64,000 bases of DNA from Procambarus clarkii (lineage: Eukaryota; Arthropoda; Malacostraca; Decapoda; Cambaridae), in NCBI RefSeq assembly GCF_040958095.1, contig NC_091208.1:13968970-14032969 (forward strand), read 5' to 3'. The translations under genes were made by a program, and so were the position numbers. Below the pieces are notes generated by a model. It was not told where the DNA came from. It saw only the letters and a list, made by a program, of their open reading frames with translations, and did not search any database. Shown piece by piece: positions 1-64,000 of the stretch (the stretch's first letter is position 1; the number at the start of each line of letters is the position of its first letter).

Positions 1-782
1 ACGCCTTAATCCACTTGACCATCACGACCGGACAAAATGAGGTGATAGCCGAGGCTATTTGAACCACCCCCCGCACTCGGATAGTAATCTTGGGCATAGA
101 TTACTATCCGAGTGCCGGCGGTGGGGTGGTTCAAATAGCCTCGGCTATCACCTCATTTTGTCCGGTCGTGATGGTCAAGTGGATTAAGGCGTCTTGTACA
201 TACCAGTTGCGTTGCTTCTGGGAGTATGGGTTCGAGTCACTTCTGGGGTGTGAGTTTTCAGTTGCATATTGTCCTGGGGACCATTCAGGCTTGTTCGCAT
301 TTGTGTTCCTCACGTGTGCCCCAAAGAATGAGGTGACTTGGTAAAATGCTATGCCCAAGATTACTATCCGAGTGCCGGCGGTGGGGTGGTTCAAATAGCC
401 TCGGCTATCACCTCATTTTGTCCGGTCGTGATGGTCAAGTGGATTAAGGCGTCTTGTACATACCAGTTGCGTTGCTTCTGGGAGTATGGGTTCGAGTCAC
501 TTCTGGGGTGTGAGTTTTCAGTTGCATATTGTCCTGGGGACCATTCAGGCTTGTTCGCATTTGTGTTCCTCACGTGTGCCCCAAAGAATGAGGTGATTTG
601 GTAAAATGCTATGCCCAAGATTACTATCCGAGTGCCGGCGGTGGGGTGGTTCAAATAGCCTCGGCTATCACCTCATTTTGTCCGGTCGTGATGGTCAAGT
701 GGATTAAGGCGTCTTGTACATACCAGTTGCGTTGCTTCTGGGAGTATGGGTTCGAGTCACTTCTGGGGTGTGAGTTTTCAGT
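1..782 (+). repeat. Tandem array of 260-bp tRNA/SINE-like monomers with inverted first unit
   Basis: Bases 1-89 are an inverted, slightly deleted copy of 99-192, so the array begins head to head around base 94. Direct monomers follow with a 260-bp period (the same anchor recurs near 94, 354 and 614); the third is cut by a (TA)n tract. Each monomer contains a tRNA-like stretch: an A-box-like TGGTCAAGTGG at 172-182 and a B-box-like GGTTCGAGTCA at 229-239, 57 bp apart, as in tRNAs with a long variable arm. It reads as a tRNA-derived SINE amplified in tandem. It encodes no protein; the roughly 85-aa open frames in it are repeats of each other. Confidence 0.8.
172..239 (+). promoter_or_regulatory. 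Candidate internal RNA polymerase III promoter (A and B boxes) in SINE-like monomer
   Basis: TGGTCAAGTGG (172-182) fits the A-box consensus and GGTTCGAGTCA (229-239) fits the B box. The intervening sequence includes GGATTAAGGCG, typical of Ser/Leu-type tRNA D-arms. The same pair recurs in each following 260-bp monomer. Activity is inferred. Confidence 0.55.
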
Positions 783-799
783 TATATATATATATAAAT

Positions 800-881
<82 letters not shown>
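783..881. repeat. (TA)n tract with a few interruptions
   Basis: It joins the truncated third SINE-like monomer to the inverted terminal repeat of PLE-1. Confidence 0.95.
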
Positions 882-1278
882 TAGTATATTTTGGTAGCAG
901 TCTTTCCTGTAGACATATATTATTAAATATGACCGAAAAAGTAAGATTAATAATTCTAACACGAATTTTCTCAATCTTTCGTACATTTCTTTTCACTGTT
1001 GGAGGTAAATCAAAAATCAATTCTCCAAAATTCATTTTTATTTCTAGTCTGACGCGACACAAGCGCGTTTCGTAAAACTTATTACATTTTCAAAGACTTT
1101 AGTTTACAAATACACAACTGAATAGAACTTACGCATCTCCGATTTTATATCTACATTTGAGAGAGGTGGATGGGGTGAGGTGGCATTAATAGGGTATTAA
1201 TTTCATCAACACAAGACAGAACAAGAGGTGGTATTAATAGGGTATTAATTTCATCAACACAAGACAGAACACGAAACA
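882..1278 (-). repeat. Inverted terminal repeat of PLE-1 (minus-strand copy of the PLE 3' region)
   Basis: This is the reverse complement of the PLE 3' flank at about 15400-15760. Read on the minus strand it holds the 3' UTR tail, the hammerhead-like motif (1046-1098) and the start of a short coding module (Met at 1032, MNFGEL...). An inverted partial copy at the 5' side of a 5'-truncated Penelope-like element is a known arrangement for this class. Confidence 0.75.
1046..1098 (-). ncRNA. Hammerhead-ribozyme-like motif, PLE-1 left flank
   Basis: Minus-strand copy of the 53-nt motif described at 15592-15644, with identical stems and GAAAC and GTC elements. Confidence 0.45.
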
Positions 1279-2043
1279 ATGGGTATTGAACGTAGAATCG
1301 CTGTTTACCAACGTACCTCGTTGGACATAGAATCGCTGTTTACCAACGTACCTGTGGACAAGACAATCGGGATGATAGCCGACAGAGTGTATCGTGATCC
1401 AGCCTGTACTCCTCTTGACATACCAGAAAATATTCTAAGGAAACTACTCCAAGCTTGTACTAAAGAGGCACCCTTCTTGAGCCCGGATGGGCACATGTAT
1501 AAGCAAGTAGATGGGGTCTCCCCTAGGTGTCCTGTTTGCAAACTTCTACATGGGTACCATCGAGCAAAAAGTCTTAGTCGACATGAACTTGAAACCGGCC
1601 ATATACTGCAGGTATGTTGACGACATTTTTACGCAGGTACCTGATGTCAGACATCTGCAGGAGCTGAAGGAGGCATTTGAGCAGAGTTCCGTGCTGCGTT
1701 TCACTTACGAGATGGAAAAGGATGGGAAGCTGCCCTTTCTAGATGTAACAGTCATGGAAAAGAGCGGAGGTTTCCACACTGCAGTCTACACTAAGGAAAC
1801 GAACATAGGAATGTGCCTAAATGCCAACAGCGACTGCCCAGACAGGTACAAGAGGAGTGTTGTTAACGCATATGTCGACCGTGGTCTCAGCCACAGCTCA
1901 GAATGGAAGCAAGTCGACGAAGAACTCTGTAGGGTAAGGCAGGTCCTAGTCAACAACGGCTCCTCCAATGGTTTCGTGGAAGACATCATAAGAAGGAAAG
2001 TGAAACGCCATGCAACCTCTGAAGAGACAACTAACACAACACC
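1279..2043 (+). pseudogene. PLE-1 reverse transcriptase, 5' part (interrupted by foldback element)
   Basis: Penelope-like RT fragment. The frame starting at 1279 reads the motif A region (LDIESLFTNVP), and a second frame from 1511 carries PLGVLFANFYMG, the catalytic YCRYVDD and KLPFLDVTV, then runs to EETTNTTP. Compared with the intact copy at 19664-21601 it is 5'-truncated just before motif A, carries a roughly 35-bp tandem duplication at about 1291-1350, and lacks 11 bp near 1518/1519. The deletion shifts frame and removes part of motif B (GVAMGSPLG). The coding sequence stops at 2043, where a foldback element begins, and resumes at 14812. It is not functional as it stands. Confidence 0.9.
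2038..2043. repeat. Left 6-bp target-site duplication (AACACC) of foldback element
   Basis: AACACC occurs once at this place in the uninterrupted PLE copies (for example near 16310 and 21030) but twice here, flanking the 12.8-kb insertion. Confidence 0.88.
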
Positions 2044-2053
2044 AGTAGTAGGG

Positions 2054-2235
2054 TGTAAGCGCCACAGGTACCTTTTTTTTTTGGGGAGAGGACCCCTGTG
2101 GACTGTAAGCGCCACAGGTACCTTTTTTTTTTTGGCCAGAGGACCCCTGTGGACTGTAAGCGCCACAGGTACCTTTTTTTTTTGGCGAGAGGACCCCTGT
2201 GGACTGTAAGCGCCACAGGTACCTTTTTTTTTCTG
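2054..2235 (+). repeat. Subterminal ~50-bp tandem repeats, left end (4 copies)
   Basis: Each copy begins TGTAAGCGCCACAGGTACC, continues with a T8-11 run and ends GACCCCTGTGGAC. CCACAGG and CCTGTGG within each unit can form a small hairpin. Copies start near 2054, 2104, 2154 and 2205. Confidence 0.85.
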
Positions 2236-2929
2236 GAAATTCGTGTGTAGCATGTCGGGGTTTTCAGGTAAATTTTTGTCAGTCACAGATTTTAGAAGTA
2301 AGGATTTCTTATGATGAAAATAATTTCAGAGACTTAGAAGTTTGTTAAGGGCTTATGGGAGAAAATCAAATATCGTTTGTAGCGCTTTAGGGTTTTCAGG
2401 TAAATTTTGTCAGTCACAGATTTTTAGAAGTTGTTAAAGTTCTTATAATTAAAAATAATGTCATACGAGTATGGACTGTTTTGTGTGCATATCCATGTGT
2501 ACTATTGTCAAGACCGACAGACACGTGAAGCTATGTGTGTTTATGTGTACCTGTAATTGAACCACACCCCCCTCCCTCCCCCCTTACCTCGCAATCTGTC
2601 GCCTCACCTGTGTTTACTTTAGACGTCAGCCAGACACGGCCTTCAGGTCACCTCGGTAATCGTATCTTATCTTCTCCATAATAATATCTGGACCGTCCCT
2701 CTCTCTCTCTCTCCTCCTATTTCCTTACAGCTATTTTCAGAGTTTCAAATAGTCATAGAAGTTTATTTATATGTTTATGACCGAATTTGTAAAAGGACCA
2801 TTTTCAGAGAATATTGTCTTAGATGTTTTGTTAAGGAAAACAGCCAACTTATCCATAACATTTAGTTTTATATCCATTTACGGCTATTTCATCTGTAAAG
2901 ACCAAATTGAACAGAGCCCAGTTTTAAGC
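2236..2929. other. Outer unique part of foldback left arm
   Basis: Non-coding. It contains two copies of a GGTTTTCAGGTAAATTTTG block (about 2260 and 2391), a C-rich patch near 2570 and a short CT run near 2700. The right-arm counterpart is recognisable but diverged. Confidence 0.6.
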
Positions 2930-3480
2930 TCATATTTCATCAGAGTCCAGTTTATACCGAAAATTCACCAGAGTCTACTTTGAGAGCAAAATTAGTCAGA
3001 GACAGTTTTTAGCTCATATTTCATCAGAGTCCAATTATCAACAGAAATTCGCCAGAGTCTACTTTGAGAGCAAAATTAGTCAGAGACAGTTTTTAGCTCA
3101 TATTTCATCAGAGTCCAATTTATACCTAAAAATGAACAGAGTCTACTTTGAGAGCAAAATTAGTCAGAGACAGTTTTAAGCTCATATTTCATCAGAGTCC
3201 AATTATCAACAGAAATTCGCCAGAGTCTACTTTGAGAGCAAATTTCATCAGTGTCCTGTAATCTGTGAAAATTTGACAAGAGTCCATTTTATACCCAATT
3301 TTCGTCAGAGTCCAGTTTATGCTCAAATTCGCCAGAGTCTACTTTAATAGCAAAATTCATCAGAGTCCAGTTTTCTAGCAAATTTCATCAGTGTCTACTT
3401 TGTGCCAAAATATTCAGAGTCCAGTTCATGATCGAAATTAATCAGAGTCTAATTAAAGACCCAAATTTGGCAGAGACCAC
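2930..3480 (+). repeat. Tandem 85-90-bp repeats expanded in left arm only
   Basis: Units contain CAGAGTCTACTTTGAGAGCA, AGTCAGAGACAG and TTTCATCAGAGTCC. Three to four near-identical units lie at about 2940-3260 and more degenerate ones follow. The right arm keeps fewer units (about 13800-14010), which accounts for most of the arm length difference. Confidence 0.8.
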
Positions 3481-3519
3481 ATTTTCGCTACTAGCAGTCC
3501 AATCCCCCTGAAATTTTAA

Positions 3520-3705
3520 ACAGTCATATTTCAGACGTAGTAAATAAGATCAAAACAGTTATCGAGCTCCAGCTCTTGTCCATCGCCTTAGTTCGTTTAT
3601 ACAAGATCGTTAGTAACAGTCCAATTCCCTGAAATTTAAATCCTCTGTATTTCAGACGTAGTAAATAAGATCAAGTCAGTTACAGAGCTCCAGCTCTTGT
3701 CCCCC
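3520..3705 (+). repeat. Direct repeat pair inside left arm
   Basis: Two copies of a roughly 120-bp unit ending in GAGCTCCAGCTCTTGTCC, each with TTTCAGACGTAGTAAATAAG. They are mirrored in the right arm at about 13580-13770. Confidence 0.75.
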
Positions 3706-4140
3706 TGTATTTGCATATTTTCTCTATATTCAGCTGTGTTCTTCACATTTTTTCCATGTTTTCTGTGTTCATTCCATGTTCTATAAATGTTCACAGCAAG
3801 CTCAGTTCAAATTTTTTCTGCCGTTTTCCCCGTATGTTCACTATGTTCTTTGTCATATTTTCATGTGCATCATATGTTCTCTGTATAACTTTTTATACTC
3901 AATATTCATGTTCTCAATGTTCTTAGCTTGTTCTTCACATGTTCAGTGTTCATTCTTTGTATTCCCTATGTTCCTTATCATGTCTTCATATTCTCTATAA
4001 GTTCATATTCCCTGCATGTTCACTCTATTCATCAACTTTTTCTTACATGTTTTCTGTGTTCACCGTATGTTCACTGTGTTCATTCCCTTACTTAACCTCA
4101 ATTTTTTTATGTTCTTTGTTTCTTCCATTCACTAACTAGT
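3706..4140 (+). repeat. Degenerate TGTTCA-rich repeat block
   Basis: Short irregular repeats of ATGTTC, TGTTCA and TTCTCTGT, mirrored at about 13148-13582. The Phe/Ser/Cys-rich open frames here are by-products of the repeat. Confidence 0.7.
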
Positions 4141-4229
4141 TCTTTGTCAAATAATATTATACTGCATTACAGTTCCCTCAACAATTTTAGTCACCAAGTT
4201 TTATTTTCAAAACTATGTCAAAGTAATTC

Positions 4230-4960
4230 TCGTTGTCAACTTAATAGTTCTACCAACCCCGTTCTTAAACAAATCTACACTTTATTCAGTTCCAAATTTA
4301 CAAAAGACAAACCTTTCTTGTAACTTCTTAACTAAAAATCTTTCGCCAATCAACTGAAACATAGTCACTTTCCTCATTTCTCAACTAACTTATTATCCAA
4401 TCAACCAAAAATTGTCAAAGGAATCTTTCCAACACTGTTCATAACTAAACTTATTCCCTAGTCATCAGAAAATAACCGTGTTCTTCATGTTTCATTGTCA
4501 TTTCATAACTAAAAAAATCTTTCGCCAATCAACTAAAACATAGTCACTTTCGTCATTTCTCAACTAAACTTATTATCCAGTCAACTAAAAATAGTCAGAA
4601 ATAGCCTCGTTCATCACTGTTCTTAACTAAAATAACCTTTCTCTTAGCAAAAATAGTCAAGGGAAACGTTTCCAATACTGTTCATAACTAACTTTATCCA
4701 TCGTCATTCAACTAAAAATAATAACTTTCATCATTTCCTAACTAAACTTATTCCAGTCAACAGAAAATAACCGTGTTCATCATATTTCATTGTCATTTCA
4801 TAACTAAAATTATCCATCAATCAACAGAAAAAGTCATATTCATCATTTCGTAACAGCCATTATGTTTTCGTCAAGTAAGAAAATATAGTCAAAGATATCT
4901 ATCATCGTCGTTCTTAACTTCCATTTATACTTTGTGGAGCACTAAAAATAGTCAAATGTA
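4230..4960 (+). repeat. Degenerate ~60-bp repeats (AACTAAA...CAACTAAAAATAGTC)
   Basis: Irregular units combining TTCATAACTAAA, TCAACTAAAA and ATAGTC recur across the block. It is mirrored at about 12330-13060. Confidence 0.65.
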
Positions 4961-5150
4961 ACTTTTTCAACACTTTCATAACTAAAATTATATGTCGCTA
5001 AGTAAGAAAAATAGTCAAATGTAACTTTTTCAGCACTTTCGTAAAAATTATATGTCGCTAAGTAAGAAAAATAGTCAAATGTAACTTTTTCAGCACTTTC
5101 GTAAAAATTATATGTCGTCAAGTACGAAAAATAGTCAAAGGTGCTCTCCG
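4941..5150 (+). repeat. 60-bp tandem repeat, about 3.5 copies
   Basis: Units contain AAATAGTCAAATGTAACTTT and TTATATGTCG. Two consecutive 60-base lines are nearly identical. The mirrored block is at 12138-12347. Confidence 0.85.
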
Positions 5151-7020
5151 TGACACCAAAGTTACTCTTCGAGAAATCAAAGACACTCTTCAATACATCA
5201 AGGACTTACTCAAAGATACCAAAGTTACACTCTAAGACATCCTTCGAGACATCAAAGACATCCTTTAAGACTTCAAGGGCACTCTTCGAGATATCAAAAG
5301 ACACTCTCAAACACTCAAAATTTACTCGCATCCTCAAAGTTATTCTCAGAGTCATCAAAAAGTTAATCTCAGTCATCAAAATGCTATTCTCTAAGTAGCC
5401 TTTCGTTCATCAGAGAAACTTTCTAAGACATCTTCGTTCATTAAAGTTAATCTCAGAGGCATAAAAGTTATTCTCGGAGCTATCAAAATTAATCTCTAAA
5501 ACAACAAAAGTTAATCTCTGTCATCAAAGTTGATCTGCAAGATATCTTCGAGACATCAAAGTTACTTTTCATTACATCAAAGACGCATTCAAATACTACC
5601 CATGTTCTCAGAAGTCATTCTCTAAGCCATCAATGTTCTTCTCTAAGACATAAAAGTTATTCTCTATGTCATCAAAAAGTTATTCTCTGAGCTAACAAAA
5701 TACTACTCATGTTCTCAAAGACATTCTCCAATTCATCAAAGTTGTTTCAAAGACATCAAAGTTAATCTCAGAGTTATCCAAAGACATTCTCAAACTCATC
5801 TAAAGTTATTCTCTAAGACATCAAAGTTATTCTAAGAGTTATCAAAAGTTATTCTCAGTCATGATATGTTATTCCCTAACTCACTTCCATTCATCAAAGA
5901 CATTCTCTAAGCCCTCAAAGTTATTCTCTAAGACAACAAAGTCATTCCCAGTCATCAAAAAGTTATTCTTCGAAACATAAAATTTGCTCTGTAAGATATC
6001 TTAGTTCATCAAACTTATTCTCAGAGATATCTAAAGTTATTCTCAGAACAATCAAAAGTTATTCTAAGACAACAAAAGTTATTCTCAGAGCTACCCAAAG
6101 CTATTCTCAGAATCACCTTCGTTCGTCAGAGAAACTTTCAAAACATCTTTGTTCATCAAACTTGTTTTCAAAGTCATCAAAAGTTAATCTAAGACATCTT
6201 CTTTCATCAAAGTTATTTTCAGAGACATCTAAAGTTATTCTCAGAGCTATCAAACTTGTTTTCAAAGTCATCAAAAGTTAATCTAAGACATCTTCTTTCA
6301 TCAAAGTTATTTTCAGAGACATCTAAAGTTATTTTCAGAGACATCTAAAGTTATTCTCAGAGCTATCAAACTTGTTCTCAGAGTCATCAAATGTTATTCT
6401 CGAAGTCATCAAAGATATTTTCAGAGACATCTAAAGTTAATTTCTATGTTATAAAAGTTATTCTCAGAGACATCTAAAGTTAATCTTGGTCATCAAAGTT
6501 GATCTCTAAACATCAATGTTGTTCTCCAAGACATCAAAGATGTTCTCAAAATCATAAAAGTTATTCCCAGAGCTATCAAAGTTAATCTCAGAGTTATCCA
6601 AAGATATTCTCATGTCCACAAAAGTTATTCCAAGAGACGTCAAAGTTAATCTCAGACATCTTCGTTCATAAAAGTTATTCTCAGAGACATCTAAAGTTAT
6701 TCTCTAAGACATCAAGTTATTCTAAGAGCTATCAAAGTTATTCTCAGTCATGATATGTTATTCTCTAAGTAACCTTCCATTCATCAAAGACATTCTCTAA
6801 GTCCTGAAAGTTATTCTCTATGACAACAAAGTCTTTCTCAGAGCTATCAAAGTTGTTCTCTAAGACATAGAAGTTATTCTCAGAGTCATCAAAGTGATCT
6901 CTAATTCACCTTCGTTCTCCCAAAGTTGTTCTCTAAGACACCTTCGTTCATCAAAGAAACTCTCCTTCTTCCATCATGTTATTCTTTAAGACATCTTCAG
7001 TCATAAAATTTCTCTCCAAA
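5150..7020 (+). repeat. Degenerate ~20-27-bp repeats (TCAAAGTTATTCTCAGAGACA type)
   Basis: About 1.9 kb of irregular units with the core ATCAAAGTTATTCTC, AGAGACATC or TCTAAGACATC. No open frame exceeds about 85 codons. Mirrored at about 10270-12140. Confidence 0.8.
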
Positions 7021-7089
7021 ATGTAACTAGTTCAGCTTTTCATACCAAACCTGCATTTCTGTTAAAACATATTTTCTTAGTTGCTTTAC

Positions 7090-7660
7090 CCTAAAACTGT
7101 TCTCTGAACTACACTGTTCAAACCTACGTAACCTATCCTCTCCACCCAATGTTACTTAGTTAACGTAACGTTCCTAAACCTAACTTTACCTATCCTAACA
7201 TAACTTACCTTACCTTACCTATCTTACCTAACTTTACCTATCTTACCTAACTTAACCTGCATAACCTAACTTTACCTATGTTACCTTACCTTACCTATCT
7301 TATCTAACCTAACCTAACTTTACCTATGTTACCTTACCTTACCTACCTTTCCTAACTTAAACTGCTTAACCTATCTTACCTATCTTACCTAACTTTACCT
7401 ATCTTACCTAACTTAACTTTCATAACCTAACTTTACCTATCCTAACATAACTTACCTTACCTTCCCTATCTTACCTAACTTTACCTATCCTATCATAACT
7501 TACCTTACCTATCATACCTAACTTAACCAAACTTTACCTATCCTAACTTAACTTACCTAACTTATTCTGCTTAACCTAACTTACCTACATTACCTAACTT
7601 AACCTAACTTATTTAACTTATCTTACCTATCCTAACCTAACTTGCTTTACCTAACTTAAT
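7090..7660 (+). repeat. Degenerate CCTAA-like block in left arm
   Basis: Irregular strings of CCTAACTT, ACCTATC and TTACCT. They resemble, but do not exactly repeat, the arthropod telomere unit CCTAA. The mirror on the right arm is at about 9640-10210. Confidence 0.75.
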
Positions 7661-7769
7661 CTTACATTCCCAAACTGATGTATCCTAACTTATCTAGTCA
7701 AACCAGACATGATCTAACTTACATAAGTATTCCTTCTTGTCTTTTGTGTTTCGTCAATCATCGTCTCAT

Positions 7770-8160
7770 ATTCATTTACTCATTTCTTTAGTTAATTTCT
7801 CAAATGGTCACTTATGGATTTCAAGTGCTATTTGTTAGAGATTGGATATTTAAGCATTTCAAAGAATTATAATTTCTCAAATGGTCACTTATGCATTTCA
7901 AGTGCTATTTGTTAGAGATTGGATATTTAAGCATTTCAAAGAATTTTTGTGTTATATGGGCATTTACTCATTTCAAGGGATAATTTCTCAAATGGACGTT
8001 TTTGCATTTCAAGTGTTATTTGTTTAAGATTGGGTGTTTAACCATTTCAAAGGTTTTTGTTATATATGGGAACTTACTCGTTTCAAGGGCAAATTTCTCA
8101 AATGGTCATTTTTGCAGATCAAGGGTTATTTGTTAAAGTTCATCAAGTTGCTCATAAGTT
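7770..8160 (+). repeat. Direct repeats (ATTTCTCAAATGGTCA type)
   Basis: Four to five units of about 90-110 bp with TTTCTCAAATGG, GCATTTCAAGTG and GGATATTTAAGC. The first two are nearly identical. Confidence 0.75.
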
Positions 8161-8163
8161 GTA

Positions 8164-8430
8164 TTTAGTAGGTTCTATCTTATGTTCTTATTCCCCAACC
8201 CCTTAACCTAACCTCTTGTAATCTTAGTGTATTTAGTAGGTTCTATCTTATGTTCTTATTCCCCAACCCTTTAACCTAACCTTTCAGATGTAGTTTGTTG
8301 AATATATTATCCTTTAACCTAACCTTTCAGATGTAGTTTGTTGAATATATTATCCTTTTCCTAACCTTTCAGATGTAGTTTGTTGAATATATTATCCTTT
8401 TCCTAACCTTTCAGATGTAGTTTTGTTTCT
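8164..8430 (+). repeat. Two short tandem repeats next to the loop
   Basis: A 68-bp unit (TTAGTAGGTTCTATCTTATG...) is present twice, and a unit with TTTCAGATGTAGTTTGTTG three to four times. They are mirrored at about 8870-9135. Confidence 0.75.
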
Positions 8431-8475
8431 CCTTTGTATATTTTTACCCAAACCTTCTTTCCTTCTTTTACTTTG

Positions 8476-8821
8476 TTTTCACATATAAGTTCATTCTTTA
8501 TCATAGTAATAATAAAAATTACAATAGTAAAGAATCAGATCTACTAAGACTTGAAATTGAGAAACAAGAGCTCAAGGGAGTGAGAGCATGAAAGAAGAGC
8601 AAGGAGTAAGAGAGAGGGGGGAGGAAGAGCATGGGAGCACTAAGACTTGAATTTGAGAAAAAGAAAAACTAAGCGAATGAGAGTGAGGGTGTGAGAATGG
8701 GGGCATTAAGACTTGAATTTGAGAAAGAAGAGAGCATTTAAGCAAATGAGGGAGAGAGAGGGGGAGGAAGAGAGAATAAGGGAGAGAGATAGAAAAGGAG
8801 GGTTAGAAGGAGTAGGAGAAT
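8476..8821. other. Loop of foldback element (346 bp, single copy)
   Basis: This is the only part of the element not duplicated on the opposite arm. It starts AT-rich; from about 8545 the + strand is strongly purine-rich (GAGAGAGGGGGAGGAAGAG type). Three copies of an AAGACTTGAAATTGAGAAA-like motif occur at about 8548, 8642 and 8708. No coding potential or RNA gene was recognised. Confidence 0.8.
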
Positions 8822-11800
8822 CAAAGTAAAAGAAGGAAAGAAGGTTTGGGTAAAAATATACAAAGGAGAAACAAAACTACATCTGAAAGGTTAGGAAAAG
8901 GATAATATATTCAACAAACTACATCTGAAAGGTTAGGAAAAGGATAATATATTCAACAAACTACATCTGAAAGGTTAGGTTAAAGGATAATATATTCAAC
9001 AAACTACATCTGAAAGGTTAGGTTAAAGGGTTGGGGAATAAGAACATAAGATAGAACCTACTAAATACACTAAGATTACAAGAGGTTAGGTTAAGGGGTT
9101 GGGGAATAAGAACATAAGATAGAACCTACTAAATACAACTTATGAGCAACTTGATGAACTTTAACAAATAACCCTTGATCTGCAAAAATGACCATTTGAG
9201 AAATTTGCCCTTGAAACGAGTAAGTTCCCATATATAACAAAAACCTTTGAAATGGTTAAACACCCAATCTTAAACAAATAACACTTGAAATGCAAAAACG
9301 TCCATTTGAGAAATTATCCCTTGAAATGAGTAAATGCCCATATAACACAAAAATTCTTTGAAATGCTTAAATATCCAATCTCTAACAAATAGCACTTGAA
9401 ATGCATAAGTGACCATTTGAGAAATTATAATTCTTTGAAATGCTTAAATATCCAATCTCTAACAAATAGCACTTGAAATCCATAAGTGACCATTTGAGAA
9501 ATTAACTAAAGAAATGAGTAAATGAATATGAGATGATGATTGACGAAACACAAAAGACAAGAAGGAATACTTATGTAAGTTAGATCATGTCTGGTTTGAC
9601 TAGATAAGTTAGGATACATCAGTTTGGGAATGTAAGATTAAGTTAGGTAAAGCAAGTTAGGTTAGGATAGGTAAGATAAGTTAAATAAGTTAGGTTAAGT
9701 TAGGTAATGTAGGTAAGTTAGGTTAAGCAGAATAAGTTAGGTAAGTTAAGTTAGGATAGGTAAAGTTTGGTTAAGTTAGGTATGATAGGTAAGGTAAGTT
9801 ATGATAGGATAGGTAAAGTTAGGTAAGATAGGGAAGGTAAGGTAAGTTATGTTAGGATAGGTAAAGTTAGGTTATGAAAGTTAAGTTAGGTAAGATAGGT
9901 AAAGTTAGGTAAGATAGGTTAAGCAGTTTAAGTTAGGAAAGGTAGGTAAGGTAAGGTAACATAGGTAAAGTTAGGTTAGGTTAGATAAGATAGGTAAGGT
10001 AAGGTAACATAGGTAAAGTTAGGTTATGCAGGTTAAGTTAGGTAAGATAGGTAAAGTTAGGTAAGATAGGTAAGGTAAGGTAAGTTATGTTAGGATAGGT
10101 AAAGTTAGGTTTAGGAACGTTACGTTAACTAAGTAACATTGGGTGGAGAGGATAGGTTACGTAGGTTTGAACAGTGTAGTTCAGAGAACAGTTTTAGGGT
10201 AAAGCAACTAAGAAAATATGTTTTAACAGAAATGCAGGTTTGGTATGAAAAGCTGAACTAGTTACATTTTGGAGAGAAATTTTATGACTGAAGATGTCTT
10301 AAAGAATAACATGATGGAAGAAGGAGAGTTTCTTTGATGAACGAAGGTGTCTTAGAGAACAACTTTGGGAGAACGAAGGTGAATTAGAGATCACTTTGAT
10401 GACTCTGAGAATAACTTCTATGTCTTAGAGAACAACTTTGATAGCTCTGAGAAAGACTTTGTTGTCATAGAGAATAACTTTCAGGACTTAGAGAATGTCT
10501 TTGATGAATGGAAGGTTACTTAGAGAATAACATATCATGACTGAGAATAACTTTGATAGCTCTTAGAATAACTTGATGTCTTAGAGAATAACTTTAGATG
10601 TCTCTGAGAATAACTTTTATGAACGAAGATGTCTGAGATTAACTTTGACGTCTCTTGGAATAACTTTTGTGGACATGAGAATATCTTTGGATAACTCTGA
10701 GATTAACTTTGATAGCTCTGGGAATAACTTTTATGATTTTGAGAACATCTTTGATGTCTTGGAGAACAACATTGATGTTTAGAGATCAACTTTGATGACC
10801 AAGATTAACTTTAGATGTCTCTGAGAATAACTTTTATAACATAGAAATTAACTTTAGATGTCTCTGAAAATATCTTTGATGACTTCGAGAATAACATTTG
10901 ATGACTCTGAGAACAAGTTTGATAGCTCTGAGAATAACTTTAGATGTCTCTGAAAATAACTTTAGATGTCTCTGAAAATAACTTTGATGAAAGAAGATGT
11001 CTTAGATTAACTTTTGATGACTTTGAAAACAAGTTTGATAGCTCTGAGAATAACTTTAGATGTCTCTGAAAATAACTTTGATGAAAGAAGATGTCTTAGA
11101 TTAACTTTTGATGACTTTGAAAACAAGTTTGATGAACAAAGATGTTTTGAAAGTTTCTCTGACGAACGAAGGTGATTCTGAGAATAGCTTTGGGTAGCTC
11201 TGAGAATAACTTTTGTTGTCTTAGAATAACTTTTGATTGTTCTGAGAATAACTTTAGATATCTCTGAGAATAAGTTTGATGAACGAAGATATCTTACAGA
11301 GCAAATTTTATGTTTCGAAGAATAACTTTTTGATGACTGGGAATGACTTTGTTGTCTTAGAGAATAACTTTGAGGGCTTAGAGAATGTCTTTGATGAATG
11401 GAAGTGAGTTAGAGAATAACATATCATGACTGAGAATAACTTTTGATAACTCTTAGAATAACTTTGATGTCTTAGAGAATAACTTTAGATGACTTTGAGA
11501 ATGTCTTTGGATAACTCTGAGATTAACTTTGATGTCTTTGAAACAACTTTGATGAATTGGAGAATGTCTTTGAGAACATGAGTAGTATTTTGTTAGCTCA
11601 GAGAATAACTTTTTGATGACATAGAGAATAACTTTTATGTCTTAGAGAAGAACATTGATGGCTTAGAGAATGACTTCTGAGAACATGGGTAGTATTTGAA
11701 TGCGTCTTTGATGTAATGAAAAGTAACTTTGATGTCTCGAAGATATCTTGCAGATCAACTTTGATGACAGAGATTAACTTTTGTTGTTTTAGAGATTAAT

Positions 11801-14800
11801 TTTGATAGCTCCGAGAATAACTTTTATGCCTCTGAGATTAACTTTAATGAACGAAGATGTCTTAGAAAGTTTCTCTGATGAACGAAAGGCTACTTAGAGA
11901 ATAGCATTTTGATGACTGAGATTAACTTTTTGATGACTCTGAGAATAACTTTGAGGATGCGAGTAAATTTTGAGTGTTTGAGAGTGTCTTTTGATATCTC
12001 GAAGAGTGCCCTTGAAGTCTTAAAGGATGTCTTTGATGTCTCGAAGGATGTCTTAGAGTGTAACTTTGGTATCTTTGAGTAAGTCCTTGATGTATTGAAG
12101 AGTGTCTTTGATTTCTCGAAGAGTAACTTTGGTGTCACGGAGAGCACCTTTGACTATTTTTCGTACTTGACGACATATAATTTTTACGAAAGTGCTGAAA
12201 AAGTTACATTTGACTATTTTTCTTACTTAGCGACATATAATTTTTACGAAAGTGCTGAAAAAGTTACATTTGACTATTTTTCTTACTTAGCGACATATAA
12301 TTTTAGTTATGAAAGTGTTGAAAAAGTTACATTTGACTATTTTTAGTGCTCCACAAAGTATAAATGGAAGTTAAGAACGACGATGATAGATATCTTTGAC
12401 TATATTTTCTTACTTGACGAAAACATAATGGCTGTTACGAAATGATGAATATGACTTTTTCTGTTGATTGATGGATAATTTTAGTTATGAAATGACAATG
12501 AAATATGATGAACACGGTTATTTTCTGTTGACTGGAATAAGTTTAGTTAGGAAATGATGAAAGTTATTATTTTTAGTTGAATGACGATGGATAAAGTTAG
12601 TTATGAACAGTATTGGAAACGTTTCCCTTGACTATTTTTGCTAAGAGAAAGGTTATTTTAGTTAAGAACAGTGATGAACGAGGCTATTTCTGACTATTTT
12701 TAGTTGACTGGATAATAAGTTTAGTTGAGAAATGACGAAAGTGACTATGTTTTAGTTGATTGGCGAAAGATTTTTTTAGTTATGAAATGACAATGAAACA
12801 TGAAGAACACGGTTATTTTCTGATGACTAGGGAATAAGTTTAGTTATGAACAGTGTTGGAAAGATTCCTTTGACAATTTTTGGTTGATTGGATAATAAGT
12901 TAGTTGAGAAATGAGGAAAGTGACTATGTTTCAGTTGATTGGCGAAAGATTTTTAGTTAAGAAGTTACAAGAAAGGTTTGTCTTTTGTAAATTTGGAACT
13001 GAATAAAGTGTAGATTTGTTTAAGAACGGGGTTGGTAGAACTATTAAGTTGACAACGAGAATTACTTTGACATAGTTTTGAAAATAAAACTTGGTGACTA
13101 AAATTGTTGAGGGAACTGTAATGCAGTATAATATTATTTGACAAAGAACTAGTTAGTGAATGGAAGAAACAAAGAACATAAAAAAATTGAGGTTAAGTAA
13201 GGGAATGAACACAGTGAACATACGGTGAACACAGAAAACATGTAAGAAAAAGTTGATGAATAGAGTGAACATGCAGGGAATATGAACTTATAGAGAATAT
13301 GAAGACATGATAAGGAACATAGGGAATACAAAGAATGAACACTGAACATGTGAAGAACAAGCTAAGAACATTGAGAACATGAATATTGAGTATAAAAAGT
13401 TATACAGAGAACATATGATGCACATGAAAATATGACAAAGAACATAGTGAACATACGGGGAAAACGGCAGAAAAAATTTGAACTGAGCTTGCTGTGAACA
13501 TTTATAGAACATGGAATGAACACAGAAAACATGGAAAAAATGTGAAGAACACAGCTGAATATAGAGAAAATATGCAAATACAGGGGGACAAGAGCTGGAG
13601 CTCTGTAACTGACTTGATCTTATTTACTACGTCTGAAATACAGAGGATTTAAATTTCAGGGAATTGGACTGTTACTAACGATCTTGTATAAACGAACTAA
13701 GGCGATGGACAAGAGCTGGAGCTCGATAACTGTTTTGATCTTATTTACTACGTCTGAAATATGACTGTTTAAAATTTCAGGGGGATTGGACTGCTAGTAG
13801 CGAAAATGTGGTCTCTGTCAAATTTGGGTCTTCAATTGGACTCTGATTAATTTCGATCATGAACTGGACTCTGAATATTTTGGCACAAAGTAGACTCTGG
13901 CGAATTTTCGGTATAAACTGGACTCTGATGAAATTTGAGCTTAAAACTGTCTCTGACTAATTTGCAAATTTCAGCTTAAAACTGTCTCTGACTAATTTTG
14001 GTCTTTACAGGTGAAATAGCCGTAAATGGATATAAAACTAAATGTTATGGATAAGTGGTCTGTTTTCCTTAACAAAACATCTAAGACAATATTCTCTGAA
14101 AATGGTCCTTTTACAAATTCGGTCATAAACATATAAATAAACTTCTATGACTATTTGAAACTCTGAAAATAGCTGTAAGGAAATAGGAGGAGAGAGAGAG
14201 AGAGGGACGGTCCAGATATTATTATGGAGAAGATAAGATACGATTGCCGAGGTGACCTGAAGGCCGTGTCTGGCTGACGTCTAAAGTAAACACAGGTGAG
14301 GCGACAGATTGCGAGGTAAGGGGGGAGGGAGGGGGGTGTGGTTCAATTACAGGTACACATAAACACACATAGCTTCACGTGTCTGTCGGTCTTGACAATA
14401 GTACACATGGATATGCACACAAAATAGTCCATACTCGTATGACATTATTTTTAATTATAAGAACTTTAACAACTTCTAAAAATCTGTGACTGACAAAATT
14501 TACCTGAAAACCCTGGCTCATAAACACGAATTTGAATTTCTCCCATAAGGCCTTAACAAACTTCTAAGTCTCGGAAATTATTTTCATCATAAGAAACCCT
14601 TACTTCTAAAATCTGTGACTGACAAAATTTACCTGAAAACCCTGGCTCCCAGACACGAATTTCCCAGAAAAACAAAAAAGGTACCTGTGGCGCTTACAGT
14701 CCACAGGGGTCCTCTGGCCAAAAAAAAAAAAAGGTACCTGTGGCGCTTACAGTCCACAGGGGTCCTCTCCCCAAAAAAAAAAGGTACCTGTGGCGCTTAC

Positions 14801-14811
14801 ACCCTACTACT
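8822..14811 (-). repeat. Right arm of foldback element
   Basis: Reverse complement of the left arm. Pairing offsets (coordinate sums) change from 17297 near the loop to 17288 further out and about 16855 at the ends, showing a few indels between otherwise matching arms. Confidence 0.9.
14672..14805 (-). repeat. Subterminal ~50-bp tandem repeats, right end (3 copies)
   Basis: Inverted counterparts of the repeats at 2054-2235, here with three copies and A9-12 runs. Copy number differs between the two ends. Confidence 0.85.
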
Positions 14812-14817
14812 AACACC
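14812..14817. repeat. Right 6-bp target-site duplication (AACACC)
   Basis: Second copy of the duplicated target; the PLE reading continues directly after it with TATACCCCC. Confidence 0.88.
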
Positions 14818-15379
14818 TATACCCCCTATTAGACTATTTTACAGGAACTTCTTTTCCACAGCTCATAAAACAGAGGAAAGGGTCCTGAAAGATATTGTTA
14901 ATAGAAACGTTATCCCTACAGACAAAAATCAGAAGATACAACTGACAATATACTATAAAACCAGAAAAACGGCCAGCCTACTCATGAGAAACTCTCCAGA
15001 CACAAAACAGAACGCTTTAAAAGAGACTAACGTCGTCTATGCCTTCAAATGCCCTCTTGGGGACTGTAAGCTCCAAAAAACCCAGTATATAGGCAAGACA
15101 ACAACATCTCTTTCTAGGCGTTTAACGATGCATAAGCAACAGGGCTCCATTAAGGAACATATAATCTCTTCCCACAACCAAACCATCGCCAGAGAAATCC
15201 TAGTAAACAACACAGAAATCATCGATAGATACAGCGATAGCAGGCGGCTTGACGTTTGCGAGGCACTACACATCAAGAAGTCAACACCAGCAATCAACAG
15301 CCAATTAATGCACAACTATATTCTACCCACTTCAAGACTCCGCTCCAATATAGAAGCATCAAGAAATATGGACAAATAG
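14812..15379 (+). pseudogene. PLE-1 C-terminal part: GIY-YIG endonuclease
   Basis: Continuation of the RT at 1279-2043. It reads PIPPIRLFYRNFF, then a Cys-x4-Cys segment (CPLGDC) and the GIY-YIG-type core (QYIGKTTTSLSRRL), the His residues of the PLE zinc-binding pattern (LTMH and SSHN), and CEALHIKKSTPAIN with the conserved Glu. It ends at a TAG shortly after NIEASRNMD, as in the other copies. The frame is open but detached from its RT by the foldback insertion. An open frame running in from 14615 is only the foldback end read through and is not an original start. Confidence 0.88.
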
Positions 15380-15912
<533 letters not shown>

Positions 15913-15941
15913 TCACGAAAATAAACACGTGATTAAGAATG

Positions 15942-16272
<331 letters not shown>

Positions 16273-16277
<5 letters not shown>

Positions 16278-16881
16278 GAAACGCCATGCAACCTCTGAAG
16301 AGACAACTAACACAACACCTATACCCCCTATTAGACTATTTTATAGGAACTTCTTTTCCACAGCCAATAAAACGGAGGAAAGGGTCCTGAAAGATATTGT
16401 CAGTAGAAACGTTAACCCTACAGACAAAAATCAGAAGATACAACTGACGATTTACTATAAAACCAGAAAAACGGCCAGCCTACTCATGAGAAACTCTCCA
16501 GACACATAGCAGAACGCTTTAAAAGAGACCAACGTCGTCTATGCCTTCAAATGCCCTCTTGGGGACTGTCAGCCTCAAAAAACCCAGTATATAGGCAAGA
16601 CAACAACATCTCTTTCCAGGCGTTTAACGATGCATAAGCAACAGGGCTCCATTAAGGAACATATAATCTCTTCCCACAAACAAACCATCACCAGAGAAAT
16701 CTTAGCAAACAACACAGAAATCATCGATAGATACAGCGATAGCAGGCGGCTTGACGTCTGAGAGGCACTACACATCAAGAAGTCAACACCAGCAATCAAC
16801 AGCTAATTAATGCACAACTATATTCTACCCACTTCAAGACTCCGCTCCAATATAGAAGCATCAAGAAATATGAACCAATAG
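16273..16881 (+). pseudogene. PLE-2 fragment: GIY-YIG endonuclease region, broken
   Basis: Same family as PLE-1 and PLE-4, but 5'-truncated to the region after the RT (from [19 protein letters not shown]). The GIY-YIG core QYIGKTTTSLSRRL is still readable. In-frame stops occur at 16507-16509 (TAG), 16759-16761 (TGA) and 16804-16806 (TAA); the family stop is at 16879. Because it is uninterrupted at [13 protein letters not shown] it documents the empty site of the foldback insertion. Confidence 0.88.
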
Positions 16882-17816
<935 letters not shown>

Positions 17817-19625
17817 CTATTGGTCCATATTTCTTGATGCTTCTATATTGGAGCGGAGTCTTGAGGTGGGTAGAATATAGTTGTGCAATAATTGGCTGTT
17901 GATTGCTGGTGTTGACTTCTTGATGTGTAGTGCCTCGCAAACGTCAAGCCGCCTGCTATCGCTGTATCTATCGATGATTTCTGTGTTGTTTACTAGGATT
18001 TCTCTGGCGATGGTTTGGTTATGGGAAGAGATTATATGTTCCTTAATGGAGCCCTGTTGTTTATGCATCGTTAAACGCCTAGAAAGAGATGTTGTTGTCT
18101 TGCCTATATACTGGGTTTTTTGGAGCTTACAGTCCCCAAGTGGGCATTTGAAGGCATAGACGACGTTAGTCTCTTTTAAAGCGTTCTGTTTCGTGTCTGG
18201 AGAGTTTCTCATGAGTAGGCTGGCCGTTTTTCTGGTTTTATAGTAAATCGTCAGTTGTATCCTCTGATTTTTGTCTGTAGGGATAACGTTTCTATTAACA
18301 ATATCTTTCAGGACCCTTTCCTCTGTTTTATGAGCTGTGGAAAAGAAGTTCCTGTAAAATAGTCTAATAGGGGGTATAGGTGTTGTGTTAGTTGTCTCTT
18401 CGGAGGTTGCATGGCTTTTCACTTTCCTTCTTATGATGTCTTCGATGAAACCATTGGAGAAGCCGTTATTGACTAGAACCTGCCTTACCCTACAGAGTTC
18501 TTCGTCGACTTGCTTCCATTCTTAGCTGTGGCTGAGAGCACGGTCGACGTATGCGTTAACAACACTCCTCTTGTACCTGTCAGGGCAGTCGCTGTTGGCA
18601 TTTAGGCACATTCCTATGTTTGTTTCCTTTGTGTAGACTGCAGTGTGGAAACCTCCGCCCTTTTCCATGACTGTTACATCTAGAAAAGGCAGCTTCCCAT
18701 CCTTTTCCGTCTCGTAAGTGAAACGCAGCACGGAACTCTGCTCAAATGCCTCCTTCAGCTCCTGCAGATGTCTGACATCAGGTACCTGTGTAAAAATGTC
18801 GTCAACATACCTGCAGTATACGGCCGGTTTCAAGTTCATGTCGACTAAGACTTTTTGCTCGATGGTACCCATGTAGAAGTTTGCAAACAGGACACCTAGG
18901 GGAGAACCCATAGCGACCCCATCTACTTGCTTATACATATGCCCATCCGGGCTCAAGAAGGGTGCCTCTTTAGTACAAGCTTGGAGTAGTTTCCTCAGAA
19001 TACTTTCTGGCATGTCAAGAGGAGTACAGGCTGGATCACGATACACTCTGTCGGCTATCATTCCGATTGTCTCGTCCACAGGTACGTTGGTAAACAGCGA
19101 TTCTACGTCCAACGAGGCTCTTATCCCTGTGGCCCGTGCGCCCCGCAGTAAGTCCACAAATTCCTTTGGAGACTTCAGGCTGAAGGCGCAAGGAACATAA
19201 GGAGTCAGCAGGCCGTTGAGTCGCTTTGCCAATCTGTACGTGGGTGTGGGTATCTGGCTAATGATTGGCCGAAGTGGGTTTCCAGGCTTGTGCGTCTTGA
19301 CATTTCCATACGCATATCCAGGTTTATATTCCCCAATGATCTTTGGCAGGTGGAGTCCGGATTTCTTGGCGTTCACAGTTTCGATCAGTTTGTTGACCTT
19401 TGCTTTTAATTCGGCTGTAGTGTCCTTCGTTACCCTTTGGAACTTAGTTTGGTCAGAGAGTATGATGTTCATTTTCGCCAGATATTCGTCTTTTTTAAGA
19501 ATGACATATATTGGCGACTTGTCACCTCTCCTGACAACTATCTCCTTGTTCTCACGAAGGCTTTTAGCTGCCGCTCTAAGCTCGGGGGACAGTATGGTGC
19601 TTCTGTAGTTGCCTTGATTCTTCCC
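17817..19625 (-). pseudogene. PLE-3: Penelope-like RT plus GIY-YIG, one premature stop
   Basis: Nearly identical to PLE-4 in inverted orientation. From the N-terminal side it reads RRGDKSPIYVILKKDEY, the RT motifs (LDVESLFTNVP, AMGSPLGVLFANF, YCRYVDD), then after a single stop at 18522-18524 the linker and GIY-YIG domain, ending at 17817-17819. The stop is a C-to-A change (TCA Ser to TAA) relative to PLE-4. Homology to PLE-4 ends at about 19625, so this copy lacks the first ~45 codons present in PLE-4. Confidence 0.9.
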
Positions 19626-19793
19626 AAGTCACTCTCCTAAATCTGGGCATAAACTGTCATGTTATGTCCAGACCGAGTGAAATGGCCCGGAAAGTGGAGT
19701 TGGAAATTCTGTTGGACGACATATTCGACCTCGAGACGCAAAAGAAGGTCACTACCAAAGATACCTTACAAGCAGAACTTATTGCAGAAGGAG
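19626..19793. other. Spacer at the centre of the PLE-3/PLE-4 inverted pair
   Basis: 168 bp not shared between the two arms. The right 130 bp are the unmatched 5' coding part of PLE-4; the left ~38 bp are unidentified. No target duplication was recognised. Confidence 0.75.
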
Positions 19794-21601
19794 GAAAGAA
19801 TCGAGGCAACTACAGAAGCACCATACTGTCCCCCGAGCTTAGAGCGGCAGCTAAAAGCCTTCGTGAGAACAAGGAGATAGTTGTCAGGAGAGGTGACAAG
19901 TCGCCAATATATGTCATTCTTAAAAAAGACGAATATCTGGCGAAAATGAACATCATACTCTCTGACCAAACTAAGTTCCAAAGGGTAACGAAGGACACTA
20001 CAGCCGAATTAAAAGCAAAGGTCAACAAACTGATCGAAACTGTGAACGCCAAGAAATCCGGACTCCACCTGCCAAAGATCATTGGGGAATATAAACCTGG
20101 ATATGCGTATGGAAATGTCAAGACGCACAAGCCTGGAAACCCACTTCGGCCAATCATTAGCCAGATACCCACACCCACGTACAGATTGGCAAAGCGACTC
20201 AACGGCCTGCTGACTCCTTATGTTCCTTGCGCCTTCAGCCTGAAGTCTCCAAAGGAATTTGTGGACTTACTGCGGGGCGCACGGGCCACAGGGATAAGAG
20301 CCTCGTTGGACGTAGAATCGCTGTTTACCAACGTACCTGTGGACGAGACAATCGGAATGATAGCCGACAGAGTGTATCGTGATCCAGCCTGTACTCCTCT
20401 TGACATGCCAGAAAGTATTCTGAGGAAACTACTCCAAGCTTGTACTAAAGAGGCACCCTTCTTGAGCCCGGATGGGCATATGTATAAGCAAGTAGATGGG
20501 GTCGCTATGGGTTCTCCCCTAGGTGTCCTGTTTGCAAACTTCTACATGGGTACCATCGAGCAAAAAGTCTTAGTCGACATGAACTTGAAACCGGCCGTAT
20601 ACTGCAGGTATGTTGACGACATTTTTACACAGGTACCTGATGTCAGACATCTGCAGGAGCTGAAGGAGGCATTTGAGCAGAGTTCCGTGCTGCGTTTCAC
20701 TTACGAGACGGAAAAGGATGGGAAGCTGCCTTTTCTAGATGTAACAGTCATGGAAAAGGGCGGAGGTTTCCACACTGCAGTCTACACAAAGGAAACAAAC
20801 ATAGGAATGTGCCTAAATGCCAACAGCGACTGCCCTGACAGGTACAAGAGGAGTGTTGTTAACGCATACGTCGACCGTGCTCTCAGCCACAGCTCAGAAT
20901 GGAAGCAAGTCGACGAAGAACTCTGTAGGGTAAGGCAGGTTCTAGTCAATAACGGCTTCTCCAATGGTTTCATCGAAGACATCATAAGAAGGAAAGTGAA
21001 AAGCCATGCAACCTCCGAAGAGACAACTAACACAACACCTATACCCCCTATTAGACTATTTTACAGGAACTTCTTTTCCACAGCTCATAAAACAGAGGAA
21101 AGGGTCCTGAAAGATATTGTTAATAGAAACGTTATCCCTACAGACAAAAATCAGAGGATACAACTGACGATTTACTATAAAACCAGAAAAACGGCCAGCC
21201 TACTCATGAGAAACTCTCCAGACACGAAACAGAACGCTTTAAAAGAGACTAACGTCGTCTATGCCTTCAAATGCCCACTTGGGGACTGTAAGCTCCAAAA
21301 AACCCAGTATATAGGCAAGACAACAACATCTCTTTCTAGGCGTTTAACGATGCATAAACAACAGGGCTCCATTAAGGAACATATAATCTCTTCCCATAAC
21401 CAAACCATCGCCAGAGAAATCCTAGTAAACAACACAGAAATCATCGATAGATACAGCGATAGCAGGCGGCTTGACGTTTGCGAGGCACTACACATCAAGA
21501 AGTCAACACCAGCAATCAACAGCCAATTATTGCACAACTATATTCTACCCACCTCAAGACTCCGCTCCAATATAGAAGCATCAAGAAATATGGACCAATA
21601 G
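19664..21601 (+). CDS. PLE-4: Penelope-like element reverse transcriptase with GIY-YIG endonuclease, 645 aa, open
   Basis: Best-preserved polyprotein in the window. It would reverse-transcribe element RNA and nick target DNA. Residues ~1-100 match the region before the RT, including a DKS segment at the place of the PLE DKG motif (RRGDKSPIYVILKKDEY). RT motifs: KPGNPLRPI, LDVESLFTNVP (A), AMGSPLGVLFANFYMG (B), YCRYVDDIF (C, catalytic Asp pair), GKLPFLDVTV. The C-terminal ~200 aa carry CPLGDC, QYIGKTTTSLSRRL and CEALHIKKSTPAIN of the GIY-YIG nuclease. The stop is at 21599-21601. The first Met is at 19664, but the true N terminus is missing: the conserved N-terminal module is found only in the terminal repeats. 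Hence it is open but 5'-truncated, and its promoter is not visible. Confidence 0.93.
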   Translation: MSRPSEMARKVELEILLDDIFDLETQKKVTTKDTLQAELIAEGGKNRGNYRSTILSPELRAAAKSLRENKEIVVRRGDKSPIYVILKKDEYLAKMNIILSDQTKFQRVTKDTTAELKAKVNKLIETVNAKKSGLHLPKIIGEYKPGYAYGNVKTHKPGNPLRPIISQIPTPTYRLAKRLNGLLTPYVPCAFSLKSPKEFVDLLRGARATGIRASLDVESLFTNVPVDETIGMIADRVYRDPACTPLDMPESILRKLLQACTKEAPFLSPDGHMYKQVDGVAMGSPLGVLFANFYMGTIEQKVLVDMNLKPAVYCRYVDDIFTQVPDVRHLQELKEAFEQSSVLRFTYETEKDGKLPFLDVTVMEKGGGFHTAVYTKETNIGMCLNANSDCPDRYKRSVVNAYVDRALSHSSEWKQVDEELCRVRQVLVNNGFSNGFIEDIIRRKVKSHATSEETTNTTPIPPIRLFYRNFFSTAHKTEERVLKDIVNRNVIPTDKNQRIQLTIYYKTRKTASLLMRNSPDTKQNALKETNVVYAFKCPLGDCKLQKTQYIGKTTTSLSRRLTMHKQQGSIKEHIISSHNQTIAREILVNNTEIIDRYSDSRRLDVCEALHIKKSTPAINSQLLHNYILPTSRLRSNIEASRNMDQ

Positions 21602-21982
21602 GCTTTCTACAAACACTTCTATTCAATATCCATTGTTTCGTGTTCTGTCTTGTGTTGATACTTTTAATACCCTATTAATATCCTCTAATGCCACATCATC
21701 CTTCCCACCTCACTCAAATGTAATGCCACATCACCCTTCCCACCTCACTCAAATGTAGATATAAAATCAGGGAAATGCAAGTTCTAATCAGTTGTGTATT
21801 TGTGAAGTCTTTGAAAATGTAATAAGTTTTACGAAACGCGCCCGTGTCGCGTCAGACTAGAAATAAAAATGAATTTTGGAGAAGTGATTTTTTATTTACC
21901 TCCAACAGTGAAGCATAATGTACGAAAGATTGAGAAAATTCGTGTTAGAATTATTAATCTTACTTTTTCGGTCATATTTAAT

Positions 21983-21985
<3 letters not shown>
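21602..21985 (+). repeat. PLE-4 3' UTR and terminal repeat
   Basis: Mirrors 17396-17816. It carries the hammerhead-like motif and the coding start MNFGEVIFYLPP at 21869, and runs into (TA)n. Confidence 0.85.
21806..21858 (+). ncRNA. Hammerhead-ribozyme-like motif, PLE-4 3' flank
   Basis: AGTCT/AGACT stem I, GAAACGCG...CGCGTC stem III and cleavage-site GTC as in the other copies; the stem III loop is CCCGTGT. Confidence 0.45.

Positions 21986-22049
<64 letters not shown>
21986..22049. repeat. (TA)n tract
   Basis: Joins the PLE-4 tail to the first palindromic TTAGG element. Confidence 0.95.
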
Positions 22050-22052
<3 letters not shown>

Positions 22053-22439
22053 GTACCTAGTAGCCAGAATGCATTTCTATGCCTACTATGCAAGGCCCGA
22101 TTTGCCTAATAAGCCAAGTTTTGATGAATTAATTGTTTTTAGACTACCTACCCTACCTAACCTAACCTAACCTAACTTTTTCTGCTACCTAACCTAACCT
22201 AACCTATAAAGATAGGTTAGGTTAGGTTAGGTTAGGTAGGGTTGGTTAGGTTCGGTCAAATATCTACGTTAATTTTAACTCCAATGAAAAAAATTGACCT
22301 CATACGTAATGAAATGGGTAGCTTTATCATTTCATAAGAAAAAAATTAGAGGAAATATATTAATTCAGGAAAACTTCGCTTATTAGGCAAATCGGGCCTT
22401 GCATAGTAGGCATAGAAGTGCGTTCTGGCTACTAGGTAC

Positions 22440-22442
<3 letters not shown>
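22050..22442 (+). mobile_element. Palindromic TTAGG-bearing MITE-like element, copy 1 (orientation A)
   Basis: The ends are inverted repeats of about 85 bp starting GTCGTACCTAGTAGCCAGAA and ending with its complement ...GGTACGAC. Inside, strings of CCTAA followed by TTAGG form a second hairpin around TATAAAGATA, and an AT-rich side reads TTCATAAGAAAAAAATTAG. It has no coding capacity. Eleven copies occur in the window, nearly always bounded by (TA)n; the TA repeats themselves hide any target duplication. It is MITE-like in structure, but the mobilising enzyme is unknown. Confidence 0.85.

Positions 22443-22476
<34 letters not shown>
22443..22476. repeat. (TA)n tract
   Basis: Short joint between palindromic copies 1 and 2. 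Confidence 0.95.
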
Positions 22477-22479
<3 letters not shown>

Positions 22480-22863
22480 GTACCTAGTAGCCAGAACTCA
22501 CTTCTCAGCCTACTATTCAAGGCCCGATTTGCCTAATAAGCCAAGTTTTCCTGAATTAATATATTTACTATAATTTTTTTCTTATGAAATGATAAAGCTA
22601 CCCTTTTCACTATGTATGAGGTCAATTTTTTTTTATTGGAGTTAAAATTAACGTAGATATATGACCGAACCTAACCAACCCTACCTAACCTAACCTAACC
22701 TATATATATAGGTAAGGTTAGGTTAGGTAGCCAAAAAAAGCTAGGTTAGGTTAGGTTAGGTAGGTTAGGTAGACGAAAAAACATTAATTCATGAAAACTT
22801 GGCTTATTAGCCAAATTGGGCCTTGCATAGTAGGCTGAGAAGTGAGTTCTGGCTACTAGGTAC

Positions 22864-22866
<3 letters not shown>
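22477..22866 (-). mobile_element. Palindromic TTAGG-bearing element, copy 2 (orientation B)
   Basis: Inverted relative to copy 1; the central stem reads TATATATAGG instead of TATCTTTATAGG. Confidence 0.85.

Positions 22867-22913
<47 letters not shown>
22867..22913. repeat. (TA)n tract
   Basis: Joins palindromic copy 2 to the 5' side of the non-LTR element. Confidence 0.95.
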
Positions 22914-22914
<1 letters not shown>

Positions 22915-23394
22915 CCACACTGACCAATCCAATCCAATCCACACTCTGACCCCCCCCCACACACTCAACCAATCCACACTGCCAAGTGGATTGGCAGTGT
23001 GGAATCGTTTTAACTGCAGTGAGGGCCAACAAGGGCGCCCTGAGGGGCTCCCCTCGGTTATGATGGTGGGGGTGGGGGGATGGGGTGTTGTTGTGCGGTC
23101 AGTCGAGGGGGGTGACCCGTGTGTAAGTGTTTATCAAAATATCCCTGAAAAATAGATACATCGGCTCCCGGGAAACAGGTATCGTGTTTTAAGTGCATCG
23201 AGTCCACAGTGAACCAGATTATATTGTGCAGTGATATATCACGAAATTATACAAACGTGTTAGTGTCACCCCTCTGACCACCCCCCCCCCCCGCACACCC
23301 CATACCCGCTAGTGTGTACCGTCACCCAACCCAAGAGTCACCCCCCCCTGCCTCTCCCCAACCGCGACCGCTACCTCCCTGTGTCCACCCCCTC
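22914..23394 (+). other. Leader of the non-LTR element
   Basis: GC/C-rich, with CCAATCC repeats near 22924, several C8-14 runs and an inverted pair CCACACTGCCAAGTGG/TTGGCAGTGTGG near 22974-23002. No separate gene recognised. Confidence 0.55.
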
Positions 23395-23717
23395 ACGCTA
23401 CTCCCACCCAGCGCCCACCCAGCGCCCACCCAGCGCCCACCCAGCGCCCGCCCGGCGTCCACCCAGCCCCCGCCCGGCGTCCACCCAGCCCCCGCCCGGC
23501 GTCCGCCCAGCGCCCACCCAGCGCCCGCCCAGCGCCCACCCAGCGCTCGCCCAGCACCCACCCAGCGCCCACCTAGTGCCCGCCCAGCGCCCGCCCAGCG
23601 CCCACCCAGCGCCCGCTCAGCGCTCGCCCAGCGCCCGCCCAGCGCCCGCCCAGCGCCCGCCCAGCTCCCGCCCAGCGCCCACTCAGCGCCCGCCCAGCGC
23701 CCGCCCAGCGCCCGCCG
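23395..23717 (+). repeat. 11-bp GC-rich minisatellite (CAGCGCCCACC type), about 29 units
   Basis: The 11-bp period is not a multiple of three, so every frame encodes an 11-residue Ala/Pro repeat (APAQRPPSAHP type) every 33 bp. Units vary between CAGCGCCCACC and CAGCGCCCGCC. It lies directly before, and open in frame with, the ATG at 23718, so it could extend the protein N-terminally with a proline-rich stretch. Confidence 0.8.
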
Positions 23718-26651
23718 ATGTCGCAGGTCACGACTGACAGCCAGGCTTCTCTCAGCCAAGAGGAGCCATCAATCGACAACAAGTACGGCACATGCCAAGT
23801 GTGTGACAAGGTGTGGAGACTCAAGCGTAACGGAGATGTGCGCAAGCATGCTCACAACGGAACCGATTGTCCGGGTATGTGGCGCCCTCCCAAAGAGGGT
23901 ATCAATCAAGGCCCCACTCCAACAGTCAGGGAAAACACCTCCAACAGCTTCATTTCGACTGAGAATCTACTAGAAGCCATCAAAGCCACATCGGTTGGAA
24001 CCTTGCAGCACATCCCCAAAGCTGCCCGGCCCCAGGCAGCAGCCAAACTATCCAGCCTCTTGAAAAAGGTCAATGACTCCCCCGGAACCATCTAAGCATG
24101 GCGCAACCTTCTCCTGTTTGGAAACATATGCCTAGCTGTCCCTGCAAGGAGAGACAAATCACTAGCTTCGTCGGTCATTATGGCTATAAATAGTTTTCCT
24201 AGAGAGGACAACCAGGCACCCCTCCCCACCCATGCCGAAAACACCCATGGCAGGAAAGGTATCAACAGCAGAACCGAGGCATCCAAAATCAGAGCAACAG
24301 TCAGCAAGAAAATAGAAGAATGAGGCGATCAGAGTCATCACCAGTGAAGACACAGTTGCCACCAGGGATGCCGATACAGCACAAGCCCTGAGGGAAAAAC
24401 ACCCACCCAGAGCTCCTCGTGACGACAGTGTTCCCCTAGTCGGTGTCACCAGAGCAGAACCCGTGTGTGTGCTCGAATCCATGGTGCATAAAGCAGCTTT
24501 ATCCTTCCCACCAGGATCAGCAGGTGGGTTCACAGGACTACGACCCAACCACATCAAACAAATGCTCAACCCTGCACTGGGAGACATTGCACAGGGCCTC
24601 CTGGTGGAACTAACTAGATTCGCCAACACATGTCTAGCTGGCAACATACCAGAGACCATGCGTCCTCTCTTTTTTGGCGCTACCCTCTGTGCCCTGTGGA
24701 AAAAAGATGGAGGAATCAGACCGATAGCTGTGGGCAATTCACTCCAGCGTCTCGTCGCTAAGGCTGCTGCTAGAGCAGTTAGTCAGGCAGCAGCCGACAT
24801 GCTGAAGCCAAAACAGCTTGGGTTTGGCATTCCCCAAGGGTGTGAGGCAGCGGCTCATGGAGCTAGAGCCTACATTGCCAACATTACGGATGAAAAAGCC
24901 CTGATAAAGCTGGACTTCAAAAGTGCTTTCAATCTGGTTAGAAGGGATACAGTACTCAGTGCAGTTCATCGCCTTTTTCCTTCCCTCTACCCGTTTGTAA
25001 ACTCATGCTACCGCAAGAATCTAACTCTGCTTTTTGGGGAACATGAAATTGAATCACAAGAAGGTGTCCAACAGGGTGACCCCCTTGCTCCTTTTCTTTT
25101 CTGCCTAGTTATCAAGGAAGTCACCGATAACCTGTCCAGTGAGCTCAACATTTGGTTTTTGGATGATGGTACTCTAGCCGGCTCCCCAGCCTCACTCTTG
25201 CACGACATAAGAATAATTCAGGAGCAAGGAGCAAGCCTAGGCCTCACCCTGAACCCTTCCAAGTGCGAAATAACCTCCACCAACCAGCACATAATAGAGC
25301 AAATAAAGGTTGTTTTGCCTGACATTCATACAACCAACCCTGAGGACAGCACACTCCTAGGTGCTCCTCTTGGAAGGAATGCCATCGACGGGGTCCTTGG
25401 TGAGAAGATCACTGACCTGAAGAGGATGAACGAAAGGATTAAAGACATCGATGCTCATGATGCACTTTACCTCATCACCAGATGCTTGTCCCTCCCCAGG
25501 CTGACCTACTTTCTGAGATGTTCGCCATCTTTCAACAATATTAAATTAGAAGAGTACGACAGCTTGCTGAAATCAACACTAGAAAAAGCCCTCAATCTTT
25601 CCCTCAGCGACTCACAGTGGAAACAGGCCTCCCTTCCTGTCAGACTCGGGGGCCTTGGCGTGCGCGCAGCAAAACATATTGCTGTACCAGCGTTCCTGTT
25701 CTCTTCAGTGGGGTCTGACAACTTGGTGAAGGAAATCCTACCTGAGCACCTAGTTCAACAGGCAGGGGTGCATGATCCCAGCTTCACAGACTGCACAACC
25801 AAATTGGTCTCTCTCGCAGGACCAGCACCCCAACCACTGCCTTCTGAAGCCCATAAGCAATCCAGCTGGGATCGCCCCATTGCCGACCAAGAAGCTGCGA
25901 CAACACCACATGACACTGCTCGACTTAGAGCTGTAACAGCTCCCCATGCAGGTGATTTCCTATTAGCAACCCCAATGTCAGCAACCGGCACCCGTCTCAC
26001 ACCGCAGGCCCTCCGAATTGCCGTGGCTCTCCGCCTCGCTGCCCCAATCCACACCGAATATAGGTGTATTTGCGGCGAGGCAGAGGCCGACAGATATGGA
26101 CGGCATGGCCTTCTTTGCCAAAGGACAGGAGGATGGCATGCAAGACACGGCGAGGTTAATGACATTATTAAGAGAAGCCTTACCACAGCCGGTTGTACAG
26201 CAGAGAGCCCCATTACCTAATGACCCGCAACTCTGATGAGCCTGTCGGTCGCCCAGACGGAATTATGGTGAACCCCTGGAAGAATGGTAGACAGTTGGTG
26301 TGGGATTACACTTACGTTTCAACTTTAGCTAATACCTATGTTGACTTCAGTGCTACACAAGCAGGAGGAGCTGCCAATCACCGGGAAGCAGCCAAGTCAC
26401 GTAAATACAGAGACCTTGAGCACCAATACAATTTTGTCGCCATTGCCTCAGAGACACTTGGTGCCTGGGGTAAAAGTGCTGCTAGCTTTTTGAAGGACTT
26501 GGGGTCTAAGCTAACCGAAACAACTAGAGACCCTAGAGCTGCCAGTTTTCTTTTTCAGTGCCTTAGTGTGGTAATCCAGAGAGGAAATGCTCACTGCATC
26601 CATGGTTCCTGCCCGCCATCTGAGGAGCTGGAGGAGCTGTTCAACTTGTGA
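23718..26651 (+). pseudogene. Non-LTR retrotransposon polyprotein: Zn finger, RT, restriction-like endonuclease
   Basis: From ATG 23718: a zinc finger CQVCDKVWRLKRNGDVRKHAH, then after a TAA at 24093-24095 the same frame continues (AWRNLLLFGNICLAVP) to about 24322. A frameshift leads to a frame open to 26220 (first Met 24463) with RT motifs GIRPIAVGNSLQRLVAKAA, LDFKSAFNLVRRD (A), GVQQGDPLAPFLF (B), IWFLDDGT (C), LNPSKCEI and LLGAPLG. CICGEAEADRYGRHGLLC is a CCHC-like knuckle. A second frameshift near 26195 leads to VGRPDGIMV...LVWDYTYV, the PD..D core of the endonuclease, ending at 26651. Three lesions make it inactive unless they are sequence errors. Confidence 0.85.
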
Positions 26652-26714
26652 CAAGCAGCCTTGTACCCTGCATGTAATCAATATTATAACTTTTTTTGTG
26701 TTATGACATTTTCA

Positions 26715-26720
26715 AATAAA
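26715..26720 (+). terminator. Polyadenylation signal AATAAA of the non-LTR element
   Basis: 64 bp after the stop codon at 26649-26651. Confidence 0.6.
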
Positions 26721-26745
26721 GTTAGATAAATATACACACATACCA

Positions 26746-26876
26746 AAAGAATAGGGGTGGTAGGAGAAGAAAATATCAAAGTGTTCAGTGAGGATCCACA
26801 AGGTCTTCTCTCAGTACTCTTTATTTTCTTCTCCGAAGCTATGGGCCCCTATACTTGCACCAGAGGTGGTACCCCT

Positions 26877-26880
<4 letters not shown>
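26746..26880. repeat. Inverted-repeat fragment (AGGAGAAGAAAAT / ATTTTCTTCTCC)
   Basis: 26762-26774 is inverted at about 26822-26833, and the outer ends AGGGGTGGTA and GGTACCCCT also resemble an imperfect inverted repeat. A small dispersed element is likely but not identified. Confidence 0.5.

Positions 26881-26912
<32 letters not shown>
26880..26912. repeat. (TA)n tract
   Basis: Precedes palindromic copy 3. Confidence 0.95.
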
Positions 26913-26915
<3 letters not shown>

Positions 26916-27300
26916 GTACCTAGTAGCCAGAACGCACTTCTCAGCCTACTATGCATGGCCCGATTTGCCTAATAAGCCAAGTTTTCCTGAATTAATATAT
27001 TTTCTCTAATTTTTTTCTTATGAAATGATAAAGCTACCCATTTCATTATATATATGAGGTCAATTTTTTTTTATTGGAGTTAAAATTTACGTAGATATAT
27101 GACCAAACATAGCCAACCCTACCTAACCTAACCTAACCTATCTCTATAGGTTAGGTTATGTTAGGTAGCCTAAAAAGTTAGGTTAGGTTAGGTTAGGTAG
27201 GTTAGGTAGTCGAAAAAACATTAATTCATGAAAACTTGGCTTATTAGGCAAATTAGGCCATGCATAGTTGGCTGAGAAGTGCGTTCTGGCTATTAGGTAC

Positions 27301-27303
<3 letters not shown>
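26913..27303 (-). mobile_element. Palindromic TTAGG-bearing element, copy 3 (orientation B)
   Basis: Full length, with slightly diverged ends (GGCCATGCATAGTTGG in the right terminal repeat). Confidence 0.85.

Positions 27304-27385
<82 letters not shown>
27304..27385. repeat. (TA)n tract
   Basis: Joint between palindromic copies 3 and 4. Confidence 0.95.

Positions 27386-29367
<1,982 letters not shown>

Positions 29368-29438
<71 letters not shown>
29368..29438. repeat. (TA)n tract
   Basis: Joint between copies 7 and 8. Confidence 0.95.
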
Positions 29439-29441
<3 letters not shown>

Positions 29442-29824
29442 GTACCTAATAGCCAGAACGCACTTCTCAGCCTACTATGCAAGGCCCAATTTGCCTAATA
29501 AGCCAAGTTTTCATGATTTAATGTTTTTTCGACTACCTAACCTACCTAACCTAACCTAACCTAACTTTTTTGGCTACCTAACCTAACCTAACCTATAAAG
29601 ATAGGTTAGGTTAGGTTAGGTAGGGTTGGTTAGGTTCGGTCATATATCTACGTTAATTTTAACTCCAATAAAATAAAATTGACCTCATACATAATGAAAT
29701 GGGTAGTTTTATCATTTCATAAGAAACAAAATTGAGAAAATATATTAATTCATGAAAACTTGGCTTATTAGGCAAATCGGGCCTTGCATAGTAGGGTGAG
29801 AAGTGCGTTCTGGCTACTAGGTAC

Positions 29825-29827
<3 letters not shown>
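29439..29827 (+). mobile_element. Palindromic TTAGG-bearing element, copy 8 (orientation A)
   Basis: Full length. Confidence 0.85.

Positions 29828-29915
<88 letters not shown>
29828..29915. repeat. (TA)n tract
   Basis: Joint between copies 8 and 9. Confidence 0.95.
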
Positions 29916-29918
<3 letters not shown>

Positions 29919-30157
29919 GTACCTAATAGCCAGAACGCACTTCTCAGCCAACTATGCATGGCCTAATTTGCCTAATAAGCCAAGTTTTTATGAATTAATG
30001 TTTTTTCGACTACCTAACCTACCTAACCTAACCTAACCTAACTTTTTTAGGCTACCTAACATAACCTAACCTATAGAGATAGGTTAGGTTAGGTTAGGTA
30101 GGGTTGGCTACGTTTGGTCATATATCAACGTAAATTTTAACTCTGGCTACTAGGTAT
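29916..30157 (+). mobile_element. Palindromic TTAGG-bearing element, copy 9, internally deleted
   Basis: Orientation A. After TTTTAACTC it jumps directly to TGGCTACTAGGTA, losing about 145 bp including most of the right terminal repeat. Confidence 0.8.
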
Positions 30158-30160
30158 ATA

Positions 30161-30224
<64 letters not shown>
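30158..30224. repeat. (TA)n tract
   Basis: Joins deleted copy 9 to a SINE-like fragment. Confidence 0.95.
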
Positions 30225-30800
<576 letters not shown>

Positions 30801-31640
30801 TATTGTCTTTGTATTAATATTAAATAATGTTTATAGCCCGAGGTATAGATTTTTTTTAATCTCGCTAATAATTTGCTAGGGCCCTGAGTAACAATCCTCT
30901 TCATAGCATTGAGTGTGTGTCATTGTTCATTCTCAAAGATGAACCATGACCTCAACATACAATTTCCAAATGTAGGCCTGGGGGGTGAGAGAGTGTGCCA
31001 TGGTCTGTGGCTTCCATTCTGGGCGAGTGTCACCTAACTGAGGTTAAATGAGTCATTACTGCCTCCCCATATCCACGCTCCAACCCCAACCCCCCACCCA
31101 ACCCCCTTCCAAGCCCAAACCATCAAACATCACTTTACCCTTCCGAGACCGGATGTTCTATGCAAAGCCTTTAGTAGCATTGTTTCTGTTCATGTGTAGA
31201 GTAGTGACCCAGTTCACAAAACCACATAGATGCTATCCCATTCCACACGTGCTCACCAGAGTACATACCATGCTGGAAGACAGAAGAGTTTGGGGAGACG
31301 TGATCACTATCTACAAATTCTATTTTTTTTTAACTGCATGATCGCAACATCTGCTGTCCAAATAAATATCATTGAAATGTATGCGTGTCTACTCAATCTC
31401 CATCACCTCTTCATCCTACACCGATTATTGCTGTGCAGACCTTGTAACACACAACGTCATTATCATAGCAAGACAATGTCACAGAATGTTCATGGCTCTT
31501 ATACTGAATGAGTGAAACATCAATCCGTCTGGTTAGGGTCTGACCTTCGTGTCCCTCCTTAACGCCGAGTTTTCACTCACCATCGTCCTTCGCGCTCATC
31601 ACTCATTAGTGATCGATCCAGCAGAAAAAAAAACAGAGAC
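30801..31640. other. Apparently unique non-coding stretch
   Basis: Mixed composition with a C-rich patch at about 31080-31120. The open frames of 93-97 codons show no recognisable domain. I see no RNA gene. Confidence 0.4.
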
Positions 31641-31649
31641 TGGTGACCG

Positions 31650-31875
31650 TGTGCCAGTTTTAGCCCTCTGTAACACATTGTAACGTAACGTGGAAATCAA
31701 CTTTCTGCAGTCCAAAATAACATTATGAATTGAAAAGTATGACTTAGTCCATCTCCATTACATCTCTTATCAAATATAAATATTACTGTGTGACAGTTTT
31801 TAGCCCCTGTAACACATTGTAACGTAACGTGGAAATCAACTTTCTGCAGTCCAAAATAACATTATGATATGAAAT
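31650..31875 (+). repeat. Duplicated ~85-bp segment
   Basis: CTGTAACACATTGTAACGTA followed by CAACTTTCTGCAGTCC occurs at about 31668 and again at 31806. Confidence 0.8.
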
Positions 31876-31894
31876 GACCTCATTTTTTAGTTTT

Positions 31895-32559
31895 AGACCA
31901 TGTGACCTCATTTTTTAATTTAAAGTTTCTCTATCGTAAAATAAAATATTACTATCACAAACTGTGTATTGGCCGGCTTAGGCAATCAATTTACAGCTCA
32001 GTAAGTGTCTACTGAACGCAAAATCGCTACATGTGTGGTCATTTAGTTTAAAGTTTCCCAATCTTAAAATATTACTATCATCAACCATGTATTGGATGGC
32101 TCAACCATCCAGTTTACAACTCAGTAAGTGTTTACTGAACATAGATATTCCTTCATGTGACCTCATTTTTTTAGTTTAAAGTTTCTCCATCGTAAAATAA
32201 AATATCACTATTACAAACCTTGTATTGCCCGACTCAGGCATTCAGTTTACAACTCAGTGAGTGTTTACTGAACGCGGAAATCGCTACATGTGTGGTCATT
32301 TAGTTTAGTTTAAAGTTTCTCAATCTTAAAATATTAGTATCATCATCAACCATGTATCGGCTGGCTTAGACATTTAGTTTACCACTCAGTAAGTGTTTAC
32401 GGACCGTAGGAATCACTTCGTGCCCTCATTTCTGTTTAATTTAATGTTTTTCAATCATAAATTAAATACTACTATCATCAACCTAGTATTGGGCTCTCGG
32501 ACATTCAGTTAACCACTCGGTAAGTGTTTACTGAACGTCGAAATCATTTCCTGTGTGCT
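31895..32559 (+). repeat. Tandem ~122-133-bp repeat, five units
   Basis: Units begin TGACCTCATTTTTTAGTTTA or a close variant (31904, 32036, 32158, 32291, 32420) and contain AAAGTTTCTC, TGTATTGG and CAGTAAGTGTTTACTGAAC. The block ends at a 103-bp hairpin. Confidence 0.8.
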
Positions 32560-32662
32560 CATTTTTAGTTGAACCCGTCTCCACTCCAAACCGGACCTGC
32601 GGTCCAAGTCGGGACCCTAGGTCCTGACTGGTTTTGAGTGGAGACGGGTTCAACTAAAAATG
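32560..32662. repeat. 103-bp hairpin capping the tandem block
   Basis: CATTTTTAGTTGAACCCGTC at 32560 is inverted at 32662. The outer 27 bp pair perfectly, the inner part imperfectly (GGTCC, GGACC, CCTAGG). The left arm begins inside the last tandem unit. Confidence 0.85.
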
Positions 32663-32756
32663 AACGTTAAGTTTTGACTAGCTGATTAATAGCATACTAC
32701 TACATTATTGTCTTTTTATGTTATGTTTACCTCAATAGCGTTGTAATGCTTGGGAA

Positions 32757-33125
32757 TTGTATGTGCGGACCCCGTTTCCCTCGTTTCAATCTAATTACAT
32801 AGGTATGACGTCGACCAATCTGACGAGGCGTTTGACATGCCATCTTCAATCCGGTGCCCTCAGGAATCACACGAGACAAGCCCACGACATCACCCTAACA
32901 AGAGAAATGTTGAACAAAAATACCTGTATAATAGACAAAACCCATGATGCAAGAAGATTACAAATTCTTGAATCAATTAACATAAGAATAGAACAACCTA
33001 CCATGAACACCCATATCCCAGAACTATTTACTCTACCCACCATGAGAGTAAGGACAAGACCAGAACATAACGATGCCAACACACAAAACACTGTTCAACA
33101 TAACAGGCCAATTACACCTGATTAA
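32757..33125 (+). pseudogene. PLE-5: GIY-YIG endonuclease fragment of a second Penelope-like family
   Basis: 122 codons with NYIGMTSTNLTRRLTCHL, then GALRNHTRQAHD, and LESINIRIEQPTMN, which contains the conserved Glu. Sequence is clearly different from the PLE-1 to PLE-4 family. No RT precedes it, so the copy is 5'-truncated. The first ~12 residues (MYVRTPFPSFQS) may be flanking sequence; the natural N terminus is lost. Confidence 0.85.
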
Positions 33126-33307
33126 TATTTGTATGTAGATAGGAACTGCCTCGTATGGGCCAATAGGCCTTCCGCAGTTACCTCTATTCTAATGTTCTTA
33201 TGTTTCACCACCCATTTATCCCTTATGTATCCCCCATGTTTTCACCTTTATTGTCTTATCACCTGACCCAGTGTGGGTATAAATCAACTAGTTCTGAAAA
33301 TTCTTTT

Positions 33308-33363
33308 CACTTGATAATGAACCATGGAGGTTCGAAACGTTGTGCAAATTGTATAAATAAGTG
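33308..33363 (+). ncRNA. Hammerhead-like motif, PLE-5
   Basis: CACTT pairs with AAGTG at 33359-33363. Stem II is GAACC/GGTTC (33319-33323, 33329-33333), followed by GAAAC. The core box TTGATAAT parallels TTGAAAAT of the other family. Stem III is weak (ACG with TGT), so the call is tentative. Confidence 0.35.
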
Positions 33364-33414
33364 TAATAAATTCTATAGTAATTCACTTCTTTTCTTTACC
33401 TTGAAATTACGAAA

Positions 33415-33565
33415 ATGAGTTTTGGAGAACTCCTCTTTCAGATAAGCCCTGATGCTAAGAAAATAGGTAGAGGGATAGATGCCCATAATCAGAAGATAAT
33501 AAATACAGAATATGCGGTCATATTCAATGAGACATATTTAAAAGAAAACCTGCTGCCAGTATACT

Positions 33566-33571
<6 letters not shown>
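33415..33571 (+). CDS. PLE-5 N-terminal coding module (start of a second element copy, cut by TA repeat)
   Basis: About 52 codons before the frame degenerates into an Ile/Tyr repeat from (TA)n. Residues aligned with the PLE-1 module (minus strand from 1032) are FGEL, IIN, VIFN and LLP-Y. Conservation across two diverged families indicates real coding sequence at the 5' end of the PLE ORF. It is a partial gene here. Confidence 0.6.

Positions 33572-33663
<92 letters not shown>
33572..33663. repeat. (TA)n tract
   Basis: Joins the PLE-5 terminal repeat to palindromic copy 11. Confidence 0.95.
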
Positions 33664-34034
33664 GTCGTACCTAGTAGCCAGAACGCACTTCTCAGCCTAC
33701 AATGCAAGGCCCGATTTGCCTAATAAGCCAAGTTTTCCTGAATTAATATATTTTCTCATATTTTTTCTTATGAAATGATAAAGCTACCCATTTCATTATG
33801 TATGAGGTCAATTTTTTGTTATTGGAGTTAAAATTAGCGTAGTTATATGACCGAACCTAACCAACCCTACCTAACCTAACCTAACCTATCTTTATAGGTT
33901 AGGTTAGGTTAGGTAGCCGAAAGAGTTAGGTTAGGTTAGGTAGTCGAAAAACAATTAATTCTTGAAAACTTGGCTTATTAGGCAAATCGGGTCTTGAACA
34001 GTTGGCTGAGAAGTGCGTTCTGGCTACTAGGTAC

Positions 34035-34037
<3 letters not shown>
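33664..34037 (-). mobile_element. Palindromic TTAGG-bearing element, copy 11 (orientation B)
   Basis: Slightly shortened within the TTAGG stem. Confidence 0.85.

Positions 34038-34126
<89 letters not shown>
34038..34126. repeat. (TA)n tract
   Basis: Left boundary of the 288-bp satellite. Confidence 0.95.
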
Positions 34127-34127
<1 letters not shown>

Positions 34128-34825
34128 CTTTAGAACACTTTCCCACCAGGAGACTCGAACCCTAGCCAACACAGAAGCCTTCCAGCAACTGGCATAACAG
34201 GTACGCCTTAACCCTCTCCACCACCTGCTCAGACCCTTAAAAGAGATGGTAATTTCGGAGTATTTAAATACCACAAAGATCACCACCTCCCAAGAGCACT
34301 AGAGCAAGTGAGGGGTCATTTAGACGTTAATTTCATCAAGTCCCTGTTAATATGGGAAGACACAGTGTCTATGCTTAAGGCACAACTCTCCTAAACACGA
34401 GAGTCAAGTATACAACTTTAGAACACTTTCCCACCAGGAGACTCGAACCCTAGCCAGCACAGAAGCCTTCCAGCAACTGGCATAACAGGTACGCCTTAAC
34501 CCTCTCCACCACCTGCTCAGACCCTTAAAAGAGATGGTAATTTCGGAGTATTTAAATACCACAAAGATCACCACCTCCCAAGAGCACTAGAGCAAGTGAG
34601 GGGTCATTTAGACGTTAATTTCATCAAGTCCCTGTTAATATGGGAAGACACAGTGTCTATGCTTAAGGCACAACTCTCCTAAACACGAGAGTCAAGTATA
34701 CAACTTTAGAACACTTTCCCACCAGGAGACTCGAACCCTAGCCAGCACAGAAGCCTTCCAGCAACTGGCATAACAGGTATGCCTTAACCCTCTCCACCAC
34801 CTGCTCAGACCCTTAAAAGAGATGG
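34127..34825 (-). repeat. 288-bp satellite, inverted block (about 2.4 monomers)
   Basis: Minus-orientation monomers of the array that follows. The inversion joint at 34826-34846 carries a short duplicated CTCCTGGTGG/GTCCTGGAG patch. Confidence 0.92.
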
Positions 34826-37800
34826 TCTCCTGGTGGAGTCCTGGAGTCTCCTGGTGGGAAAGTGTTCTAAAGTTGTATACTTGACTCTCGTGTTTAGGAG
34901 AGTTGTGCCTTAAGCATAGACACTGTGTCTTCCCATATTAACAGGGACTTGATGAAATTAACGTCTAAATGACCCCTCACTTGCTCTAGTGCTCTTGGGA
35001 GGTGGTGATCTTTGTGGTATTTAAATACTCCGAAATTACCATCTCTTTTAAGGGTTTGAGCAGGTGGTGGAGAGGGTTAAGGCGTACCTGTTATGCCAGT
35101 TGCTGGAAGGCTTCTTTGCTGGCTAGGGTTCGAGTCTCCTGGTGGGAAAGTGTTCTAAAGTTGTATACTTGACTCTCGTGTTTAGGAGAGTTGTGCCTTA
35201 AGCATAGACACTGTGTCTTCCCATATTAACAGGGACTTGATGAAATTAACGTCTAAATGGCCCCTCACTTGCTCTAGTGCTCTTGGGAGGTGGTGATCTT
35301 TGTGGTATTTAAATACTCCGAAATTACCATCTCATTTAAGGGTCTGAGCAGGTGGTGGAGAGGGTTAAGGCGTACCTGTTATGCCAGTTGCTGGAAGGCT
35401 TCTGTGCTGGCTAGGGTTCGAGTCTCCTGGTGGGAAAGTGTTCTAAAGTTGTATACTTGACTCTCGTGTTTAGGAGAGTTGTGCCTTAAGCATAGACACT
35501 GTGTCTTCCCATATTAACAGGGACTTGATGAAATTAACGTCTAAATGACCCCTCACTTGCTCTAGTGCTCTTGGGAGGTGGTGATCTTTGTGGTATTTAA
35601 ATACTCCGAAATTACCATCTCTTTTAAGGGTCTGAGCAGGTGGTGGAGAGGGTTAAGGCGTACCTGTTATGCCAGTTGCTGGAAGGCTTCTGTGCTGGCT
35701 AGGGTTCGAGTCTCCTGGTGGGAAAGTGTTCTAAAGTTGTATACTTGACTCTCGTGTTTAGGAGAGTTGTGCCTTAAGCATAGACACTGTGTCTTCCCAT
35801 ATTAACAGGGACTTGATGAAATTAACGTCTAAATGACCCCTCACTTGCTCTAGTGCTCTTGGGAGGTAGTGATCTTTGTGGTATTTAAATACTCCGAAAT
35901 TACCATCTCTTTTAAGGGTCTGAGCAGGTGGTGGAGAGGGTTAAGGCGTACCTGTTATGCCAGTTGCTGGAAGGCTTCTGTGCTGGCTAGGGTTCGAGTC
36001 TCCTGGTGGGAAAGTGTTCTAAAGTTGTATACTTGACTCTCGTGTTTAGGAGAGTTGTGCCTTAAGCATAGACACTGTGTCTTCCCATATTAACAGGGAC
36101 TTTATGAAATTAACGTCTAAATGACCCCTCACTTGCTCTAGTGCTCTTGGGAGGTGGTGATCTTTGTGGTATTTAAATACTACGAAATTACCATATCTTT
36201 TAAGGGTCTGAGCAGGTGGTGGAGAGGGTTAAGGCGTACCTGTTATGCCAGTTGCTGGAAGGCTTCTGTGCTGGCTAGGGTTCGAATCTCCTGGTGGGAA
36301 AGTGTTCTAAAGTTGTATACTTGACTCTCGTGTTTAGGAGAGTTGTGCCTTAAGCATAGACACTGTGTCTTCCCATATTAACAGGGACTTGATGAAATTA
36401 ACGTCTAAATGACCCCTCACTTGCTCTAGTGCTCTTGGGAGGTGGTGATGTTTGTGGTATTTAAATACTCCGAAATTACCATCTCTTTTAAGGGTCTGAG
36501 CAGGTGGTGGAGAGGGTTAAGGCGTACCTGTTATGCCAGTTGCTGGAAGGCTTCTGTGCTGGCTAGGGTTCGAGTCTCCTGGTGGGAAAGTGTTCTAAAG
36601 TTGTATACTTGACTCTCGTGTTTAGGAGAGTTGTGCCTTAAGCATAGACACTGTGTCTTCCCATATTAACAGGGACTTGATGAAATTAACGTCTAAATGA
36701 CCCCTCACTTGCTCTAGTGCTCTTGGGAGGTGGTGATCTTTGTGGTATTTAAATACTACGAAATTACCATATCTTTTAAGGGTCTGAGCAGGTGGTGGAG
36801 AGGGTTAAGGCGTACCTGTTATGCCAGTTGCTGGAAGGCTTCTGTGCTGGCTAGGGTTCGAGTCTCCTGGTGGGAAAGTGTTCTAAAGTTGTATACTTGA
36901 CTCTCGTGTTTAGGAGAGTTGTGCCTTAAGCATAGACACTGTGTCTTCCCATATTAACAGGGACTTGATGAAATTAACGTCTAAATGACCCCTCACTTGC
37001 TCTAGTGCTCTTGGGAGGTGGTGATCTTTGTGGTATTTAAATACTCCGAAATTACCATCTCTTTTAAGGGTCTGAGCAGGTGGTGGAGAGGGTTAAGGCG
37101 TACCTGTTATGCCAGTTGCTGGAAGGCTTCTGTGCTGGCTAGGGTTCGAGTCTCCTGGTGGGAAAGTGTTCTAAAGTTGTATACTTGACTCTCGTGTTTA
37201 GGAGAGTTGTGCCTTAAGCATAGACACTGTGTCTTCCCATATTAACAGGGACTTGATGAAATTAACGTCTAAATGACCCCTCACTTGCTCTAGTGCTCTT
37301 GGGAGGTGGTGATCTTTGTGGTATTTAAATACTCCGAAATTACCATCTCTTTTAAGGGTCTGAGCAGGTGGTGGAGAGGGTTAAGGCGTACCTGTTATGC
37401 CAGTTGCTGGAAGGCTTCTGTGCTGGCTAGGGTTCGAGTCTCCTGGTGGGAAAGTGTTCTAAAGTTGTATACTTGACTCTCGTGTTTAGGAGAGTTGTGC
37501 CTTAAGCATAGACACTGTGTCTTCCCATATTAACAGGGACTTGATGAAATTAACGTCTAAATGGCCCCTCACTTGCTCTAGTGCTCTTGGGAGGTGGTGA
37601 TCTTTGTGGTATTTAAATACTCCGAAATTACCATCTCTTTTAAGGGTCTGAGCAGGTGGTGGAGAGGGTTAAGGCGTACCTGTTATGCCAGTTGCTGGAA
37701 GGCTTCTGTGCTGGCTAGGGTTCGAGTCTCCTGGTGGGAAAGTGTTCTAAAGTTGTATACTTGACTCTCGTGTTTAGGAGAGTTGTGCCTTAAGCATAGA

Positions 37801-40800
37801 CACTGTGTCTTCCCATATTAACAGGGACTTGATTAAATTAACGTCTAAATGACCCCTCACTTGCTCTAGTGCTCTTGGGAGGTGGTGATCTTTGTGGTAT
37901 TTAAATACTCCGAAATTACCATCTCTTTTAAGGGTCTGAGCAGGTGGTGGAGAGGGTTAAGGCGTACCTGTTATGCCAGTTGCTGGAAGGCTTCTGTGCT
38001 GGCTAGGGTTCGAGTCTCCTGGTGGGAAAGTGTTCTAAAGTTGTATACTTGACTCTCGTGTTTAGGAGAGTTGTGTCTTAAGCATAGACACTGTGTCTTC
38101 CCATATTAACAGGGACTTGATGAAATTAACGTCTAAATGACCCCTCACTTGCTCTAGTGCTCTTGGGAGGTGGTGATCTTTGTGGTATTTAAATACTCCG
38201 AAATTACCATCTCTTTTAAGGGTCTGAGCAGGTGGTGGAGAGGGTTAAGGCGTACCTGTTATGCCAGTTGCTGGAAGGCTTCTGTGCTGGCTAGGGTTCG
38301 AGTCTCCTGGTGGGAAAGTGTTCTAAAGTTGTATACTTGACTCTCGTGTTTAGGAGAGTTGTGCCTTAAGCATAGACACTGTGTCTTCCCATATTAACAG
38401 GGACTTGATGAAATTAACGTCTAAATGACCCCTCACTTGCTCTAGTGCTCTTGGGAGGTGGTGATCTTTGTGGTATTTAAATACTCCGAAATTACCATCT
38501 CTTTTAAGGGTCTGAGCAGGTGGTGGAGAGGGTTAAGGCGTACCTGTTATGCCAGTTGCTGGAAGGCTTCTGTGCTGGCTAGGGTTCGAGTCTCCTGGTG
38601 GGAAAGTGTTCTAAAGTTGTATACTTGACTCTCGTGTTTAGGAGAGTTGTGCCTTAAGCATAGACACTGTGTCTTCCCATATTAACAGGGACTTGATGAA
38701 ATTAACGTCTAAATGACCCCTCACTTGCTCTAGTGCTCTTGGGAGGTGGTGATCTTTGTGGTATTTAAATACTCCGAAATTACCATCTCTTTTAAGGGTC
38801 TGAGCAGGTGGTGGAGAGGGTTAAGGCGTACCTGTTATGCCAGTTGCTGGAAGGCTTCTGTGCTGGCTAGGGTTCGAGTCTCCTGGTGGGAAAGTGTTCT
38901 AAAGTTGTATACTTGACTCTCGTGTTTAGGAGAGTTGTGCCTTAAGCATAGACACTGTGTCTTCCCATATTAACAGGGACTTGATGAAATTAACGTCTAA
39001 ATGACCCCTCACTTGCTCTAGTGCTCTTGGGAGGTGGTGATCTTTGTGGTATTTAAATACTCCGAAATTACCATCTCTTTTAAGGGTCTGAGCAGGTGGT
39101 GGAGAGGGTTAAGGCGTACCTGTTATGCCAGTTGCTGGAAGGCTTCTGTGCTGGCTAGGGTTCGAGTCTCCTGGTGGGAAAGTGTTCTAAAGTTGTATAC
39201 TTGACTCTCGTGTTTAGGAGAGTTGTGCCTTAAGCATAGACACTGTGTCTTCCCATATTAACAGGGACTTGATGAAATTAACGTCTAAATGACCCCTCAC
39301 TTGCTCTAGTGCTCTTGGGAGGTGGTGATCTTTGTGGTATTTAAATACTCCGAAATTACCATCTCTTTTAAGGGTCTGAGCAGGTGGTGGAGAGGGTTAA
39401 GGCGTACCTGTTATGCCAGTTGCTGGAAGGCTTCTGTGCTGGCTAGGGTTCGAGTCTCCTGGTGGGAAAGTGTTCTAAAGTTGTATACTTGACTCTCGTG
39501 TTTAGGAGAGTTGTGCCTTAAGCATAGACACTGTGTCTTCCCATATTAACAGGGACTTGATGAAATTAACGTCTAAATGACCCCTCACTTGCTCTAGTGC
39601 TCTTGGGAGGTGGTGATCTTTGTGGTATTTAAATACTCCGAAATTACCATCTCTTTTAAGGGTCTGAGCAGGTGGTGGAGAGGGTTAAGGCGTACCTGTT
39701 ATGCCAGTTGCTGGAAGGCTTCTGTGCTGGCTAGGGTTCGAGTCTCCTGGTGGGAAAGTGTTCTAAAGTTGTATACTTGACTCTCGTGTTTAGGAGAGTT
39801 GTGCCTTAAGCATAGATACTGCGTCTTCCCATATTAACAGGGACTTAATGAACTTAACGTCTAAATGACCCCTCACTTGCTCTAGTGCTCTTGGGAGGTG
39901 GTGATCTTTGTGGTATTTAAATACTCCGAAATTACCATCTCTTTTAAGGGTCTGAGCAGGTGGTGGAGAGGGTTAAGGCGTACCTGTTATGCCAGTTGCT
40001 GGAAGGCTTCTGTGCTGGCTAGGGTTCGAGTCTCCTGGTGGGAAAGTGTTCTAAAGTTGTATACTTGACTCTCGTGTTTAGGAGAGTTGTGCCTTAAGCA
40101 TAGACACTGTGTCTTCCCATATTAACAGGGACTTGATGAAATTAACGTCTAAATGACCCCTCACTTGCTCTAGTGCTCTTGGGAGGTGGTGATCTTTGTG
40201 GTATTTAAATACTCCGAAATTACCATCTCTTTTAAGGGTCTGAGCAGGTGGTGGAGAGGGTTAAGGCGTACCTGTTATGCCAGTTGCTGGAAGGCTTCTG
40301 TGCTGGCTAGGGTTCGAGTCTCCTGGTGGGAAAGTGTTCTAAAGTTGTATACTTGACTCTCGTGTTTAGGAGAGTTGTGCCTTAAGCATAGACACTGTGT
40401 CTTCCCATATTAACAGGGACTTGATGAAATTAACGTCTAAATGACCCCTCACTTGCTCTAGTGCTCTTGGGAGGTGGTGATCTTTGTGGTATTTAAATAC
40501 TCCGAAATTACCATCTCTTTTAAGGGTCTGAGCAGGTGGTGGAGAGGGTTAAGGCGTACCTGTTATGCCAGTTGCTGGAAGGCTTCTGTGCTGGCTAGGG
40601 TTCGAGTCTCCTGGTGGGAAAGTGTTCTAAAGTTGTATACTTGACTCTCGTGTTTAGGAGAGTTGTGCCTTAAGCATAGACACTGTGTCTTCCCATATTA
40701 ACAGGGACTTGATGAAATTAACGTCTAAATGACCCCTCACTTGCTCTAGTGCTCTTGGGAGGTGGTGATCTTTGTGGTATTTAAATACTCCGAAATTACC

Positions 40801-43800
40801 ATCTCTTTTAAGGGTCTGAGCAGGTGGTGGAGAGGGTTAAGGCGTACCTGTTATGCCAGTTGCTGGAAGGCTTCTGTGCTGGCTAGGGTTCGAGTCTCCT
40901 GGTGGGAAAGTGTTCTAAAGTTGTATACTTGACTCTCGTGTTGAGGAGAGTTGTGCCTTAAGCATAGACACTGTGTCTTCCCATATTAACAGGGACTTGA
41001 TGAAATTAACGTCTAAATGACCCCTCACTTGATCTAGTGCTCTTGGGAGGTGGTGATCTTTGTGGTATTTAAATACTCCGAAATTACCATCTCTTTTAAG
41101 GGTTTGAGCAGGTGGTGGAGAGGGTTAAGGCATACCTGTTATGCCAGTTGCTGGAAGGCTTCTTTGCTGGCTAGGGTTCGAGTCTCCTGGTGGGAAAGTG
41201 TTCTAAAGTTGTATACTTGACTCTCGTGTTTAGGAGAGTTGTGCCTTAAGCATAGACACTGTGTCTTCCCATATTAACAGGGACTTGATGAAATTAACGT
41301 CTAAATGGCCCCTCACTTGCTCTAGTGCTCTTGGGAGGTGTTGATCTTTGTGGTATTTAAATACTCCGAAATTACCATCTCATTTAAGGGTCTGAGCAGG
41401 TGGTGGAGAGGGTTAAGGCGTACCTGTTATGCCAGTTGCTGGAAGGCTTCTGTGCTGGCTAGGGTTCGAGTCTCCTGGTGGGAAAGTGTTCTAAAGTTGT
41501 ATACTTGACTCTCGTGTTTAGGAGAGTTGTGCCTTAAGCATAGACACTGTGTCTTCCCATATTAACAGGGACTTGATGAAATTAATGTCTAAATGACCCC
41601 TCACTTGCTCTAGTGCTCTTGGGAGGTGGTGATCTTTGTGGTATTTAAATACTCCGAAATTACCATCTCTTTTAAGGGTCTGAGCAGGTGGTGGAGAGGG
41701 TTAAGGCGTACCTGTTATGCCAGTTGCTGGAAGGCTTCTGTGCTGGCTAGGGTTCGAGTCTCCTGGTGGGAAAGTGTTCTAAAGTTGTATACTTGACTCT
41801 CGTGTTTAGGAGAGTTGTGCCTTAAGCATAGACACTGTGTCTTCCCATATTAACAGGGACTTGATGAAATTAACGTCTAAATGACCCCTCACTTGCTCTA
41901 GTGCTCTTGGGAGGTGGTGATCTTTGTGGTATTTAAATACTCCGAAATTACCATCTCTTTTAAGAGTCTGAGCAGGTGGTGGAGAGGGTTAAGGCGTACC
42001 TGTTATGCCAGTTGCTGGAAGGCTTCTGTGCTGGCTAGGGTTCGAGTCTCCTGGTGGGAAAGTGTTCTAAAGTTGTATACTTGACTCTCGTGTTTAGGAG
42101 AGTTGTGCCTTAAGCATAGACACTGTGTCTTCCCATATTAACAGGGACTTGATGAAATTAACGTCTAAATGACCCCTCACTTGCTCTAGTGCTCTTGGGA
42201 GGTGGTGATCTTTGTGGTATTTAAATACTACGAAATTACCATATCTTTTAAGGGTCTGAGCAGGTGGTGGAGAGGGTTAAGGCGTACCTGTTATGCCAGT
42301 TGCTGGAAGGCTTCTGTGCTGGCTAGGGTTCGAGTCTCCTGGTGGGAAAGTGTTCTAAAGTTGTATACTTGACTCTCGTGTTTAGGAGAGTTGTGCCTTA
42401 AGCATAGACACTGTGTCTTCCCATATTAACAGGGACTTGATGAAATTAACGTCTAAATGACCCCTCACTTGCTCTAGTGCTCTTGGGAGGTGGTGATCTT
42501 TGTGGTATTTAAATACTCCGAAATTACCATCTCTTTTAAGGGTCTGAGCAGGTGGTGGAGAGGGTTAAGGCGTACCTGTTATGCCAGTTGCTGGAAGGCT
42601 TCTGTGCTGGCTAGGGTTCGAGTCTCCTGGTGGGAAAGTGTTCTAAAGTTGTATACTTGACTCTCGTGTTTAGGAGAGTTGTGCCTTAAGCATAGACACT
42701 GTGTCTTCCCATATTAACAGGGACTTGATGAAATTAACGTCTAAATGACCCCTCACTTGCTCTAGTGCTCTTGGGAGGTGGTGATCTTTGTGGTATTTAA
42801 ATACTCCGAAATTACCATCTCTTTTAAGGGTCTGAGCAGGTGGTGGAGAGGGTTAAGGCGTACCTGTTATGCCAGTTGCTGGAAGGCTTCTGTGCTGGCT
42901 AGGGTTCGAGTCTCCTGGTGGGAAAGTGTTCTAAAGTTGTATACTTGACTCTCGTGTTTAGGAGAGTTGTGCCTTAAGCATAGACACTGTGTCTTCCCAT
43001 ATTAACAGGGACTTGATGAAATTAACGTCTAAATGACCCCTCACTTGCTCTAGTGCTCTTGGGAGGTGGTGATCTTTGTGGTATTTAAATACTCCGAAAT
43101 TACCATCTCTTTTAAGGGTCTGAGCAGGTGGTGGAGAGGGTTAAGGCGTACCTGTTATGCCAGTTGCTGGAAGGCTTCTGTGCTGGCTAGGGTTCGAGTC
43201 TCCTGGTGGGAAAGTGTTCTAAAGTTGTATACTTGACTCTCGTGTTTAGGAGAGTTGTGCCTTAAGCATAGACACTGTGTCTTCCCATATTAACAGGGAC
43301 TTGATGAAATTAACGTCTAAATGACCCCTCACTTGCTCTAGTGCTCTTGGGAGGTGGTGATCTTTGTGGTATTTAAATACTCCGAAATTACCATCTCTTT
43401 TAAGGGTCTGAGCAGGTGGTGGAGAGGGTTAAGGCGTACCTGTTATGCCAGTTGCTGGAAGGCTTCTGTGCTGGCTAGGGTTCGAGTCTCCTGGTGGGAA
43501 AGTGTTCTAAAGTTGTATACTTGACTCTCGTGTTTAGGAGAGTTGTGCCTTAAGCATAGACACTGTGTCTTCCCATATTAACAGGGACTTGATGAAATTA
43601 ACGTCTAAATGACCCCTCACTTGCTCTAGTGCTCTTGGGAGGTGGTGATCTTTGTGGTATTTAAATACTCCGAAATTACCATCTCTTTTAAGGGTCTGAG
43701 CAGGTGGTGGAGAGGGTTAAGGCGTACCTGTTATGCCAGTTGCTGGAAGGCTTCTGTGCTGGCTAGGGTTCGAGTCTCCTGGTGGGAAAGTGTTCTAAAG

Positions 43801-46800
43801 TTGTATACTTGACTCTCGTGTTTAGGAGAGTTGTGCCTTAAGCATAGACACTGTGTCTTCCCATATTAACAGGGACTTGATGAAATTAACGTCTAAATGA
43901 CCCCTCACTTGCTCTAGTGCTCTTGGGAGGTGGTGATCTTTGTGGTATTTAAATACTCCGAAATTACCATCTCTTTTAAGGGTCTGAGCAGGTGGTGGAG
44001 AGGGTTAAGGCGTACCTGTTATGCCAGTTGCTGGAAGGCTTCTGTGCTGGCTAGGGTTCGAGTCTCCTGGTGGGAAAGTGTTCTAAAGTTGTATACTTGA
44101 CTCTCGTGTTTAGGAGAGTTGTGCCTTAAGCATAGATACTGCGTCTTCCCATATTAACAGGGACTTAATGAAATTAACGTCTAAATGACCCCTCACTTGC
44201 TCTAGTGCTCTTGGGAGGTGGTGATCTTTGTGGTATTTAAATACTCCGAAATTACCATCTCTTTTAAGGGTCTGAGCAGGTGGTGGAGAGGGTTAAGGCG
44301 TACCTGTTATGCCAGTTGCTGGAAGGCTTCTGTGCTGGCTAGGGTTCGAGTCTCCTGGTGGGAAAGTGTTCTAAAGTTGTATACTTGACTCTCGTGTTTA
44401 GGAGAGTTGTGCCTTAAGCATAGACACTGTGTCTTCCCATATTAACAGGGACTTGATGAAATTAACGTCTAAATGACCCCTCACTTGCTCTAGTGCTCTT
44501 GGGAGGTGGTGATCTTTGTGGTATTTAAATACTCCGAAATTACCATCTCTTTTAAGGGTCTGAGCAGGTGGTGGAGAGGGTTAAGGCGTACCTGTTATGC
44601 CAGTTGCTGGAAGGCTTCTGTGCTGGCTAGGGTTCGAGTCTCCTGGTGGGAAAGTGTTCTAAAGTTGTATACTTGACTCTCGTGTTTAGGAGAGTTGTGC
44701 CTTAAGCATAGACACTGTGTCTTCCCATATTAACAGGGACTTGATGAAATTAACGTCTAAATGACCCCTCACTTGCTCTAGTGCTCTTGGGAGGTGGTGA
44801 TCTTTGTGGTATTTAAATACTCCTGAAATTACCATCTCTTTTAAGGGTCTGAGCAGGTGGTGGAGAGGGTTAAGGCGTACCTGTTATGCCAGTTGCTGGA
44901 AGGCTTCTGTGCTGGCTAGGGTTCGAGTCTCCTGGTGGGAAAGTGTTCTAAAGTTGTATACTTGACTCTCGTGTTTAGGAGAGTTGTGCCTTAAGCATAG
45001 ACACTGTGTCTTCCCATATTAACAGGGACTTGATGAAATTAACGTCTAAATGACCCCTCACTTGCTCTAGTGCTCTTGGGAGGTGGTGATCTTTGTGGTA
45101 TTTAAATACTCCGAAATTACCATCTCTTTTAAGGGTCTGAGCAGGTGGTGGAGAGGGTTAAGGCGTACCTGTTATGCCAGTTGCTGGAAGGCTTCTGTGC
45201 TGGCTAGGGTTCGAGTCTCCTGGTGGGAAAGTGTTCTAAAGTTGTATACTTGACTCTCGTGTTGAGGAGAGTTGTGCCTTAAGCATAGACACTGTGTCTT
45301 CCCATATTAACAGGGACTTGATGAAATTAACGTCTAAATGACCCCTCACTTGATCTAGTGCTCTTGGGAGGTGGTGATCTTTGTGGTATTTAAATACTCC
45401 GAAATTACCATCTCTTTTAAGGGTTTGAGCAGGTGGTGGAGAGGGTTAAGGCATACCTGTTATGCCAGTTGCTGGAAGGCTTCTTTGCTGGCTAGGGTTC
45501 GAGTCTCCTGGTGGGAAAGTGTTCTAAAGTTGTATACTTGACTCTCGTGTTTAGGAGAGTTGTGCCTTAAGCATAGACACTGTGTCTTCCCATATTAACA
45601 GGGACTTGATGAAATTAACGTCTAAATGGCCCCTCACTTGCTCTAGTGCTCTTGGGAGGTGTTGATCTTTGTGGTATTTAAATACTCCGAAATTACCATC
45701 TCATTTAAGGGTCTGAGCAGGTGGTGGAGAGGGTTAAGGCGTACCTGTTATGCCAGTTGCTGGAAGGCTTCTGTGCTGGCTAGGGTTCGAGTCTCCTGGT
45801 GGGAAAGTGTTCTAAAGTTGTATACTTGACTCTCGTGTTTAGGAGAGTTGTGCCTTAAGCATAGACACTGTGTCTTCCCATATTAACAGGGACTTGATGA
45901 AATTAATGTCTAAATGACCCCTCACTTGCTCTAGTGCTCTTGGGAGGTGGTGATCTTTGTGGTATTTAAATACTCCGAAATTACCATCTCTTTTAAGGGT
46001 CTGAGCAGGTGGTGGAGAGGGTTAAGGCGTACCTGTTATGCCAGTTGCTGGAAGGCTTCTGTGCTGGCTAGGGTTCGAGTCTCCTGGTGGGAAAGTGTTC
46101 TAAAGTTGTATACTTGACTCTCGTGTTTAGGAGAGTTGTGCCTTAAGCATAGACACTGTGTCTTCCCATATTAACAGGGACTTGATGAAATTAACGTCTA
46201 AATGACCCCTCACTTGCTCTAGTGCTCTTGGGAGGTGGTGATCTTTGTGGTATTTAAATACTCCGAAATTACCATCTCTTTTAAGAGTCTGAGCAGGTGG
46301 TGGAGAGGGTTAAGGCGTACCTGTTATGCCAGTTGCTGGAAGGCTTCTGTGCTGGCTAGGGTTCGAGTCTCCTGGTGGGAAAGTGTTCTAAAGTTGTATA
46401 CTTGACTCTCGTGTTTAGGAGAGTTGTGCCTTAAGCATAGACACTGTGTCTTCCCATATTAACAGGGACTTGATGAAATTAACGTCTAAATGACCCCTCA
46501 CTTGCTCTAGTGCTCTTGGGAGGTGGTGATCTTTGTGGTATTTAAATACTACAAAATTACCATATCTTTTAAGGGTCTGAGCAGGTGGTGGAGAGGGTTA
46601 AGGCGTACCTGTTATGCCAGTTGCTGGAAGGCTTCTGTGCTGGCTAGGGTTCGAGTCTCCTGGTGGGAAAGTGTTCTAAAGTTGTATACTTGACTCTCGT
46701 GTTTAGGAGAGTTGTGCCTTAAGCATAGACACTGTGTCTTCCCATATTAACAGGGACTTGATGAAATTAACGTCTAAATGACCCCTCACTTGCTCTAGTG

Positions 46801-49800
46801 CTCTTGGGAGGTGGTGATCTTTGTGGTATTTAAATACTCCGAAATTACCATCTCTTTTAAGGGTCTGAGCAGGTGGTGGAGAGGGTTAAGGCGTACCTGT
46901 TATGCCAGTTGCTGGAAGGCTTCTGTGCTGGCTAGGGTTCGAGTCTCCTGGTGGGAAAGTGTTCTAAAGTTGTATACTTGACTCTCGTGTTTAGGAGAGT
47001 TGTGCCTTAAGCATAGACACTGTGTCTTCCCATATTAACAGGGACTTGATGAAATTAACGTCTAAATGACCCCTCACTTGCTCTAGTGCTCTTGGGAGGT
47101 GGTGATCTTTGTGGTATTTAAATACTCCGAAATTACCATCTCTTTTAAGGGTCTGAGCAGGTGGTGGAGAGGGTTGAGGCGTACCTGTTATGCCAGTTGC
47201 TGGAAGGCTTCTGTGCTGGCTAGGGTTCGAGTCTCCTGGTGGGAAAGTGTTCTAAAGTTGTATACTTGACTCTCGTGTTTAGGAGAGTTGTGCCTTAAGC
47301 ATAGACACTGTGTCTTCCCATATTAACAGGGACTTGATGAAATTAACGTCTAAATGGCCCCTCACTTGCTCTAGTGCTCTTGGGAGGTGGTGATCTTTGT
47401 GGTATTTAAATACTCCGAAATTACCATCTCTTTTAAGGGTCTGAGCAGGTGGTGGAGAGGCTTAAGGCGTACCTGTTATGCCAGTTGCTGGAAGGCTTCT
47501 GTGCTGGCTAGGGTTCGAGTCTCCTGGTGGGAAAGTGTTCTAAAGTTGTATACTTGACTCTCGTGTTTAGGAGAGTTGTGCCTTAAGCATAGACACTGTG
47601 TCTTCCCATATTAACAGGGACTTGATGAAATTAACGTCTAAATGACCCCTCACTTGCTCTAGTGCTCTTGGGAGGTGGTGATCTTTGTGGTATTTAAATA
47701 CTCCGAAATTACCATCTCTTTTAAGGGTCTGAGCAGGTGGTGGAGAGGGTTAAGGCGTACCTGTTATGCCAGTTGCTGGAAGGCTTCTGTGCTGGCTAGG
47801 GTTCGAGTCTCCTGGTGGGAAAGTGTTCTAAAGTTGTATACTTGACTCTCGTGTTTAGGAGAGTTGTGCCTTAAGCATAGACACTGTGTCTTCCCATATT
47901 AACAGGGACTTGATGAAATTAACGTCTAAATGACCCCTCACTTGCTGTAGTGCTCTTGGGAGGTGGTGATCTTTGTGGTATTTAAATACTCCGAAATTAC
48001 CATCTCTTTTAAGGGTCTGAGCAGGTGGTGGAGAGGGTTAAGGCGTACCTGTTATGCCAGTTGCTGGAAGGCTTCTGTGCTGGCTAGGGTTCGAGTCTCC
48101 TGGTGGGAAAGTGTTCTAAAGTTGTATACTTGACTCTCGTGTTTAGGAGAGTTGTGCCTTAAGCATAGACACTGTGTCTTCCCATATTAACAGGGACTTG
48201 ATGAAATTAACGTCTAAATGACCCCTCACTTGCTCTAGTGCTCTTGGGAGGTGGTGATCTTTGTGGTATTTAAATACTCCGAAATTACCATCTCTTTTAA
48301 GGGTCTGAGCAGGTGGTGGAGAGGGTTAAGGCGTACCTGTTATGCCAGTTGCTGGAAGGCTTCTGTGCTGGCTAGGGTTCGAGTCTCCTGGTGGGAAAGT
48401 GTTCTAAAGTTGTATACTTGACTCTCGTGTTTAGGAGAGTTGTGCCTTAAGCATAGACACTGTGTCTTCCCATATTAACAGGGACTTGATGAAATTAACG
48501 TCTAAATGACCCCTCACTTGCTCTAGTGCTCTTGGGAGGTGGTGATCTTTGTGGTATTTAAATACTCCGAAATTACCATCTCTTTTAAGGGTCTGAGCAG
48601 GTGGTGGAGAGGGTTAAGGCGTACCTGTTATGCCAGTTGCTGGAAGGCTTCTGTGCTGGCTAGGGTTCGAGTCTCCTGGTGGGAAAGTGTTCTAAAGTTG
48701 TATACTTGACTCTCGTGTTTAGGAGAGTTGTGCCTTAAGCATAGACACTGTGTCTTCCCATATTAACAGGGACTTGATGAAATTAACGTCTAAATGACCC
48801 CTCACTTGCTCTAGTGCTCTTGGGAGGTGGTGATCTTTGTGGTATTTAAATACTCCGAAATTACCATCTCTTTTAAGGGTCTGAGCAGGTGGTGGAGAGG
48901 GTTAAGGCGTACCTGTTATGCCAGTTGCTGGAAGGCTTCTGTGCTGGCTAGGGTTCGAGTCTCCTGGTGGGAAAGTGTTCTAAAGTTGTATACTTGACTC
49001 TCGTGTTTAGGAGAGTTGTGCCTTAAGCATAGACACTGCGTCTTCCCATATTAACAGGGACTTGATGAAATTAACGTCTAAATGACCCCTCACTTGCTCT
49101 AGTGCTCTTGGGAGGTGGTGATCTTTGTGGTATTTAAATACTCCGAAATTACCATCTCTTTTAAGGGTCTGAGCAGGTGGTGGAGAGGGTTAAGGCGTAC
49201 CTGTTATGCCAGTTGCTGGAAGGCTTCTGTGCTGGCTAGGGTTCGAGTCTCCTGGTGGGAAAGTGTTCTAAAGTTGTATACTTGACTCTCGTGTTTAGGA
49301 GAGTTGTGCCTTAAGCATAGACACTGTGTCTTCCCATATTAACAGGGACTTGATGAAATTAACGTCTAAATGACCCCTCACTTGCTCTAGTGCTCTTGGG
49401 AGGTGGTGATCTTTGTGGTATTTAAATACTCCGAAATTACCATCTCTTTTAAGGGTCTGAGCAGGTGGTGGAGAGGGTTAAGGCGTACCTGTTATGCCAG
49501 TTGCTGGAAGGCTTCTGTGCTGGCTAGGGTTCGAGTCTCCTGGTGGGAAAGTGTTCTAAAGTTGTATACTTGACTCTCGTGTTTAGGAGAGTTGTGCCTT
49601 AAGCATAGACACTGTGTCTTCCCATATTAACAGGGACTTGATGAAATTAACGTCTAAATGACCCCTCACTTGCTCTAGTGCTCTTGGGAGGTGGTGATCT
49701 TTGTGGTATTTAAATACTCCGAAATTACCATCTCTTTTAAGGGTCTGAGCAGGTGGTGGAGAGGGTTAAGGCGTACCTGTTATGCCAGTTGCTGGAAGGC

Positions 49801-51324
49801 TTCTGTGCTGGCTAGGGTTCGAGTCTCCTGGTGGGAAAGTGTTCTAAAGTTGTATACTTGACTCTCGTGTTTAGGAGAGTTGTGCCTTAAGCATAGACAC
49901 TGTGTCTTCCCATATTAACAGGGACTTGATGAAATTAACGTCTAAATGACCCCTCACTTGCTCTAGTGCTCTTGGGAGGTGGTGATCTTTGTGGTATTTA
50001 AATACTCCGAAATTACCATCTCTTTTAAGGGTCTGAGCAGGTGGTGGAGAGGGTTAAGGCGTACCTGTTATGCCAGTTGCTGGAAGGCTTCTGTGCTGGC
50101 TAGGGTTCGAGTCTCCTGGTGGGAAAGTGTTCTAAAGTTGTATACTTGACTCTCGTGTTGAGGAGAGTTGTGCCTTAAGCATAGACACTGTGTCTTCCCA
50201 TATTAACAGGGACTTGATGAAATTAACGTCTAAATGACCCCTCACTTGATCTAGTGCTCTTGGGAGGTGGTGATCTTTGTGGTATTTAAATACTCCGAAA
50301 TTACCATCTCTTTTAAGGGTCTGAGCAGGTGGTGGAGAGGGTTAAGGCGTACCTGTTATGCCAGTTGCTGGAAGGCTTCTGTGCTGGCTAGGGTTCGAGT
50401 CTCCTGGTGGGAAAGTGTTCTAAAGTTGTATACTTGACTCTCGTGTTTAGGAGAGTTGTGCCTTAAGCATAAACACTGTGTCTTCCCATATTAACAGGGA
50501 CTTGATGAAATTAACGTCTAAATGACCCCTCACTTGCTCTAGTGCTCTTGGGAGGTGGTGATCTTTGTGGTATTTAAATACTCCGAAATTACCATCTCTT
50601 TTAAGGGTCTGAGCAGGTGGTGGAGAGGGTTAAGGCGTACCTGTTATGCCAGTTGCTGGAAGGCTTCTGTGCTGGCTAGGGTTCGAGTCTCCTGGTGGGA
50701 AAGTGTTCTAAAGTTGTATACTTGACTCTCGTGTTTAGGAGAGTTGTGCCTTAAGCATAGACACTGTGTCTTCTCATATTAACAGGGACTTGATGAAATT
50801 AACGTCTAAATGACACCTCACTTGCTCTAGTGCTCTTGGGAGGTGGTGATCTTTGTGGTATTTAAATACTCCGAAATTACCATCTCTTTTAAGGGTCTGA
50901 GCAGGTGGTGGAGAGGGTTAAGGCGTACCTGTTATGCCAGTTGCTGGAAGGCTTCTGTGCTGGCTAGGGTTCGAGTCTCCTGGTGGGAAAGTGTTCTAAA
51001 GTTGTATACTTGACTCTTGTGTTTAGGAGAGTTGTGCCTTAAGCATAGACACTGTGTCTTCCCATATTAACAGGGACTTGATGAAATTAACGTCTAAATG
51101 ACCCCTCACTTGCTCTAGTGCTCTTGGGAGGTGGTGATCTTTGTGGTATTTAAATACTCCAAAATTACCATCTCTTTTAAGGGTCTGAGCAGGTGGTGGA
51201 GAGGGTTAAGGCGTACCTGTTATGCCAGTTGCTGGAAGGCTTCTGTGCTGGCTAGGGTTCGAGTCTCCTGGTGGGAAAGTGTTCTAAAGTTGTATACTTG
51301 ACTCTCGTGTTTAGGAGAGTTGTG

Positions 51325-51328
<4 letters not shown>
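34826..51328 (+). repeat. 288-bp satellite array, about 57 direct monomers
   Basis: The anchor TCTCCTGGTGGGAAAGTG recurs every 288 bp (for example 35135, 35423, 35711) with very few differences between units. Each monomer contains an A-box-like TGGTGGAGAGG followed by GTTAAGGCG and, 62 bp on, a B-box-like GGTTCGAGTCT, so the monomer is tRNA/SINE-like. The array ends inside a (TA)n tract at 51329. No open frame longer than 60 codons exists in it. Confidence 0.95.
35065..35137 (+). promoter_or_regulatory. Candidate internal pol III boxes in a 288-bp monomer
   Basis: TGGTGGAGAGG (35065-35075) and GGTTCGAGTCT (35127-35137); representative of every monomer. The intervening CAGTTGCTGGAAGGCTTCTG resembles the same part of the 260-bp monomer at 1-782. 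Confidence 0.5.

Positions 51329-51394
<66 letters not shown>
51329..51394. repeat. (TA)n tract
   Basis: Right boundary of the 288-bp satellite. Confidence 0.95.
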
Positions 51395-51397
<3 letters not shown>

Positions 51398-51430
51398 TTG
51401 CATATGTCCTGGGGACCATTCAGGCTTGTT

Positions 51431-51435
<5 letters not shown>
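51395..51435 (+). repeat. 41-bp fragment of the 260-bp SINE-like monomer
   Basis: TCCTGGGGACCATTCAGGC, as in the monomer near 532-550, stranded between two (TA)n tracts. Confidence 0.8.

Positions 51436-51508
<73 letters not shown>
51436..51508. repeat. (TA)n tract
   Basis: Last long TA tract; sequence to the right has normal complexity. Confidence 0.95.
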
Positions 51509-51513
<5 letters not shown>

Positions 51514-52406
51514 TAAGTTTACCTCGTTTATGGCGGGCTGGGGTAATGTGAAGTGGGGAATTGATGACTGGCAGCTGCATGGGAGGGGAGTGAGGGGAGG
51601 GTGGGACACATAACCACACCCGCTACTGGAGATAGTCTTTCAGTTAGCCACTGAATGGTGGACAGTACACACCTCCCAGACTAGGCCCTTTGAAAAACCA
51701 TTAAGGTTAATTTAATTAATTAATGGACCACATCCGCCCCTGGTGCGGCTCTGAACACGGCCTGGTGTGACACTTAACTAATGCCCTCATCCTATACACA
51801 CACGTGCATTGTTACTTAAAACAGACTTTCTCTGCCAACTGCTACCTCCCCAAATTCACATCTTAAGAGAGTCTGCTCTCTTTCTCTCTCTCTCAACACT
51901 TTCTGCCCATGTAGGGCACACATTATACCTACATGATCCATAACGACCCCCCTGACGCACCCCGTCCCAATCTATGGTCTCCCCTTTTGCATCCCGTCCG
52001 CACATTTTGGGATCACGTCCGCACGTTTTGGGATCCTGTCCGCGCATTTTGCATCCCGTCCGTTTTCCCCTCACTCTCTTACCCCCCACATATGACCCTC
52101 AACGTCCACCCTGACAGTACCTGTCCCATACATTTTACCCTCTGTGACCCACAACGTCCCCCCTGACGCAACCCGTCCCATTCTACGGAGTCCCACACCC
52201 AATTTTGACTATGACCGAGTTCAATCCCTGAGGTTCTCCTCGGGTTTGGGAGGGTTCTAGTCCTCAACTTCACTACTACAATGCATGTTGATATTGCAAC
52301 ACGTCTTCCTACTTATTACACTGCAACATTGTTCAGATTTTGGACATTTCTTTCTCATTCACTTGTTATGTAGTATTTAAATACCGATTAAAGGGAAGAT
52401 TGCGAC
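51509..52406. other. Non-coding stretch with short internal repeats
   Basis: CCGCACATTTTGGGATC-type units repeat at about 51999-52060, and CGTCC..CCTGACG-type units at about 51940 and 52150. No gene recognised. It is the left flank of the outer LTR element. Confidence 0.45.
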
Positions 52407-53945
52407 TGTGGGGAAAGCTGGCCCCAGTATAATATTAAGAAAATGTATTATTATATGAATGTAAATTAATGATAAATTCTAAGATAGCTCGAAGGACCAG
52501 GATGAGTAATTAAATGAGAAAATCAGTGACTTATAAATCTATGATTATATAAATAAATTCTATTAATTAAGCAATGACTGTAAATTATATAATTCTAGAG
52601 CCAGCCTCATATGAAGCATTTTGGGGGGAGGGGGGTATTCTATAAGATTAATCTATGTGGAACATATATTATGCAATAATAAGAATAAATATAATATGCA
52701 CACACATAGATAATGAGTAAAATATGTAATGCAAAATACTACTGCAATATGAAGATTAATAATGCATAAATGACAGTATCAGATATATAGATATGTATAT
52801 GACTCTGAATAATAAGATACTATCTACAATGAAAACTGATTATGTCTCAGCTGTGACAGGGGACGTAGATGCAGTCCACTGTACGCCAGGCTGGAAACAG
52901 TCTGAGATAGTGTTATTTGGCACACGTGAGGGTATGGTGGTCACACGCTTCCTCAGGAATGTTGCACCATGCTGCAATAATGATAATTCCATAATTTCCA
53001 CCTCCAAACTAGTATTCACACACATATATGGTAATATCTAAATATTTGGAGGGGAAAGAGCTGCACTTACATGAGATTATTTTATACGCCCGCATCATAA
53101 CGACATGGCACCTACATGATCTTATTTAAGAGCTCATTAAATAGAACAAATGAGGTAAAAATGCCTGCCGAACTGGTGTCCGTGATTCTGGTAAGCTGCG
53201 TCCTCAATCTAACGTCTATGGATGTAAAGATGTCTTCAGGATGGTAAGATTTGTTGGACCGCTACGGAGCACCACTTGTTGATCGCAAATATGGCGAGAG
53301 TCCTCTCCCTTCTCCTTCTTCCCCAAAGTCGCGCATGTGCAATAGCTCGCCGTGAGGATTCAAGCATAAATTATATTTATTTATTAACGCTAAATAGGGA
53401 AGGGGGGAGTGTATGAACACTCTTGATGGTTCAGATAAATACACTATGCTGTGATGTTTAATTCTTACAGTGCCCGTCAGTTAATGTAGACGGCACAAAT
53501 AAACAATACGGGCTTCTTTGTGGAAATTGTGTTAGATTATGATATGATTTACTGGAACAGCAATTAAACTGGGTAAAGAAATTCCAGTAAACTATTGTAT
53601 ACTAAAAGTAAACCTATTACTAAATTATTATTCCTAATAAAGGAAAGTAAATGGTTACATTGGTGATAGATCTACAGGTATGTGGAAATTTTATTCCCCG
53701 TGCGTGGCTGACGCAACACTACACAATTCTAGGAGAAATTACATGATGTTCCACAACCTAATACAGTAAATTCTATAATACTAAACTACGTATTAGTAGT
53801 GTTAGTCAATTATTACTCTTAATACAGAAAATACATTCTGTTGTATTAAGGATTATTAAATAAACATTAGATGTGTATGAAGCCTAATACAGGAAATATA
53901 TCCTGTTGTATTAGGGATGAAAATAACTGTTGGAAATTTCCAACA
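52407..53945 (-). repeat. Candidate 3' LTR of the outer BEL/Pao-type element
   Basis: Inferred by analogy with the inner element. The right edge ...GGAAATTTCCAACA followed by TAATTCC matches the inner LTR edge ...GGATTTTCCGACA plus TAATTCC. The left edge TGTGGGGAAAG resembles TGTGGGAACC. It would be 1,539 bp with TG..CA ends. The partner LTR would lie beyond base 64000, so the call cannot be confirmed here. Confidence 0.5.
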
Positions 53946-54635
53946 TAATTCCGGGGCGGGAAATTACGGGTCGTAGTTCAATGTTAAGTACTAACGTACC
54001 TATTCCTTTTCCCTGAAATTACATTCTTATATGTTAGTATGTTAGTATGTACATAACGAATGTCCTGGATCTGTGTGACAGGTATGATCTGTTATCACGG
54101 GTACATCTATGTAATGATTAATTATTCTGTCTCTTTGAGATCAAGGAGATACTGAATCTACAGTGAGATCAGTGTCAAGGGTCGCAGTGACATGTAACTG
54201 GATGAGTTACTAGACACTAACATCAAATGAAAAATTCTGAGTATATATACAAGATTAAATTTAGCCTAATGTGTAGTTCTTGATGTGCAAAGTAATTTAG
54301 GCTATGCAATGATTACAACTAAATTCCTAACCTAGCTAAATTCTAGATAAAATAGAGAACTGAGTATATAAGCATCAGTCTCTATAAATGCAGTCAGTGG
54401 TATGCTATAGTGAGTACAGATTTAACTTGGACTCAGCTGACCCTAACTAATGTTCCTAATCTAACTAAGTAGATTAGGATTTACTCCACCTGGAGTAAAT
54501 GCGAATTATATACATTAGGCTACAGTGCTATAACTTCTCTGGAAGTATAAATAAACACATATAGCAACCTAAAGATTCTAAATGAGTAGTAAACCTATTC
54601 GGTTTATATACATTAAGTTACAGTACTATAACTCT
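53946..54635 (-). other. Outer LTR element, 3' non-coding region, part 1
   Basis: Carries GTGACATGTAACTGG/TACAGTGAGATCAGTG-type motifs that recur at 56040, 56250, 60610 and 61080 in both elements. Interrupted by the inner element at 54636. Confidence 0.55.
54631..54635. repeat. Left 5-bp target duplication ACTCT of the inner LTR element
   Basis: Identical to 60535-60539. Confidence 0.85.
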
Positions 54636-55753
54636 TGTGGGAACCGACCTGTGAGATTTATATTTATTTAATTTATATGAATATATATAGAATTTATATT
54701 TACGTTAATTTATATACTTCGATAGCAATTTGTATAATGTTAAGTGGACTGTATTTCTGCAATAATCTCATAATCTCACAAATCGATCCTCTACACATTA
54801 GGGGGGTTTATTAAATTAATATATATGCAGCCAATCAAACTACAGGAATAGACTACATACATTGAAAAGGTTCCTTATCTTATAGTACAGCAGGTTAGTC
54901 CACCAGGTATAACTAGGGTGTAGACACCAAATTATCCTCTTTGAGGTAGCTTCCATATCACCCAGTAACTGGTGCACAAATCTTGCTTCCTCGTCTTGAC
55001 CTGTCAAAAGTGCGCTAGCTGTGAAGCCAGAATCCTATATATGACAAGCTATATCAGAGAAAACACTATACAGTACATGGAACATTGAAGACCTGGCTTA
55101 ATTACCTTTAGTTTGAGGCTTCCACGTGATCTAACCGGGCCCCCTATATCCTGACATTAATGGCCATAAATGAATGATAAACGGGTTTCGGAAAGAACAC
55201 TTAACTTGAATTGTAGACATCGTGTTGGAGATGGTACCTTTGGTTTCCATAACACTACGTCCAAGTAAAATTAACAGGAGCCGAATTTGCTCCCGTGTGA
55301 GCCCCTGGTCTCAATATAAACAATGGCTGTTTAACACTCCATACTATTGACGTTACTGGCCGACATTGTCCAGATATGATAGGAGCTAAATTTGCTCCAC
55401 ACGTCTCGGAGGTGACACACACTGGCTGCCCTCCTTCCTCACTCACGCCTGGCCTACTTTGTCCAGATTTCAGAAAGTGATAGAAGGGTCACATTTACTC
55501 TACTTTAATATTGATAATTAAGTTAATTTATATAAGATGTTTTTATGATGGTAAAGTCCAAAGACTAATGTATTTAAGAATAATTCCCAGCAGAATAGCT
55601 GGTGAATTATAATAGTATGTGGTGATGATATCCCGTTTTCTTTAGATGGTAATTCCACTACAAGTTACGTTTTCTATGGGTTACTTGTTTATACAACACA
55701 GCTCTTATCTGTCTGTATGATATTATTGTTAAATGGTGTCGGATTTTCCGACA
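54636..55753 (-). repeat. 3' LTR of the inner element (1,118 bp)
   Basis: Pairs with 59416-60534. Differs by a few bases, for example GGGCCCCCTATATCC here against GGGTCACCCTATATCC in the partner. Confidence 0.92.
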
Positions 55754-55769
55754 TAATTCCCCAGGGGGC
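55754..55769 (-). other. Candidate polypurine-tract region beside the 3' LTR
   Basis: On the minus strand the bases just before the LTR read CCCCTGGGGAATTA; GGGGAA is the only purine run. Weak. Confidence 0.3.
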
Positions 55770-56450
55770 TGCTCACAGGTCGAAGTCCTGTTTAGAACAG
55801 ACGAACACCGATACTCCTCCTTCGAATTATTACATTAATTTGATGTTAGTAGTTAGTAATCACACATTTGTGCGTCTGTTCGTACAGGACGGATGTCCCG
55901 TACTAGAGTTGCAGGGGTTAGAAGTCTAATGCGATTTCATTTCCCTGTCAACTCTTGAAAGGCTAATATTCAAGCCAAATTACATATTATTTAACCCAGA
56001 AGACTGGATGTGATCAAGTACTACAGTCAAGTATGATTCAGGGACTGCAGTGAGATCAGTGACATCAGATATAACTTGAAGTTTGTTCAGGTAACTGGTC
56101 ACTGATATATAAACACTGAGGCCCATGGAATACATCTTGATTAAATAATAAATGTATCAAATCAGTCATCAGATTTATTGGGGTTTAATTTAGTTAATTG
56201 ATTCAGAAGATTGAATAGCTCATAATTAAAGTAAAGTATGGTTCTGAGACTGCAGTGGGTTCAGTGACATTGGTCGCAGTGACTTGTAGCTGTTTTAGGC
56301 TACTGTTCACTGATTTGCCACTGAGGCCTCATGAACTCATCTCCAGCTTTAAATGATGATACTAACATCAACCTCTGTTACTATAGTCAGCTGTAATCTC
56401 CTTAGTATAATGCTACTGGAGAAATATAATCAGCTGACAAATTTAGATTT
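55770..56450 (-). other. Inner element 3' non-coding region
   Basis: No open frame of note. Two related segments with CTGCAGTGAGATCAGTGACA (about 56046) and CTGCAGTGGGTTCAGTGACA (about 56251) show internal duplication. Confidence 0.6.
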
Positions 56451-58421
56451 CTACTGGTATTGTTTATCTGCAGGCATAGGTCTCCTCAGGCTTGATACTG
56501 GGCCTGAGAGTAATTTACCTCCTGCAGAGTTTAACATGGTTATACCCTGATATTTAGTAGGGCTACCGATGAATCGATGACAATAGTCTGTCCCTACAAG
56601 GAGACCGAAGTCGGTGAGGTGATCAGACTTAATATTATCTGCCAATTTTATTCCTCTATTTCTCAGGAATTTGGCTGTTGCTCTCAGACCTTGAACTTGT
56701 AGGTCTACTGGTATTTTGTCCACCACAATGGCTTGTACTCGACAGACGTACCTGCCTAAGCGTACTGATGGTTGTACCACCTGGTAGACTTGAGGTCCTG
56801 CATCTGTTACAAACCCTGAGATGTTGAATGACATCTGGGATACAGGCCTTAATTGTAATTCATCTGCCAACTTTTTAGTGATATATGTTCTTTGGGATCC
56901 TTGGTCAAACAACCCACGGGTATGGACCTTGGCCCTCTTATTCAGGATGGTAATTTGGGCAGTAGGCAAAGTCGTATTACCTTTAGACTTTGCCGATTGG
57001 ACACTCTTTGTTTGTTGCACCTTGCAGTACTGTACTGTGGTGGGAATGCTATCTTCCACCTTGGGTCTTGAATACGTTAATTTCGTATATTTGCACAGTG
57101 CTGCATGGTGTCTACCTCTTCTACACCTGTTGCAGGTGTTGAATTGGGTATCACAATAGTCTATGTTGTGTGACTTGAGACACCTTGCACATCTCCCTAA
57201 TTCCTGGAGTCGCTCCATACGAATGTCTCTGGTTGGATAATTAGCACAACAGTATGTTGAATGTTTCTTTTTGCAGAACATACATGTCCCCCAGCCTACT
57301 GCACGTTTGGAAGTTACCGGTTTGGGTGAACTAGTAACAGTAGGCTTGGAGGATGCTGCTGCATTGTCAGATTTTCTGCAACTTGATGTTTGAGTAATTG
57401 GTTGATGTTTATTTGGGGTGGTTGTTTTACCCTTTAATTGACTATTATTTTCTATTTCTGAAGGCTTGCAAGAGGCTTTAACTTCCTCATTTGCTCGTCG
57501 TTTGTTTATGATGGAATGTAAACCTTCAGTGATGTCCTGTACTGTCAGGATGGTGTTATGTTGATGTGCATATAATTCATCTAGTATATCGCTGGACAAT
57601 TTTCGTTGAAGGACTACTTTGGTCATCCATTCACTAGTAGTTATATCAACCTTAAGTCTGAATGTTCTTAGTAGTGACTCAAACTCCATGCTGAAGGATT
57701 GTAATGAGTCAGCAGTCTGATCAGGTTGAGGTAAATCCAGCAATTGTAGTACTAGATGTATGACAGTTTTCTCATTGCCAGCATTATTCCTAGGAAGCTG
57801 GACTGGGAAATTAGTGCTGTCGCTATTTTCATTTACATTTTCTACTACTGGTTCAGCTTCACCTCTAGCTTGGAGGCATGTTAACTTAGTAGCCTCAGGT
57901 ATTGGGTTTTCAGAAACCACAGAGACTGTGGATAAATTGTCTGAGAACTGCTTAATTTCTGGTGGTATAATATTGGGTGAAGCTGTAGTGAGTGAAGCTT
58001 TCCTGGGTGAAGCTTTATCCTTGTTGATTAAAGGATCTAATCTGGCTTTACATTTATTCTCAAAAAGATCCAGATCATACATAACATTATCTACTTTATT
58101 TGATGTACTTGCTATTTGTTCTGATTCAATTATCCTGTGTAAATGTTCCAACCTGCCTTGAGTTTCTTCTTCATATTGTGCTAGGTCAGACAGGAATGGT
58201 TCCACATCTTCAACTACTACGTCATCGTGGACTTGATTTTGGTAAGATTTCCTATTTGCTTTCAATATATGCAATTGGGTTTGAATCTGTAACAGTGGTA
58301 TTTTCAACCGATGATAATTAATTACAGGCTCATATAACAACTGTTCATATTGGTTGAGATCTCTTGTTAGTTGGCGTTTGCTTGATATTAAAGCACGCTT
58401 TGCTTTCTGTGGATTAGTCAT
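56451..58421 (-). CDS. BEL/Pao-type Gag-protease, 656 aa
   Basis: Structural/nucleocapsid and protease protein of the inner LTR element. The N-terminal ~125 aa are charged and helical in character (YEQLLYEPVINYHRLK..., EEETQGRLEHLHRIIESEQ). Residues ~215-290 resemble the Gag segment that follows the DUF1759-like core in the neighbouring element, but the core itself is poorly conserved. Cys/His knuckles run from about 380 to 444 (CMFCKKKHSTYCC, CARCLKSHNIDYC, CNRCRRGRHHAALC). The aspartic protease motif LFDQGSQRTYIT has its catalytic Asp at 506, and LLVGTDY follows at about 608. The Met at 58421 is the first in frame and lies 994 bp from the 5' LTR. No RT or integrase follows. The open frame without lesions suggests recent activity in trans. 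Confidence 0.88.
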   Translation of the reverse strand: MTNPQKAKRALISSKRQLTRDLNQYEQLLYEPVINYHRLKIPLLQIQTQLHILKANRKSYQNQVHDDVVVEDVEPFLSDLAQYEEETQGRLEHLHRIIESEQIASTSNKVDNVMYDLDLFENKCKARLDPLINKDKASPRKASLTTASPNIIPPEIKQFSDNLSTVSVVSENPIPEATKLTCLQARGEAEPVVENVNENSDSTNFPVQLPRNNAGNEKTVIHLVLQLLDLPQPDQTADSLQSFSMEFESLLRTFRLKVDITTSEWMTKVVLQRKLSSDILDELYAHQHNTILTVQDITEGLHSIINKRRANEEVKASCKPSEIENNSQLKGKTTTPNKHQPITQTSSCRKSDNAAASSKPTVTSSPKPVTSKRAVGWGTCMFCKKKHSTYCCANYPTRDIRMERLQELGRCARCLKSHNIDYCDTQFNTCNRCRRGRHHAALCKYTKLTYSRPKVEDSIPTTVQYCKVQQTKSVQSAKSKGNTTLPTAQITILNKRAKVHTRGLFDQGSQRTYITKKLADELQLRPVSQMSFNISGFVTDAGPQVYQVVQPSVRLGRYVCRVQAIVVDKIPVDLQVQGLRATAKFLRNRGIKLADNIKSDHLTDFGLLVGTDYCHRFIGSPTKYQGITMLNSAGGKLLSGPVSSLRRPMPADKQYQ

Positions 58422-59415
58422 GGTGACTTGTTAATTGAGCACCACTGGCTCATAAATTGTGAGCAAGTACTAATGGTAGCCTAGGGTAAATTCTGCACTC
58501 ACTAGGCAATAATCCTACCTCTACTAGAGGTTAGCACTTAAAATTAATACACATTATATATATACAATCATACACACTAATGATTTGAGTGATAAACCAG
58601 TGTCACTGGTAGTACCTTTAGGTTAGCTCTTCTATATCACCCTAGGATGGTAGAGACACTAATTAATCACTCAAAGGTGTAATGATCATAAGTAAATTAT
58701 TATATATACACAACTCAACTCGAGTTGATAAAAATTACACCCAAAATAGGGTCTGCACCATTCATTAATGGTGTTAGGTTGTTCAATATAGTACAACTGA
58801 CTATGGTAATAATGGGACTAGGATGAACGATAATAGTTCAAATAGTCAATGGTAATATCCTACCCTGTTGTGGGTTGGCAATTAGTAAATATTATACTGT
58901 GATCACTAGTGCAATTTATATTAAATAATTCTCTATTTTGGAGAAATAATATATACAATTATTGATAATAGCCTCTTAATTGCCTCTATGAAACTTCTAA
59001 TATTATCTAGAAGTATTAAATATTATTAGTGACCTCGCGAAATAAACTCCACAAAATTCGTAGATAATCTCTCGCGAAATGTAACACCACGAAATCCGTG
59101 AACAATCTCACGAAGACCCCAGCCACTAATTTGGCTGGCTTCTATATTAGCGCTGTCATTTCACAGAATAACACGCCACCAAATGTCTGTGGGTGTGCAT
59201 GAAACCGCTGATGAGGCTGAACTGAACTGAGGGAGGCTCCTGAGCTCCCTCGAGGCTACGCTTCCGTCTTTGACTGGCTGGCCTCTGTTTAAATAACACT
59301 GCACTAGTATATTTAATGAATCCACTGGTTAACTGGTTCATCCGGTACTAAGATGACCAAATGTGGGTTCAAAGGATCAAATAATCCGTCATCCGGTTCG
59401 AAGATGACCAAATAA
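58422..59415 (-). other. Leader between 5' LTR and Gag of the inner element
   Basis: Non-coding, AT-rich. A partial copy of the LTR-edge sequence (AAGATGACCAAATGTGGG) lies at about 59350-59367. Confidence 0.6.
59393..59410 (-). other. Candidate primer-binding site of the inner element
   Basis: Minus strand TGGTCATCTTCGAACC, five bases inside the 5' LTR. It begins TGG as a primer-binding site should, but I could not match it to a specific tRNA 3' end. Confidence 0.35.
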
Positions 59416-60534
59416 TGTGGGAACCGACCTGTGAGATTTATATTTATTTAATTTATATGAATATATATAGAATTTATATTTACGTTAATTTATATACTTC
59501 GATAGCAATTTGTATAATGTTAAGTGGACTGTATTTCTGCAATAATCTCATAATCTCACAAATCGATCCTCTACACATTAGGGGGGTTTATTAAATTAAT
59601 ATATATGCAGCCAATCAAACTACAGGAATAGACTACATACATTGAAAAGGTTCCTTATCTTATAGTACAGCAGGTTAGTCCACCAGGTATAACTAGGGTG
59701 TAGACACCAAATTATCCTCTTTGAGGTAGCTTCCATATCACCCAGTAACTGGTGCACAAATCTTGCTTCCTCGTCTTGACCTGTCAAAAGTGCGCTAGCT
59801 GTGAAGCCAGAATCCTATATATGACAAGCTATATCAGAGAAAACACTATACAGTACATGGAACATTGAAGACCTGGCTTAATTACCTTTAGTTTGAGGCT
59901 TCCACGTGATCTAACCGGGTCACCCTATATCCTGACATTAATGGCCATAAATGAATGATAAACGGGTTTCGGAAAGAACACTTAACTTGAATTGTAGACA
60001 TCGTGTTGGAGATGGTACCTTTGGTTTCCATAACACTACGTCCAAGTAAAATTAACAGGAGCCGAATTTGCTCCCGTGTGAGCCTCTGGTCTCAATATAA
60101 ACAATGGCTGTTTAACACTCCATACTATTGACGTTACTGGCCGACATTGTCCAGATATGATAGGAGCTAAATTTGCTCCACACGTCTCGGAGGTGACACA
60201 CACTGGCTGCCCTCCTTCCTCACTCACGCCTGGCCTACTTTGTCCAGATTTCAGAAAGTGATAGAAGGGTCACATTTACTCTACTTTAATATTGATAATT
60301 AAGTTAATTTATATAAGATGTTTTTATGATGGTAAAGTCCAAAGACTAATGTATTTAAGAATAATTTCCAGCAGAATAGCTGGTGAATTATAATAGTATG
60401 TGGTGATGATATCCCGTTTTCTTTAGATGGTAATTCCACTACAAGTTACATTTTCTATGGGTTACTTGTTTATACAACACAGCTCTTATCTGTCTGTATG
60501 ATATTATTGTTAAATGGTGTCGGATTTTCCGACA
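59416..60534 (-). repeat. 5' LTR of the inner element (1,119 bp)
   Basis: Promoter-bearing copy with respect to the minus-strand Gag; same ends as the 3' LTR. Confidence 0.92.
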
Positions 60535-60539
60535 ACTCT
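60535..60539. repeat. Right 5-bp target duplication ACTCT
   Basis: Matches 54631-54635; the outer element sequence resumes after it. Confidence 0.85.
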
Positions 60540-61229
60540 CTGGAGTTATAATTAAGCACATGTTAAGACTGAATGTGGTCAATTATTACTGTCGAGAATA
60601 GTTCTGGGTCTACAGTGGGTCAATGACATGTGTCTCTGTGACGTGAACCGGTTTAGGCTACTAGTCACTGATTTATCCACTGAGATCCATAGAAACTAAC
60701 TCGGCTAGTAATAATTGTACCAGACTCAATCTGGAAAAAGATAGGATGAGTTTATATTATGAGAAACAATTTGTTTCACTGCTAATAGTTTTCTGGTAAA
60801 TGTTCACCTACAGGCTGTTGTAAAGTTCAATTTTGCTTGTGCTAAGATACTTCTCCAAACTGTCTCTAAGATGCTTGTGGGCAGAGACAAGAAAGCAGAA
60901 GGAGCTCAAACAAAACTGATACAACCCTGCAGGTGTATCACATTAAATGGATTACTAAATCCTAGTCCAGACGACTTGATATAAATGCAGTCTTCTCTGG
61001 AAGACTTACCTAAGATACTATAAAGGCGATAAGATGTTATGAAATGCTATGAAGACTGAATGTGGTCAATTATTACTGTCGAGAATAGTTCTGGGTCTAC
61101 AGTGGGGTCAATGGTATTTGTCGCGGTGACCTGCAGCCAATTCGTAGGCTACTGACTACTGATTAATCCACTGAGATCCATAGAAACCAACTCGGTTAGT
61201 ACTAATCGTACCAGACTCAATCTGGAATT
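60540..61229 (-). other. Outer LTR element, 3' non-coding region, part 2
   Basis: Continuation of 53946-54635 across the inner insertion. Two related segments (TTATTACTGTCGAGAATAG near 60583 and 61069) are internal duplicates. Confidence 0.6.
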
Positions 61230-63242
61230 AATGTTGGTTGTCAGCTGGCATAGGCTTTCTCAGGTTCAAGACTCTACCTGTAAGTAAGTAGCCCCCGGCT
61301 GAACTCAACAAGTTCATTCCATGCTGGCTTGTAGTTCCAGTAATGAACTAATAATAATGGTCTGCCCCTACTAATAGATCTACATTGGTGAGGTGGTCAG
61401 ACGTTATCTTGGAGTCAGCCAACTTAATTCTATTTTTCTGTAAAGATTTGGCTGTGTCCCTTAGACCTTTGACATTCATGTCAAGAGGGATGTGATTAAC
61501 TACTATGGCCTTAACAGGTCGGACATAACCGCCTAGGCGTACTAGTGGTTGTACTACTTCAAATTCTTAAGGTCCAGTATCTGCTAGGAATCCTGATATG
61601 TTCAATGTCACCTTACACAAGGGTTTAAGTTTCAGCTGGTTAGCTGCTTGTTGAGTGATGAACGTTCTCTGGGATCCTTGGTCGAATAGACCTCTTGTAG
61701 TGATTCTAGAATTCTTACTATTTAATTGTAGTTGTGCAGTAGGTAATACGGCATTATTACGAGACTTGGTGTTAAGCACCTTAACCTCCTGTCGCACCTT
61801 ACAACACTGCACAATGGTGGAAGTATCCTGTTCCACTTGGAGTTTTGGTGATTTAGGCCTATCAACTCCACACAATGCTGAATGATGTTGATCCTGGTGG
61901 CATCTGTTACCTATGTGTAATGGGGTGGTGCATGTATTAGGATCGTGTTGCAACAAGCACCTGGTGCACTTGTGCAATTCCTTGAGGCGCTTTATCCTAG
62001 AAACGCGATCAGGAAAGTTTTGACACTGATAAATAGTATGACTCTCTTGGCAAAAGAGACAGCATCTCCTTCCTGTAGTAGATGTAGGAGTCACTAACTT
62101 GGGTGACTTATGGACTACAGGTTTAGAAGGGCTGATAGTGTAGGTACCTACTGTGGTGTTCTTCCATCTTCGAGTGGAAGTAGGGGTTTTAGATTTATTA
62201 GGCCGTTCATAGGTACCTTTGGATTTGACTGTTTTATCAGTGGTTGATTTGTCAGTGTCAGATATTATTTTCTCATGAGCTCTCAGTCGATTAACTGTTA
62301 TCCTTAATCCCTCGAAAATTTCATCTAAGGATAGGATATCTGTTTCATAATGGGAACAGATGGATGCTAGAATCTCCTTAGGAAACTTACTCTGTATTTC
62401 TATTTTCAATACCCACTCTGCTTTAGGTACATCTGCTTTGACACCAGAGCTTTGATTAGAGACTCTACCTGGAGCCTAAATTCTTGTAGAGCTTCAGGGG
62501 TGGTATCTGGTGTAGGTATCGCTCTTAACTTATAATAAAGATTAGCAATAGCAATTTCTTTATTGCTGTAATTAACTTCTAGTAACTGAATAGCAGTATC
62601 GTAGTCCTCATCACTAGGGACTAGGTGTTCGACAACTGCTTTTGCTTCACCCTCTAGGGTACTTTGCAAATAGAGGAATTTATTAGGTTTGCTAATAGAT
62701 TTCTTAGAGTTTACTAAGGAGTCGAACGTTTTCCAATAGCATTCAAAATTCTCATCATCTCTACCATGGAAGTGAAGGAGATCAATTGTAGGAAGACGAA
62801 CTTCCTGGAGTGTTTCACTTGTGGTTAGAATATTTTGAGAAACTGAGTCGCTCTGCAATTTTTCTAGAGCTTGTGTTAATCTATTTAGATGATCTTGGGT
62901 ACCCTCCTCAAACTTCTCCATCTCGGCATGGAAGGTATCTAGTTGATCTGGCTCAGCATTCTGTTGCATGAGGACTCTGAGATAGTCATCTGCAGCCTCA
63001 TTTGTTCTTTGCAACTTTTGCTTGGCCGTCTCTATGAGATTTTCTAATACTTTGGCTGTGGCACCTGATTGTACCAGCTGATCACACTTATTCAACTGTC
63101 TAGTCACATGGCCTTTGTGACTCGTGTATGATCTAAAATATAATAAGAAATTGCTGGACATTTCTTCTGGTGCACTTCCTGTGGATTTTGGCTTAGTTGA
63201 TGCCATGGCTTGGTAATGTAAATAACTGGCGTACTGATTCAT
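61230..63242 (-). pseudogene. Outer BEL/Pao-type Gag-protease, broken
   Basis: The first frame (63242 down to 62406, 278 aa) contains a helical N terminus and a DUF1759-like core (RLPTIDLLHFHGRDDENFEC, then NKFLYLQSTLEGEAKAVVEH). A frameshift near 62445 moves into a second frame (62409 to 61567) with knuckles CCLFCQESHTIYQC, CTRCLLQHDPNTC and CHQDQHHSALC and the protease motif LFDQGSQRTFIT. A TAA at 61567-61569 stands where the inner copy has Gln; related sequence (VVQPLVRLGGYV, LLVGADH) continues to about 61230 with further breaks. It is a relative of, not a copy of, the inner Gag. Confidence 0.85.
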
Positions 63243-63790
63243 ATATACGTGGAACCAGGACAGTTATTAATAGCCTAATATCTGATTCTTCAGTTAGGCT
63301 ATGTGAATCCTACCTCACGTAGAGGTTAGCTTACCTACTTTTAGTAAACAGCTAATATTTGAGTGATATTTCAGTGTCTACAGGAATTCCTCTGCTTAGC
63401 TCCTCATAATCAGCTTTGGATGGGTAGTGACACTTCAATAACACTCAAAATGTACTCAGTCAATATATATAATAAGATGTAAAAACACAATTTGTGTAAA
63501 ATAATGATAAGTCCTACCCTGACTTGGGTTTGCACAATAATAAATGTTGACTAGGTTGTACTGCCTTGTTCAATGCTAGTCTACTAATAATTCTACCTAA
63601 CTAGGTTGGCTAGTAATAATGAGTTAGGCTAGAGTTGTACACTACAAAGTACAATTCCAGTCTAAGCATTCTATTCTACATGAATTGGCATAAAATACTA
63701 TAATACTACTAATGTGCAGATTCAGGATAGTGCTATTTTTTGTGTTTTTATAATTTTGGAGTTATATAGAGTATATAAAAGTGATTATAT
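63243..63790 (-). other. Leader region of the outer LTR element
   Basis: AT-rich, no open frame. By analogy with the inner element the 5' LTR should start shortly beyond the window. Confidence 0.45.
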
Positions 63791-63824
63791 ATATGTATGA
63801 CAATTATTCTACTACTATAAATGA

Positions 63825-64000
63825 TTATATATGTGGCAGATATTTTACTGCCATAATTCTATATGTGTGGCAGGTATGTTGCCATGGATTCTATGAGTGG
63901 CAGATATGCTGCCATAAATTCTACGAGTGGCAGATATGCTGCCGTAAATTCTATGACAGTGGCAGATATGCTGCCCTAAATTCCGAGCGGCAGATATGCT
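63825..64000 (+). repeat. ~32-bp minisatellite (GTGGCAGATATGCTGCC)
   Basis: Five to six units of TGGCAGATATGCTGCC plus a spacer such as ATAAATTCTACGAG, running off the window edge. GGCAG and CTGCC allow a small hairpin in each unit. Confidence 0.8.

Follow-up and report, generated by a model that had tools for sequence, protein, structure and literature searches.

The window, a stretch of 64,000 nucleotides of the Procambarus clarkii genome, contains a near-perfect palindrome of 12.8 kb (positions 2044-14811) that is most probably a non-autonomous member of the Polinton (Maverick) transposons, with enzymes that would be supplied in trans by integrase-coding Polintons (a probability of roughly 0.86). 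A 98% protein match likewise indicated the crayfish P. clarkii as the probable host, which agrees with the decapod origin assumed in a preliminary description of this DNA. Long, internally repetitive inverted repeats constitute most of the element, giving it the structure of a foldback. Because neither polymerase B (PolB) nor an rve integrase is encoded within it, the element is classified only as a non-autonomous Polinton derivative.

The element begins with AGTAGTAGGG at position 2044 and ends with CCCTACTACT at position 14811. It is bordered on both sides by the target-site duplication AACACC (2038-2043 and 14812-14817), as identified by flank comparison and empty sites. The left arm of the palindrome (6,432 bp, 2044-8475, forward strand) and the right arm (5,990 bp, 8822-14811, reverse strand) enclose a central loop of 346 bp (8476-8821). 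Alignment of the arms reproduced the termini, flanking repeats, arm lengths and loop given in the preliminary description. The outermost AGTAGT (2044-2049) and ACTACT (14806-14811), both on the forward strand, correspond to the (AGT)2 and (ACT)2 end motifs of Mavericks in the available part of PMC8097293. Tandem terminal units of ~50 bp (TGTAAGCGCCACAGG..T-run..CCCCTGTGG) occupy 2054-2236 on the forward strand, and similar units are found at the ends of integrase-coding Polintons. The ORF scan showed no stop-to-stop ORF of at least 134 aa wholly within the element, the domain scan being confined to ORFs of that length or longer; the earlier term "coding-free" is thus a fair one.

The insertion interrupts a Penelope-like ORF on the forward strand. 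The 5' part of this ORF (1511-2043) breaks off at ...TTNTTP, and the 3' part (14812-15379, its family read from an uncut copy) picks up at IPPIRLFYRNFF. Together they match an uncut ORF of 673 aa at 19580-21601, in agreement with the earlier observation that the reading frame resumes beyond the insertion. Pfam matches of the uncut ORF are RVT_1 (E value of 2e-6, slightly under the cut-off) and a weak, sub-threshold GIY-YIG. A query made of both flanks joined with one AACACC aligned without gaps to all three internal empty sites that had been proposed, at 16273-16379 (forward strand, 96.3% over 107 bp), 18319-18438 (reverse strand, 98.3% over 120 bp) and 20980-21099 (forward strand, 98.3% over 120 bp).

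Further copies with the same ends and a constant 6-bp duplication, both of which the preliminary description had put forward as checks, were found across the genome. Exact matches to the 25-bp end pattern number 259, against none for its reversed control, which excludes a chance origin of the ends. Target duplications of 6 bp are exact in 18 of the 20 end pairs checked: eight of ten whole copies, the other two having five of six matching positions (C75) or none (C58), and all ten further pairs, two of which represent a single insertion within an inverted segmental duplication. The duplications of C36 and C16 carry little weight because their GTGGTG sits in simple repeats. The counts omit L025-L028 and the one-ended pieces L061-L063, L080 and L081, which have a single end or an uncertain pairing. 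The right end of C3 is short by exactly one ACT trinucleotide (3 bp) and adjoins an intact CAGATG duplication; this one case would fit slide-back initiation of protein-primed replication.

The loop of the window element is 86-88% identical to those of three other foldback copies. A genome-wide loop search gave 1,526 first-look candidates, the scored ones (n=40) all reaching at least 94%, and each of the six matches that were fetched lies within a palindrome with arms 95-100% alike. The window loop is oriented opposite to the loops of C60, C15 and C65b. An internal inversion was considered and dropped, since a near-perfect palindrome inserted the other way round looks identical. The 23.8-kb end pair C15:48355847-48379682 was rejected as a long autonomous form after its middle 16 kb was viewed; by eye, this part shows LINE-type reverse transcriptase-like coding sequence with foldback-arm sequence adjoining, and the pair is taken for a foldback into which other elements have inserted. 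Visual inspection led to a similar reading of C67 (18.9 kb), a foldback that would house a nested element characterised by a gag-like ORF of 1,004 aa and by long direct repeats.

Comparison of the window arms showed an identity of 99.3%, gaps apart (the aligned positions comprise 5,947 matches and 41 mismatches), and gaps of about 450 bases that mainly reflect differing repeat numbers. The differences are concentrated in the outer part. BLAST identities, gaps counted, are 94.9% for the outer 0.84 kb and 99.3-99.5% for the inner 5.1 kb. In the comparison with gaps set aside, the outer part of the arms has 37 substitutions in 1,564 aligned bases and the inner part 4 in 4,423. Inverted arms of 1-6 kb are present in ten whole copies, all with a within-copy identity of 99.1-99.9%, gaps apart. 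Between copies, the window arms reach 77-97% identity in their best single matches. Inverted-duplicate long reads do occur as artefacts, but an assembly artefact of this kind, or a one-off genomic inverted duplication, is scarcely credible as the source of the palindrome: the arms are separated by 41 substitutions and several indels, the borders are set exactly by duplications and empty sites, and the palindromic structure recurs in the ten whole copies and in six of six further loops.

The relative encoding PolB and integrase that the preliminary description had proposed to search for is represented by C4, which is of similar size (13.9 kb) and has the ends of the window element. The kinship with Polintons hinted at earlier holds and can now be stated definitely. 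C4 encodes a polymerase B (PF03175, E 7.1e-18), an integrase (rve, E 7.9e-9) with a chromodomain and an A32-type ATPase (Pox_A32, E 1.4e-7), and has a C48 protease match below the cut-off. The search for a helper capsid protein gave no convincing Pfam match, no PDB match and, in a relative, a single Capsid_N match below threshold; gene content beyond PolB and integrase was read in C4 alone. The right-terminal 280 bp of the window element (14532-14811, reverse strand) is 96% identical to both ends of the integrase-coding C86 and 98% identical to the end of the putative coding satellite C5, and inward of it the similarity falls sharply. Among the matches listed, no more than ~300 bp of the window arms (up to ~0.8 kb for the arms of other copies) aligned to C4, which leaves the inner ~5 kb without a counterpart there and counts against the main reading.

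Integrase copies lack stops in 107 of the 110 scored. All nine integrase-coding copies with both ends read (C4, C57, C71, C61, C16, C38, C55, C86 and C8) have 6-bp duplications, those of C57, C71, C61, C16, C38 and C55 being read by eye from the flanks. Each of the nine contains a stop-free integrase match, and at least five (C4, C71, C16, C55 and C61) have PolB matches. Some helper TIR pairs span about 19-27 kb (C55:29933471, C12:43446194 and C30:29603863) and are assumed to contain nested insertions. Judged from their sequences, the integrase-coding Polintons with the same ends are the likely enzyme source for the window element. The long, internally repetitive inverted repeats also recall Foldback and Galileo (PMC3573991, available part), and in principle the element could belong with the FB/TU/Galileo-like transposons and depend on a non-Polinton cut-and-paste transposase, its ends being alike by convergence. 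This is very improbable, as the 280 bp of ends and terminal units are 96% identical to those of an integrase-coding Polinton and the 6-bp duplications are common to helper and foldback. In the same available text, Galileo belongs to the P superfamily, its TIRs reach about 1.26 kb, and 7-bp sequences form its boundaries, whereas the window element has no transposase-sized ORF that could be of the P type and its duplications are of 6 bp, not 7.

In the proposed mechanism, the foldback would retain the expected cis parts, namely the tandem terminal units together with the (AGT)2/(ACT)2 ends. Everything else in it is a large palindrome without recognisable genes. Integrase-coding Polintons resident in the same genome, most of them 13-14 kb long, would supply in trans both the integrase, for a 6-bp staggered insertion, and the protein-primed polymerase B. 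The foldback DNA would undergo protein-primed replication, during which ends may be exchanged between helper and foldback, and replication or repair through a hairpin may keep the arms alike. A single homogenising step at transposition is argued against by the outer window arms, which differ far more than the inner ones. It is conceivable but somewhat doubtful that the arms owe their likeness solely to gene conversion in situ once the element has inserted, and not to the transposition cycle: the much greater likeness of the inner window arms and the patchy similarity of the C75 arms speak for this, whereas similarity is uniform from end to end in C15, C60 and C65b.

A sister coding group with the same ends carries BIR/RING (apoptosis-inhibitor) ORFs, macrodomain-like ORFs and a 425-aa ORF, and one of its proteins has a nimavirus-like macrodomain fold. 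The 425-aa ORF is open in 93 of the 99 scored copies, and a protein search gave a single match, in P. clarkii. Its product matches a PHROG family of unknown function and has no significant Pfam or PDB relative; no IMG/VR relatives of the satellite proteins were confirmed. The shared ends and the mostly open ORF would allow this group itself to be the mobiliser, with the 425-aa protein as an unrecognised recombinase. This is quite improbable, since stop-free integrases are available in Polintons that share these ends; the lack of Pfam and PDB relatives also counts against it but is not decisive, because the structure model is unusable (pLDDT 33).

Spans of 11.5-14.0 kb were found for 50 of the 63 listed end pairs (three known helpers among them), and the helpers measure 13.2-14.4 kb in eight of nine. 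The narrow length of ~12-13.5 kb suggests that element length may be constrained and that the DNA might be packaged in helper capsids too. There is an even chance, however, that it reflects common descent from few founders without a packaging limit. The homologous loops point to a single origin of the foldback group, and the 98 other scored copies of the 425-aa ORF show 94-99% conservation. Shorter elements of 1.9 kb and 6.8-9.9 kb are present, and those examined (1.9 kb, 9.3 kb and the 6.8-kb C3) have exact duplications, which argues against a packaging limit; moreover, the listed end pairs are skewed to young copies because exact ends were required. On the other side, repeat turnover and indels have made the foldback arms very different from one another, yet the elements still total about 12-13 kb, and a similar length is seen in the coding group despite its different structure. 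It is imaginable, though unlikely, that the foldback and BIR/macrodomain elements are helper-dependent satellites of a capsid-forming Polinton, replicated by its polymerase, kept near 12-13.5 kb by packaging in its particles and integrated by its integrase, while the nimavirus-like macrodomain and anti-apoptotic genes of the coding satellites help all three to spread or compete in virus-infected crayfish cells.

Non-autonomous DNA transposons are usually short. Here the foldback and satellite elements almost reach the length of their virus-like helper, and almost perfect 12-kb palindromes, present in many copies, make up one of the groups. Particle formation by animal Polintons thereby becomes testable: if the satellites are packaged, particle DNA should be enriched for ~12.5-kb elements. 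The palindromes offer a natural system for the concerted evolution of inverted repeats, and the macrodomain fold shared with nimavirus proteins hints that genes have passed, in one direction or the other, between the white-spot-virus lineage and Polinton satellites. If true, the satellite reading would amount to a virophage-like system of several partners in the germ line of an animal, the giant palindromes being its copy-back genomes.

Like vertebrate Mavericks, in which (AGT)2...(ACT)2 is the commonest end motif, the window family has these ends and 6-bp target duplications, but the TIRs of 46-1,447 bp of intact vertebrate Mavericks contrast with window arms of ~6 kb in an entirely palindromic element (PMC8097293, available part). 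The window end sequence resembles that of PolB/integrase-coding copies of the same genome, and the element differs from Polintons/Mavericks in having no PolB, integrase or capsid genes. In Foldback/Galileo of Drosophila, the longest TIRs occur in copies without a transposase ORF and grow by repeat gain (PMC3573991, available part). The window inverted repeats are similarly long and internally tandem-repetitive, but the arms are about five times longer than those of Galileo, and Galileo's P-superfamily transposase and 7-bp boundaries contrast with the 6-bp duplications and Polinton ends of the window family. Tlr elements were once proposed to derive from Polintons as non-autonomous forms, a view that PMC4028283 disputes in its available part. 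Searches of the open-licence PMC literature gave no published account of Polintons that are non-autonomous, palindromic or satellites. Virophages, helper-dependent satellites and copy-back defective genomes of protein-primed viruses form a further class for comparison. Encapsidation, interference and helper dependence are at most putative for the foldback, whose inner arms are unaligned to C4 among the matches listed; like members of this class, it is gene-poor, palindromic DNA with the helper's cis ends and nearly the helper's length.

The palindrome at window 2044-14811 (window, contig C59:13968970-14032969 of the 4.03-Gb assembly) has arms of 6,432 and 5,990 bp that enclose a 346-bp loop, and AACACC stands at both borders, in agreement with the foldback structure proposed in the preliminary description. 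It interrupts a Penelope-like ORF, and the three uncut copies of the insertion site that had been reported inside the window were also found. A pair of near-identical, mutually inverted Penelope-like reading frames lies at window 17817-21601, close to (AT)n and ACCTA/TAGGT repeats. Elsewhere in the window, an array of an 11-bp unit (CCCGCCCAGCG, 23403-23716) precedes an ORF of 634 aa that contains a reverse transcriptase domain (24316-26220, RVT_1, E 8.8e-22), a region that is probably a LINE-type element, and a 2.5-copy array of a 288-bp unit (34121-34826) is found directly before a satellite array of 57 copies of a 288-bp unit, ~99% alike (34844-51329).

Further genomic copies with the same ends, for which a search had been proposed, were found with two queries. 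A 192-bp end query gave at least 71 matches, a lower bound since 40 of 1,196 candidates were scored. Exact matches to the 25-bp end pattern AGTAGTAGGGNGTAAGNGCCACAGG mark 259 ends genome-wide (128 forward and 131 reverse), and its reversed control gave 0 forward and 0 reverse matches in the same genome. Among the 168 of these ends that were listed, 126 make 63 plus/minus pairs less than 40 kb apart. A protein of the element family has a 98% match to an NCBI P. clarkii protein, in line with this crayfish as the probable host. The expected constant 6-bp duplication holds for most insertions rather than all. Comparison of the whole copies (the window element and nine fetched ones) showed exact duplications in 8/10, including C3, where the duplication adjoins an element end 3 bp short; C75 matches at 5 of 6 positions and C58 has none. 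The first ten listed pairs, taken in list order and judged by ends and flanks with interiors unread, all have exact duplications (10/10). Because two of these ten are a single insertion doubled by an inverted segmental duplication, the overall 18/20 end pairs represent 17/19 independent insertions. At contig C187 (L026:4367-4485), two family elements nearly abut, and the ~15-bp spacer AGGGTGTAACACCCT is an inverted repeat similar to the element end sequence.

Two kinds of non-autonomous element have these ends. The foldback copies (the window element, C60, C15, C65, C75 and, minus its nested insertion, C67) have arms of ~5.7-6.4 kb, those of C67 measuring 5.0 kb outside the nested part; we read C58 as a foldback copy with most of one arm gone. 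The window loop is 86-88% similar to those of C60, C15 and C65, and C75 has only a short part of it in common. A loop search of the genome gave 1,526 first-look candidates, of which the 40 scored are all at least 94% identical, and the fetched loop neighbourhoods are palindromic in 6/6 cases. The sister kind, the coding satellites C20, C36 and C31, together with C3, which is without their genes, has arms of 3.1-3.5 kb (measured in C20, C36 and C3). The coding centre of 5-6 kb in C20, C36 and C31 contains three adjacent BIR-domain ORFs, one with a RING finger, and three further ORFs mutually related at 27-30% identity; cargo ORFs are located at L011:3554-5020 (minus strand), L011:5496-6191, L012:666-1400, L030:526-1092 and L030:2540-3814. 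One of the three related ORFs, modelled from 10 aligned sequences (pLDDT 83, best of five models), has a viral macro domain as its best PDB match (E 1.7e-6, TM 0.51/0.63), followed by many further macro domains, along with a few designed hydrolases. Against the viral library, where predicted model is compared with predicted model, the top match is a shrimp nimavirus protein resembling Wsv206 (E 4.6e-10, TM 0.74/0.76), with Wsv059 of white spot syndrome virus in fourth place. Pfam sequence searches with this ORF gave no significant family; its predicted fold resembles a nimavirus macrodomain. A 425-aa ORF of unknown function, whose C-terminal part matches phage family phrog_19090 (function unknown, E 1.6e-10), is open in 93/99 scored copies, the best of 614 candidates and thus biased to intact copies, and lies inside 5/63 listed pairs with spans of 12.1-12.95 kb.

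A relative with integrase and polymerase B, for which a search had also been proposed, is present as a 13.9-kb Polinton of similar size, C4, the putative helper. A genome search with PF03175 placed a PolB ORF within the end pair C4:22356565-22370440 (E 7.1e-18); the full-length ORF gave zero Pfam matches, apparently a filter effect. The copy also encodes an rve integrase that carries a chromodomain and an ATPase of the A32 type (Pfam), shows a sub-threshold C48 protease match, and lies between TIRs of ~1 kb and GTCAAG duplications. Several matches to its TIR flank PolB hits elsewhere in the genome. Integrase copies are without a stop in 107/110 scored cases, from 5,777 candidates, and the scored integrases fall in 3/63 listed pairs (C4, C86 and C8). 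All nine integrase-coding copies with both ends read have 6-bp duplications; by coordinates, eight are 13.2-14.4 kb long and C61 is 18.9 kb.

Over its right-terminal 280 bp, the window element shares 96% identity with either end of C86, an integrase-coding copy, and 98% with the end of the C5 coding satellite, and beyond 280 bp the likeness of the arm to both falls steeply. Against the element's own left end, identity is complete over the first 90 bp only; the remainder, shifted by one terminal unit, is 92% identical. At the sequence level, this common terminal block is a direct link of the window element to the helper. Our reading is that the helper and the satellites have exchanged ends, which would be expected if they replicate together.

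The 63 listed pairs have a median span of 12,473 bp; 50 span 11.5-14.0 kb (47/60 when the three known helpers are left out) and none falls at 9.9-11.5 kb. This length near helper size suggests that satellite DNA is packaged. Shared descent instead of packaging is a serious rival explanation for the narrow length, and shorter elements of 1.9, 6.8 and 9.3 kb that carry exact duplications also occur.

In the proposed mechanism, both enzymes would come from the helper: its integrase would insert the foldback elements and its polymerase would copy them. Slide-back initiation is the mechanism of adenovirus-type protein-primed replication, and the (AGT)2 ends fit such a start. The right end of C3 (L019) is missing exactly one terminal ACT trinucleotide with its CAGATG duplication intact, a possible trace of a missed slide-back (n=1). 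The arms are 99.1-99.9% identical within copies, gaps apart, in 10/10 copies of both element kinds, yet those of the window match other copies at 77-97% (best single matches, parts of the arm); thus, judged from these identities, the arms undergo concerted evolution. Homogenisation may proceed via hairpin or panhandle intermediates, in-place conversion, or both. The window arms are unevenly alike (gaps apart, 37 substitutions in 1,564 aligned bases of the outer ~2 kb and 4 in 4,423 of the remainder), which argues for an in-place or recombinational step.

Non-autonomous, palindromic or satellite Polintons of this sort were not found described in the literature searched. In the text available from two crayfish/decapod repeat surveys, Mavericks appear in general terms only (PMC10454600) or are reported at trace level from two crayfish species other than this one (PMC13130569). 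Polintons carry genes for a protein-primed PolB, an integrase, a packaging ATPase, a protease and capsid proteins (PMC4028283, PMC5718144). Among known systems, Galileo has TIRs of up to about 1.26 kb (PMC3573991). In vertebrate Mavericks, (AGT)2//(ACT)2 is the end motif seen most often, duplications are 6 bp, sizes are 12.7-24.6 kb and TIRs are 46-1,447 bp (PMC8097293).
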